Positions 1-64,000 of a stretch of DNA of 64,000 nucleotides are shown here, piece after piece. Origin of the DNA: Theristus sp. LFF4_11 (lineage: Eukaryota; Nematoda; Chromadorea; Monhysterida; Xyalidae); contig JASANC010005750.1 in NCBI GenBank assembly GCA_030248135.1, positions 50,716-114,715 on the forward strand, read 5' to 3'. The notes under the pieces are model-generated. The model was not told where the DNA came from and searched no databases. It was given only the letters and a program-made list of their open reading frames with translations. Position 1 is the first letter of the stretch. The number at the start of each line of letters is the position of its first letter. The position numbers and the translations under genes were made by a program.

Positions 1-2686
1 CATGTAACATTAGGAGCAGGGTGTATGTGCATACGCGCACAATGATGTCACTTCCAACCAATCAGCGGAAGGAACTATCATTTCCAACCAATCAAGGGAA
101 GGGAATCCATTCCATAATCCTAAATTCCTAATCCTGTTTAAACATGTAACATTAGGGGGGGGGGTTAGGACGCAACGCTTCATTATGATATGCACCTGCC
201 CCGCATCCGCATTGCTCATTGCTCATGATCCACTGGCGCGCGTGCACACACTCCGCGCTCAACAAAAACTCGCTCAAAACGCAGTTATTTTCATTCCTAC
301 TTTCTTAAAAAGGCTTGGCTTAGGTCAGGATTAGGTTAGGAACAGTTTTTACTTAAGATTAGGCTTAGGTTTGGTTTTTAGGTTTAGGTCCGTTTTAGCA
401 ATGTCCGAGAACATCCAATTGTGGAGCGTGAGTTAACTGGAGCGTAATATCATAAAACGTGCCAACCCATGTAGGATTGTTAAAAAAACAAAAATCGTCA
501 TTTTTGTTTTTTTTAATTAAAAAAAATTCAAAAATCAATTAGTTGTGCTAAATCAACCAGGGAGTTCGAAGAACCACATATGATATGCAAGCGCCTCCGG
601 AATGATTCCCGTATGGCGGAACTTTGGAGATTTTCTTTTGGTGACCTCAATTACCCCTTTTCCAAACCGTTACCATGCCTCTTCTAGTGTTTTGACCCCC
701 AAAACGTCACTAATTGTCCCCAGCCCAAGTGAAATAATGCTAAAAAATACACTAAAAATCAAGTATAAACGCGTATTTTAGCGAAATTTTCAAGAATTAC
801 GAGCAAAAATGGTCAATTTTAGTCAAAATTGACTCATTTTATGTTTTCGAAGACAAATTTTTTTAGATAGACAGCTGGCTGAGAAATTTTTTCGATAGAT
901 AATAGCTGAGCCGAAAAAACCTGTCTGATAGAGATAGATTCGAAAAAATTTTGAGAACAACAACGTAGAACAACTATGAGCAGGAGTCAGGACTTGGGGG
1001 ACTGGACTCATAGTTGTTCTCTAGGGGGGCTGGGGGGCGGTACGGGCCCGGCCCCACGAAACTCTGGGCACAAAAGCATGATGACACTTTCTGTGGGTAA
1101 AAAGCTATGTTTTTTTGCGTCCAAATGGTGCATTTTGCATCTTTTTTGGCCATTTGCATCCAATTTTTCGCATAAAGATGCTAATTGCATCCTAGAATTA
1201 TCAGTCAAAATGCAAAAATCATAAAAATTGTTCATCAAAAATTGTATTTTGCGGTGCAATTTTCAAAATTTACCCCTCAAAATTCACAATCAAATTTCAA
1301 TGGGGTACCCCCTCCCCAACCAATCGACACCCTCCCCCTACCCGGGCAAACCCCCCCCCCCCAATTTTGGTCAAAATACCCCCCTCTCGAATTTGGGGGG
1401 CCAGACCCCCCTCCCAGATTTCGACCCTCCAAACCCCCCCCCTACCAAATCCTGACCGTCTGACCACCCCCTTTGATTTTGACTTTCGATGGAGACATTT
1501 TCTCTTGTATACCTCTATATTTCTCTCATCTGTAGGTAGGTATCTATATTATCTGCATGTTTGTATCTCAATATACATTGTATGTTTTCTTGTATATGTA
1601 CCATTTTGTTATACATTTACCACTTTGTACGTCAATACTGTACTTCAATATCAAGTCTCACCCGTGCAGCGTGTCTCGTTCGTTTAGCTTTCAGATGTCC
1701 CGAACGAAAATCAAAGCAAAATGTATGACTAGAGAGAGGCCTTGACTGGATGCTGTGGTTTCTAGCATTTTTATTCAACTTTTATTCAGCACTTTTTGGT
1801 CCGACCCCCCCCCAGAATTTTCGGTCTCGCTCACACCGCCATAAGTTGTTGTTGTGTGTTTTTCATTATTTTTTAAATTTTTTATTGTTGTTGAATGGAA
1901 CCGGTAAAAAGCAACTGCAATATGTGGCAACTTACATGTCCGATATGACGTCCGATTTTGCTTTGTGGGCTGCAGACTTACATCGCGAGTGCTGGACACT
2001 GTTTTTTTTTGCGGTTTTGCCCAGGACGCGAAGACCGCGACGACCCCTGACTCGTCAGTTCCACGTCCAACATTTGCGGTGTTACTCGCCAGTCCGCAGC
2101 CCATAAAGAAAAATCTGAACTTAAAATTTGTTTTTCCGCGTAAATGCCTAGCCACAAGCCACAAATGTGGCAGCTTTTATTGCTCCCAATCGATCTATTT
2201 TTTTTTGTTTATTTCATTTTAGTTTCAGTTCGCGTGCCGTAGATATCGTTTCATTGAGCACAAAATATTTTTGTCAGTGCTGCGATTTTTAACCAAGAAC
2301 TTCCCTTGTAAAACATCTAGGCATTTCAGAATTTCGAGCATGCCAAATAACTAGTTCTGGAATCACAATTTTTGGGTATGCTGTTGCAGTGCCGTGGCGT
2401 GCAAAACTGTTTTCGAAGAGAAACTCTGAAAAAATTTAAAGATAGAAGGTCTGTATTTCTCACACTTGATACTTGTCATTTTTAATTTAACATCATTTTT
2501 ACATTGTGGTTGGAACTCAAGTGCTGTTGTTGGTTCAGTTGCGCAGTGGGGCTCACGTAAACGTCGGAAAAATGTGCAGTTGTGAAGCCACTGATGGCGT
2601 CCACTGTTGTCGATGTTGCTGTTGGGGTCAGCCAGTAGGGAGTGCCTGATAATTGTCATTCATCAGATGCAAACACGCAACTAAAG
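1..2686. repeat. dispersed-repeat region, no gene recognised
   Basis: I see no supported coding exon here. Positions 180-466 are one copy of a roughly 287-bp repeat containing degenerate TTAGG-like motifs; an inverted copy lies at 18971-19257. Positions 473-755 are a partial copy of the TAGGGTTGTT hAT-like family. About 730-1025 belongs to the CATAGTTGTTC family with C/G tracts. About 1290-1460 is C-tract rich and 1830-1900 resembles part of the 367-bp satellite monomer at 15.2-16.6 kb. Positions 50-110 hold two CCAATCA motifs. Open frames in this stretch are low-complexity or lie inside repeats. Confidence 0.6.
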
Positions 2687-3196
2687 TCAAATTTCATACT
2701 GTTCATGATCATCATTGGTGGACCAACATTGAACGGTGTGTTGATGCAATGCTGGCGTTGCAGACTGTTGATGGTGATACAGATGCACGGGCAATGGTGA
2801 TGATTGCGCATCAAAAATGAACATATCACCGGACTGGTGATCGTGTTGTTGGTTGTGTCGTTGAAGCTGCTCGTCATTGTACTCGGAAATGTCACAATTG
2901 ATGGATGACGTTGGATGATGCTCAATAGTCACCGGGCATATCGCATCAAACGCAGATGTTGCGTTGTTGTGGTGATTGCTCGCAAAGTAGCTCAACTTTG
3001 AAAGCACGGACGTCGGCGACGGCTGTTGATGTGAATGATGATGGTAATGATGCTGCTGCAGAAAGCTGGACTTTAGCGATTGATTGTGGTTGATGTTACT
3101 TGCACCGGCAGTCTCTCTCGCGTTGCTGAACAACAGCTCATCACCGGCTGAAATGGTTACGAATTCTCGCTTCGCCATCACGAATAAAACGTTTAC
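2687..3196 (-). CDS. His/Gln/Ser-rich exon, possibly C-terminal part of the ETS gene
   Basis: A minus-strand open segment of about 165 residues rich in His, Gln, Asn and Ser, with runs such as QQHHYHHHSHQQ, ending in TGA. It begins after a plausible acceptor (ttccgcag). It lies 3' of the ETS-domain exons on the same strand, where ETS factors often carry low-complexity transactivation sequence. However, the phase at this acceptor does not match the donor I prefer for the preceding ETS exon (GTGAGC at 3522), so either another acceptor is used or it belongs to a different transcript. Function is not shown by the sequence. Confidence 0.4.
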   Translation of the reverse strand, partial: VNVLFVMAKREFVTISAGDELLFSNARETAGASNINHNQSLKSSFLQQHHYHHHSHQQPSPTSVLSKLSYFASNHHNNATSAFDAICPVTIEHHPTSSINCDISEYNDEQLQRHNQQHDHQSGDMFIFDAQSSPLPVHLYHHQQSATPALHQHTVQCWSTNDDHEQYEI

Positions 3197-3463
3197 CTGC
3201 GGAATGGCCGAGTAATCACGGCAGCTTTTTCAGGGTGCAAGCAGCGCGCGAAATTTGAACGAATGTTCATAAATTCAATTGTGTGTCAAACTTGAAGTGT
3301 TTTGGTAAATTAATTGATTCTTTCTGCCATTCAGTTTATTGTTTCGCTCTTGCAAACTAGATTGTTGGCATTCTTAAAAAAGACGACTCTTAGTCTGTGA
3401 CTGATCCCGCTTTACAAAGACTGCCTTACAATGTACTTATTCGGCTGTAGTGCGAACTGTTTA

Positions 3464-3988
<525 letters not shown>

Positions 3989-4244
3989 CTACAAGTACAA
4001 TAAAGCTGAAAATTTTTGTCAAGAAAAGGGAATGTGGAAACAACGCACTTTGCTGACTGCTCAACTGAGACGCGTAATTGGCGACGAATGAAAATGTTGG
4101 CGACGTACCTAAAGCATACTTGCTCGGGTTGTTATAATTTTTTTACTTGAAAGCCTAAAAATCGGGTCAACTAACGATTTTTTGTGCCTGTGACCAAAGT
4201 TTGTTGTTGTTGAGCAACGGACACCGCCGACTGGAGCGATACAC

Positions 4245-4311
4245 CGGTTGAAAGTGACGCAGTCGGACAATGCAGCGAATCGTAGTGAGCGAATCCTGCA
4301 GCAATGAATTC
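4245..4311 (-). CDS. possible upstream exon of the ETS gene
   Basis: A short minus-strand open segment beginning after a weak AG (ccatgag) and including HYDSLHCPTASLST. A GTGTAT donor at 4244 would leave one base, matching the phase of the ETS exon at 3988. The open frame continues to about 4171 with a Gln run if this donor is not used. It is placed here by strand, position and phase only; no domain is recognisable. Confidence 0.3.
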
Positions 4312-4946
4312 CTCATGGAGAACAGCACAGAAGCAGAACAATTTGGAAAACAAATGAATCAGCATAGTCAAACAGCACAGCTGCACCAAAAAATCGGTTT
4401 ACGTCCGATCTAACGAATGTTTTGACCGTGGTCGCTGTGAAAAGCGAGCCTGTCGCAGGCCGGATATTCGGACGTTTTCCGGCGGCACGTCCGGTGCGCA
4501 GCGCAAGCTCACCAAAACACTCAGCGCTGCAGTTCAACTGCAAACTCAATTCCGCTAGTTTTCTCTTTCTCTCACCTTGCGCTTGCGCAAGCGCTATTTG
4601 TCTGGCATCCGGTTTATTTCGTGAAAATAATCATAATACCTCCGTGTAGTCACCTTGGAATATATCCAGCAAAAACTGAACCACAAAAATTATGGCACAA
4701 TTTCGTGCTCGGCCGGTAGTCGTTGCATACATAACACACATAGCCGGAAGGAAGGAAACGGCTGGTCGGTCGTGTCACCGGAACACAACGATCACACGTT
4801 ACACAGACGTACGATCACAACATGCACACAGAGGACATGACAACGACAAACAACCGGAAATTTCACAATAATCAAGCAAAATTTCGTGAACGCAGCTGTG
4901 AATTTTAAACTGAAATTCAAATGAATGGATGATGTGCTCGAACCAC

Positions 4947-5313
4947 GATAATTCTCGGTGGCTGCATTGCCGGAAGCAGGCGTCAACAGTGCGTCTCTTG
5001 CGATGGCGTTTGTTTCGGGACACCCCAATGGGGCTTCGCTTGTTGATAACGCTGCAGAGCCAGCCAGACCGATGCCAAGGCCATCCAAGTCGTACCCACT
5101 CGTCGCCAGCTCACTTTTGACATGACCACCAGTGTTGGTCATGTATTCGTGTCCGGCATGATAGCCGACCAGAGAGTCGCCAATTAGATGGTTGCTTCTG
5201 TGGATTAGATGGTCAGCATTAGCAACGGCACATTCGCGCTCTCCAATGGTGTTACGAAACTTGATTTGGTCAACATGTTCGCGAGCACCTGTATTCACCA
5301 CCGAGTACTGCAT
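4947..5313 (-). CDS. candidate N-terminal coding exon of the ETS gene
   Basis: A minus-strand ATG at 5313 opens a frame of about 120 residues that is not low complexity. It includes GGHVKSELATSGYDLDG, where VKSE is a sumoylation-type motif of the kind found in ETS factor N-termini. An AG (tttgcag) directly precedes the ATG, so it may start inside an exon. The end is uncertain: a GTGG donor at 4946 is one choice, while the frame stays open to 4792. No SAM/Pointed domain is visible. It is assigned to the ETS gene by strand and order only. Confidence 0.4.
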
Positions 5314-7754
5314 TCTGCAAACACCGCTTAGATTGTATACTTCAAGTCAACCTGCACATTGTGCGTCGGTTACGGACGGATCAAGCTGTCGACTGCAAGT
5401 TTCACTGTAACCACCGTAACCTGTAACGATTTCTATGAGCAAAACACATTCACTTTTACTATACAGCGGCACACTCCGCCTCAATATCTGTGCTCCCATT
5501 AGGAGGTGCATATGTGTGTGCGCATGTGAGATCATCACGGCACTTAGCTTGCGTGCGTTGCCGTTAAGGGCGCTTAAGCAAACCAAACAAACACACAGTC
5601 TCACTCTCGCACTCTCGTCTGACTCAGCATAACATAAGCATATGATGGAATTTCATTGTAAGCAAATCGACACATGAAAGCCCCCACAGCACTTTGCATC
5701 GAGCGCTGTAAATGTCGCACCGCATGTGGTCGTGTGCGCGCCAAAACTGAACCCATAAATTAGACCCCAATCAGTTGAACCGAGATTTCACGCGTGTACC
5801 GCGGCATGCCTTAATGGCAGCGCGCTGCACTGCAAATTCAGGTGAGTGATGTGGTGAGAGAGAGAAAACGCTTGAAAATGGCTGCTCTGCCCGGCAATAC
5901 TATCCATCGTCATCGACGCTTTAATGGAATACGTATTGTGCCGGGCGCTTTTCTGGGACGACAACAATATTCACAAGCTGAAAATCTCTTGACAATCGCA
6001 CCGCAACACTCTCAACCAGTTTTGCCGGGCTGTCGTTGTTCTTGTGATCTTTGTTCGGTTATAATTTGCTAAACAACACAAACAAGAAAATGAAAAACAC
6101 GCTCCCCAGCTTGCCCGTCGCACGCCTCCCAAATGAAATAAACATGCGTAATTCCGACGTATCGTTTCATGAATGGTTTTGTTTGTAACAAACAAATTAT
6201 GATGTGCGTTCAACTGTCCATTCTGGAACTAAGCGCCTATATAAACGCTTGAATCAGTACCGAAGATGACAGACATTTTTAGTAGGGGTGCCGAAAATTT
6301 TTTGGGGAATAGGGGTAAGTGGGACCCGCCGGACACCAGCCAGGGGTACACAGGATGCTAATCGGTTCTAGGGGGAGTGCCAACCCTCTGCATTTTTTAT
6401 TGCAAAATTTCAGTTAAAAATTTGATTTATTTTTCAAGCAGAAATTTTAGTTTTATAAAGCAGCTTGACTGGGTGCTGGACGAAATCTGATAGCCCGTAG
6501 CATGCAAAAAGCATAGGAATGAATATGTTCAACTTGCTTGAACAAAAAATACAAACCTAAGATACAATTCTGCAAGACATTTTAACAACCGTACACGAAG
6601 TGAACATCGATACTTGATCGATCACAAAAAAATTACCAAACATCGTTTGTTTTACTATTGTTCATGCCAGCGAGAATTCACCGGACCGGAATTCTTCGAA
6701 TTAAATAAAATAAATCGAAACAAAACTTTTTTAATTTAAAACCAAAATGCCGATTTTTTTAAATCTGAAAGCATTTTCTTTGACATTGTGGCTTCATTGC
6801 CCGGGATGGTTGTTTTTGTGAGAATTTACAACCTAGGTTCGCTGATGTTTTGCCCAGACTAGAAGATCTGTCTGTGGCAAAACACCTTCGGCAGTTCTGC
6901 CTTGTGTCCGTCGCACTGACGAGCCAGGGGGCACCGCGGTATGCGTCTACCTGGCGAAACCGCAAACAGCGAACTTCGTGTATTACCTTTAAAACCTTAT
7001 TATTCCCCAAATTCCGGTTACCCCCAAGCCAAATCGCCAAAAATCGGGCTCGACTAGGGTTGTTAAACAAAAATCGAATTTTTTCAAAAAAGTGATTAAA
7101 AAACAAAAATGCCAATTTTTATAAAATTAAAAAAAAATTCGAAAAATTTTCATCTAATATGCTCTGCTGAAAGGGTTGGCCTGTCGTACTAAATCAAAGC
7201 ACTGATGTTGGCAGACGTTGCCTAAACTGACCTAAACCAAAACCTAATTCTAAAGCCTAATTTTAAGCTAAACATAATCCTGACCTAATCCTAACCTAAG
7301 CCAAGCCTTTTCAAGAAAGAAGATGTCAGAACAATTGCATTTTAACAAGTTCTTATTCGGGCCGGAGCGTGTGCACGCGCGCTAGTGGATCATGAGCATG
7401 AGCATGCCGATGCCACGCGCGCGTGCGCATTCATACAGTTTGAATTAATAGCTGCCCCGCGAGCAAAGAGACTATGCTAACGCGAACGCGCAAAACGCCG
7501 CAGAGCTACGCAGCACCTGCTGCGTGCGCTAATGATGCAAACGGGTTCGCAAAGCCCCAGTAGCTGTGGGGGCAGCTGTGTGATTTATTGAATGCGATTT
7601 GTGCAATTAGTGCCCGCAGAGGCGCCGCATAGCTGCACGACGTTTTGTGCATTCAAAAAGTGTTTTTATCTGCCGCATTGCTGTGCTTCACAATATGCGC
7701 GCATTTGCAAAATTTATCACCTGTCGCGCTAGCATTCCATCTGATTGTCAAAAT
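5314..7754. repeat. intergenic, mostly dispersed repeats
   Basis: No gene recognised. Positions 6785-6990 are an inverted relative of the tandem pair at 32165-32550. Positions 7055-7165 are a truncated copy of the TAGGGTTGTT hAT-like element, inserted in the same host repeat (ending CGGGCTCGAC) that hosts copies at 17-18 kb. Positions 7200-7400 carry the TTAGG-like repeat with CGCGCTAGTGGATCATGAGC. Simple GT-rich and CpG-rich stretches (7370-7740) follow. Confidence 0.5.
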
Positions 7755-7956
7755 TGATTGATAAAGCCAACGATTGTCAAAATATTCATTTTTACTTTGA
7801 TCCACTACCATTCCCATCAACTCTCAATGAGCAAAAACTCAAAACAACGTTCAACAAGCAAACAGGCAGACATAAAAATTGAAACACCAAAATACTATCG
7901 TCAAAACAAAGTCACAAGCTTGCTCAAAAAGCAGCGACAACCGAGAACCGGTTCCG

Positions 7957-10900
7957 ATGTTGGCGCTTCCTCGAAGTGGAACCGGCGACCTCGGTCGCAA
8001 ACGCCAACGACACGGCTTCGCCCATCCGTGCTGCTGCGGGTTTTCATCGAGGCGCAACCAGAGACCGCCGCCCTGGCTGCGCCGTAAATTGCTATTGTGC
8101 GGCGACGTCGAATTGAATCCAGGACCACGACAATATCAGTGCCCGAATTGCAACGACTGCGTCAGACGCCACGAATGGTCATTCCAATGCGGCCAGTGTG
8201 GTGAGTGGGTGCACAGACGATGCTCCGGCGGAGTGACACAGAGCTCGTACGACCGTCAATTATTCCACTGCAAAGGGTGCAACACGGCCAGGCCACCCAA
8301 CACACGAACACTACACCTGCAACATCCGACTGCGACAACATCCACTCACGAACGTCAGACACGTGCGCTGAGACTAATGCAACTGAACATCAACGGTCTA
8401 CGCGCGAAACTGCCCGAGTTGCTTGACTTCCTCCGGCGTCATCGAATTGATGTCGCCGCGGTGCAGGAGACGAAACTCGACCAGTCCGTCGTTAAACTGT
8501 CAACACCAGGCTTCACGACTGTGCGCAAGGACCGAAACCGAAACGGCGGTGGCGTCGCATTCCTGATTTCTGACTCGGTCGTCTACTCCAACGAAACGGT
8601 CCCCGCAGACATCGGAGACGAAGTCGAAGCAGTTAGCGTGTGCGTGGCTGGCTACAAACTGGTGAACGTTTACGTTCCACCGGTGAGTAGTTGCGCTGAT
8701 CGCCGCTCGCTGCATCTGCAGCCACTGCTCACCGACGACGTCTTTGTGCTCGGGGACGTCAACGCGCATCATCGCGACTGGGACGCTGCAGGCCGGCCCG
8801 ACCAGAGGGGTGACGAACTTGCCGGACAAATAGCCGCGTCAAATCTAGTCATACTCAACGACGGCGCCCCGACACGTCTAGCAGGCAGCGCATCATCGGC
8901 CCCGGACATCACGTTGGCTCCAGTGTCAGCTGCAGTGCGGTGTACTTGGAAGGTGCTCGCCGAGCTGAGCTCCGACCACCTTCCAGTGGTCGTTGAGATC
9001 GCCGGCGCTGCTCCCAGGATACTGAGCACTCCGCGGCGCACGTACACCAACTTCCGGAAGGCCGACTGGGAGGCATTTAGAACTTGCGTCGATGCACACC
9101 TGTCGAAGGCACGCGAACCGACATCCGTCTACGAAGCAGAAGCTATATTTCGGTCGGCCATCCTGACTGGGTCGAAGCGACACATTCCAGCGGGTCACGT
9201 CAAAGACTTTGTCCCGAGCTTCCCCAGGGAGGCTCGTGACCTTCAGCGACGACGCGACGAGCTCAGACGACAAGACCCCGCACAGACTGAACAGTTGGCC
9301 GAATTGAACAACCGCATCGCAACGTGCATCCGTGACGAACGTGCCCGCAAATGGCGGGAATTTGCGTCGACGATTGATCATCGAACACCAGAAACAAGAC
9401 TTTGGCGCACGCTCAAGAAAATCGACGGCCGCAAAGCGCAAGCACCAGCCAACGCATCGATACTATTCGGTGCCCAGCAGAAAAGCGACCCGCGTCAGAT
9501 AGTGACGGCATTCAACCGTCAATTCATCCCTGCGGGCAGCGGCAGCGACAGACGCACGCGAGTTGTCGTCCGAGCTATTAAACGTCGACAGCGCGACATC
9601 CGTTTGTTCTTCGGAACAGATGTGGTCGCGAAGAAGTGCCAATCTATTTCCAACAGCACGGCGCAAGGTCCTGACGGCATCTGCAATCGCCATTTGAAAC
9701 ACCTGGGTCCAACGGCGCATCGATGGCTGGCCAACATGTTCGCGAGGTCAATAAATGAATGCAAAATTCCGGCGATCTGGAAGCGAGCCAATGTGATTCC
9801 GCTCCTGAAGCCAGGAAAACCGCCAGAACTGAGCAACAGCTACCGCCCGGTGTCACTGCTTTCGCCCGTCGCCAAACTGTTGGAACGCTTGTTGCTGGAC
9901 CCGCTGTCACAGTACCTGCTGCCGCAGCTACGACAGCACCAGCACGGCTTCCGCAAAGGACGATCTACAATCTCAGCTCTCCTCAAGGTGTCGACATCGG
10001 TGGCGACCGGCTTCAACAGACCGAAACCTGCGGACCGCACGGCGCTTGTCTGCGTAGACCTGTCGAGGGCCTTCGACACGGTGGACCACCGACTCCTGCT
10101 CAAGCAACTCTCGACGACTGATCTACCCGGCACCCTACTACGATGGCTATCGGCGTACTTACGAGGTCGAGAAGCGTGCTGCACATTCAGAGGAGCAACG
10201 TCACCACACCGCCACATAAAAATGGGCGTGCCGCAAGGCTCGGTGCTATCGCCGCTTCTGTTCAACGTGTACGTCGCAGACATTCCTGAGCCGCCGCAAG
10301 AGGTCAACGTCGTCTCCTACGCCGACGACTTCACGCTGACGGCCAGCAGCCCCCGATACACGGAGGCAGCTGCGGTGCTGACTGAATACCTGAATAAACT
10401 CTGCGCGTTCTTCGAACGTAAACGCCTGACAGTCAACGTCAACAAAACGACGGCGTCGCTATTCACGCCCGACAACCGAGAGCACAAGGCCGACCCCAAC
10501 GTGCGCATCGCCAACGCCAAGCTGCCGACAGAACTGACACCGAAGATTCTCGGCGTCACATTCGATCCAAAACTGTCATTCATGCAACACTGCAATGCTA
10601 CCGCGTCCAAGGCATCAAGACGAGTCCGCACACTCAAGGCGCTCAGCGGCACTAGCTGGGGCGCCACAAAAGAGACACTGCTGACGGTGCACCGCGCGAC
10701 AGTCAAGAGCGTCATCAACTACGCTGCCCCGGTCTGGGCGCCCAACGCAGCCGCCACGAACATTGAAAAACTGCAGCGGGTGCAGAATGCAGCGCTCCGC
10801 GTCGCCACGGGTTGCCATACTGCCGCGCCTGTCCATCACCTGCATACGGAGTGCGCCGAGCTGCCGGTGGAGGAACACCTCCGCATGCTCTGCGTACAAT

Positions 10901-11403
10901 ATCTCGCGAGCGCGCGCTACGATGACGCACATCCGTATCATCGCGAGGCGTCCGTCTCCACGCGACACAGAGCCATGAAACACACGCTGGCGTCAAGGTT
11001 CGATCACGAGGCCGCCCAGGCGATCAACGTCCAGCACTCGACGCGCCAACAGCTCCTGAACTTTGTCCACAGCGTGTCTGTCGCGGACGTCATTGCACGG
11101 TGTCCGGCGAACCCTGTGCTCAACGCGCCAGCGCCACCCATCTCATTGACTGAGCGCGAACTGCCACGCTACACGAGGCGTCGATTGGCACAACTGCGGT
11201 CGGGCTACTGTTCGATGTTGGCGTCATACCAGCACAAGATAGACAGCCGATGTCCAGCGCGATGCCCACTCTGCAACGACGCTGACGAAGACGTTCGCCA
11301 CATCTTCACGTGTCCTGTTCGAGCGCTCGACGTCGTCGCGCGAGACCTGTGGGACCGGCCGGCACAGGTCGCGAAGGCACTGCGTCTGCCGACGGAACAA
11401 TAA
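7957..11403 (+). CDS. APE-type non-LTR retrotransposon polyprotein with N-terminal 2A-like motif
   Basis: A single uninterrupted frame of 1148 codons from the first in-frame ATG (7957); the frame is open about 80 bp further upstream. In order: a basic leader; LLCGDVELNPGP (about residues 46-57), a match to the 2A consensus D-V/I-E-X-N-P-G-P; a PHD-like Cys/His finger (CPNC...CGQCGEWVHRRC); an apurinic-type endonuclease (LNINGLRAKLPELLDFL, AAVQETKLD, VLGDVNAHHRDW, SSDHLPV); reverse transcriptase (YRPVSLLSPVAKLLERLL, GFRKGRSTISAL, DLSRAFDTVDH, GVPQGSVLSPLLFN, catalytic YADD at about 10318-10329); and a C-terminal CPLCN...H...C knuckle. 2A motifs cause ribosome skipping between G and P, here releasing a leader of about 56 residues. 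The intact frame suggests a young copy. Clade (I/Jockey/CR1 group) is not settled. Confidence 0.95.
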   Translation: MLALPRSGTGDLGRKRQRHGFAHPCCCGFSSRRNQRPPPWLRRKLLLCGDVELNPGPRQYQCPNCNDCVRRHEWSFQCGQCGEWVHRRCSGGVTQSSYDRQLFHCKGCNTARPPNTRTLHLQHPTATTSTHERQTRALRLMQLNINGLRAKLPELLDFLRRHRIDVAAVQETKLDQSVVKLSTPGFTTVRKDRNRNGGGVAFLISDSVVYSNETVPADIGDEVEAVSVCVAGYKLVNVYVPPVSSCADRRSLHLQPLLTDDVFVLGDVNAHHRDWDAAGRPDQRGDELAGQIAASNLVILNDGAPTRLAGSASSAPDITLAPVSAAVRCTWKVLAELSSDHLPVVVEIAGAAPRILSTPRRTYTNFRKADWEAFRTCVDAHLSKAREPTSVYEAEAIFRSAILTGSKRHIPAGHVKDFVPSFPREARDLQRRRDELRRQDPAQTEQLAELNNRIATCIRDERARKWREFASTIDHRTPETRLWRTLKKIDGRKAQAPANASILFGAQQKSDPRQIVTAFNRQFIPAGSGSDRRTRVVVRAIKRRQRDIRLFFGTDVVAKKCQSISNSTAQGPDGICNRHLKHLGPTAHRWLANMFARSINECKIPAIWKRANVIPLLKPGKPPELSNSYRPVSLLSPVAKLLERLLLDPLSQYLLPQLRQHQHGFRKGRSTISALLKVSTSVATGFNRPKPADRTALVCVDLSRAFDTVDHRLLLKQLSTTDLPGTLLRWLSAYLRGREACCTFRGATSPHRHIKMGVPQGSVLSPLLFNVYVADIPEPPQEVNVVSYADDFTLTASSPRYTEAAAVLTEYLNKLCAFFERKRLTVNVNKTTASLFTPDNREHKADPNVRIANAKLPTELTPKILGVTFDPKLSFMQHCNATASKASRRVRTLKALSGTSWGATKETLLTVHRATVKSVINYAAPVWAPNAAATNIEKLQRVQNAALRVATGCHTAAPVHHLHTECAELPVEEHLRMLCVQYLASARYDDAHPYHREASVSTRHRAMKHTLASRFDHEAAQAINVQHSTRQQLLNFVHSVSVADVIARCPANPVLNAPAPPISLTERELPRYTRRRLAQLRSGYCSMLASYQHKIDSRCPARCPLCNDADEDVRHIFTCPVRALDVVARDLWDRPAQVAKALRLPTEQ
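8086..8127 (+). other. 2A-like ribosome-skipping motif inside the retrotransposon ORF
   Basis: Codons here read RKLLLCGDVELNPGP. The final eight residues fit the 2A signature D-V/I-E-X-N-P-G-P, and the preceding leucine-rich stretch is typical of active 2A sequences. Release would occur between the Gly codon (8122-8124) and the Pro codon (8125-8127), separating a basic leader from the zinc finger/EN/RT polyprotein. 2A-like sequences near the N-terminus are known from trypanosome L1Tc/ingi and some animal APE-type elements. Activity here is inferred from the motif only. Confidence 0.85.
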
Positions 11404-11480
11404 TCAGCAGCAGCACGGCAACAAACAACAACAACAACTCTTCACCACCAGCGACGTGCTTATGTCTGCATGTTGAAGTC
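11404..11480 (+). repeat. 3' end of the non-LTR element with CAA-rich tail
   Basis: Right after the retrotransposon stop codon the sequence becomes CAG/CAA-rich (about 11404-11440), then unique-looking DNA leads into the MADF exon on the opposite strand. A very short 3' UTR ending in a trinucleotide repeat fits elements that lack a poly(A) tail. No target duplication was resolved by eye. Confidence 0.4.
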
Positions 11481-11503
11481 AAACAAAATTCAGTGAAGCT
11501 CAC

Positions 11504-11672
11504 CGTCAATTCCAAGCTCCGTCGCCAATTTATTCCAATCGACCTCTTTCTGTTTGGCAAATTTGAAACTGCGACTTTTCACGCCCCAAAGAATCTGTCG
11601 TTCTCGCACTTTCTCAATAAAAAGTTCGGTGAATTTCTGTGTATCTTCGTCGTCATCCGATTCTGGCATCAT
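11504..11672 (-). CDS. first coding exon of a MADF-domain protein
   Basis: A minus-strand ATG at 11672 opens an acidic start (MPESDDDEDTQ) followed by the beginning of a MADF (Myb/SANT-like) domain: FTELFIEKVRERQILWG...FKFAKQKEVDWNKLATELGIDG. The pattern matches MADF: hydrophobic helix, conserved ILW, and W-x2-LA-x-ELG helix. The exon ends at a good GTGAGC donor (11503), so the domain should continue in further exons on the minus strand, below the retrotransposon at 7.9-11.4 kb. If so, that element sits in the first intron in opposite orientation. MADF proteins are usually sequence-specific DNA-binding regulators. I did not find the following exon. Confidence 0.6.
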
Positions 11673-11699
11673 GGTTGACCGAATACAAGAAAATATTCA

Positions 11700-14600
11700 G
11701 ATGTTCACGGACTGGGCTGGGCTGATCGATCAGAGCACGAAACGCAAAACTCAACTCAAGTCAACTCAACGCCTGGAAAAGGTTTTTGTAAAAAAATTAT
11801 TGAAAAAACAGCATTTGGACTTTTTGAATTTTCACAACATTTTGAATTCAATGGAGTTTTTGAGCATCGTAACAGCTTGGATGGACGTCCGGACTCCGGA
11901 ACAGTTTTTCTGATTTCCTGAAGCTAAAAATCGAAATTCTGAACACTGAAAAAGCTGTTGGCATCTGATGGCTATTGCGTGCCACTGCCGTGCAATGCAG
12001 AGCACTTGTCACACATCAACATGATGTTTCACGTCAACACTGGGTGTTTTGATCAACAATACCTCCTCATTTGCTTCACCAGCTGTGCGCTTTTTTACTT
12101 CCAGATCTATAAAGTTTATTAGTTTGACGGCGCGTAAATAAGTTCTCTAGAACGCGCACGCACTGTGCAGCTGTGCTGCCGCTAGAAGCACGTTCCGAAT
12201 GCATAAAAAGCCGCATAGCTACGGAGCAGTTGTTGGGTGCGCTGATGAACTTTGCGAACGCGTGTTGTTGCATAGCAGCCCTATAGCTGCACGCGCGTTG
12301 CGAATGCGTAAAAAGTGCATAGCTATCATTCTCCTGTTGGGGGCGCTAATGGAACAACGCGAACGCGTTTTGCAGTGTTTAATAGCCGCGCGTGCTTAAA
12401 AAACATTGTATGAATGCCGCTTTAGTAATGAAGCTGAAGCTTGGCTGCCTGAAGGCCTCAATTTTGGCACAATTTTTTGAAAGTTCAACAAAAATTTTCT
12501 TTGATATTACCTCGTAAAGCCGTGAATAGGGTTTTAGGGTTTTAGCTACGTTTAGGGTTGTCTGTCAAACAAAAATAAAGTAATTAAAAAAATGCCGATA
12601 CGAATTTTTTTAATCTTCTAATATGTTTTGAAAACCTTAATTTTGGCACAATTTTTCGAAAGTTCAGCAAAAATTTTCTTTGACATTCAGCAGCAATAAG
12701 TAAGTAAGTAAGTAAAACCGTCAGCAGTCGATTTTGGACCGTTTTACCGACTGATTTTAGGCTTCGACAACAACTTCTTCTGCGGTGAAGTTTTTGAGTT
12801 AGGTTGTTAAAAAACAAAAACCGTCATTTTTGTTAATTTTTTTTATTTCAAAAATCAAAGTTGTGCTAAATCAACAAGGGAGTTCGAAGAACCGCATTTG
12901 ATGTTCAATCGCCTCAGTCAGAATCATCAGAATTTAAATCAGTTCATCAGAATTGATCGAATTTAAAGCCGGTTAGTGTGTTGTCACTTGAGCTGGAGAC
13001 AATTAGTGACGTTTTGGGGTCAAACCTCAAAACACAAGAAGAAGTATGGTAACGGTTTGGAAAAGGGGTAAATGAGGTCACCAAAGCAAAATTTGGAAAG
13101 TTCCGCCAAATGGGAGTCATTTGGGACCTGGGAGCACATCAAATGTGGTTCTTCGAACTCCCTGGTTGATTTAGCACAACTTTGATTTTTGAAATAAAAA
13201 AATGACGATTTTTGTTTTTTTAACAACCCTATTTGTAATTACCAGTACCCCTTTTCCAAACCATTACCATGCCTCTTACTTCTTGTGTTTTGACCCCCAT
13301 AACGTCACGAATTGTCCCCCCCCAGCTCAAGTGAAAACCAACGTACCGGCTTGAAATTCGATCAATTCTGATGATATCGCGACGACAGGACACGAAACAG
13401 CAACCAGACAACGTAGGCGGCTCGAGCTCGACCCCTGCGCTCGACCCCCTGAACCAGTACCGAAGGCGAAAGCAAATTTTCGAGGGGGGGGTGTCGTCAC
13501 GTGGGGGGGGTGCCGAAAATTTTTCAGTGGGGGGTGTCAGTCATGGTACAGTGACACCCCCCCCCAGGCGTGGGCCATGGGGGGGGTGCACTATTGTAGA
13601 AAATTTTCTGGGGGGGGGTGCACATTCCCCACCCCACCCATGAAATTTTTTCGCTTAAATTTTGAAGGAAAAACACTAAATTTTGCTGCAAAATTTTTGA
13701 AATTACAATGAAGAATGTCAAGTTATCATATATTTAGCTTATATTATGGTCTTTAAAGACAAAAAATCATGATTTTTGAGCAAAAATTCATGATTTTTGG
13801 GTGGTCCGAGAAAATTTTTGGGGGGGGGGTGTCACTGTTACTTAGGTCCATCTAGGGGGGGGTGGGGGGGGGTGTCTAGCAAATTTTGAGGGGGGGGGGG
13901 TGTGGATGGTCCAGTGTCAGGTTTTGGGGGGTGGGTGTCCCCGCCTAGGATTCGAATTTTTTTGTTTAAACTTTTTTAAATTCTTTAAAAAAACGGGATT
14001 TTGGTAAAATGGGTACAGTGATACCCCCGGCAACCGGCATAGTTGTTCTAGGGGGGGGGGGCCTGCGGCGCCTGCCTGAGGGGAGTGCCCAGCCCCCCCC
14101 CCAAAATTTTCGAAGCTATCTCTATCAGTTTTTTCGGCTCAGCTATTATCTATCTAAAAAAAATTCAGCCAGCTATCTAAAAAAATTGTCTTCGAAGACA
14201 GCAAATGAGTCAATTTTTGACCAAATTGACCATTTTTGCTTGAAATTCTTGAAAATTCTGCTAATTTATGGTAAAATACGCGTTTATACTTGATTTTTAG
14301 TGTATTTTTAGCATTATTTTGCTGTTATCTATCTATCCAATTTCAAAATTTTGACCATCTCCCCGAAAAGCTTCTTTATTAAAAGCACGCGCACTTGGCA
14401 TCGGCATTGCTCACTGCTCATGATCCAATAACGCGCCCGCACACGCACGCGCGTAACTCCGCCCCCTTCAGACATAGAACGACACGCACAAAGAGAGCGC
14501 TAGCGGGTTCTTCAGTGAAAACTCTTTGTGATGTTTGAATCGAATACAGTTTGACGTTCAATTTAAAGAAACCGCTGCATTTAAAAATCGTGCGATGATT

Positions 14601-15160
14601 GTTTTTAATGGAATCAGATTCTGGTGCAAATTAGTGTGGCGGTAGCAGAATAAAAGAAACAAAATTGAAAATTTTAAAACAAAGCAAGTTGCGAACGAAA
14701 GCAACTCTAGCGGGCTCTAATTTACAAAACTGTTGTTGGAATAATTCGGGATTAAAGAAACTGATTAGCTGTGTTTGAAAGTTGTTGCAAAGATTGGCCA
14801 AAAAGCAGTCTGGTTCAATGTCTTTCAAAGTCAAACCTTTTGTTGAAACCACACAAAATAACGGCAACACAAGATCGTGAAGCAGAAATGAAAATCACGT
14901 CTCAATAATTTCCGCTGTTTTTTATTTCCTTTGATTTGATGAAATTGTTGATCGGATTTTACAGCAAAATTAGAATTGCACATTCAGACTCAAAATGGAC
15001 AAAATACACGTAAGTTTCATTTTGCACAAAATGCCAAAAAGTTGAAAGTACAACAAGGAAAAAATGCCAAATACAAGAACACACAAATCACATCAGCTGA
15101 GAGACACAACCCATCAACAGATACAAAACAGGAGACCAGAATACGCAATGCCAAGCAACA
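11700..15160. repeat. repeat-rich intergenic DNA with G-tracts
   Basis: No gene recognised. Positions 12551-13231 are a composite of two nested TAGGGTTGTT hAT-like copies. Positions 13480-14110 contain many runs of 7-11 G, potential G-quadruplex DNA, in a TE family also seen near 6280-6400 and 20870. Positions 14037-14360 belong to the CATAGTTGTTC family. A region of AT-rich unique-looking sequence covers 14360-15000; its short minus-strand open frame at 14631-14870 has no recognisable domain. Confidence 0.5.
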
Positions 15161-16657
15161 AACTCGGCCGAGGAAATCGTGATCTGGGCGACGTTATGTG
15201 TTGGCAATACGTGCGTTTCACGTCATGTGTCTTGTGCGCCGACCTGTCACGCGACTCTGCCGGCGCTGTGCTGGACCGATTTCGGCGATCGATGGCTCAA
15301 TCAACTCAGCAGAGCACCAGGAACACGGTGATATGTCGTTTGTGGTTTGTTTCGGCGGTTTTCTGAAAATCGAAAAAATCACACACCACCATAAATTGGT
15401 GTTGTGTGTTTTTTCACAAAATTTTTATTGCACACGAACCATTGTTGAATGAAACAAAAACTAACCATAAACGACACATCATCGTGTTCCGGGTGCTCTG
15501 CTGAGTTGATTGAGCCGTCGATCGTCGAAATCGGCCGAGGAAATCGTGATCTGGGCGACGTTATGTGTTGGCAATACGTGCGTTTCACGTCATGTGTCTT
15601 GTGCGCCGACCTGTCACGCGACTCTGCCGGCGCTGTGCTCGACCGATTTCGACGATCGATGGCTCAATCAACTCAGCAGAGCATCAGGAACACGATGATG
15701 TGTTGTTTGTGGTTTGTTTCGGCGGTTTTCTGAAAATCGAAAAAACTCACAAATCCCAATAAATTGGTGTTTTGTGTTTTTTCACAAAATTTTTATTGCA
15801 CATCAACCAATGTTCAGTAAAACAAAAACTTACCACAAACGACACATCATCGTGTTCCGGATGCTCTGCTGAGTTGATTGAGCCGTCGATCGTCAAAATC
15901 GGCCGAGGAAATCGTGATCTGGGCGACGTTATATGTTGGCAATACGTGCGTTCCACGTCATGTGTCTTGTGCGCCGACCTGTCACGCGACTCTGCCGGCG
16001 CTGTGCTGGACCGATTTCGGCGATCGATGGCTCAATCAACTCAGCAGAGCACCAGGAACACGGTGATATGTCGTTTGTGGTTTGTTTCGGCGGTTTTCTG
16101 AAAATCGAAAAAATCACACACCACCATAAATTGGTGTTGTGTGTTTTTTCACAAAATTTTTATTGCACACGAACCATTGTTAAATGAAACAAAAACTAAC
16201 CATAAACGACACATCATCGTGTTCCGGGTGCTCTGCTGAGTTGATTGAGCCGTCGATCGTCGAAATCGGCCGAGGAAATCGTAATCTGGGCGACGTTATA
16301 TGTTGGCAATACGTGCGTTCCACGTCATGTGTCTTGTGCGCCGACCTGTCACGCGACTCTGCCGGCGCTGTGCTGGACTGATTTCGGCGATCGATGGCTC
16401 AATCAACTCAGCAGAGCACCAGGAACACGATGATATGTCGTTTGTGGTTTGTTTCGGCGGTTTTCTGAAAATCGAAAAACTCACAAATCCCAATAAATTG
16501 GTGTTTTGTGTTTTTTCACAAATTTTTTATTGCACATCAACCAATGTTCAGTAAAACAAAAACTAATCATAAACGACACATTAGCGTGTTCCGGATGCTC
16601 TGCTGAGTTGATTGAGCTATCGATCGTCGAAATCGGCCAAGGAAATCGTGATCTAGG
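15161..16657 (+). repeat. 367-bp satellite, four monomers in an A-B-A-B higher-order pattern
   Basis: Four tandem monomers of about 367 bp begin near 15161, 15528, 15895 and 16262, each marked by CGGCCGAGGAAATCGTGATC. Monomers 1 and 3 share one variant (CACACCACCATAAATTGGTG), monomers 2 and 4 another (CACAAATCCCAATAAATTGG), giving a 734-bp higher-order unit. Within each monomer a roughly 45-bp segment around GCTCAATCAACTCAGCAGAGC recurs as an inverted copy, so each unit can fold back. The array is broken at 16658 by a CATAGTTGTTC-family insertion and satellite sequence resumes near 16815. Open frames in it are a by-product of the repeat. Confidence 0.9.
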
Positions 16658-16814
16658 CGACATAGTTGTTCTAGGGGAGGGGGGGGGCGCCCCCCCAAAA
16701 ATTTTTTTCGAATATATCTATCTGAGAAAGTTTTTCGGCTCAGTTATTTTCAAAAAAATGTTCAATGTTCAGCGTTTATTTCCACACGCAGCATCAACGG
16801 CAAAAAATTTTTGA
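16658..16814 (+). mobile_element. CATAGTTGTTC-family insertion in the satellite array
   Basis: CATAGTTGTTCTAG followed by a G-tract and CCCCCCAAAAATTTTTT begins at 16658, in the middle of satellite monomer sequence. Satellite sequence (CACGCGACTCTGCCGGCGC) resumes at about 16815, with roughly 78 bp of the monomer missing. It is a short relative of the element at 18057-18522. Confidence 0.55.
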
Positions 16815-17298
16815 ACACGCGACTCTGCCGGCGCTGCGCTCAACCGATTTCTCCACGTGAAAATGGATGGAACTAATGGAAGCCAAACTCCGTCGCCGGC
16901 TTTCTGACTTTTCATCCAAACCACGTGCAGGAAAAAAACAGTTAACCAGCCCTTCGACGCCCATATACATGGCTCTTAAAAAAACAAAAAAAGGAAGTGT
17001 CATTCGCTTTTCTGGAGTTGACGATCATAAATCAATGCCGTTTTTTTATTTTAGTGCTAAATCTCACTGCTGGCAGCCTTTAAACGTCGAATACAGCCAT
17101 TTAAAAAATCATGGAGTTTTTTTACACCATGGTTTATTTAGCTTTTCAGTTTCCAGGATTTTGGTGGTTAAAATATACACATGGTTTTGTTATCTCATGG
17201 TGTTTTTATACACCATGGTTTTTTTAATATTCACCCCCCCCCCACCCAAGTCGACCCCCCCCCACCCGGGACGACCCCCCCCCAAATTTGGGCGGACC

Positions 17299-18009
17299 TA
17301 GGGTTGTTAAACAAAAATGAATTTTTTTTTTAAAAAGTAATTTAAAAAAAACAAAAATGCCGATTTTTTTTAAATTCGAAAAATTTTCCTCTAATATGCT
17401 CTGAAAACCTCAATTTTGGCACAATTTTTCGAAAGTTCAACAAAAATTTTCTTTGATTATACCTCGTAAAACCTTTAGCAGTCGATTTTGGGCCGTTTTA
17501 CCGACTGATTTTAGGCTTCGACAACATCTGCGATGAAGTTTTTGAGCGTCCCAAAGCTTAGCCTACCATTTCCGATGCAGATAAGGTGACGATTCGCCTC
17601 GCAGAGCGTCCGATTGTGCTCGCTGCTCCGTTTGCAAGCGCTACGTTGTCTGGTTGCTGCTTCGTGTCGTGTCGTCGCGACACCATCAGAAGAATTGATC
17701 GAATTTCAAGGCGGTATGTTTGTCTTCACTTTAGCATTAGCTTAGCTGGGGACAATTAGTGACGTTTTGGAGGTCAAAACACAAGAAGAGGCATGGTGAC
17801 GGTTTGGAAAAGGGGTAATTGAGGTCACCAAAACAAAATCTGCAAAGTTCCGCCATACGGGAGTCATTCGGGAGGCGCTTGCATATCATATGTGGTTCTT
17901 CGGACTCCCTGATTGATTTAGCACAACTTTGATTTTTGAAATTTTTTAAAAAAAATTAAAAAAAAAACAAAAACAAAAATGACGATTTTTGTTTTTTTTA
18001 ACAACCCTA
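17299..18009. mobile_element. hAT-like non-autonomous element with exact 8-bp TSD
   Basis: A 711-bp element bounded by TAGGGTTGTTAA at the left and the inverted TTAACAACCCTA at the right. It is flanked on both sides by GGCGGACC (17291-17298 and 18010-18017), an exact 8-bp target-site duplication. An 8-bp duplication with TAGGG-type ends is characteristic of the hAT superfamily. No transposase frame is present, so it is a MITE-like derivative. Inner sequence is shared with 12551-13231, 59001-59647 and fragments at 473-755 and 7055-7165. Confidence 0.88.
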
Positions 18010-18056
18010 GGCGGACCCCCCCCTCGGATTCGCCAAAAATCGGGCTCGACCCCTGA

Positions 18057-18522
18057 CATAGTTGTTCCAGAGCCGAGGGGTTGGGGGGGGGCGATATAGA
18101 TAGCTGGAGCAAATTTTCCAGATAGATAGCTGAAAAAATTTGGGGGGGGGGGGCGCGGGGGGGGCATGTGACTTTGGGGGGGGCGGTCAAAATTTTGAAA
18201 TTTGATAGATATATAGCTAAAACGCTAAAAAAACTATAAAAACAGCAAAATAATGTTAAAAATACGCTAAAAATCGAGTATAAACGCATATTTTACCCAA
18301 ATTAGCGAAATTTTCAAGAATTACGAGCAAAAATGGTCAATTTTGGTCAAAAATTGACTAATTTTTTGTCTTAGAAGACAAAATTTTTTAGATAGATAGT
18401 TGGCTGAGAATTTTTTTTAGATAGATAATAGCTGAGCCGAAAAAACCTGTCTGATAGAGATAGATTCGAAAAAATTTGGGGGGGGGCCGGCCCCCCCAGG
18501 CCCCCCCCCTAGAACAACTATG
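18057..18522. mobile_element. second hAT-like element (CATAGTTGTTC ends, 8-bp TSD)
   Basis: A 466-bp element with 14-bp inverted ends, CATAGTTGTTCCAG at the left and CTAGAACAACTATG at the right. It is flanked by exact 8-bp repeats ACCCCTGA (18049-18056 and 18523-18530). Just inside the ends are long G or C runs, then AGATAGATAGCTG-type motifs. It lies only 39 bp from the TSD of the element at 17299-18009, in the same older host repeat. Related fragments: about 730-1025, 14037-14360, 16658-16814, 19838-19950 and 59870-59940. Confidence 0.88.
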
Positions 18523-18970
18523 ACCCCTGAAAACAGCCCAATAACCTGGCGCTTCTTTTTTAAAACGCACGCGCACGCGGCATCGGCATGCTCATGCTCA
18601 TGATCCACTAGCGCGCCTGCACACGCTCCGGCCTCAACGAAAACTTGTTAAAAACGCAATTGTTTTGACATCTTCCTTTCTGAAAAGGGTTGGCTTAGGT
18701 TAGGATCAGGTTAGGATCATGTTAGGCTTAGGATTATGCTTTAGGATTAGGGTTAGAATTAGGTCCGTTTAAACAATGTCCGACAACGAGCGTCTCGGTT
18801 TTTTAGAAAAGAAGGGCAACCGCCAAATAATGCTTAAAATATGCTAAAAATCAAATTGACCATTTTTGCCCGAACTTTTTGAAAATTTTGCTAATTTTGG
18901 TTAAATACACTTTTATACTTGATTTTTAGCATGTTTTAAGCATTATTTAGCTGTTTTTATAGCTTTTTAG

Positions 18971-19257
18971 GGTTGGCACGTTTTATGATATTACGCTCCA
19001 GTTAACTCACGCTCCACAATTGGATGTTCTCGGACATTGCTAAAACGGACCTAAACCTAAAAACCAAACCTAAGCCTAATCTTAAGCAAAACCTGTTCCT
19101 AACCTAATCCTAACCTAAGCCAAGCCTTTTTAAGAAAGCAAGAATGAAAATAACTGCATTTTGAACGAGTTTATGTTGAGTGCGGAGCGTGTGCACGCGC
19201 GCTAGTGGATCATGAGCAATGAGCAATGCGGATGCGGGGCAGGTGCATATCATAATG
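18971..19257 (-). repeat. inverted copy of the 180-466 repeat
   Basis: From GGGTTGGCACGTTTTATGAT to the CATGAGCAATGAGC region this is close to the reverse complement of 180-466. It contains degenerate telomere-like motifs (CCTAACCTAATCCTAACC). Shorter related copies occur at 7200-7400 and 18600-18790. Confidence 0.75.
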
Positions 19258-19544
19258 AAGCTTCGCGGCTTTTTAGCGTTTTAGCTATCTATCTATCTAA
19301 GGGTGGGAAGGGGTTCACCCCCCCCCCTCAGCCGAAAATCCTGCCCGTACACGTGTATATCCCCCGTGTCAAATACCCGTGTACCCCCCCCCCCCCCTCC
19401 CCCCTTTACCTCGACACGGGTACTAGACTCCCCCCACCCCCTCCGCGAGAAAATACGGGATCGCACCCCCCCTCACGGTGGTCAATCTCATCTCAATATT
19501 TCCCAAAAATACCGTAATTTTTGCATTTTTCTTGACGTTTGTGT

Positions 19545-20242
19545 CTGTCCCTGCATAGATTTTGTTGTTTCTGACCAAACAAGCAACTTCTTTGCACCAA
19601 ATATATTCTGTATTTTACAAAAATTTCTGTGTTTTTCCAAGGCAAAAATTTGGTATTATCCGTGCGATCCCGTGCACCCCCCCCCCCTCACGAAATTTTT
19701 CTGCCAGTGCACCCCCCTCAGGAAAATTTGCTGCCCGTGCACCCCCCCCCCCTCACCGAGAAGGCACCTGACACTCCCCCTCTAAAATTAGGCAAACACC
19801 CCCCTCACCCGAGGTCCCGCTTTCGCTACTGGCGCCACCCCCCAAAATTTTCCAGCTATCTATTAATATCTATCTGGAAAATTTGCTCCAGCTATCTATA
19901 TCGGCTCCCCCCCCAACCCCCCCGGCTCTGGAACAACTGTGGTCCATGTGAGGGGGGTGGGTCAGTAGCGAAAGCGGGACCTCGGGTGAGCGGGGGTGTT
20001 TGCCAAATTTTAGAGGGGGTGTCAGGTGCCTTCTCGATGAGGGGGGGGGTGCACGGGCAGCAATTTTTCCTGAGGGGGGTGCACTGGCAGAAAAATTTCG
20101 TAAGGGGGGAAAGGGTGCACGGGATCGCACGGGTAATACCAAAATTTTTGCCTTAGAAAAACACAGAAATTCTTGTAAAATACAGAATATTTTGTGCAAA
20201 CAAGCTGCTTGGTCAGAAACAACAAAATCTATGCAGGGACAG
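19545..20242. repeat. 0.7-kb palindrome (foldback) with an insertion in its loop
   Basis: The left arm (19545 to about 19837) and right arm (about 19951 to 20242) are inverted copies of each other: CTGTCCCTGCATAGATTTTG at the left mirrors CAAAATCTATGCAGGGACAG at the right, and GCTTTCGCTACTG mirrors CAGTAGCGAAAGC at the inner border. The loop is a fragment of the CATAGTTGTTC family (ending GGCTCTGGAACAAC). Arms contain G/C runs. It lacks recognisable coding capacity. Confidence 0.85.
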
Positions 20243-20261
20243 TAAAAACAGTAAATTAGGT

Positions 20262-20345
20262 CTCATCCGTAGCTCGGTGGTTAACACGCTCGCCTTCAAC
20301 CCAGAAGGTGACGGGTTCGACCCCCCACGGAGGATGACAAACTGC
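20262..20345 (+). ncRNA. tRNA-like head of a SINE or tRNA pseudogene
   Basis: TCATCCG...GGATGA can pair as a six-base acceptor-like stem. TAGCTCGGTGG fits the Pol III A box and GGGTTCGACCC the B box, about 35 bp apart. The anticodon arm (CCTT...AAGG around an eight-base loop) is abnormal, so it is probably not a functional tRNA. Downstream sequence to about 20420 has no tRNA counterpart, which is what a tRNA-derived SINE would show. Confidence 0.5.
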
Positions 20346-20429
20346 CGCCAGTGTAGCTCTCTACTCTAATAACTACACTGGTTTTCAACGAAAAAAACTT
20401 TCGGATTCGCTGCCCTACGGGGATTGGTC

Positions 20430-21497
20430 GTTCTGGGGAGAATTCGGCGGACCGGAATCAAACGGGCCGTAACTCTTCGGACCGGAGTTTCGCGGGCCGC
20501 AATGGTACTGAGCAAAGCGGCCAAAGCAGAAGAAACTAGCAAAAGAGCGTGAAGCTAACTTTTTTAACTTTTTATTGACGCCCTATATATTTTGTGACTT
20601 GTGTTTACGTCAACCGTATTTTGCTGCTGTTTTGTTCATTAACGAGCTCATGAAACCAATTGCAGAAGCTTCTATCGGTATCTGGTCTTTGCTCGTCGAT
20701 CTTTGACTTGAAAGTAGAAGTTGTCTATAAAATCTGCCAAAAATAAAGTTCACACGAAACTCTGGGCAAAAAAAAGTCATGAAGTCACTTTCTGTGGACA
20801 GTGTCTTAAACGCATTTTCAGATGAAGGTACAATTTCGATGGCAAAAATTCGTTTCCTCACTAAAAATTTCGGCACCCCCGCCCCACGTGACGACACCCC
20901 CACCCTCGGGGAGGGGAGGCGCCACGGTCACCACCACCACAATGGCGGATTTTAATATTTTAAAAAACTCTCAGCATCAACATGCGAAGCAAGAAAACAC
21001 TTGATGACTGGATTTTTATACGTTATTTTTACACAAATTATTTACTGTCCGTGTGCGTAGTGCGTACGTGATGTTGATTCAATTCTCTGACCAAAATAAG
21101 GTTCAATTCAATGATGAACTTTGCTTTGTAGCGCTACCGTAATCTGCACGGCAATGTGGACACGCTGCAGTCGTTCAATTTCTCCTCTGGACCCATTGAA
21201 TAAGCAACACTAAATGAACGACCCACCCAACAACATGGTATGCCAATTGAAAAAAATCGTTATGTTTTACCATAGTTACAAGGATAGAGGTAGCAAGTCA
21301 ACGAAGCAACTGTCGTTATGTTTGCGACACGAAAACAGCGTGCCGTGACATGGTCGGACGCATGCATCAGGCGCTTCTATGCACATCCCCGTGCGTGCTT
21401 GCATCTGGCTGATGGTCGTTCTTGTTGCCAGTCAACAAAAAACGCACCAAATGTTTACTTCGTTCATGTTCGGATTTATCACGTATCTTCATTGATG
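20430..21497. other. intergenic stretch, little recognised
   Basis: A few degenerate GGGCCGNAAT motifs (20450-20520), a G-tract fragment related to 13.5 kb (20865-20930), then unique-looking DNA without a convincing exon. Confidence 0.4.
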
Positions 21498-22924
21498 ACT
21501 AGCCAATTGACCCGAGCGTATGTGGCTTAATACGTTAATACGGCATTGACTTAGAAAGAAAAAACAGTAACGTTTACTGAATAATAACCCTGAAGAAAAT
21601 TTACCTTGTGCTGCCGTGAAGTCGCCTACAAAACAATATTTTTAATGTATTTAAATAAATAAAAAATGCGAAGTTTATGATTTTGCTATTTTTACCCGTT
21701 TACCTACCCTAACCGAAGGCAAGCCTTTTTGTAAGTGAAGTAAAATTGAATAAAAAATATAAAACTAACGTTTTTTTTCATTTACCCGTTTTAAAAAGCT
21801 AATGCTTTTTTACCCGTTTACCAAAGCCAAGCCTTTTTTGTAAAGTAAAAATGCGAAGTTTATGATTTTGCTATTTTCCCCGTTCACCCTAACCTAAGTC
21901 AAGCCTTTTTGTATGTGAAGTAAGATTGAATAAAAAACATAAAAATTAACGTTTTTTTCAATTACCCCTTTTAAAAAGCTAATGCTTCTTTTACCCGTTT
22001 ACCTAAGCCAAGCCTTTTTTGCAAAGTAAAAATGCGAAGTTTATGATTTTGCTATTTTTACCCCTTCACCCTAACCTAAGTCAAGCCTTTTTGTAAGTTA
22101 AGTAAGATTGAATAAAAAATATAAAAATTAACGTTTTTTTTATTAAAAAATACCCGTTTTAAAAAGCTAATGCTTCTTTTACCCGGTTACCCTAACATAA
22201 GCCAAGCCTTTTTTCTAAAGTGAAAAGGAATAGAAGAAACAAAAAAGTGACGTTTATAATTTTGTTTTGCAGTCATTGCTTCTTTTTACCCGTTTACCCC
22301 AACATGACCCTAACATTTTGCAAAGTGAAAATGAATGGTAAATACAATTTCGACCCAATTAAAAAACTAACTTTTTTCAGAGACGGTTTTGTTACATCTT
22401 TCACAGTCGCTCGTCAAGTTTTGAGCAGCAACAATTGCCAGTTGCCCATCGTGCGTTACGTTGAAATTATCGCGCATAAACCATGGAGTATCAATTTGAA
22501 AATGAAAAATGGAGTATCAATTTCAATGAAATTTACTTGTTTTGAATCCAAAGTGCAACTTGCAATGCCGATGTCAATGTGCGTTTTGCGCAACCCGATT
22601 TTTAAAAACAAAAAAAGTTCAAACTTTTTCAAAGACGGTTTTGTTACATCTTTCCCAGTCGATCATCAAGTTTTGCTCAGCCACGCTTCCATTTGCCTAT
22701 GCTGCGCTGAACTGTCTCTGTTGACCAAAGAGTATCATGATGACTCCATCTATGAAGAGCGACGTTTTGAGAAAACAATCTCAACTGGCATTAATAAAAA
22801 AATAGGTTAAGGAAATTGAGATGGAGTTTCCTTAAGTAGCAAAAAAGGGCGCCAATTCAAATTCCAAAAAAGTGCCACACACACACACACGCACGCACAG
22901 ACACTTTGTAAATTTAATAATATA
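21498..22924 (+). repeat. 1.4-kb repeat, copy 1 (ACTAGCC...CACGCACAGAC ends)
   Basis: It begins ACTAGCCAATTGACCCGAGC and ends with a CA-rich run, GCACGCACAGACACTTTG, and AT-rich sequence. Inside are three to four degenerate internal repeats of about 135-190 bp, each with AAATGCGAAGTTTATGATTT and AGCCTTTTT. A second direct copy lies at 28051-29486. A lone 5'-like end (ACTAGCAAATGACCCGTGC) is at 24648. The 196-codon open frame at 22220-22810 is inside the repeat and is disrupted in copy 2. Superfamily not assigned. Confidence 0.8.
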
Positions 22925-22968
22925 GATTTGGAAAAAGTTCAGTTCTGAAAATCGAAGCCAAACCGCAA

Positions 22969-25900
22969 ATGAATGATTTGAAGTTGCTATTTGTTGTCAT
23001 CATCACTGTTTTCAAGACAAGTGAGTTTAGTGGCGATCTTTCCCATGGTCATTTGGTTTTCTTGTTTTCCGAATCCTTGCCAAGGATCACGAGCACTGTT
23101 GCTTCAAACATACACGTTTTTGGCTCTCGAGTCATAAACCAAAAGTACGTGTCACTGTAGTTTTGGGCTACGTTTTGATTTTCTAGCCAGTACATTTACG
23201 TGTCTGTCAACTTAGGCGTTGCCGACTTTGAGGCCGATTGCCTTGCGCATCCGGATGCGCCCATCTATCACACGGACAACATCTGCTACTTGATGACAGG
23301 ACCACCGCAGTGTAACTGGCGTCCAGGGGGTGTCAGGATTGCGCCGCGGTATCCTGCACACCTGGACATTTTCTATCGAATGGGCGTTTTTTATTATACT
23401 GTACGCAAGTGAAAATCTCACACGATTGTTCACAAAAAACTGCCTTCACACGTGCCTGACCTGCACATCCACATGCATGTTTTAAATTAGAGGCGCTTTT
23501 AACGAACCCATTCTCACCATGTGAAGATTCAGAGCAATAGTACGACAATTTGTATGTTTCTGTTTGGTTCGTATCAACCAGCTTTTTTCTTTCTGGCATA
23601 TACTTTTCTTTTCAGACTCCAAATACCGGATGGTACTTCACTTTACAAGATCTCAGAAAGCTGTCAGCTGGCTGGTTTTTCACGGATACGAGCGGTCAGC
23701 CATTACACAATCAGCCGGTTGACGTAAGTGACAAATGCTCCACTGACAGAATAATCACCGAACGATTTCTGGATTGTTCGGCACCGTTCGGGCCACTAAT
23801 CGGGTTGCTGATCGGGTGATTTTGCAGAGATTAGTCACATCGCAGTGTATTTAGGCTGTTCTCTGTTGTTCCTGAGGTTAGCAGCATTCCGAAAAGAATT
23901 CGCACGTGGTGTGTTCCGTGGACGTGTAGGCCGTTTCATAAAACCTTGCGTCAGACTCAAAGTGGTTCTTTGGTGTGTACGGGATCATTGTTGATTTGTA
24001 GACATTGCTGCCGTGGGAACCGGGCGAACCGGATGGAATCGACGCAACGGTTAGTAGCACTACAGCAACGTGCAGCAGTTACCACTGGAACAATGGCGAT
24101 GAGTTAATAGACAGAGACTGTTCGGCTGTTTCCAGCGCTCCCTGTGGTTATGGTTAGTCGTCAGTTTTTCAAAAACTTCTTTCCGGCTATTTTATGGGTG
24201 CTGCGACTCAATGCATCTGCAGACGTGGAAAAGAAACAAAGTAGCCCAATTGAGCCGGTTTTATTTTAGGAGACTCGGATCATCTTACGAATTTTGAATT
24301 CCCGTACATCGGTATTCAAAATTTTACATTTTCACTGTTTTTTACATTTCAAGCGTCGGGATACTTTCAATGACCGCTTGCAACCGATGAAGCCTTGCAG
24401 AACTTTGCGATGCAACGGCCGGTCACTGCTGAATGGTGGACATATTGAACAGTTTAAGCGACTAAAACAAACAATTATGGATCAGATGGCAGTGAAACAG
24501 TAGACGATGTGATATTGCCAGAAGAAAGCTTGAATGATGATCATGACATGCATCCCGATGCTTGAAAATGTAAAAACAGTGAAAATGAAAAATTTTGGAT
24601 AAAAGTACCGTTGAGTCAATGTACAGAGTCAATATTTTTGACTGAAACTAGCAAATGACCCGTGCTTACGGCCCGTGCTAAAAATGTCAATTTTTTGAGC
24701 TGCAGTTGTAGCTTTCAATAACGAACAAATGACAATAAGTAGTGGTAATTTCAGCTTTAGACATTAGTACAGTCGTGAGATCGAAACGTTTTGAAACATT
24801 TTTATTACCCTGTAGATAGTAGAGATGCTGTTAGATGGAAGTGGAGGGCAGATCTGGATACACGGTCTTCAAAGAAGACACGCACATACAGTATATGTGG
24901 CTTCAGTCCAGAGTTTATTCATGTATGTCAAAAAATGGATCAAAATTTTGCACAGCGGATTATGCTACACAATACAAAGCGTCGTTCGCGAAAGAACGCT
25001 CAGACCAATCAGCGGCCGCTGGGTACACGCTGCACAACGTAACAGTGAACACCAACGGGGGCATCTTCAAATGCGCCGAACTCTGCCGCCACCGATGGAT
25101 ATTCTGCAATACGTTCAGGTACAGTGTACGTATCGAACGTGTGTCCAAACAAAATGACGTCATATGTTATGAAACATGAACAGTAGCTTGGACTTTCAGT
25201 TGGTTGATCCCGCCCGCAATCACGCAAACACTTCCTATTCCTATCCTATTCCAACGCCAATCGGATTCCTAATCCTATTTTACTGGGAATCGTAATCCTA
25301 TCCCAGTCCTACCCGATAGGATGTGGTACATATACCACATAAACATATATTCTATTGGAATAGGATTGGGATAAAATTGGGATTCAAAAAAGGATTAGGA
25401 CATGTAGGATTAGAATCCGATTGGCTTGTGAATAGGATATGAATAAAATAGAATTCCAAATAGGATTAGGAGAAGGTTGGAAATCTGAATGGCTATGAAT
25501 AGTTTTTGTGTTCCCCAATAGGTAGGTTAATGTTAAAAATAATAAGGAACAGGATAAGAATAAAATTTTTGTGTTAACGCAAAAAAATACGTGTGAGAGA
25601 ACCAAACTGAAATTCTGGGTGCTGTAGGTCACAAATGGACGTTTTCAAAGCAAATGACGTCATTTCCATCCGACGGAATTGAGGACATCCACATTATGCA
25701 CCGCGTGCATATTGCCACTGTTCATTGGCTCCCTCAAGTTTCACTGTGCGCGACGAATGTGCAGTTTTCTTGATTGACAAAGATTCTAACAAAGAAGATT
25801 GCGATTGTGTAGCGAAAATCGATACTGTCTTTGATATGGTGCTTCCTTTGTCAGGGACATGTGTGGCTGACCACTGTGCAGCCGAGATTGTTGCTGGAAC

Positions 25901-26544
25901 TCGCATGAGTTTTAGCACCCGACTGATCTGGGGCACTACGCGCACAAGCACGCATCACCTCCTCCTAGCCAGATACTGTTGTACCGTATTACCCCCAATA
26001 AACCCCCATGGGGGATTAATACGTCGGCGACTTTTAGGGGGGGGGGGTTATTGGTGGGGGGGGATTAATGGTGTGGGGGTTTAATGGGGGTAATACGGTA
26101 TTATCTTTTTGTGCAAAGGCGAAGTAATGTTGAATGGATCTATGGAAAAGCCGCACAGCTGAAAACTGAGTGCACTGCTTCATGCCGAAGATAATCCGAC
26201 CATGAATTAAAAAAGTTGTTGTCTGAAAGAATTCTGATTGGTATTTGGTATTAGTTTGCGTAGTTTTTCATCTTCTTGCACGGCACTGTCGTCAGATTGC
26301 GTTCAGTTTTGCTGATTTCAATTTTCCGCGCTGCCGTGAAACATTTTCCCCATCTGTGCGTGCAAATGCATATTATGACACGTTCAATAAGAAAGCTATA
26401 TCAAAGAATTTACACTAAAAACAATCTTTTCCCACAACATTTCAGTTTCAATCCTAGCAGTGGACACTGCATGATTCATTTCTTTGACGAAATTCAAGCC
26501 CCGTACATCGCTGACAATGCCGGTTATGCGATTTACACGCGCAA
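22969..26544 (+). CDS. secreted C-type lectin / PAN-domain protein (multi-exon, model incomplete)
   Basis: Likely exon 1 (22969-23020) encodes a signal peptide, MNDLKLLFVVIITVFKT, with a GTGAGT donor. Exons about 23191-23400, 23616-23723, 24002-24152 and 24270-24311 join in phase and read as a C-type lectin domain: DNICYLM...CNWRPGGVRIAP, then GWFFTDTSGQPL, LPWEPGEPDG and ELIDRDCSAVSSAPCGY. Further exons at about 24835-25120 (CAELCRHRWIFCNTFRYS), 25740-25930 and 26446-26544 (SSGHCMIHFFDEIQ, GTGAGC donor) look like PAN/Apple segments with paired cysteines. Such proteins bind sugars or proteins outside the cell. The exon 1-2 joint is not in phase as read, so a border or small exon is missing. 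The 3' end was not found. Confidence 0.65.
25982..26101. mobile_element. short ACCGTATTACC-family foldback element
   Basis: A 120-bp element with inverted ends TACCGTATTACC and GGTAATACGGTA, enclosing CCCCCATGGGGG and G runs. Same family as 35349-35758, 36835-37283 and 53944-54401. It lies between candidate exons of the lectin/PAN gene. Confidence 0.7.
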
Positions 26545-26707
26545 GTGAGCTGAATTTGGGCGCAGTTTAAACATTGCTACAACAGCAACACACACTGTGA
26601 TTCAAGTCACTGCACAACGTGCAAATGTGGTTTTTTTCATTTTTGTATTCTGAACAATTTCTGATTTCACTATGTTATTCAAAATGATTAACTCCCTATG
26701 CTATATA

Positions 26708-27791
26708 CAGGGTGAGCCAAAAAAGGTTCCAATTCTAAAATGCTCTCACTGGCTTGTGCTGAGATGTTTCGAGCTGAAAATTGGAACACTATTAGAAAAC
26801 ATTTGGAGGTTTTTCTGACCTACTTTTTGTTGCGATATGTTGCTCCTGTCACTCACTACAGCAGAATATCTGGAAAACATGAAAAATCGACAAATGTTGC
26901 GAGATTCAGAGGGTTGATTAAAGCTGTAACAAAGGGACCTCGTGTTTTAAAATTTGGAACAGTGTTAGAACACTATGGGAGGTTTTTTGTGATAAAAAAT
27001 GTTTTTGGCTTGCACGTAAGTTCATTTTTACAGTGTAATTTTCAAAAATAACAATTTTTGACGAAAAAGCAATGTTCATCCATAATCTCACGGTTTATCA
27101 TTGCTCATAATCGGACTTCCGAACTGATGTATCGTCACGCGGGGTCAAATGGAATCTTGTACGAAATTGCCGAACCATTGTGGAACAGCTATTCGCTTGT
27201 TCCCCTCCAACTGACAGACCAGACTCGCTGCTCTGCCGTCCACTTAACCATGATGGCAGCAAAGACTGAAAATGGAAGTGCATCTCTCACTGCAGAAAAC
27301 CACCAGTCTGCTATGGTGAAATATCAGAGTGGCAAATTGTATAAATTAAAAAAGAAAAAAAAACAATTTGGATTTGAAAAGCAAGATAAATTCGCATCTG
27401 TTTTGAGCAGAACCGCTCACGCACACTCAGACTTGAAGTGAAACATTGGAGTGATCAAAAACTGTTCAAATGCAACTCATCATTTGGCATTTCTAAGCTG
27501 CTTTAAACTCATATTGCTTTCAACTTTTTTTGTGTTATGAACATTCGGGCTGTCACCAACGTTCATTCTTTTGATATTTGTTAGAGCTAAATCAACCCTC
27601 TGCATTTACAACATTTGTCGATTTTTCATATTTTCTGCTGTAGTGAGTGACAGGAGCAACATATCGCAACAAAAAGTAGGTCAGAAAAACCTCCAAATGT
27701 TTTCTAATAGTGTTTCAATTTTCAGCTCGAAACACCTCAGCACAAGCCAGTGAGAGCATTTTAGAATTGGAACCTTTTTTTGGCTCACCTG
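26708..27791. mobile_element. 1.08-kb mariner-like non-autonomous element with about 200-bp TIRs
   Basis: It starts CAGGGTGAGCCAAAAAAGG and ends with the inverted TTTTTTTGGCTCACCTG, flanked by TA on both sides, the target of Tc1/mariner elements. The terminal inverted repeats extend about 200 bp (to near 26915 and from about 27605). The interior holds a 127-codon open frame (27058-27441) with no transposase catalytic pattern that I can recognise. Probably a MITE-type derivative. Confidence 0.8.
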
Positions 27792-28050
27792 TATTATCTT
27801 TTACTTTGATTCTACGACTCAAAGCGTGCATAGAGGTGTAAGCTGTTTTATGCTTGACGCAGGAATTCAAAATTGGTGAAGTGGCTTTGTCCGTATCAAA
27901 CAAGAAACAAATTTTTTTTGACCTCTGCAACGCATTGAATAGCAGAACTAAAAGAAAACATAATATATGCATTACATAAGATTTTGCTCATCGTGTTTTA
28001 AAACCATGTAAAAGGTATCTGATATTTGTTGCATTGAAATTATTTACATA

Positions 28051-29486
28051 ACTAGCCTATTGACCCGAGCGTATGTGGCTTAATCAATGCCAAGCCTTTT
28101 TGGTGAAGTGGCAGTGACTTAGAAAGAAAAAACAGTAACGTTTACTGAATAATAACCCTGAAGAAAATTTACCTTGTGCTGCCGTGAAGTCGCCTACAAT
28201 ACAGTATTTTTTTAATGTATTTAAATAAGTAAAAAATGCGAAGTTTATGATTTTGCTATTTTTACCCGTTCACCCTAACCGAAGGCAAGCCTTTTTGTAA
28301 GTGAAGGAAAATTGAATAAAAAAATATAAAAACTAACGTTTTTTTCATTTACCCGTTTTAAAAAGCTAATGCTTTTTTTACCCGTTTACCTAAGCCAAGC
28401 CTTTTTTGTAAAGTGAAAATGCGAAGTTTATGATTTTGCTATTTTTCCCCGTTCACCCTAACCTAAGTCAAGCCTTTTTGTATGTGAAGTAAGATTGAAT
28501 AAAAAACATAAAAATTAACTTTTTTTTCAATTACCCGTTTTAAAAAGCTAATGCTTCTTTTACCCGTTTACCTAAGCCAAGCCTTTTTTGCAAAGTGAAA
28601 ATGCGAAGTTTATGATTTTGCTATTTTTACCCGTTCACCCCAACCTAAGTCAAGCCTTTTTGTAAGTTAAGTAAGATTGAATAAAAAATATAAAAATTAA
28701 CGTTTTTTTTCATTAAAAATTACCCGTTTTAAAAAGTTTACCCGATAACCCTAACATAAGCCAAGCCTTTTTTCTAAAGTGAAAATGAATAGAAGAAACA
28801 AAAAAGTGACGTTTATAATTTCGTTTTGCAGTCATTGCTTCTTTTTACCCGTTTATATATAAAATACCCCAACATGACCCAAACATTTTGCAAAGTGAAA
28901 ATGAATGGAAAATACCATTTCGACCCAATTAAAAAACTAACTTTTTTCAAAGACGGTTTTGTTACATGTTTCGCAGTCGCTCGTCAAGTTTTGAGCAGCA
29001 ACAATTGCCAGTTGCCCATCGTGCGTTACGTTGAAATTATCGCTCATAACCATGGAGTATCAAGTTGAAAATGAAACATGGAGTATCAATTTCAATGAAA
29101 TTTACTTGTTTTGAATCCAAAGTGCAACTTGCAATGCCGATGTCGATGTGCGTTTTGCAACCCGATTTTTAAAAACAAAAAAGTTCAAACTTTTTCAAAG
29201 ACGGTTTTGTTACATCTTTCCTAGTCGATCATCAAGTTTTGATCAGCAACGCTTCCATTTGCCTATGCTGCGCTGAACTGTCTCTGTTGACCAAAGAGTA
29301 TCATGATGACTCCAGCTATGAAGAGAGACGTTTTGAGAAAACAATCTCAACTGGCATTAATAAAAAAATAGGTTAAGGAAATTGAGATGGAGTTTTCTTA
29401 AGTAGCAAAAAAGGGCGCCAATTCAAATTGCAAAAAAGTGCCACACACACACGCACGCACAGACACTTTGTAAATTTAATAATATA
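28051..29486 (+). repeat. 1.4-kb repeat, copy 2
   Basis: Direct copy of 21498-22924 with the same ends (ACTAGCCTATTGACCCGAGC ... GCACGCACAGACACTTTG) and nearly the same interior. Small indels break the open frame seen in copy 1. The two copies bracket 5.1 kb containing the lectin/PAN gene. Confidence 0.8.
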
Positions 29487-30600
29487 CTATTTCGCTTCGA
29501 ATTTGTCAATTAAATTATTTTTAGGACTAACAACTTGCATAATATTGCATTTCCAATGACGCGAGCAAAAACATATGCTATTTAATTATATTTTGCGACT
29601 TATTGAAGTCAGTTGTTTACAAAACACAAACTGCGCTAAATGAAATTTCCTTTTAAGGCGCGTACAATTTCATTTGTGAATCTGAGTGAATCAACGTACT
29701 AATGACTGGGACAGTAAATTATGGCACTAAGACTTTTGGATATGATTATATCGTTCTAATGGCGGCCAACATCACGGGCACACATGAAAATATATACCGT
29801 ATGTATCTACCGTATTCGGTCTCAACACGATTTGTGTTGCCGACGCTGGGTGGCGGAGAACTGGTACCCGGAGAACTGGTCACCGGAGAACTGGTACCCA
29901 CTGTGGTTGGGCGTGTTTTTGGAGTGTTTTACTGCCTCTGTCTGTTGCTGTTGTATATTTTATTTTTTAGATTAATAAAAATATTTTGTAAACTTTGTTT
30001 TGTATTAACTTTTATATTATCATTTCAAATGCACTTTAATCAATCAGTCAATTATTAACACGAAAAGAACAGTAGAAACACGTGAATACAAATGACATTG
30101 AGTTGTCCAACAATAACAAACAAGTGAGTTTTTGCGGTAGTAAAACACGTCATTTTTAAAACGCCTTGCACATAAAAGCGGTATGACTAGCGTTCGATGG
30201 CCAACAAATGGAATTTTGATATTTTGGGCTAAAACGATGCTACTAAGTGTCCTGAGTAAGCGCACAGAATTTTTGGGCCAAAGACCCACCCTATCCCGAG
30301 TTATGGCCATTTTATGTGTTGGCCGACGGGCGCCGGTGACTCCGGCGACCGATCACCAAATTGCATTTTTTAACCTTTTAAAGCAATTTAACGCAAATCC
30401 GAGGTAACCACGTGAAAGAAGAGAACAAACTGAATCAAATCCACTATTTTTTGAATAAATTTAAGAGAATTTTAGTTTGTAAAATTTTTTTGTAAAAATT
30501 CACAAATCTTCAGTAACATCCATAATAGATAGATAATAAATGATTCTGAGTCTAAAATGAAAGTCAAAATGGCAAAACGCCGTCATTAAAAAATTAAAAA
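29487..30600. other. intergenic, AT-rich, with a 15-bp tandem repeat
   Basis: About 29853-29900 holds three copies of a 15-bp unit CGGAGAACTGGTACC; a longer array in opposite orientation is at 31551-31671. The plus-strand frame from 29702 runs through this array and has no domain. Otherwise AT-rich unique sequence with no exon I can support. Confidence 0.4.
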
Positions 30601-31510
30601 TATCATGCGGATGCGCGAGCGAGCGCCAGCGAGCGGACAGCGCATCACGCATAATATGAGCCGTTATCCCCTCGCGCGCTTTTTTCAAATTTGCTCGCTG
30701 CGTCCAGCGAGCATAGTATAAGCCACAAACTTGGCACTGTGCACACGAAACGAACACCCAAAGTGTATCGCAGAGGCATTGGGAACGCAAGGTCTCCTTC
30801 TGTGGCAAAGGCAATGACTCACCGGTTTATCCTGTCACAAGAGTTTGGTAAAAAGGGTGAAAATCAACGGAAGACAACACTTTTTGCACTGGTGCTGCTG
30901 TATGCACAGCGGTGCGTACGTCAGCAACAACGATAAAGCTACATGCAGCAATGTTTTGCAATCGCTTATGTTTCTGTTTTTTGCACAGAATTTACAGTAT
31001 AGCCGATTAAACATGGCAGTTTTTTCAGGGTGCAAGGAGCGCGCGAATTTTGAATGAAAGAAAAAGAAGTTCAGAAACCAAATTGTATGCCAAGTTTGAC
31101 GCGTTTTTTTAAACTAATGGATTATCCGTATTATTCTGTTCATTCTTTCTCCCTTGCACACATGATTGGAAATTATGTTGGCATTTTTGAAAAAGACAAC
31201 TCCTAGTCAGCGACTAATCCCGCCTTGATGGACTGCCTCATTTATTTGGCCATGCTGTACAGAATTTCGCACATGATGTGATTTTAGACTAAACTGAAGA
31301 GGACAATTGAAAAATATCTAGATAACTTCAAAGTTTTTACGCTTTTCAGCAAGCTTTTAAACAACAAACGCGGCACAAAAATATGACTCTTATGTACTTG
31401 TATCCGTGTGTACCACATCAGAGACTTGAAAAGCGTTGTCGAGCCAAGTCTTTCACTGCTTACACAAGGCCATATTCCTCCTTTTATATGCGGCTCCCGC
31501 ATTTTTAGAT
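30600..31510. mobile_element. dispersed element, copy with GCGGATGCGCGAGCGAGCGC and TATCTAAAAATGCGGGAG end
   Basis: Parts of this region recur at 3215-3425, 39040-39335 (inverted), 55040-55600 (inverted) and 58080-58240. The right end reads CTCCCGCATTTTTAGATA, matching both inverted ends of the element at 55030-55833. It probably represents a longer copy of that family. No coding region recognised. Confidence 0.55.
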
Positions 31511-31550
31511 AATAGTTAATTAAATCTAGGATAAATAGTTCTTGGAGGTG

Positions 31551-31671
31551 GGTACCAGTTCTCCGGTGACCAGTTCTCCGCACGCGCAAATCAGAGGGTA
31601 CCAGTTCTCCGGGTGACCAGTTCTCCGGGTACCAGTTCTCCGGTTACCAGTTCTCCGGGTACCAGTTCTCC
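31551..31671 (-). repeat. 15-bp GGTACCAGTTCTCCG tandem array
   Basis: Eight or so copies of a 15-bp unit alternating GGTACCAGTTCTCCG and GGTGACCAGTTCTCCG, reverse complement of the unit at 29853-29900. The unit contains the palindrome GGTACC. Confidence 0.8.
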
Positions 31672-31679
31672 TACTGCCG

Positions 31680-34428
31680 CCGACGCTAAGTTGAAAAAAT
31701 CTCAGCTGGACTTTTTGTCAATTTTCATGGTATCAGCAGATGATACCGTAATTCGTGTGCTCGAAATCTCTTATGATTTGTAAAATGTATCACAAGCCGC
31801 TAAATTGCCTTCGTTATACACATGACTCCTTTGGCCACAACAAAACATAAAATGAATTTCCGCAACAAATAATGTTATATTTCGTAAATGTGCAAATGAA
31901 TTGTGGCAATATATTGTTGCAATCATATCACCGACAATACACCTCATGATCAACAGCTTTTCTTTTGACGATTTTGCAATCGCGCATACATTTGCATCGG
32001 AAACTTGAAAATACACTGAAATTTCAGCTGCGCTTATCATAGCGAAGTCCGCCCACATGCTGCTTTGAGTACACAACAATTATGACGCACATGCGAGAAC
32101 TTCAGAATGGAAAAGGGACAAGTAAGAACGGTGAGTGCTTCTGTCGAATAATAATAATAATACATGAAGTTCGCTGTTTGCGGTTTCGCCAGGTAGACGC
32201 ATACCGCGGTGCCCCCTAGCTCGTCAGTGCGACGGACACAAGGCAGAACTGCAGAAGGTGTTTTGCCACAGACAGATCTTATAGTCTGGGCAAAACATCA
32301 GCGAACCTCGGTAGTAAAATCTCACAAAATCAACCATCCCGGGCAATAAAGCCACAAGGGACCCGGTGTTTTGCGAGCGTATACAATACATGAAGTTCGC
32401 TGTTTCGCCAGGTAGACGCATACCTCGGTCCCCCCTGGCTCGTCAGTGTGACGGAAACCAGGCAGAACTGCCGAAGGTGTTTTGCCACAGACAGATCTTA
32501 TAGTCTGGGCAGAACATCAGCGAACCTAGGTAGCAAAATCTCACAAAAGCCGTTTATCAGCGCATCGTACAGCATACAGTAACCGTAAATTACCGTAAAC
32601 CCCCCGCGCGCGGTACGGTTTTTTATATCGTACCGTTCGATTTTTAACATAAGCAAACCGTACCGTCATCAGAAAAAATAATCGTACCGAAACCGTACGG
32701 TTGAAATTTTCAACTTACCGTACCGTACTGAAACCGTGAAAAAATTGCGTCTCAAACCGTAAACCGTACCGTGGCAGCACTACTGGTCGCTCACTGGGAT
32801 CGCAGCCCGCACTTCAACGCTCTTCACCCCACATCCATTTGTCAGCTGTGACCACGAATAGTGGGTCAGTGCACTATTGCGACCCGCAAAATTCCGTCTC
32901 GAAGAGTTGCGGGCCGCTCATTGCGGCCCGTTCGATTCCAGCCCAGCAAATTTTCTCTAGCACGAACAATAAACTGTGCGAATGTTTTTTGCAAATTATC
33001 ACAAATGAACTATCGCAATCACAGATATAAAAATAACTGCAAAAAACTTCGGCTAAATCTAATCATGAAACTAAAGTAAAGGTGTGCTATGCTAATGTCC
33101 CAAGCCAAGTCTTTTGAACAATTTGCTCACTTTTGGATTCATCACAAATCACAAAAAAATCACCACAGTTGGTTTGCTCGTGCTAGAGAAAATTCGCTGG
33201 GCCGGAATTCTTTGAGTCGAAATCGAACGGACCGCAACTGTTCAGCCCGCAGATGCACACGCGCCAATTGCGCACGCCCCGAGTCCACTGAGAAAACGGG
33301 GTTGCCTAAAATGGCTGATGTTGATATCGCGTTCACTAAACGTTATTTACCATCCCGCATTTTCTTGCCACCATGTGACCGCGCGGTGTACCATGACACA
33401 GTGCGGGTTGGCGCAAATCGTTGAACTCTGCTGCCCAGCTACAAAGCAGCATCATTACTGTCGTTTTTACAGCACCATTTTGTAAATTCCAACGGGTGCT
33501 GGAACGGCTTTGACACGGCTTCATTTCCGACAATAACGCACCCACTATTATCTGAATTTGTAGCTGCCGCGCGCACCACAGCGCTCTGCCGCGCTTCTCA
33601 CAGTAAAACTCATAAAAACACGCCCATATGAGGCAACATGAGATGAATTTTCTGTGTGCTCCGTCGAAACAGTTCGAAACGGAAGTGACTAAAAGTTCGC
33701 TTCTCTCACGCCCAATAGAAGTAACTCTGTGCAATGTTTAAGCTTTCTGAAGTAGAGCGCATAATGAGTCCCAGAGAAAAAATGAGGTTGGAAACAAACG
33801 AAATAAGTTTGCACGTTGTTCCGTTATTGCAACACTCTGGGGCACCCATTGTGCTGAAAGTTCTAGCTAAAGACCTGAAAGTCTTGAACTGTGACTATGA
33901 CCGTGCCTCTGTGTGGTTTCGGTTTAAAAACTTTTCCCCAAAACAACACCAAAAGCAAGAAAATTATTTTTTCATCGTGCAAACAATCAGTAATATTGCA
34001 ACGATTTTCAGTCGTTTTTTATCAGAAGTACCTGCAGTATGATTAAACCAAATCAATTAATAAAGTCCACAAAACTCCAGGACTTGGGTGTTCAGTTCAG
34101 ATCACTGCGCAGACACACACTGTGGAAACAGGACAAAAATCCCAGAAATAATATGTAAGTAAAAAAGTTTGAAGCACACGCATAAATTTAAAAAAATCCG
34201 ATTCAATTAAAAAACCATCACAAAATGTACAGTCTAACTCTATAACATATCCAACTTGCTGATTGGTTGATCAACCTTCTGTGCCAGCCGAACGCCGCAG
34301 TTCCCAATCAGCTAGTTGGTTATGTTGTTGAGTTACACTGTAGTCTGGTCGCACCCCCGAAACTACTACTCCGATAAACCGCAGACATATGTCATTGAGT
34401 TCGACTGTATGTGTTCATTTTCTGCGAA
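31680..34428. repeat. intergenic with tandem duplicate and CCGTACCGT-rich tract
   Basis: Positions 32165-32350 and 32391-32550 are a tandem pair (period about 226 bp) of a repeat also found inverted at 6785-6990. Positions 32580-32780 are full of ACCGTACCGT and its complement and can fold extensively. Positions 32870-32950 and 33195-33250 contain GGGCCGCAAT-like motifs. A 102-codon ATG frame at 33734-34042 has no recognisable domain and is left uncalled. Confidence 0.45.
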
Positions 34429-37400
34429 TTAGCTGAGCAGAGCAAACATCCATCTCCGTGAGTAATAGAGCGTGCCGAGCACGCCAAGTGCCAGCACGAC
34501 AATCAACACCGTCACGATGCCAATCAGCACTATCACGAAACTGTGGCTGCCCTCTGCACGCGAGTCTGCGGTCGACAGCGACTGCAAATATTGCAAGCGA
34601 CAAAAAAGTAAAGTTTAATTATATTCTGTCGGGTGCTGTGCCACCAGAATGGCTATCAGAGGTCGTTTTCCAGGACTGTGGTGCACCATTTTGTTAGATG
34701 ATGTTGGTCGGTTTAAGTCACTAACAAAATGCGCCATTAAAAATCGACTCTCAAAAAAAACTGACTGACTCAAATAAAGTGCCAAAAGATAATCAGTTTC
34801 TTGATCACTCATCTTAAATTTTTTAGTGTGCTCAACCAACAGCGTTGTGAAAGCATGTAGAAGTTTTTTTCTGAGCGTAGTGCCAGCCGCGCAACGTAGA
34901 TAGCGATGGTGCTCCAGCGAGCTCGATCGAGCTCCACAGCAGCCCTGTGTATTTGATAGGCTGGGCCGTGCGCGCGCGCTCATTTTTTTCCTTTTTTTTC
35001 TTGCGAGAGTTGTGGAGCTCCACATCTCTCGCAGCCTTTTAACACGCGTGCATGCACACACCTAAACTCCGCCTCTCTAAACTTTGTGTGTGGCAAGACT
35101 GCGAGCTCCATCGAGCTCGACGGAGCTCCATGGCACTCAAACTGCGCATTAATTATGGCTGGCACTATGTACCGGTAATTTCCCTTCTATCAATTGTTAG
35201 TTTCTTTATTGTTTTAGGACTAAAAGTAACAAAACTGCTAAACTAACCTGTGCTGGTGGTGTCTGCTTGTTCTTGTTGTCGTCAGACCGTTTCCTGTCGT
35301 GCCAGTCTGCAAAAACCTGTGATTGATTAAGCCAGCATTGACCAGATCAGCGACTTTTAGGGGTGGGGGTTTATTGGTGGGGGGGGGGGTTATTTACAAA
35401 CAAATTCTAGGGGTGGGGGTGTGTTGAAAACTGGCAAAAATACCTTGCATGGCAGGCAAGAAAGTCGCAGAAACTTCTACTCTACATAGAAATTTCCTTT
35501 TGTAACAGCCTTTTGTAATGAAATTATCGTTAACTCATCCCTTTGGGGCCTTTGGTAGCACAATTTCACCAATGTCACTGCATTCAGTCACCGAATTCGC
35601 TGGGTATGTGTTTCAAACACGTTTCCAATTAACCCCCATGGGAGATTATTTGTGGGGGGGGGGGGGGGGGGTTATTCGGAAACTTGTTGTGGGGGTGGGG
35701 GTTATATTGGTGGGGGGATTAATGGTGGGGGGGGGGATTTAATGGGGGTAATACGGCATTTTTATCGATGATGCCGCAAGGAACGGACACGTTTCCTGGG
35801 GTAAACAAAAGAAACGCAAAATTCGTCGCAAATGCGCCTGCCGATTTTGATGCGGATTTCGCAATACGGCGGCAGTGGCAGGTCGCAGGGCGCCCAATCG
35901 ATGCCGGCCACCGGGGCGCTTGCGTTCGTGGGCGCGTCGGCAAAAAACTCGCTCGGCTTCCAGACACCGCAGCGTTCGTCGTTCGTATCTACCGAGGCGA
36001 CCTTCGGTGTTTGAGGTTTTTTCTCTTGATTTGACACTTCCGTCTGCATGGACACACACGTGTGATCTTACATTTTTGTCCCGAGACACCAACGCGCGCA
36101 CAGATACAAACAGTTTCATGAATGACACGGGAATTCAAGATTGGCAACGTGTTTTGGAGTCTAAATAGGGCCGCGAGTCACTTGGGCGATTTTGAATTGC
36201 CACATAACAATAGAAACTAGTTTCCTTACGACATCGCAGAACACAAAAAAAAATTTGAGACAAAAAGTGGAAGTAAAACAGAATAACAGGCCAGCCACAG
36301 TTGCGTTACCTTGAACTCGACCGGTGACTCTGGTGATCTGCCGTCCGACCAGACGGGCCACCACCAGCGGCTGCTCTTGCGCATGCCGATCCACATCGAC
36401 GACTGCGACAATGTCGCGGTGGGATTTTTTTCTTTTTTTTGCAAGTGGTGACTCAACAAAACAACGAGCATTTGTGCTCAGCAGGAGTTTTGTTGTTGGA
36501 AAAAAACTATAGCGATCTTGCGAAAACTTCTCTGAAACCAAAACGTTGGTTTCTTCCAGTGAACGAAAACTTCATTCTACATTGCAGGATAGACGTATAT
36601 GTGCACATTATACCGTAAACTTTCAAGCGATGCAGCTAGTGTAAACCGCACCAACCGGCAGCAGCTCTTTCATCTGATTCGGTTGCGAGTACCCGAAGTA
36701 TTTCATGACGCCACGTAGCTCGCCAATTGACTTGTAATACGCCAACAGATTCGCCAAACGACCGCGCACATTCTGGTACTGAATAGTAAACCGCCGTTAT
36801 TTCTTTGAAAAACAACAGTTTATCCCCAATAATAATACCGTATTACCTCCAATAAACCCCCCTGGGGGATTAATACGTCAGCGACTTTTAGGGGGGGGGG
36901 TATATTTACAAACAAATTCTAGGGGTGGGGGTTTGTTGAAAAATGGCAAAAATACCACCTTGCATGCATGGCAGGCAAGAAAGTCGCAGAAAATTCTACT
37001 TTTCACAGAGATTTCCTTTTGTAACAGCCTTTTCTAATGAAATTACCATTACAATGTAACTCATCCCTTTGGAGCCTTTGGTAGCACAATTTCACCAATG
37101 TCACTGCATTCAGCCACTAAATTCGCTGGGTATGTGTTTCAAACAGGTTTCCAATTAACCCCCATGGGGGATTATTTGTGGGGGGGGGATTATTCGGAAA
37201 CTTGTCGTGGTGGTGGGGGTTTATTGGTGGGGGGGGGGGGATTAATGGTGGCGGGGGGGGGTTTAATGGGGGTAATACGGTATTCTGAATTTGTTTAGCA
37301 CAATAAAAACATGTGCGCGCCGAAAGCCGCACTCCCCAAAAGCTCCAAACATTCTCACGTAATAAAAAGGCACCATCCGACCGTGAGTTCAGCGCACACA

Positions 37401-38619
37401 TCCGTCTGCTGTTGCCTCCAACTGCGTCTGCTGCGATTGTCGTTCAGTGCGTAGTAGCAGTAGAGAGTGCCCGTCTCGGAATCAAACGCAATCGATTCGC
37501 CGACAGCGTTTTTGAACGACGACGCATTTCGTTTCGCCAATTCACAGTAGTTGTTAGCAGCTACATATGTAGAATATGTTTGGTTTCCGATATACAGTGG
37601 CAACCAAAAGTTTGGAAACGCCTGCGTGCATGCGACGATTCGCGACGGAAACCACTGGCTTTTATCCGCAGAGTGCCTGCACGCACGCCGAACCGACAGC
37701 GCAACTCGATGAACAGTTCGGACAAAGAGTTGTACTGGTAGAGCCTAAGCCTAAGCCTAAGGCTAAACGTAAGCGTAAGCCTAAACCTATGCCTAAGCCT
37801 AAACCTACAAGCAAGATTCGCCGCATGGAATGAGCGATCGCCACAAAAAATCTGCTTTCGATATGACGGCTGAAATCAACGCTGCTCAACCAGACCACCG
37901 CTCTGTCCGAACTGTGCGGACAAAGGCCAGTGGTTTCCGTCGCGAATCGTCGCACGCAGGCGTTTCCAAACTTTTGGTATTTTGTAAGAAAATGAACACA
38001 CAAAAAATGCGACCATCTGAACGGATCGACAGAGCTGCGTGTGCGTCGCCAGTTCTGCCACACCACGGCCACGCCTCATCCGCATTGTTGCCGCAGTCGT
38101 CAGTCCCGTCACAAGTGACCTGCTCCCAAACGCATTTCCCGTTACCGCAATACTGCTGGCCGAGACGGCAGACTGAAACAAACAAAAAACGTGAACCACT
38201 GATAGTTTTTTAAATATCTGCGCAGCATATTTTACCCTCGTGACCTAGGTTGACTGGCTTGGCCCCGCCGAGCGGTGCATAGGCCACTTAATGACAGAGA
38301 AAACGCGATGGGCACCTACCCCACGTTCTGTACGCTTTTCTGGGTTCGCCCTGGCTGAAAACATCGGGCTGAATTTTCAATTAAAATTTTCTTTGCTTTT
38401 ATTTGTACTGATACAACAAATGGAACTATGCTAGACTCCTACCGTTGGTTAAAGTTAGTTTCTTAAATCCTGCCATCTTTTCAGCAGAATACAGAGCCTG
38501 CGATTTGGAGAAACATGCTGAAACACTAGAACAGAACCAACTTACAAATGCCTCGGGCATTTTGTTGCTGTTGAACCAGTAAAAAGGCGACCAGCCATGT
38601 GCATTGAAAGAGCGGCATT
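34429..38619 (-). CDS. type I membrane protein with LDL-receptor A and C-type lectin domains
   Basis: Exons (minus): 38546-38619, 38320-38350, 38236-38286, 38014-38172, 37400-37560, 36656-36778, 36310-36402, about 35800-36001, 35248-35306, 34429-34581; the joins through 36310 are in phase. The fourth exon is an LDL-receptor class A repeat (CRLGQQYCGNGKCVWEQ, then CDGTDDCGNNADEAWPWC). Exons six to eight form a C-type lectin domain (RLANLLAYYKSIGEL, MWIGMRKSSRWWW, WSDGRSPESPVEF, DWAPCDLPLPPYCEI). The last exon gives one transmembrane helix (FVIVLIGIVTVLIVVLALGV) and a short tail YYSRRWMFALLS. This implies a cell-surface binding receptor. The start exon with the signal peptide was not found, and the end of the eighth exon is uncertain. 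Confidence 0.8.
35349..35758. mobile_element. ACCGTATTACC-family element, left end lost
   Basis: Begins near AGCGACTTTTAGGGG and ends GGGGGTAATACGGCATT. It matches the interior and right end of 36835-37283 but lacks the left terminus. It lies between lectin exons of the 34-38 kb gene. Confidence 0.65.
36835..37283. mobile_element. ACCGTATTACC-family non-autonomous element
   Basis: A 449-bp element with ends ATACCGTATTACC and GGTAATACGGTAT, GGGGG/CCCCC runs next to each end, and an AT-richer core shared with 35349-35758 and 53944-54401. It lies in the intron between the 37400-37560 and 36656-36778 exons. Superfamily not assigned. Confidence 0.75.
37595..37984. mobile_element. Tc1/mariner-like foldback element carrying telomere-type repeats
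   Basis: Ends CAGTGGCAACCAAAAGTTTGG at the left and CCAAACTTTTGG...TTTTG at the right, each next to TA. Imperfect inverted repeats of about 70 bp include GTTTCCGTCGCGAATCGTCG. The centre holds eleven GCCTAA-like hexamers. It lies in an intron of the lectin gene, just upstream of the 37400-37560 exon. Confidence 0.75.
37743..37808. repeat. interstitial telomere-type hexamer tract (GCCTAA)n
   Basis: Eleven consecutive hexamers in perfect six-base register, six of them exactly GCCTAA (TTAGGC on the minus strand) and the rest one or two changes away. TTAGGC is the telomere repeat of nematodes. It lies inside the foldback element 37595-37984. Confidence 0.85.
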
Positions 38620-39039
38620 CTTGAAGCCGTGATTTTGTTGGATGATGATTGAAAGTGCAAAAAATATGTCGGGAATTAAAAAAAAGATAATGCAACATTC
38701 AAACAGCCTTTTTTTATTTATAGTGCTCCCATGGTTTCGGTTTTTTCATTTGCAGCTACCTTATCGGTTGCAGAAGCACAAAGGATTCAAATTGCGGTAG
38801 TTTGGTGCGAGGGGCTTAATGAATGCTTTCCCATCTCTCAGCGTCAAAGGGGCAACCTTTGAGCCGCACTCTGTCTCTCTCGATTTTGGCTGTTTTTGCA
38901 GTCGCGATATTTCCGAAAGCAGAGAAATCAGAATGTTTCACCAAATCATTTACCGTTCTTTTTATTCAAAAAACCAACAAATCACTTCATGAAGCAATCG
39001 AACAAAAATATGAAACAATAATTATTCAAAGGGAATAAA

Positions 39040-39335
39040 AACAGCATCAGCAACATTCGCAAACATTTTACAGTACGGCCGAATAAATAAGGCAGTTCTA
39101 GTATTCTCCATCAAGGCAGAATCAGTTTCAGACTAAAAGTTTCTTCTCCAAAAATGCGAAGATAATTCCCAATCGTGTGTGCAAAGGAACAAGAATGAAC
39201 AGAACAGCACGAAAGATTAATTTAGTTTAAAAAACTTGACACACCATTGGGTTTTCAAACGACTTTTTCTTTCATGCAAACTTCGCGCGCGCTCCTTGCG
39301 TCCTGAAAAAAAGCTGCCATGTTTTATAGGCCATT
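39040..39335 (-). repeat. inverted fragment of the 31-kb dispersed element
   Basis: Sequence around GCGCGCGCTCCTTGC and CCAATCGTGTGTGCAAAGG is a diverged reverse complement of 31000-31260 and of 3215-3425. No coding potential. Confidence 0.55.
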
Positions 39336-39687
39336 CCGTGCAGCAATCATTGCCAAATCGGAGTTAAGAAAACAACAAAAACACACTGTTTGTATCAATG
39401 ACCTGCCTCCAGTGCATCAACTTTGATACCACTTTAATGCTGCTCAAGTCAAAACAAACCATAAAACAGTAAAACTCACCGACAAAACATGAATGAAAGT
39501 ACATGAAACAGCACAATACGCGTGATAATTGACATTAGCTTGAATAAGTGAATGTATCAGAACACGGGTCTAGCAGGTTAAGAAAACTTCATCTGGCGTC
39601 GATTCGTCTCACAAATTTCATCATTTGCAGCAAAAACAAAACAAAAAAATCCGTGTTGCCTCACAACTCAAATCTGACAACACAGCG

Positions 39688-42600
39688 TCACTGTTGACGA
39701 CCGGGAAAAAAGTAAAACTTCTTGCGAAGCCTGGAGCTCGGCTCAGGTATTTGTTTGAAACCACCGGAAGAACTTGAGAACGCCTCCGCCACTTGCCGGT
39801 TCACCTAAATTGAACAAAAAAGTATATTTTCTTCAAACAAACACGATCTAATTATTGGTTGACTAGTTCAGAATCACATGGCCACGCCGAAACACAGCCA
39901 ATCAAAGAGCTTCCACAAATCATTTCCACAATGATCGGATGCGAAATATCCTTGTCACCCGAACACCCCAACCAAGGACCACGCACCATGGTCATCATCA
40001 TCACAACACCCAAGGACCACGCACCATAATCGTCATCACAACAACACCCAAGGACCACGCACCATAAACGTCATCATAACACCCAAGGACCACGCACCAT
40101 GGTCATCATCATTAACAACACCCAAGGACCACGCACCATGGTCATCATCATCAACAACAGCCAAGGTCAACGCACCATGGTCATCATGTCGAGCAGATGT
40201 TCAAAGTGCGCGTGCCGCCGGAAAACATCGACGATCGATTGAATGAACCAGGAGCCACGCGCCGAGTTGCGCCACGAGACGAAGCCGGGCGTGGTCGCGT
40301 AGCCGATGAAGATGTCCGCGTCCACTGGGATCTTGCGCTTCAGCTGCAATGAAACAGTTTTTCGACTATGACTTAAACCTGTCCCACTGAAATGACGTCA
40401 TGTGCCGCCAAACATGCGCTTGCCGTTCACTGCAAAGTGCAAACCAGACTTTCCGTTTAGCCGATTTCTTCCTGCAAACAAATGATGAATATCGAATCAG
40501 CCACACCAAACTGACATTTTAGTGCCTGTAATTTGACAAACGGGCGTTTTTAAAGCAAATGACGTCATTTTAGTCGGGACACGTTTGAATAAATCCACAA
40601 TACTAAAGGGAGATTTAGCAATTACCGTTTTTTTTGTGCGTACGCACGGACACGACACTTAAAAATGACCACGCGTTTTAGAAATCGTGTCGTGTGTGCT
40701 ATCTTAATGCATTCAATACATACACGATTGTTTACGCATGGGATTTAGAACAACGTCTGTGCGCGCGGACAATAAAACTAAATGTTGTTTTCGCCTTAAT
40801 GCGTTACTATTTGTGCTGCAACTTTACGATTCACTACTAAAGCGCCATTCATGGAGGATGAAGCACGCTGAAGCGCGTCACTTTGCCACACATTCACGAA
40901 GCAAAAAAACAGCGCGCTTTAGTTTTGGAACATACGCACATTCATACGCACGTTCATGTTAGCGCACGTCAGCGCGCGTCAACGCGTTGAGTCACATTGA
41001 GTTCCACCGCTTCACAACGATCTGACCGTCTATTCTCGCTTTAATTTTGCGACTCAAAGTCACAGAAGAAGACATTCTCAGTCACAAACGGTTTTTTTTA
41101 TTCCAACGAAATCCTATCCCATTCATCCTTTGATTCAAAGTTTCGTGTGCTCGCTATTCTGCAAACGAATCAAACAGAGGTTTGAAGAAACTTTACACAG
41201 TGAACAGTTTTTCTGTTGAAACAAACACGCATGAATTACATGCGAAAAGCACAATACAGTCTTCTCAAAGCCATTCAACCGCACTTTGTTGCGTGGATTA
41301 CGCTTAGACTGACGGCATTTTCAAATGTCATCGAACTAACATTTTTACAGTCGCCGCGTCGAACAAAATTTATTGAGTTTCGTAAATGAAGATAATGAAA
41401 GTTTTAGAGCAGCAGAAGGCTATTCTGTATGCTCATGCTGGCTTAAACTAGTCGCTCACCGAATTATTAAGAAATCTCCTACGTATGAAATCAAATTTGA
41501 GTTTCGCAACGCAACTCGGTAAAAAACAGGTATGTCTGACGACCGCACTTTTGAGGCAGTCATAAAAATAATCCCGATTTTCCAAATTCGCAGAGCCCAG
41601 CGCAGAAGTCATTGATTGACTGACGAGACAGCAACGATCAAGTTTACACACAAAAATAACGTGCCCTTTTTAAAAGACTTATTGTCCGAGAAAGCTAACT
41701 GTGACGGTGAAACCAAAATACAGAGTGGTCCAAAAGTAGTGGGTACAACTTTGAATCGCTCTAACTCGCCAACGGTGAGACCACTTGAGCTGAAATTTTA
41801 GTCGCTTACTTAAGAATCACAAACTTAGACCTCCACCAATTTTTAGCCCAAACAAGAAAATTTTGCCCCTGTGCGGAAGCAAAATTCGAAAAAACGAATT
41901 TTTGCATGAAAATTTTTTTGTCTCACATCGGATTTATTCATCGATTCGATAACGTCACAAATTCAAAAACGCGTCGCAAAAAACTGTCAAAAATCAAAGC
42001 TAATCCTTCTCGTAATGTGAGCCGCAAGCTTCAATGCACAATCGGCCCCCATGGCCACTGACAAGATCACTTTCTGGCACAATTCAGTGTCCAAGTGCTA
42101 AAACGCGTTCACAATCATTTCCTTCATCGATTCCACGGTTTTCGGCTTTTGAGGGCAATTGAGGAGTGGAAACAAAAATCTTCGCAATTGTGTAAGCGGG
42201 GAATTGAAACCAGATTGTATTGCCTTTTTTCACGTTGGATCGATGAATAAATCCGATGTGAGCCAGAAAAAAATGCTGTTTTTCATGCAAAAAATCGTTT
42301 TTTTTCGAACTTTGCTTCCGCACAGGGGCAATGTTCTTTCGTTTGGGCTAAAAAATGGTGAAGGTCTAAGTTTGAGCTTCCTAAGCGACTAAAAATTCAG
42401 GTCAAACGGTCTAAGCGTTGGCGAGATGGAGCAATACAAAGTTGTACCCACTACTTTTGGACCACTCCGGTGGGTGAAAAGAACACAGCTGTTGTAGACA
42501 ATAACCGAGCGTCCGATACGATGACGTCGAATGCGACAGCCAATGACAACTCGACGCAATCAACGTCGCCCTGGCTGATCACCACATTTGTGTCAGCGTT

Positions 42601-45600
42601 CGCAGTCAGTAGTGTGCTGGCTATTTTCAACAACACATTGATCATCATTGCTGTCGTCAAGTAATCACCGTTACTTTTGTGTTACGCATGCCTCTCATAT
42701 GAGTACCTCCGGTCTGCAAGGGAACTTGTCAGACACAATGCCACCAATCACAGACATAGATCGTGTTGTAGCGTACTCGTTTTGGCTGCAGTTTTTAGTG
42801 TTTTTACTGCCTTTTGTGTTTCTTTGTCAGGAGCGAAAGCCGACGCCGCACGGCCGGTCTGCCAATGTTCGCAGTGTTGGCCGCATTCGACCTCTGCATC
42901 GGCGTCGGCAACTTTGCCGAGATCACCACGAAGCTACGTGCGCACTACCAAGTGCCAATCAGCGGCCGCTCGTGCATTTTCGAATTCTCGCTGGTGCTCT
43001 TCGGCATTTTCGGTGGGGCGACATTCGATTGAAGTATCCAGATTACCATCGAATCAAACGCCAAATGCCACAACTGTTGTGACTTTTTGATTTTAGTAAA
43101 CGTCTTTTGCCACATGTACATACATACCACTATTTTTGTTGACTTATTTAGTCTGTATTCGTTGACGTACAGTCCATCTAGTCTGGATTAACTAATTGGG
43201 TGATTGCACACACGTGCAGTAGTTGACGCATGATGCGTTCTGTGCACGAAAAGTTCGCCTCCACAGCAATGTTTGCACATATGCATGCATCAGCCTGCAC
43301 ATATGCATGCATCAGCTTGCACAGAATTTACGCATGAAAGCTGCGCGTGTGTGCAACCAACTAATCAGCTAGGTGTATATATCAGCCAGATGGACTGCGC
43401 GATGTGTTTGACGTGGCCGAGCGATTTTGTTTGCACCAGCTGGTACGCAGGCTCGAACATGTTCATGGTGTGCGTGTTGTGCGATCGCTTGATGGCCGTT
43501 CAGCAGCCGATGGCCTACCGCGTGCGCGACCACCAGCGGGCGGCGATCGCGCGCGGTCTGGCGGTGTGTGCGGTCGCGTTGTTTAGTGTGCTCGCCAGCA
43601 CGCTCAGTGCGCGTTGGTCGACGACAATGCACTACTGCAGTCTACCGAGCTACTTCAGCGGCGCTTTCAAGTGGTACGTGCGTGCGATGCTGTTCGTCGG
43701 CGTCGCCACCGTGATCGCACTACGACTGCAGCTGCTGCGCGCGTTTCGCAAGGTTTGCTACCGAGAATGATTTTTCAGTCTGTTTGCTAGAATCTGTCAG
43801 TCGATCAGCAGTGATGACGTCCTCCTGCATATATGGAGAGCCCTTCGTAAGACACGTTCGAACAAACTGACTTTCGACATCACAGTTGTTTTTAAACGCG
43901 AACTACACTGTATGTACAACGTTAATCTTTACCAAAAACAGGCTGACACGCGTAAACGAGAAATGTGCAGTGGAGCAGAAAAGGCCGGTCAATACGATGT
44001 AAGAATTCGCCTGTATTTTTGTCACAAGATTTCGCAATATTAGCCCGATTTCATTCCACTGCAGAGTCGCTTAACCACAGTGACGCTGTGGTCACTGACC
44101 ATGTATGCGATCTGTTGGATTTGTCCGATGTTCATCGTTTTGCTCGCCGTCCAATTTCAGGTGACACGTCAAGGCCACACACGAAAATCATACCTTGGCC
44201 TAAGTTTTGTTTTATTCATCTGACTTGTGATCTTTCGCAGACACGATATCGGCAATATTGGGTTTACATTTAGGCTTCGGAAGTCTGTGTTGCAGCGCGA
44301 ATACAAATCAAGTCGCGCTGAGCAAAATGACGAAATTGACAAATGAGACTTTTGCAAACTAGGGAACCCTAAAGCTGATAGGGTAAAGGTAAATGACATG
44401 GTCACTACGGCGGTTTCTATTAACAGCGCACATCAAGGGTGGTCATTTACCAAAAACCCGTTACGAATCGGTAAGGAGCGTACGAGACCGAAAGTGGTAG
44501 CCGATTACCATCCAATTGAGAGAAATCATCACAACCGCCACTTGTTACTCTTGCTTCCCAACTTGCTCAAAAACAAGAACGCAGCACACCAATCGCCGAA
44601 ATGGCGCACAGGCGCGAGCGAGCACGCTGATGCTGCTCGGCGGACTAGTGGGGCTCGGTCAGAACGGGAACGCCGCTGTCGGCCTGCCGATCTACGCGTA
44701 CAAGTCGCCGATGCTGCGACAGAGTCTACGAGACGTGTGGCGTTGCAGTGGCCGGCGACAACCGGAGAACGGCGCTCCTCGGAAAGTGCTCGACGACCGG
44801 CTTCACACGGCGTCGGCAAGCGTCGATCGAGCTGTTCGACCGAAGAAACGATCAACATCGATCGACGCGAGCGCTGCGCGCGGCCGAACGACATTGGCGG
44901 CCGTGGGGGTGGCGCGAAAGACGTCTCGAAGTATGTCGTTGATGCCGGTGACCGGCGTCAACAAAACGATCCTCGTACAGTCATCGTCCACCTATAACAG
45001 CATCGTTCAGGTGCACCCGGCAGGTGACGACTTAGAGACCATTCTTTGATTGCTATCATCAGTTTTTTTGAGTATCTGCAACTCAACACGTTTACAGACG
45101 TAGAAAGGAAACCAGTCTCAATGTTTTTGTGGCAATTCAAAATAGCCCAAGTGACCCGGCCCTAAGGGACGCGGATCAATTTTCCATTTTTGAATTGCTG
45201 CGTCATGCGTGAAACTGTTTACCCGCGCATTGAGTCTCGCGACCAAAATGAAAGATCATACAGTGCACTGTGTCGTGCAATTGTTGTTGTTGCCCTTTGT
45301 ACTATCGCAATGGTGACTCCATCGATTTACATATGATAAATTGTGTGTTATTACAGTTTTGTATGCTCTACACATCGATTCGCTGCTGAATTCATTCAAT
45401 GAAACTGTTATGTTACTTCAAAATCACATTGTTTTTCGGCGACTCAATGAAGATGTGTAGTGCACATTGTTATTCACTTCAGTCTTTGAATGACGAAAAA
45501 GTGAAGTGCTGTTTGATTCTGACCGTAGGCAATTTGACTGCGAAACACGGCTATACAACATCGCAATCGCATTTTTTAGAAGTGTTTGTAAGACATGAGC

Positions 45601-48600
45601 GTCATCACAATCAACCAACATAACCGCAGCTTTCTCATTGGGTTTCTTCACTTCAACAAAGTTTCGCTTCTGACACATCTTTCCAAAAGTCGCTGTTTGC
45701 GTCGGTGTCAATTTGTTGATTTCCGTTGACAAACACAAGAATGTCTATGGGTTCTCTTTCGGTCAGACTCTGACGTATAGATACTACGAATCCGGAAAAA
45801 TCAGGTTTTACGTCATTGCAACGTTGTCTGACGGGACTTGTTGCAACTATCCAGTTTGATTGCACGTTGAGAAAACCTTGTGCATGTTCAGTTATCGCCT
45901 CGTACCTTTCAGCACAATTGTCTAAATCGTGTTTTTAATCATTATGAAAAAGGCAATGGAAGAGCGTTGAAAAAGGTGATGGATTTGCAAAAGGTTTTAT
46001 AATATGAGAAAAAAAACAAAACCACAACCAAAACAGGCTGTTTTTCGATTTTCAATTGGCTGAACAATCGGCTTGAAGAGGTTTTCAATCTGAGAAGAAA
46101 TACATTGGCTTCGGCACTTTGGAAGTAATGCAGATCGTTTCAATTCAGCACACACCACAATCATCGAGAAAGCGCCCCGCCCCCCGCAAGCATATATTAT
46201 CTTTTCGTGCGATGAAGGCGGACTAATGCTGAATGTGTGGAAAAGCCGCACAGCTGAAAAGCTGTTTCGCGACCGAATGTCGTTCGAATACGAAATAAAA
46301 TAAATTTATTTACAGTCAATCTCGCTAATAGCTGATTGGTTGGTCGTAGCAACTCTCAGCGCTGATTGGTTAATCATGAAGTGTTCTCAGCGCTGATTGG
46401 TTGGTCATCACGTCATGTTCGCGTCATGTTGCATATAATTTTCAGTTGGACTGTAGTGAGAAAAGATTCTGATTGGTTTTCCCCAATTTCTTGCGCAAAT
46501 CTGCCGTCAGAATACGTTTTTAAGTTTTGCTGATTTTAAATTGCCGTGCAGCCACGAAACATTTTCTCTATCTGCGCGTGCAAACGCATATTGGGACACG
46601 TTTAATAAGAGCGATAATACCTCGGCTACATCAGCCTCGTCGTCGGCCCAGTTGCGCGCGAGCATCACTTGCAGTCGCCTCACTGCGTCCACCGTAGACT
46701 GCGCGCACGAATCAGCTGCGTTCACCGGCGAACTTGGCGGGGGCGCGTCGAGCAGCTTCGCCTCAGCCGCCGTCCTCCAGTCGCAGTCGATCTGGCAGGT
46801 CGGCGCATCCGAGTAGTCGCCATGGCCACGGTCGAAGTCTTCTGCACACATCGGAAACACGGTTTCCTTAATTGTTTTAGCGTATTCATTACTAGCGGGG
46901 GTTTTGGAAACAAATATTATGACATTATTGTAAAATGGTCGATCTGACATACGTTGGCAACCTGATTACAGTATGCTTGTTCAAAACCTATCACTTTTTG
47001 CGTAAATACAGAGCCCATCAGAGAAGAAAGAACGGGACGGAATCGGGAGTGGCGCATACGCATATCTGGGAGTAACGAGAAAACGTATATCCACAAATTG
47101 GGTGTTTGATCGGAATCCGGGTATACACTCGTTCTTCTATCTGCAATTCAATGTTTCGAAACTAAATCTTCAAAATTAAATAACCATTCAATCGCGCATT
47201 CAATCACACTCGATCACGTACATGAAGCCACGGTCACATCCTGTGCATAGCCAATCACAATTTCACTTGTTTCACAATCACGCAGCAAACAAAAATGACT
47301 GTCCACAAAGTACACCGTTCACTTTCAGCAAACCTCTCGCAAACCTAAAGCCACCCACTTCCTCTGCACGCCTGCAGGAAGAACAGTTTCGGTTTGTCGC
47401 GCATCGCCGGACAGCGCTCTGCGTTCAACACCGACACAAAGTCGTTCACCTCGATTGTTTGATCGTCCGACCCGTACAATTGGCCGTGCTCGCCTGAGCG
47501 TCATTGAAAAGTGTTTTTTTTTCTTGTGTTTTTCAAAAAAAAACCAAGAAAAAATGTATGCGAAAACAGAAAACAGTGGCACACCGTGAGTCAACACGAC
47601 GATGACCACAGACTGTGCCCGCTCAAGCTCCGGCTTCAGCGACAGACGCCCCATTGCAGCGATCATTTCCTGACGTTCAGATTGAATTTCAGTGCAAAAG
47701 AGATTTTCGAGTTTTTCATGCAAGGCCGATTTTGTTTCTAGTAGAGAAATCAACAGGTTGCGTTTTAACAACACTATTCAACCAATACAATCCAGTTGCT
47801 GATTTTAGCTAAAATACTCAAATTTGACACTCTCTTTGGCTCATTCATTGGATATGTAGCAGAGAGAGACCCCCTTCACACTGCAGACAGGCTAGAATCG
47901 TTAGTCGCACGCTGATTGGTCGTAGCACCGTTAGCAGCCAATCAGTGCCTTAAATACAACGTCGGCGCACCCTTGCACTCAGGTCGTGTTTCAGTTTTGT
48001 GGCGTAACCGAGCTCCTTCAACAGCCTCAGCATGTTCGCCGCATCGACGTCGGTGCCCTGGCGCATCGGAAGCGCACGGAATTTGCGATTGTTGAAAATG
48101 TAAGCGAGACCTTTCGGTTCGGCGAAATTCGCGTATTGCTGGCATGAGTGGAACGTGATATACTGTTTGTTGCTTTGTGTGGTTTTAAGATCTGAGAAGA
48201 TGCTGATGTCTGACGAATTGTGATTGATTGGATCTGACCGGATTTGGAGATCAGAAAAAAACCAAGCTTGGAAAGCGCTTGTGTTGCCGCGGAACTGCTT
48301 TTCCGGTCTTTTTTTATTACCTCATCCAATCCAATTCAAATGCTCCCAGTCAGTTCAGTTTAGCGATACTCTCCAAAGGAACTTGACCATCAGAAATAAT
48401 ACGAGAACAAATTGCTGGAAACATCATCGCAGCGTTGCGTCGTCTTAAAAAATCTAAAATCCATGACGCCAACTCAATTGATTTTACCATGACAGGATCA
48501 AAGACAGGCATTCGATCCGCATTGGCAGCATCCGGCTGCTCGATGCGCAAATCGGCGAGATACCCGTTCGGCAGTGGCACTGGAAAAGTCGACAACCACG

Positions 48601-49932
48601 AACCGTTTCACTTTTATTTTTTATAAACAAACAAAAAATTTTCGAATGGAAAATTTAAAACAAAACCCGCACACAATACCTTTTCCAACAAACCGTTTCA
48701 ATTTTATTTTTACAAACGAACAAAAATTTCGAATGGAAAATTCAACAAGCCCGCACACCATACCTTTTTCGAGCACCTCATCTGTGACGTAGGAGGGCAG
48801 CACGTCCTTGTAAAACTCGCTCGCCCGCGCGATCTCCTCATACGACGGCGGCGGGCGATTGTCGAATTCGCGCAGTGGAATCACACTCGAGCCTGCGGTC
48901 TTGTCGTGGTCTGTCGGTCTGAAAAGACGTCAGTTTTTTTCTGATATCAACTCCAACATGCCACTGTTTCGGTGAAATGTCATCACGTTTCCCGTGCAAA
49001 AAAAATTGCCGTCCAAGTCGGCTGATCCTCGTTCGGGGAATTTATGATGATACGGGAAAGTTATCACGTGACACCGGTCTGCTGAAAAACATTCAGATTT
49101 GCTGTTTCAATATCATCTAATGCACTGATTTCGACAAAGCGCAGGTCGTTCAATCCAACAACAACAACAACAACAATGCACCGCAAAATTCGCGCCGGCT
49201 CGCCGATGCCGTGACCGTTTTTAATGAGCTCCTTTTCGTTGTCGAGTCCCGGCAGCAACAACTCTGCCAGGTGCGTCTGACGCGACTGCACCAGTGCATT
49301 GTAAAAGTGGGTGAACGCGTTCGGACCGCGGCGTTTTAGCAGCTGAATCAGTTCTTGGGCACGTTTGGAGCGGGGGGCCTGCGGATGAGTGAAAAAAGAG
49401 AAATAAATGGCAAAGTGTTGGTGTGACCGAGTGGTTTACACAACGGTCACTGGGGGTTGGGAGTAAATCAGTGCTAGCATACAGTCCGTCTGGCAATGTA
49501 TGCAACTAGCTGATTGGTTTGCCATAGCAATTCTCTGTGCTGATTGGTTGGTCATCAAGTCATGTTGCATATATTTTACAGATGGACGTAGGTCCGAATC
49601 ATCTAGGGGACATGCAAATTACGGTGTGATATCAAAGCGGTGCGCGTTTTGAATGGTGTGTGCTGATTGGCTGCGTCGGTTGTGGTGGCGTGTAATGTAA
49701 CCAATCAGCAATTCAGTTTTCAATTGTATGCAGTTAGTACTGTTCAACAGTGAAATTGACTGAAAAGAGAAAGAACAATGCCCAGACGCACCCTGCCATC
49801 TGCAAGTGTCTCAAAATGGTGATCAAGAATGACTTCAGTGGAAACAAGATACGCGAGCACGTCAGCGACCTCCAGTTGCTCACTGAACTCCACCAAGTGA
49901 GCCGTGAGCAAATTTCGATGTCGTTCCTCCAT
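39688..49932 (-). CDS. ced-3-like initiator caspase, apparently intact
   Basis: Ten exons in transcript order: 49792-49932, about 49182-49378, 48764-48918, 48488-48579, 47971-48138, 47585-47669, 47359-47493, 46621-46841, 40176-40343, 39688-39804. All joins are in phase, giving about 492 codons, close to CED-3 (503). Exons 1-2 are a CARD (MEERHRNLLTAHLVEF; LLKRRGPNAFTHFYNAL). Exons 5-7 are the large subunit with catalytic His (VVLTHG), substrate-pocket Arg (MRQGTDVDAANM) and catalytic Cys in QACRG. Exon 8 is the interdomain linker. Exons 9-10 are the small subunit with VSWRNSARGSWFIQ and FYFFPG. It would cleave after Asp in the cytosol in apoptosis, after CARD-mediated activation. The second exon's donor was chosen to fit the phase. 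The intron before exon 9 is 6.3 kb and holds a receptor gene on the other strand. Confidence 0.93.
39983..40178 (-). repeat. 35-39 bp minisatellite that repeats a splice donor
   Basis: Six copies of GCACCAT spaced 38, 38, 35, 39 and 39 bp, each followed on the plus strand by GTCATCATCATCAACAAC-like sequence. On the gene strand each unit repeats the end of the caspase p10 exon plus its donor: (A)TG|GTGCGT. The first copy is the real exon border at 40176. The array lies in the intron between the two p10 exons. Confidence 0.85.
41721..42469. mobile_element. mariner-like non-autonomous element with about 240-bp TIRs
   Basis: Left end CAGAGTGGTCCAAAAGTAG preceded by TA; right end CTACTTTTGGACCACTC. 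The inverted repeats extend about 240 bp, including TCGGATTTATTCATCGAT and its complement. About 750 bp, no transposase. The right end is 52 bp upstream of the receptor ATG at 42521. The right-hand TA is not preserved. Confidence 0.8.
42521..45049 (+). CDS. seven-transmembrane G protein-coupled receptor, nested in the caspase intron
   Basis: Six exons: 42521-42660, 42831-43012, 43451-43752, 43942-43998, 44065-44160, about 44585-45049; phases fit, giving about 413 codons. The N-terminus (MTSNATANDNSTQS) has N-glycosylation sites. TM1 is SAFAVSSVLAIFNNTLIIIA; TM2 MFAVLAAFDLCIGVGNF; TM3 starts after SC and ends in CDRLMAVQQP, the DRY position; TM4 and TM5 are in exon 3; TM6 is YAICWICPMFIVLLAV; TM7 is LMLLGGLVGLGQNGNAAVGL followed by PIYAYKSPMLRQSL in the NPxxY position. 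The long Ser/Arg-rich tail could hold phosphorylation sites. The short variable loops resemble nematode rhodopsin-type receptors, but the ligand is unknown. The acceptor of the last exon is uncertain (44585 or 44612). Confidence 0.85.
46320..46460 (+). repeat. dispersed ATTGGTTGGTC repeat (CCAAT motifs)
   Basis: Three GCTGATTGGTT motifs within 90 bp, followed by CATCACGTCATGTT and GCATATAATTTT. A close relative is at 49498-49590, and looser ones at 34245-34345, 47905-47950, 49660-49720 and 51210-51340. These share CCAATCAGC with the 42-bp array at 51.5-52.7 kb. Confidence 0.65.
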
Positions 49933-51526
49933 TTTTTCGTTTATCCAACTGAAATGCTGACGGAAACAAAACCATTAGGAACTACTGGTTTTAAAAATTG
50001 TGATTTTTGTGATCGGTTTTAACAATTCCGAAGAAAATTTGGCGTTTATTGCATCTATTAAAGGGCTTTTAATCACTTGTACATCCTATCCGTGCACTAA
50101 AATTAAAATTTCTATAAAACGCTGCAGCCTGGATATGACGTCCATGGCAGCTAAAGGACTATAGGATAATAAATTTGTTGCAATTTCACCTGATTGATGC
50201 GTGAATGTGTTTCTTGTTTGAAACAGAATCCTAAAATTTATAGATCGTAATTTTTGGCTGCCTGGCACCGCAAATCTGTTTGTCTTTTTGTGCTCTGTTG
50301 TGGATCCTTTGTGGAACTAAAACCATCAGAGGTAAAAGTGAAATATAAAAAGGGCATTGCATGGCACGAGAGACACAGAACACTGGTCTGGAGCAATCCA
50401 ATACCTTCACATGAAGCAACCTCAAATCACTCCAAATTTTATTTAAACATCGGCAAATATGACACAATTATTGATAAAATCAAAAAAAGGCTGTATTCAA
50501 GTTGACCATGTCATGGTAAAAAAACATTCTTGCCAAAGTGAGTTGGCACCTGCAGACAACAACTGTAGAACTGACGAAAAATACCAGTAAAATCAGAAAA
50601 AATAAATGCACGAGTGCTGAAAACATCAACAAATAAAGCAACTTAGAAATCAATGTATCAAAAAAATCCAGAATTAAAACTCAAATCCACAGTTTACTAT
50701 GATGCACCGGGTGACTTGACACATAACAGGGTAAAAAAAGGTCAAACGATAAAACGGACCAGAAAAGCAACCATAATTATACGGGTAAGGCAAACTGTCG
50801 AACGAAAAATGAAGAAACAAAAATGGAGCACAAGGTTGTATTAAAAGTGACTGGTAAAACGCAACTTTCAAAGAAAATTAGAACTAGGAAAAAAGCAGCA
50901 TTTCATAACAACACACATCGGTGTCGTCGTCGTGTTCCACCCTTCTCAGTCAAAGTTTCCTTTGTTTCTTCTTTCTCATTGTCACTATCATTATTATTCA
51001 AACTGACATTCGATTCCATCTGAACCCGTCTGATATTCGGATAAAAGCGGCCAGGAAAGAAGTAAAATTTGCGTCGCAGTCTACTGGTCGGCCGCGGCAT
51101 CACCCTGATCTCGTCTCGCTCACTCACACGCTGGTTTACCTGCACAGTGAGAAAAAACTTTGCAACGGATTTGTTTTCCAAGTCAGATTCGATCAGCTAC
51201 ATAACGATAGCTCAACGTTCCACCAACCAATCAGAGTGACGAATGCATGTCAACCAATAAGCGGACTGTACGGAAGTGTGGTGTGCAGTTGGAGATACAC
51301 AACTTTGGAAGTCAGTGCAACCAATCAGCATAGAGAGGGTGACATAGAAAACCACGAGCCGGTACATTGCTAGTTGTTCATATTGGGATCCGGGTAGTGC
51401 ACAGGCGCCTCTCCATTCATACACGCGTCGGTTCGCTTCAAACATCACTCACATGCCAGCTTAGTCCGCACTACTAACGTAATCAAAAAAACCCGAATGA
51501 CCACATCACCCTGGTACCAGCCAACC

Positions 51527-52702
51527 AATCAGCACAGCCGCAGACAACCAGTTCAACTGTATCCAACCAATCAGCACAGCAGCAGACAACCAGTTCAACT
51601 GTATTCAACCAATCAGCACAGCAGCAGACAACCAGTTCAACTGTATCCAACCAATCAGCACAGCAGCAGACAACCAGTTCAACTGTATCCAACCAATCAG
51701 CACAGCAGCAGACAACCAGTTCAACTGTATCTAACCAATCAGCACAGCAACAGACAACCAGTTCAACTGTATTCAACCAATCAGCACAGCAGCAGACAAC
51801 CAGTTCAACTGTATCCAACCAATCAGCACAGCAACAGACAACCAGTTCAACTGTATCCAACCAATCAGCACAGCAGCAGACAACCAGTTCAACTGTATTC
51901 AACCAATCAGCACAGCAGCAGACAACCAGTTCAACTGTATCCAACCAATCAGCACAGCAGCAGACAACCAGTTCAACTGTATCCAACCAATCAGCACAGC
52001 AGCAGACAACCAGTTCAACTGTATCCAACCAATCAGCACAGCAGCAGACAACCAGTTCAACTGTATCCAACCAATCAGCACAGCAGCAGACAACCAGTTC
52101 AACTGTATCCAACCAATCAGCACAGCAGCAGACAACCAGTTCAACTGTATCCAACCAATCAGCACAGCAGCAGACAACCAGTTCAACTGTATCCAACCAA
52201 TCAGCACAGCAGCAGACAACCAGTTCAACTGTATCCAACCAATCAGCACAGCAGCAGACAACCAGTTCAACTGTATCCAACCAATCAGCACAGCAGCAGA
52301 CAACCAGTTCAACTGTATCCAACCAATCAGCACAGCAGCAGACAACCAGTTCAACTGTATCCAACCAATCAGCACAGCAGCAGACAACCAGTTCAACTGT
52401 ATCCAACCAATCAGCACAGCAGCAGACAACCAGTTCAACTGTATCCAACCAATCAGCACAGCAGCAGACAACCAGTTCAACTGTATCCAACCAATCAGCA
52501 CAGCAGCAGACAACCAGTTCAACTGTATCCAACCAATCAGCACAGCAGCAGACAACCAGTTCAACTGTATCCAACCAATCAGCACAGCAGCAGACAACCA
52601 GTTCAACTGTATCCAACCAATCAGCACAGCAGCAGACAACCAGTTCAACTGTATCCAACCAATCAGCACAGCAGCAAACATCCAGTTCAACTGTAGCCAA
52701 CC
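51527..52702 (-). repeat. 42-bp tandem array, about 28 copies, CCAAT box in each
   Basis: About 28 near-identical 42-bp units, each with CAACCAATCAGCACAGCAG followed by CAGACAACCAGTTCAACTG. Because 42 is divisible by 3, three long false frames run through it on both strands. The CCAATCAG core fits the NF-Y consensus; CAGTTCAACTG is an 11-bp palindrome. On the caspase strand each unit reads CTGATTGGTTGGATACAG, resembling branch point plus acceptor. It lies in the intron between the p10 exons of the second caspase, 38 bp after the donor. Confidence 0.92.
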
Positions 52703-53029
52703 AATCAGCTGACTGCGAACGTGTGTGCCACAACAGTCACCTTTGTCATCAAATCCCACAACTGGTCGGAATGTGCATGATGACCAAACACGTCGACCAA
52801 CGCGTGAACGTAGGCGGAGCCGGCGGCCGATGCTGATTGGTGAGCGCTGACGCACGCGTAGCCAATGAACACGTCGGCCGCTAACGGCACCAAAGTGTCG
52901 TCCCAGGCCTGCAACGCGCGTTGCGGCTGCGAGTCTTACGAATTGCGATTTGTGGAGACGAACAAAGCAACACTGATCTGCATGTTGTTTAGGCGATGTT
53001 TTTGGTGTACAGAACGCCGTCGAGTAAGG

Positions 53030-53130
53030 CGTCCATCGAGTTTTCTCTGTCATTAACTGCCCATACACCCCTCGGCGGGGCTCGATTCCCGAACGCACAA
53101 TCGAGTCTAGCGCGCTGCCACCCAGGCCAC
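53030..53130 (-). ncRNA. possible tRNA-derived SINE fragment
   Basis: On the minus strand, CCTCG...CGAGG can pair as an acceptor-like stem; TGGCCTGGGTGG resembles an A box and GGAATCGAGCCCC a diverged B box. The anticodon arm is not regular. In an intron of the second caspase. Weak call. Confidence 0.3.
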
Positions 53131-53943
53131 GAGGCGGTGACATTGATTTGACATTACCACCAGTTTTTCTTTGATGAAATCAACAAACTGCTGAACTGTT
53201 TTTTGAAGAAAACCACAACCATATTCTTCCTGAAAAATTTACTCCAATAAACAAAATCTCACCATTCGTTCGTCCGATTTTGGCCTCACTGAGATGCCGT
53301 TGGTGTGAGCGGAGTCTGTGCGGAGAAAAAACCGAGAGTTGGCTTGGGTGTCTTACAAAGTGACTATTATCTTTTGTTTTGGACCTGAGACTCGATGCGC
53401 GCATAGATAGGTAAACAGTTTCATGCATGACGCGGGAATTGAAAAACTCGCAATTTGAACCGAGTCCCTCGGCTATTGAACACAATCAGTCAGTTTGTCA
53501 AATTGGCGCGTCAGCAAACAAAACGTTTTTGCATCAGACCATTGTTGAGAATTTGCAGAGGGTGCACCAAGACCAACTGTAACCACACTGAAAAGGATTG
53601 AAAACAAGCGCGAACCTGGGCAGCTAGTTTGCAGAATGAATAACTTTGGTTTGTTCGCCAGCGCAGAGCACCGATCCGGGTACAAGGCTGAGATCCACGT
53701 CTCCACTGCGAGTTCGTTTCCATCGGTGCCGATTAAAAACGCCGGACTGCCGTGCGTCAGCACTGCGACAATCGCGGAGTCTGCCTGCGTGTGTTCGCGG
53801 CGCTGCGCAAAGTCGCACAGCGCGGCGCGCATTTGCTGGAAATTGGGATAAGGTTAAATAGTTTGGCCTGCCTACTCATGGCTTACACTTCTCTGGTATT
53901 ACGCCGTGCACTGCAGAATAAAACTGACTGACTGACCGACCGA

Positions 53944-54401
53944 ATACCGTATTACCTCTAATAAACCCCCATGGGGGTTTATTTCTTCAGCGACTTCTGG
54001 GGGTGGGGGTTTATTTTTGGGGGGGGGGCTTTATTTTTGGGGGGGGGGTTATTTGGAAACCATTTTTAGGGGTGGGCAAAATGGCAAAAATACCTTCCAT
54101 GGCAAGAAGGAAGTCGCAGAAACTTCTACTTTTCACAGAGATTTCCTTTTGTAACAGCCTTTTGTAATGAAATAACCACTAACTCATCCCTTTGGGGCCT
54201 TTGGTAGCACAATTTCATCATTTTCACTGCAACCAGCCACTGAATTCGCTGGGTATGTGTTTCAAACAGGTTTCCAATAATCCCCCATGGGGGATTATTT
54301 TGGGGGGGGGGATTATTTGGAAACTTGTCGAGGGGGTGGGGGTTTATTTTTTGGGGGGGGGGGTTTAATTTTGGGGGGGGTTTAATAGAGGTAATACGGT
54401 A
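53944..54401. mobile_element. ACCGTATTACC-family element in a caspase intron
   Basis: A 458-bp element with ends ATACCGTATTACC and GGTAATACGGTA, CCCCCATGGGGG next to the left end and G runs in the right half. Its core matches 36835-37283. Located between the 54666-54845 and 53616-53835 exons. Confidence 0.75.
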
Positions 54402-55032
54402 GTTCCGTTAATTCCGTTCAATTTTTCGGCTGTGGACGGTTCTTGACGGTTCGACAAATCGAGAAATAAATTGAGCTTGCACTTGCACAATACTGTAATT
54501 GGCTACATCACGTGGAAACGAGTCGTTTTAAAACGGAAAAGAAACGGTTTTTTCATGGCAATATAAAAAACCGGTTTTCTTACCAACCCTAGAAACGACC
54601 AATTCAGACTGTATCCAACACTGTACTGATTAAAGATATTCAAAAAATTTAAAAAAAACCCTCACATTTGCTGTGAGATTCTTCTTCGTCGGCAAAACGC
54701 TATAACCGAGTGCTGTGAACAACTTGCGGAGGTTTTTCGCATCCACGCTCGCGCCTGAAAGGTTCGCCAGTTTCGACGTGGAGTGGAAAGAATCGTTCGA
54801 TATTATGAGCGCACAGCCTTTGGGTGTTGAGAAGTTTGGATAGTGCTGAAAAGAATGTGGTTACGAATTGTGAATTGAATTCGAGTCACTGCGTTGAAAC
54901 GAAAAAAAACTTTAGTGCGTGCAAATAATCAGGGCATGGGATCTGGATATTCTGGACAACTAAAAATGAATTAAAAAGTTACGATTTGCACGAGAAAATC
55001 GCCAGCAAATTGCAAACTCAAAACAAGACATA

Positions 55033-55833
55033 TAAAACCAATATCTAAAAATGCGGGAGACGCATATAAAAGGAGGAATATGGCTTTGTGTAAGCAGTGA
55101 GAGACTTGGCTCGACAACTCTTTTCAAGTCTCTGATGTGGTACACACGGACACAAGTACATAAAAGCTATATTTTTGCGCCGCGTTTGTTTTACTGAAAA
55201 GTTTAAAACAGTTTTAAAATTATTTTTCACTGTCCTTTCCAGTTTAGTTCGAAATCACATCATGTGCGAAATTCTGTGCAAATTCTGTGCAGAACTTCTG
55301 TAAATCAACAATCTGTAAATTCTGTGCAAAAACAGAAAAATCAGAGACTGCAAAACATTGTTTCATGTGGTTTTATCGTTGCTAACGTACGCATCGCTGT
55401 GTACACACCAGCACCAGTGACAAAAAGGTGTTGTCTTCCGTTGATTTTCAGCCTTTTTACCAAACTCAAGTGGCAAAACTGTCTGTCCCGTGAGTCGTTG
55501 CCTTTGCCACAGAAGGAGACCTGGCGTTCCCTAATGCCTCTGCGATACACTTTGTTCTGGGCAAACCAGTATCAGCGATCTGAAGTCTGATCGTTATTTT
55601 AGTGGTTTTAGTGGTCGCTAAATGCCCGAAATACCGCAAATGTTTAAGTTTTAATTGTCTACAAAGTACATGTGCAACCGAAATAGTGAATAAACGGCGC
55701 AAAAATATGGCTTTTATGTACTTGTATCCGTGTGTACCACATCAGAGACTTGAAAAGAGTTGTCGAGCCAAGTCTCTCACTGCTTACACAAAGCCATATT
55801 CCTCCTTTTATATGCGTCTCCCGCATTTTTAGA
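55033..55833. mobile_element. 0.8-kb foldback element with TATCTAAAAATGCGGGAG ends
   Basis: Left arm (55037 to about 55190) and right arm (about 55690-55833) are inverted copies, including CTCCTTTTATATGCG and GAGACTTGGCTCGACAACTC. The interior (55250-55600) is a shortened reverse complement of 30740-31270. No transposase frame. Confidence 0.75.
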
Positions 55834-55944
55834 TAATATTCTGACTTTTAAATAAGTCCCGAAGGTCGAACCAAATTCACATCTCGTTGGTCACACATTC
55901 TTCTAAACCCCGGATACCTCAGGGTTTTCATTTTTCGTTTTTTG

Positions 55945-57555
55945 GGCCGATTTCGCCTATGCTATTTCTACGGCCGATTTGCCCGACATCGTCACGATTC
56001 AGTATCTAGAATTGCTCACATAAGAAAACTGACCCAAAAGCCGTGATCGGCGCAATGAATTACCATGGACAACACAGTTTTTTGTATTTGGACCGATTTC
56101 GCTAATTTCCACGGCGGTTCGCCCGAAATCGTCACGATTCAGTATCTAGAGTTGCTCACATAAAAAACTAACCCAAAATCCGTGATCAGCGCATTGAATT
56201 ACCCTGGGAAACACACTTTTCTTGTTTTTCGTTTTGGGACCGATTTCGCCAACTTCCACGGCCGATTCGCCCGAAATCGTCACGATTCAGTATCTAGAGT
56301 TGCTCACATAAGAAACTAACCCAAAATCCGGGATCAGTGCATTGAATTACCCTGAAAAACACCCTTTTCTGGTTTTTCGTTTCTGGACCGATTTCGCCAA
56401 TTTCCACGGCCGATTCGCCCGAAATTGTCACGATTTTGTATCTAGAGTTGTTCACATAAGAAACCTAACCGAAAATCCGTGATCAGCGCATTGAATTACC
56501 CTGGATAACACCATTTTCTTGTTTTACGTTCCTGGACCGATTTCGCCAATTTCCACGGCCGATTCGCTCGAAATCGTTACGATTCAGCATCTAGAGTTGC
56601 TCACGTAAGAAAACTAACCCAAATTTCGTGATCAGCGCATTGAATTACCCTGGAAAACACCCTTTTCTTGTTTTTCGTTCCTGGACCGATTTCGCCAACT
56701 TCCACGGCCGATTCGCCCAAAATCGTCACGATTCAGCATCTAGAGTTGCTCACGTAAGAAAACTAACCCAAAATTCGTGATCAGCGCATTGAATTACCCT
56801 GGAAAACACCCTTTTCTTCTTTTTCGTTTCTGGACCGATTTCGCCAACTTCCACGGCCGATTCGCCCGAAATCGTCACGATTCAGTATCTAGAGTTGCTC
56901 ACATAAAAAACTAACCCAAAATCCGGGATCAGTGCATTGAATTACTCTGGAAAACACCCTTTTCTTGTGGGATTTTTTTTGCTTCTGGACCGATTTCGCC
57001 AACTTCCACGGCCGATTCGCCCGAAATCGTCACTATTCAGCATCTAGAGTTGCTCACATAAGAAAACTAACCCAAAATTCGTGATCAGCGCATTGAATTA
57101 CCCTGGAAAACAACCTTTTCTTGTTTTTCGTTTCTGGACCGATTTCGCCAACTTCCACGGCCGATTCGCCCGAAATCGTCACGATTCAGCATCTAGAGTT
57201 GCTCACGTAAGAAAACTAACCCAAAATTCGTGATCAGCGCATTGAATTACCCTGGAAAATACCCTTTTCTTGTTTTTCGTTCCTGGACCGATTTCGCCAA
57301 CTTCCACGGCCGATTCGCCCGAAATCGTCACGATTCAGCATCTAGAGTTGCTCACGTAAAAAAACTAACCCAAAATTCGTGATCAGCGCATTGAATTACC
57401 CTGGAAAACACTCTTTTCTTGTTTTTCGTTCCTGGACCGATTTCGCCGATTTCCACGGCCGATTCGCCCGATATCGTCACGATTCAGCATCTAGAGTTGC
57501 TCACGTAAGAAAACTAACCCAAAATCCGTGATCAGCGCATTGAATTCCTACGGAC
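55945..57555 (+). repeat. 147-149 bp tandem array, about 11 copies
   Basis: About 11 units marked by GGACCGATTTCGCC and CACGGCCGATTCGCCCG, starting at 56090, 56237, 56385 and so on, spacing 147-148 bp in the units I measured. Later units are more alike than the first two or three. The unit contains GATCAGCGCATTGAATTACC. It fills most of the intron between the 58251-58339 and 54666-54845 caspase exons. Confidence 0.9.
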
Positions 57556-58079
57556 TAAACATTTCTCCTATTTTTCGTAGCTCAGACAAAATTTGTAAGA
57601 GTGAAAAACTGATACCCAGTCAAAATGCTACCAACTTTAAAAAACGCACAATTTTGACCCCAAAAAATGCCCGGGCAAAAAAATAAACTAAATTTTCAGA
57701 ATCTACGGATGAAATTACCCTAGGAAACAATTTTGTTCAACTGTGAAAGTGTCCCAGCTAAAAGTTGAAAGGGCGAACACTTAAAACCAGGTAAAAACCC
57801 TCCCACCAATTAAAAATGCCCAATTTTTTACCCAAAAACAGGGTCTGGGTAAAAAATTAACCCAATTTTCAAAATCTCCGGGTGGAATTACCCCAGGGAA
57901 CATTTTTGTTCGACTGCGAAAGTGTCGCAGGTAAAAATTGAAAGGGCGAACACATGTTGATTACATACCAGAAAAAAAAATACCAAGGAAAATAAGTAAC
58001 ATCAATTTCAGAATAGGTTTTTCGTGTCTACAGCGTATGAAAAGTAGTCGGATAAAATTTTTTTCGCGGCTCCAAGCAC

Positions 58080-58250
58080 AACTTTGGGTGTTCGTTTCGT
58101 GTGCACGGAACCAAGTTTGTGGCTTATACTATGCTCGCTGGAGGCAGCGAGCAATTTTGAAAAAAGCGCGCTGGGGTATAACGGCTCATATTATGCGTGA
58201 TGCGCTCTCCGCTCGCTGCGCTCGCTCGCGCATCCGCATGATAAACTCAC
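58080..58250 (+). repeat. inverted fragment of the 30.6-kb dispersed element next to a caspase exon
   Basis: TTGTGGCTTATACTATGCTCG to GCTCGCTCGCGCATCCGCATG is the reverse complement of about 30600-30740. Its end directly abuts the splice donor of the 58251-58339 caspase exon. Confidence 0.65.
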
Positions 58251-58387
58251 ATCAATAACATTGTAAGCCTCTATTGGATAACTGTCTGGAGCTTCGAAAG
58301 TTATTTCGACGTTTTCGAGAACGCCAGTAAGCAATGGCACTGAAAAAACTAACAAATCGGCGTGCGTTCGATTGCGGCCCATTAGAT

Positions 58388-58650
58388 AGCGGCCGAAGCA
58401 TTGCGGCCGAAGCATTGCGGCCTGAAGGATTGCGGCCTGAAGGATTGCGGCCTAGGACGATTGCGGCCTGAAGGATTGCGGCCTGGACGATTGCGGCCTG
58501 AAGGATTGCGGCCTGGGACGATTGCGGCCTGGGACGATTGCGACCTGGGACGATTGCGGCCCGGGACGATTGCGGCCCGGGACGATTGCGGCCCGGGACG
58601 ATTGCGGCCTGGGACGATTGCGGCCCACGAAATTTTAAAGCGGTGTCATT
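58388..58650 (-). repeat. 16-17 bp ATTGCGGCC tandem array (left arm)
   Basis: About 15 copies of a short unit, GATTGCGGCCTGGGAC or variants. An array of the reverse-complement unit lies at 59950-60196. The inner borders of both arrays match (GTGGGCCGCAATCGTCC preceded by a related AAAA-rich stretch), so they are inverted copies. Confidence 0.8.
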
Positions 58651-59000
58651 GTCTTTGTCGCACGCAACTGGTTATGTTATTCTCGCACACGAGTTTTCAA
58701 TTCTTTTTTTCAAACAAAGTTGTTTTTTTGTTTATTGATTAGTAATTATGTTTTTTTAGAACCCCAAATCGAAATCTTCCATGCTCAACTTTCCTTGTCG
58801 CCGGGCAGAGCTATATTTCATCTGAGCCTTTTTTGTTTAATTTGTTATTAAAGTTTTAAACTACCAATTAATTATTTAAAATTAAACCAACAAAAAATTC
58901 CCGTTAAAAATCAAAACTGTACTTTCTTATAAACTTATCTAGCTAGATATCTGAAAAATTTCTTTTGTCTCGAGTTGGGTCCTCAGGCAGAGACCCCACC
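58651..59000. other. AT-rich intron sequence
   Basis: AT-rich sequence between the repeat array and the hAT-like element; no exon or repeat recognised. Confidence 0.4.
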
Positions 59001-59647
59001 TTGGGTTGTTGAAAAAAAAACAAAAATCGTCATTTATTTATTGAAAAAAATTCAGAAATTAAAGTTGTGCTAAATTAACCAGGGAGTTCGAAGAACCACA
59101 TTTGATGTGCAAGCGCCTCCCGAATGATTCCCGAAAACTTTCCAGATTTTGTTTGGGTAACTTCATTTACCCCTTTTCCAAACCGTTACCATGCCTCTTG
59201 TGTTTTGACCCCCAAAACGTCACTAATTGTCCCCAGCTCAAGTGAAAACACACATACCGGGTTGAAATTCTGATGATGGCGCGACGACAGGACACGAAAC
59301 AGCAACCAGACAACGTGGCGCTGGCAAACGGAGCAGCTCGGACGCTCAGAAATCAGATTGGAAAGCGAATTGTCACCTTATCTGCATCGGAAATGGTAGC
59401 CAAGCTGTGGAACGCTCAAAAACTTCATCGCCGAAGTTGTCGAAGCCTAAAATCAGTCGGTTAAACGGTCCAAAATCGACTACTGACGGTTTTACGAGGC
59501 AATATCAAAGAAAATTTTTGTTGAACTTTTGAAAAAATTGTGCCAAAATTAAGGTTTTCAGAGCATATTAGAGGGAAAATTCTTGAATTTTTTTAATAGG
59601 CATTTTTTAATCACATAAAAAATTTCGATTTTTGTTTAACAACCTTA
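59001..59647. mobile_element. hAT-like element, second full copy with near-exact TSD
   Basis: A 647-bp relative of 17299-18009 with ends TTGGGTTGTT and AACAACCTTA. Flanks ACCCCACC (58993-59000) and ACCCCACA (59648-59655) agree at seven of eight positions, as expected for an older hAT insertion. It sits in an intron of the second caspase gene. Confidence 0.82.
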
Positions 59648-59949
59648 ACCCCACACCCAGCATTTGTTTCAAATCAAACCTCCAGAATCTTGGATTTTCA
59701 AACATAAGGATTCAAACAACAACAATTCATTTCAATTCAATTCAATTTCTATTCAATTCAATTTTTTTATTGCTAACAGCGGCGCAAATATTGGCGCAAA
59801 TATCAACGATCGATTCGACGCAAACGCAGCAGACACGACGACGACGATGGTTTAAACCATTGCTGTTCCAGAGCAGGGGTGTTGGGCGGGGGGGGGCGAT
59901 ATAGATGGCTGGAGCAAATTTTCTAGATAGATAGAAATTGACCTGGAAA

Positions 59950-60196
59950 GGTGACAAAGCATAAAAACTTTGTGGGCCGCAATCGTCCCAGGCCGAAATC
60001 GTCCCGGGCCGCAATCGTCTCAGGCCGCAATCGTCCCGGGCCGCTATCGTCCCAGGCCGCTATCGTCCCAGGCCGCTATCGTCCGGGCCGCTATCGTCCA
60101 GGCCGCTATGCTTCGGCCGCAATCGTCCAGGCCGCAATCCTTCAGGCCGCTACGCTTCGGCCGCAATCGTCCAGGCCGCAATCTCTTGGGCCGCAA
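59950..60196 (+). repeat. 16-17 bp GGCCGCAATCGTCC tandem array (right arm)
   Basis: About 14 copies of GGGCCGCAATCGTCCC and variants, opposite in orientation to the 58388-58650 array. The two could pair as a 1.8-kb stem-loop with the hAT-like element in the loop. Confidence 0.8.
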
Positions 60197-61315
60197 AAGT
60201 ACATTTGCCAACAAATCAAAACAATCAAGCACAGAAACTTCTTTGTCAAAAGGGCAGACAAAATCAGCAGATTGACTGCACAGCACCGTCAACCAAGCAA
60301 AACTTGAACTTAATATTTTGAATTTGACGACACTGATTCCATTTGTCGCAACTTTCCAACAAAAGTTGTTCATTCCAAACCTTGAGCTTCACGATGAGCA
60401 AGTGGTTCTGTCGGCGGAAAATTTGCAGGAGTGATCGAATTCGAAGGCTGAGCGGACGCAATCGGCATCGGTTCGATACTGGAAGCTGAAATGTGACGTG
60501 CCCCCGGAACGGGCGTCATTGCGCTCTGGTGATCGTGTTCAATTCGATCGTCCAGGGGGATGCACGGCGCCAACAACGCCGCTAAATGCGCCTGTTTCGT
60601 CGCGTGTTACGCACGATAGAACTCAAGGTACGAGGTGTGCCCGCGGCGTTTCAGCATCGGCAGCAGCAGCTCGGCCTGGCGACGACGCGTGATGTTCTGG
60701 AATGTTCAGATGCGATGTTGCGGCTACGCTGCGCTAGGCGTTTTTGGTGAAAAAACTCAGGTGTATATATATATCCACCTGGCTGCAAAATTCTAGGTGT
60801 GCGAGCAAATTTTTAGGTGTACGGTGTAAATTTTTGGGTTCACCTGCATAAGGTTTTCAGCAATCGTTTCTTAGCAGAATCGGTTCGAGAACTAGCAGAA
60901 AAGAAACAATTCGCACATTGAGCTCCACGGCCGAACTGTAAATCATTGGCAATCGGCTGATTGGTTGCTGGAGAATTGGGCTCACTGATTCGTCCAACCG
61001 GTGTGATGCAGCCGCAATCAACGTGTCAGGATAGAATGTGCAAATTGCGTGTTTTACAGTTAATAGACACATCACATAGTAACCGCCATAATGCGCAACT
61101 TGCTGCTTCGGCATTTTAGATACAATTGGATTCACTGATTCTGAGACATGCGTCATGTACGCCAGTTTGGGCCCCACCTGCACAGTGAGCTGTTCCACCT
61201 GGACATCGGTCAGCACGTTGCTCGCTGCCAAGTGCGCAATGAGCAAGTCGGGCTCGAGATTGTCAAGCAGCGTGGGCAGATGCCGCGTCAGGACCAGCTG
61301 CTGCTCGGGCTGCAT

Positions 61316-62450
61316 TGTTCGCCGACGCTGAAAAAAACCGTTTCTCTGTCTTGTTCAAAATGCTTCCGAAATGAGTTTTCCGGCGCTAAATAAAGGCCAA
61401 TTCATGCACGACGCATGTATATCCGGCACGCTATGTATGAATGCGTGTCAGCACGTGTTCTAAAGATAATTTGACGAGCCGGATTGCTGTTTTTGCATCA
61501 TGAATGAAGACGTGACGTGACGTGCCGTAAAAATTTGTGCATGAATTGACCTTGAACCTTTCTTCTGTTTTGTTCAAAATGGAATTCAAAGCATTCGACG
61601 AGATTTTCGAAATGACTTTTAGAAAGCTAGTTACACGGCACGCTTTGGGCAAACTTGATTGGTGCAAAACTCCCAAAGTGGGATAATGAACCCAATCAGA
61701 GAACTGCATTGAAAAAAATTTGCAATAACATGTGCATAAAATAAGTTTTTGCAACTGATTTGAACAGTTTAGAAAAAATACAAACTACACGACTGACGAT
61801 TTTCACCCAGTTTTTATTCAGAGTATCGGAAATTTGATTTCACGTTGTCACTGAGTTACATACTTTGCACAACAAGTTGGCTTAGAATCTGTGAAAAAAC
61901 GCGATTCAGACAATACTGCACACATTGGAGTAAAAGCACAAAATAGAATCAAGTGATGAATGAACAAAGTTGTTCAGACTTTAACAAAATCTGTAAAACA
62001 GCACAAAAAGTGGATTTCCAAATGATCAAACAAACAATTCTACCTTTCATGTTTGAGCAATGTCGCGTTCATTTTACCTAATCCCTTGTAAAAGGAGTAT
62101 AATCTGTCCGACACATAGTATAACTTCATCAGTTCAGTTGCTATTGGTTCGAAACTTGAATATTTAGTAATGCAACTATGCAACGCAGTTTGCTCTCAAA
62201 TCACATTTGATGCAACTATGCAAAGAAGTTTGCTCTCAAATCACGAAATTTGACGCTTTTTTTAATGCGCGGACGTTCCACTGACAGATTGATTGAAAAA
62301 ACATTTTTACAGAAAACCAGAATAACGATCAAAAATCACAATGGAATGTAGAACCCGCGCCACCATGGCAAAAAAAGAATAAATACAACGAGAAAACAAC
62401 CATCCGTTCCGATCAGCCACTGCAATCACAATTGTATTCCAACCCTCCAA
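61316..62450. other. upstream region of the second caspase, nothing recognised
   Basis: No exon, RNA gene or known repeat could be supported. TGCAACTATGCAA(C/A)G(C/A)AGTTTGCTC occurs twice (62172-62240) as a short direct repeat. Confidence 0.4.
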
Positions 62451-62962
62451 TCATCCCACTGAACTCTCATCAATGCTTTTGTCCAAATTCACATCACCCG
62501 CCGCCACTGTATCTGTCGTTGTACGGTTGCTCGCCGCTGATTGGTCCGTTTGAATGGTCGCTGTTGGTTCAGTGGTGGTCGAAATTGGCGGGAAAAACTT
62601 CGGATCCGATAGTAACCGAGTCGCCGGCGATGTTTCCGTGTGCAGCGACTCTACGAACGTGCTGCTCTCGACGGGGTTCGAACCGGCGGCCGCAGCGTCG
62701 TCGTCCGTCGGCTGGTCATCCGCATAGGCGGACTGAAGTTGCGAAAGCGACGAAACACCGCCAGCGTGAGTGCGGCGGTTTTGCGCGGCGGTTTTCGGCG
62801 CGAGCGCCGGATTTTTGGTGTCAGCTGACGCGGCGCTGGGCGGCTGTTGGTGATGGCGATCATTCGTGAGCGTCACTGTTCGCTTGCTTGACTTCGGTGC
62901 TTTTGATGTCGCCGTGGCGGCCGCTGCCACGTTCGGTTGCTTCACATTTGCTGCTTTTTTCA
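62451..62962 (-). CDS. Ser/Thr/Ala-rich terminal exon, function unknown
   Basis: After a good acceptor (catggttacag) a minus-strand frame of about 170 residues runs to a stop at 62451. It is rich in Ala, Thr, Ser and Asp with clusters such as TATSKAPKSSKRTVTLT and DDQPTDDDAAAAGS, likely disordered. One base from an upstream exon is required, so it is the last exon of a gene starting at or beyond the right edge, or is joined to sequence above 63000. Its neighbour downstream is the CARD exon of the second caspase on the same strand. No domain recognised. Confidence 0.45.
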
Positions 62963-64000
62963 CTGTAACCATGAAAGTTTCGCTATTCTCATGAACGAGA
63001 ATAAAACCGAAATTTGAAAAAGAACAGAGAAATTTTGCAGACATTTTTCTTGCAAGATGATCAGTACCAGGGTTTTTTCTCGTCAAAATTTTTTTTGCGT
63101 CAATTGACGCAAACGGTTGAAAATTTTTGCGTCAGCCCAAATATTTTTGCGCCAATATGACACCAGTCTAAATCGAACGAATGACGTTAACGAAACAACA
63201 TCTCGGCATCTTTAATCAATAAAAGCAGCGTTTTCAACATGTGTGGTCAAATAACAAAGATATTTTCACTTGATGGTGACTCTTGACTCAATGAAAGTAT
63301 ATTAAATTGTAACTTCCTCGCACAGCGAATATTTTTTTGAACAGGTTGTGACAACAACGAACTTTGACCTTTACGGTTTTTAGTTTTTGACGTCATCCAA
63401 TGTTTCTAGGCGTCTATGGCGCCTATTCAGATGTAAGAAATACAGACGATTAGAAACGGAGCGAACATAAACTTTTTTTCGGATAAGAGTTTGGCGGAAG
63501 TATGAACCTTGCCACGCTCAAAACAACAAAATGTTATAACATGGAACCGTTGTCAACAAAATACTGAACAATTCTGAAAAGCGAACCATGAATCAGCTGA
63601 CCATGCCATCCATTTTATTTGCATGATCGATATTGTCAGACAAATTGTAATGTGTACGTGGTCTGCGCCGGCGGAAAATTTTGAATCTGTTCATAAATAA
63701 CCAACAAGAAGCCTTTATGACGTCCTCAAAATTTGTTTGCGTCAGCTGACGCAAACGACCGAATTTTTTTGCGTCAGCTCAAAATATTGTTCGTCATTGA
63801 CGCAGGAGTTTGCGTCAAATAAAAACGTGAATCCGTACCATTGGCTATATGCAACGGAACCAATCAACCGACTTGAGTTGCTTCACCCGCATAAAAAGCA
63901 AAACTCCTTCACTATCATAAATCCACTATAAAGCTTCATAAAACCAGCACAAGCAAACAAATTGCACTTTTCTGCCACATAAAAGGAAGTGTCGAAAATT
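62963..64000. repeat. right edge with TGACGCAA palindrome pair
   Basis: GCGTCAATTGACGCAAACG (63097-63116) and GCGTCAGCTGACGCAAACG (63740-63758) with similar following sequence (GAAAATTTTTGCGTCAGC) form two direct copies of a roughly 80-bp palindromic repeat, about 640 bp apart. No coding exon supported. Confidence 0.5.

Follow-up and report, generated by a model that had tools for sequence, protein, structure and literature searches.

The window, a 64,000-nucleotide stretch of Theristus sp. LFF4_11 DNA, carries two ced-3-like caspase genes in tandem on its minus strand, as a sequence-only reading had proposed and as the exon models and Pfam confirm (Table 1). The upstream copy, gene B, extends from position 61315 to 50903. 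About 970 bases separate its stop codon from the ATG of the downstream copy, gene A, which runs on the same strand from 49932 (ATG) to 39688 (stop).

The ten exons of gene A join in phase through nine introns, all of them GT-AG, to give a frame of 486 amino acids without an inner stop. Pfam places a CARD (E 6.5e-12) and a Peptidase_C14 domain (E 1.4e-58) on the product, each above its cut-off, which is the combination of N-terminal CARD and peptidase domain that characterizes a CED-3-type CARD caspase. The motifs LTHG, QACRG and SWRNSARGSWF, already recognized in the sequence-only reading, are all present, and the catalytic and S1 residues are complete with H273, C316, Q314, R215 and R417. A protein search with the product lacking exon 8 returned 53 database proteins, the best being the CED-3-like protein A0A914W2P5 of Plectus sambesii (77% of the query aligned, at 43% identity). 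Nematode caspases make up most of the next matches whose source is named, with echinoderm, cnidarian and marsupial proteins further down, and the closest solved structure is "Cell death protein 3" (8jol, 4m9r). Gene A is this genome's orthologue of CED-3 and appears active on every sequence criterion tested. For the interdomain linker, an exon at 47140-46953 was also considered and dropped, as the one at 46841-46621 weakly aligns with a nematode linker and lands in phase; the latter has a weak tblastn match to Loa loa protein P0005 (E 0.15).

Table 1. Exons and other features of the two caspase genes (positions in the window)
Feature	Position	Strand	Remark
Gene A exon 1, CARD first half	49792..49932	-	ATG at 49932, donor gtgcgt
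Gene A exon 2, CARD second half	49216..49378	-	PF00619 above cut-off
Gene A exon 3, linker	48764..48910	-	
Gene A exon 4, linker	48488..48579	-	
Gene A exon 5, p20 start	47971..48162	-	carries S1 Arg215
Gene A exon 6, p20	47585..47669	-	LTHG (catalytic His273) at end
Gene A exon 7, p20	47359..47493	-	QACRG (catalytic Cys316) at end
Gene A exon 8, interdomain linker (KDFDRGHGDYSDAP...)	46621..46841	-	open, phase 1 to 0
Gene A exon 9, p10	40176..40343	-	SWRNSARGSWF (S1 Arg417)
Gene A exon 10, C-terminal strand SRLRKKFYFFPGRQQ and stop	39688..39804	-	
Gene B exon 1, CARD first half (CARD1)	61178..61315	-	phase as in gene A, end within one residue
Gene B CARD second half (CARD2)	60538..60696	-	in-frame TAA inside; exon may extend to ~60419
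Gene B in-frame TAA	60607..60609	-	codon 30 of CARD2 exon
Gene B p20a exon	54666..54845	-	S1 Arg column is Leu
Gene B p20bc exon	53616..53835	-	LTHG and LQTSCP, Cys column is Ser
Gene B p10 exon	52741..52908	-	without Trp-Arg of SWRN; alternative start 26 bases upstream (52934)
Gene B last exon, core VNQRV...SRLRRKFYFFPGR	51047..51139	-	C-terminal strand retained
Gene B C-terminal extension	50903..51046	-	47 codons and stop, ends RRRHRCVLL; non-coding-like composition
Minisatellite, 42-base unit	51521..52709	.	28 copies, 98% matches; within last intron of gene B

Exon layout of gene B and an in-frame stop codon

The exons found for gene B comprise about 319 codons, with 38% identity to gene A. 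When they are joined, with an X at the internal stop and the linkers omitted, Pfam reports Peptidase_C14 with an E value of 6.5e-42 and CARD with 3.5e-7, so the homology to caspases is not due to chance. The peptidase match scores 144 bits against a cut-off of 21.4 and covers the caspase-fold profile completely (positions 1-233 of 233). Four exon ends share their phase with gene A: the p20a, p20bc and p10 exons each end at the aligned position of their gene A counterpart, and CARD1 ends no more than one residue away from it. The intron inside LTHG of gene A is absent from gene B, and the junction from p20 to p10 permits two splice forms. No counterparts were found in gene B for the two exons of gene A between CARD and p20, nor for its interdomain-linker exon. 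The last exon of gene B (51139-50903, core and extension) is an addition to the sequence-only reading.

The TAA in the second CARD exon stands in a column that is leucine in gene A and in 40 of the 42 aligned relatives and phenylalanine in the other two (the remaining 11 of the 53 are gapped). CARD-like sequence is seen on both sides of it, and the residues downstream still align with gene A and the relatives. A mini-intron of ~23 bases across the TAA was considered and rejected, as it would be too short and would break the phase. The in-frame stop means that a full-length, CARD-bearing product of gene B is not encodable in this assembly. Both genes had been thought to assemble from splice-compatible exons; this holds for gene A, while the frame of gene B is broken at 60609-60607, and the description of the upstream copy as a CARD-bearing paralogue fails for this assembly, its CARD-coding sequence being cut. 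As the end of CARD1 and the start of p20a are both in phase 0, the frame would survive skipping of the stopped exon.

The stop could stem from faulty sequencing or assembly or represent a rare allele. In that case gene B would be the intact, CARD-bearing and catalytically dead paralogue of the sequence-only reading and a dominant competitor for a CED-4-type activator and for gene A. In agreement with this, the CARD2 exon is still CARD-like, with 18 of 44 residues identical to gene A when the stop is included, and a contig terminus is 3.4 kb away from the locus; near it a second contig, C2561, overlaps, and the 1462 bases aligned there include 13 mismatches and 7 gaps. However, over the 1669 bases of the alignment that lie closest to the CARD2 exon, the contigs show 0 mismatches and 2 gaps, hence base quality there seems good, and no second copy of the p20 and p10 exons of gene B was found in the genome (159 Mb, 3744 contigs). 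C2561 stops ~240 bases short of the TAA, and no second allele covers it. We consider an error or a rare allele improbable. An exon-by-exon search of the genome for the NB-ARC domain of CED-4 gave no match among 8 candidates, which is not decisive.

Residue losses in the active site of gene B

Counted back from the shared phase-1 splice site, the exon is equally long in residues in both genes, which in gene B puts a serine into the column of the catalytic cysteine and the cysteine of QTSC one column later. Reading QTSCPG as a one-residue insertion with the cysteine kept was rejected because of this equal exon length. The substrate-binding residues, whose S1, S2 and S4 names follow caspase-3 structures, are affected as well. 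The column of R215, the S1 arginine of loop 1 in gene A, holds leucine; in loop 3 the S1 arginine and the S2 tryptophan are deleted; the columns of the S4 asparagine and the S4 tryptophan are both alanine, and loop 4 has lost five residues, which leaves loops 3 and 4 shortened. The active-site histidine, glycine and glutamine are retained. Among the 53 relatives of gene A, the cysteine, histidine, glutamine and loop-3 arginine are present in 53/53 and the loop-1 arginine in 50/53, the other three being gapped. Losses of the type seen in gene B are absent from all 53, and in the Plectus sambesii protein A0A914W2P5, in contrast to gene B, the active site is intact.

With serine, leucine and a deletion in place of the catalytic cysteine and the S1 arginines, gene B lacks the residues that define an active caspase and is, like those of the CSP-2/CSP-3 kind, a CED-3 paralogue without a working active site. 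The earlier description of an upstream copy that keeps the fold with an altered active site is thereby borne out (LTHG kept, LQTSCP at the exon end, Trp-Arg of SWR missing), and the residues support the view that a catalytically dead paralogue adjoins an active CED-3. The retained histidine, glycine and glutamine might also be taken to indicate that gene B still cuts, with the serine or the following cysteine as nucleophile and a new specificity. We regard this as hardly credible, since gene B has neither S1 arginine, has lost the tryptophans of S2 and S4 together with the asparagine of S4, and has shorter loops 3 and 4, and since the CED-3 crystal sequence 4m9r, which has serine at the same position where entry 8jol has cysteine, is taken to be the usual dead mutant.

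Age, rate and site pattern of gene B

In a maximum-likelihood tree of 26 rows (gene A, gene B and 24 of the 53 relatives), gene B is the sister of gene A with a support of 96/94 within the nematode part, a placement to be read with caution, as the tree program flagged gene B for its long branch and unusual make-up. The branch lengths are 2.4 changes per column for gene B versus 0.55 for gene A. Taken at face value, the duplication would have occurred after the split from Plectus and Trichuris, yet would be old. The long branch of gene B points to an old duplication, and only the nonsense codon looks late; the alternative in the sequence-only reading of a pseudogene caught early is a misfit with this branch.

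A different possibility is that gene B is a plain pseudogene, a decaying spare copy of CED-3 without an active site that was never regulatory. The in-frame stop in its CARD, its four-fold rate, the linker exons that were not found, the repeats within its introns, among them the minisatellite, and a C-terminal run of non-coding composition beyond the usual end would all fit such a copy. Against it stand one stop and 0 frameshifts in ~319 codons at 38% identity to gene A (with some exons not found), intact splice sites at the exons found, an exon composition that is still coding-like, and a concentration of changes in the active site. On balance we consider a plain pseudogene unlikely, though the most serious competitor to a regulatory origin.

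The concentration of changes was evaluated in the 50 columns that are at least 90% conserved. Gene B deviates at 18 of these, at one of which gene A shares its letter. The deviations comprise 11/14 active-site columns versus 7/36 others (Fisher p 0.0002), where the set of active-site columns was drawn from caspase-3 structure and picked after gene B had been seen. A stricter count, in which linked losses were merged or dropped, gave 7/10 versus 8/37 (p 0.007), while the six catalytic and S1 columns by themselves gave 3/6 versus 15/44, which is not significant (p 0.65). Sorted by conservation class, with active-site columns pooled, the consensus-keeping columns of gene B relative to gene A were 32/43, 25/31, 24/33, 8/14 and 4/6, which is about even. 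Since decay is expected to hit conserved columns alike, the excess in the active site would indicate a period in which the fold was kept and catalysis was not.

The C-terminal strand, the last strand of the domain, forms the dimer interface in caspases. Here gene B is identical to gene A at 13/16 positions, versus 78/193 across the remaining segments of the caspase domain that were compared (p 0.003); the strand is generally conserved, with 11/16 identical positions between gene A and Plectus and 14/16 between gene A and Trichuris. In loop 3, gene B retains 5/15 identities to gene A, versus 13/17 for Plectus and 15/17 for Trichuris, and in loop 4 the values are 1/9, 10/14 and 4/12, respectively.

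The core of the p20, p10 and last exons of gene B (660 bases, 220 codons) contains 0 stops and 0 frameshifts, and its gaps relative to gene A are in frame. Neutral evolution was simulated for 222 codons of gene A with 200 runs per identity level. The mean number of stops was 4.2 at 60% and 5.7 at 45% identity, and runs without a stop numbered 28/200 at 80%, 7/200 at 70% and at most 2/200 from 60% down; these levels denote an assumed identity to the ancestor. The third-position G+C of gene B is 0.60-0.71 in the p20 and p10 exons and the core of the last exon, compared with 0.70 for gene A, and the overall G+C of the five introns measured is 0.41-0.47. Together, site pattern and composition suggest that gene B may be a pseudo-caspase long selected for its fold and not for cutting. 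The sequence-only reading had named it as a candidate regulator; the rebuilt active site and the preserved fold and C-terminal strand favour this over simple decay, while the six-column test does not.

Open frames would also be expected had gene B stayed an enzyme until late. A late death of an active enzyme would account for these frames, but not for the active-site excess.

C-terminal extension of gene B

Following FFPGR, gene B continues for 47 further codons to RRRHRCVLL and the stop. Gene A and the 14 relatives listed end within a few residues of the strand, one marsupial protein ending differently. The third-position G+C of the tail is 0.35, and 17% of random starts in the window run as long. 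We take the tail as the result of a lost stop codon. As CVLL follows RRRHR, the end resembles a polybasic prenylation signal, and gene B might accordingly be read as a CARD-less, membrane-tethered pseudo-caspase that pairs via its last strand and holds the CED-3 zymogen away from its activator. A CaaX-like pattern occurs at 10 of 3600 frame ends of the window; as the motif arises by chance and the tail has a non-coding composition, prenylation was demoted from the main reading, and we consider membrane tethering very improbable.

Comparison with known inactive caspases and possible role

CSP-2 and CSP-3 resemble gene B in being nematode CED-3 paralogues with an altered or missing active site. 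To our knowledge, neither is a tandem CARD-bearing copy of ced-3, whereas gene B lies in tandem with gene A and combines CARD exons, one of which contains a stop, with exons for p20 and p10. A paralogue of this kind would bind the CED-3 zymogen and block its autoactivation; the feature of gene B that bears on this is the conserved C-terminal strand. In C. elegans, csp-2 and csp-3 have been reported as inhibitors of apoptosis, with the active site of CSP-2 given as VCCRG and CSP-3 described as having none, and the inhibitory effect of csp-3 was, according to the same text, not replicated by the authors of the 2013 study (PMC3591282).

With cFLIP-L, gene B shares the caspase fold, the dead site and a gene adjoining the active partner. 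The recruitment domains of cFLIP are DEDs, while gene B has CARD exons; pairing, reported for the vertebrate cFLIP-L, would be a prediction for gene B. cFLIP-L is described as an inactive homologue with mutated catalytic residues that forms a heterodimer with its active partner, caspase-8, and whose gene adjoins that of the latter (PMC11121540). The adjacency is found in gene B, on the same strand as its neighbour, and an open frame joining a recruitment domain to a dead caspase domain is not, because of the TAA.

In its present state, predicted dead and broken by nonsense, gene B is closest to human CASP12. Caspase-12 bears a CARD; unlike gene B, which keeps LTHG, it is a mammalian inflammatory caspase with an altered SHG box. 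A premature stop in most people and a predicted loss of catalysis are stated for human CASP12, and replacement of the S1 arginine (Arg341) for mouse caspase-12 (PMC11121540). The dead paralogue of an active caspase is also represented by CASPS18 of Aedes aegypti, which is said to lack a catalytic domain of its own and to act as a decoy enhancing CASPS19 (PMC4840389, referring to Bryant et al. 2010). Unlike gene B, CASPS18 and CASPS19 are homologues of Drosophila Decay, and the effect is an enhancement and not an inhibition. Inactive caspase homologues that arose by gene duplication are noted for Diptera (PMC3141678). The pair described here would add one more case to these paralogues; the titles and abstract openings listed in our search, which left most subscription papers outside, gave no account of a tandem CED-3 pseudo-caspase.

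In the reading that we favour, with a probability of roughly 0.55, gene B is a pseudo-caspase similar to cFLIP and CSP-3, an old tandem copy of gene A that is now either CARD-less or recently broken by nonsense like human CASP12. It would have been born from gene A by tandem duplication and would then have lost catalysis and substrate binding, followed by long selection to maintain the fold of a caspase and the pairing strand at the C-terminus, not the ability to cut. Its p20/p10 unit may pair with gene A and alter the activation of the latter, similar to cFLIP with caspase-8. At present, gene B would yield a CARD-less product, by an internal start or by skipping of the broken exon in phase, or nothing. 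We lean towards an inhibition of gene A rather than an assistance, although the sign of the effect cannot be read from the residues.

Dead caspase copies such as CSP-2/CSP-3, cFLIP, caspase-12 and CASPS18 suggest a repeated turning of caspases into regulators. If the favoured reading is true, a tandem case from a nematode-like lineage of deep origin would provide a natural experiment on the parts a decoy needs, with the last strand kept, the substrate loops rebuilt and the recruitment frame later broken. The locus also calls for caution, as exon signatures alone are no proof of a CARD-bearing decoy.

A search for orthologues of gene B, which detects relatives sharing five-residue words, found none; one weak match among 4832 candidates has an intact QACRG. 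The caspase profile search of the whole genome, with 6 candidates that were all scored, recovered exons of gene A, exons of gene B and one further locus on contig C2251.

Surroundings of the two caspase genes

The 6.3 kb intron of the intact caspase gene A contains, on the strand opposite to A, a probable Srsx/rhodopsin-type GPCR gene. This assignment is suggested by an Srsx match in one of the four frames scanned in this interval (E 9.5e-5, 22.3 bits, below the cut-off of 24.1), while the remaining three showed no 7TM match. Upstream of the start codons of gene A and its dead tandem paralogue, gene B, pyrimidine-rich tracts ending in CAG are observed, in keeping with acceptor sites for a spliced leader or in the 5' UTR.

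The introns of gene B contain repeats, including several between its CARD2 and p20a exons. Long open frames in several readings of the 42-base minisatellite are an artefact of the repeat. The end of the contig that holds the window overlaps with contig C2561 of the same assembly, with no mismatches and two gaps in 1669 aligned bases; beyond this stretch, 13 mismatches and 7 gaps were found in 1462 aligned bases. C2561 is either an unmerged contig end or a second haplotype.

Positions of the features (G000, source genome assembly; L, fetched loci; other positions refer to the window)
Feature	Position	Strand	Remarks
Probable Srsx/rhodopsin-type GPCR gene	42362-45049	+	one frame with sub-cut-off Srsx match
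Pyrimidine-rich ...CAG before gene A ATG	49933-49956	-	16 bases from ATG
Pyrimidine-rich ...CAG before gene B ATG	61316-61337	-	12 bases from ATG
42-base minisatellite	51521-52709		last intron of B; 28 copies, 98% matches
141-base inverted repeat	55042-55182 with 55695-55835		CARD2 to p20a; 99% complementary
149-base satellite	55966-57546		CARD2 to p20a; ~10 copies
16-base-unit arrays, two	58414-58625 and 59975-60183		CARD2 to p20a; inverted
Contig overlap	60848-64000 and G000:C2561:1-3120		L029
Third caspase-fold locus of the genome	G000:C2251:50569-50733		L006; 27.9 bits
Bcl-2-like repeat loci	G000 contigs C3368, C1331, C1345, C1640, C1428		L024-L028, L031, L032

Caspase-fold and Bcl-2-like loci elsewhere in the genome

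Judged by eye, the third caspase-fold locus looks more paracaspase/MALT1-like than CED-3-like.

Near-identical Bcl-2-like genes, each in a single frame, are present at five fetched loci, one of them matching PF00452 with an E-value of 1.2e-16. The identity of the five loci is 98.3-99.7% across the entire 3.3 kb fetched, and two of them share 98% identity across 8.6 kb. A matching frame of equal length on contig C648 is perhaps a sixth copy. One frame within the same repeat matches 2OG-Fe(II) oxygenase (E 1.1e-7), and further frames, which have no Pfam match, read like an integrase, a capsid protein and an adenain-type protease. The repeat may thus be a Maverick/adintovirus-like element carrying its own apoptosis inhibitor.
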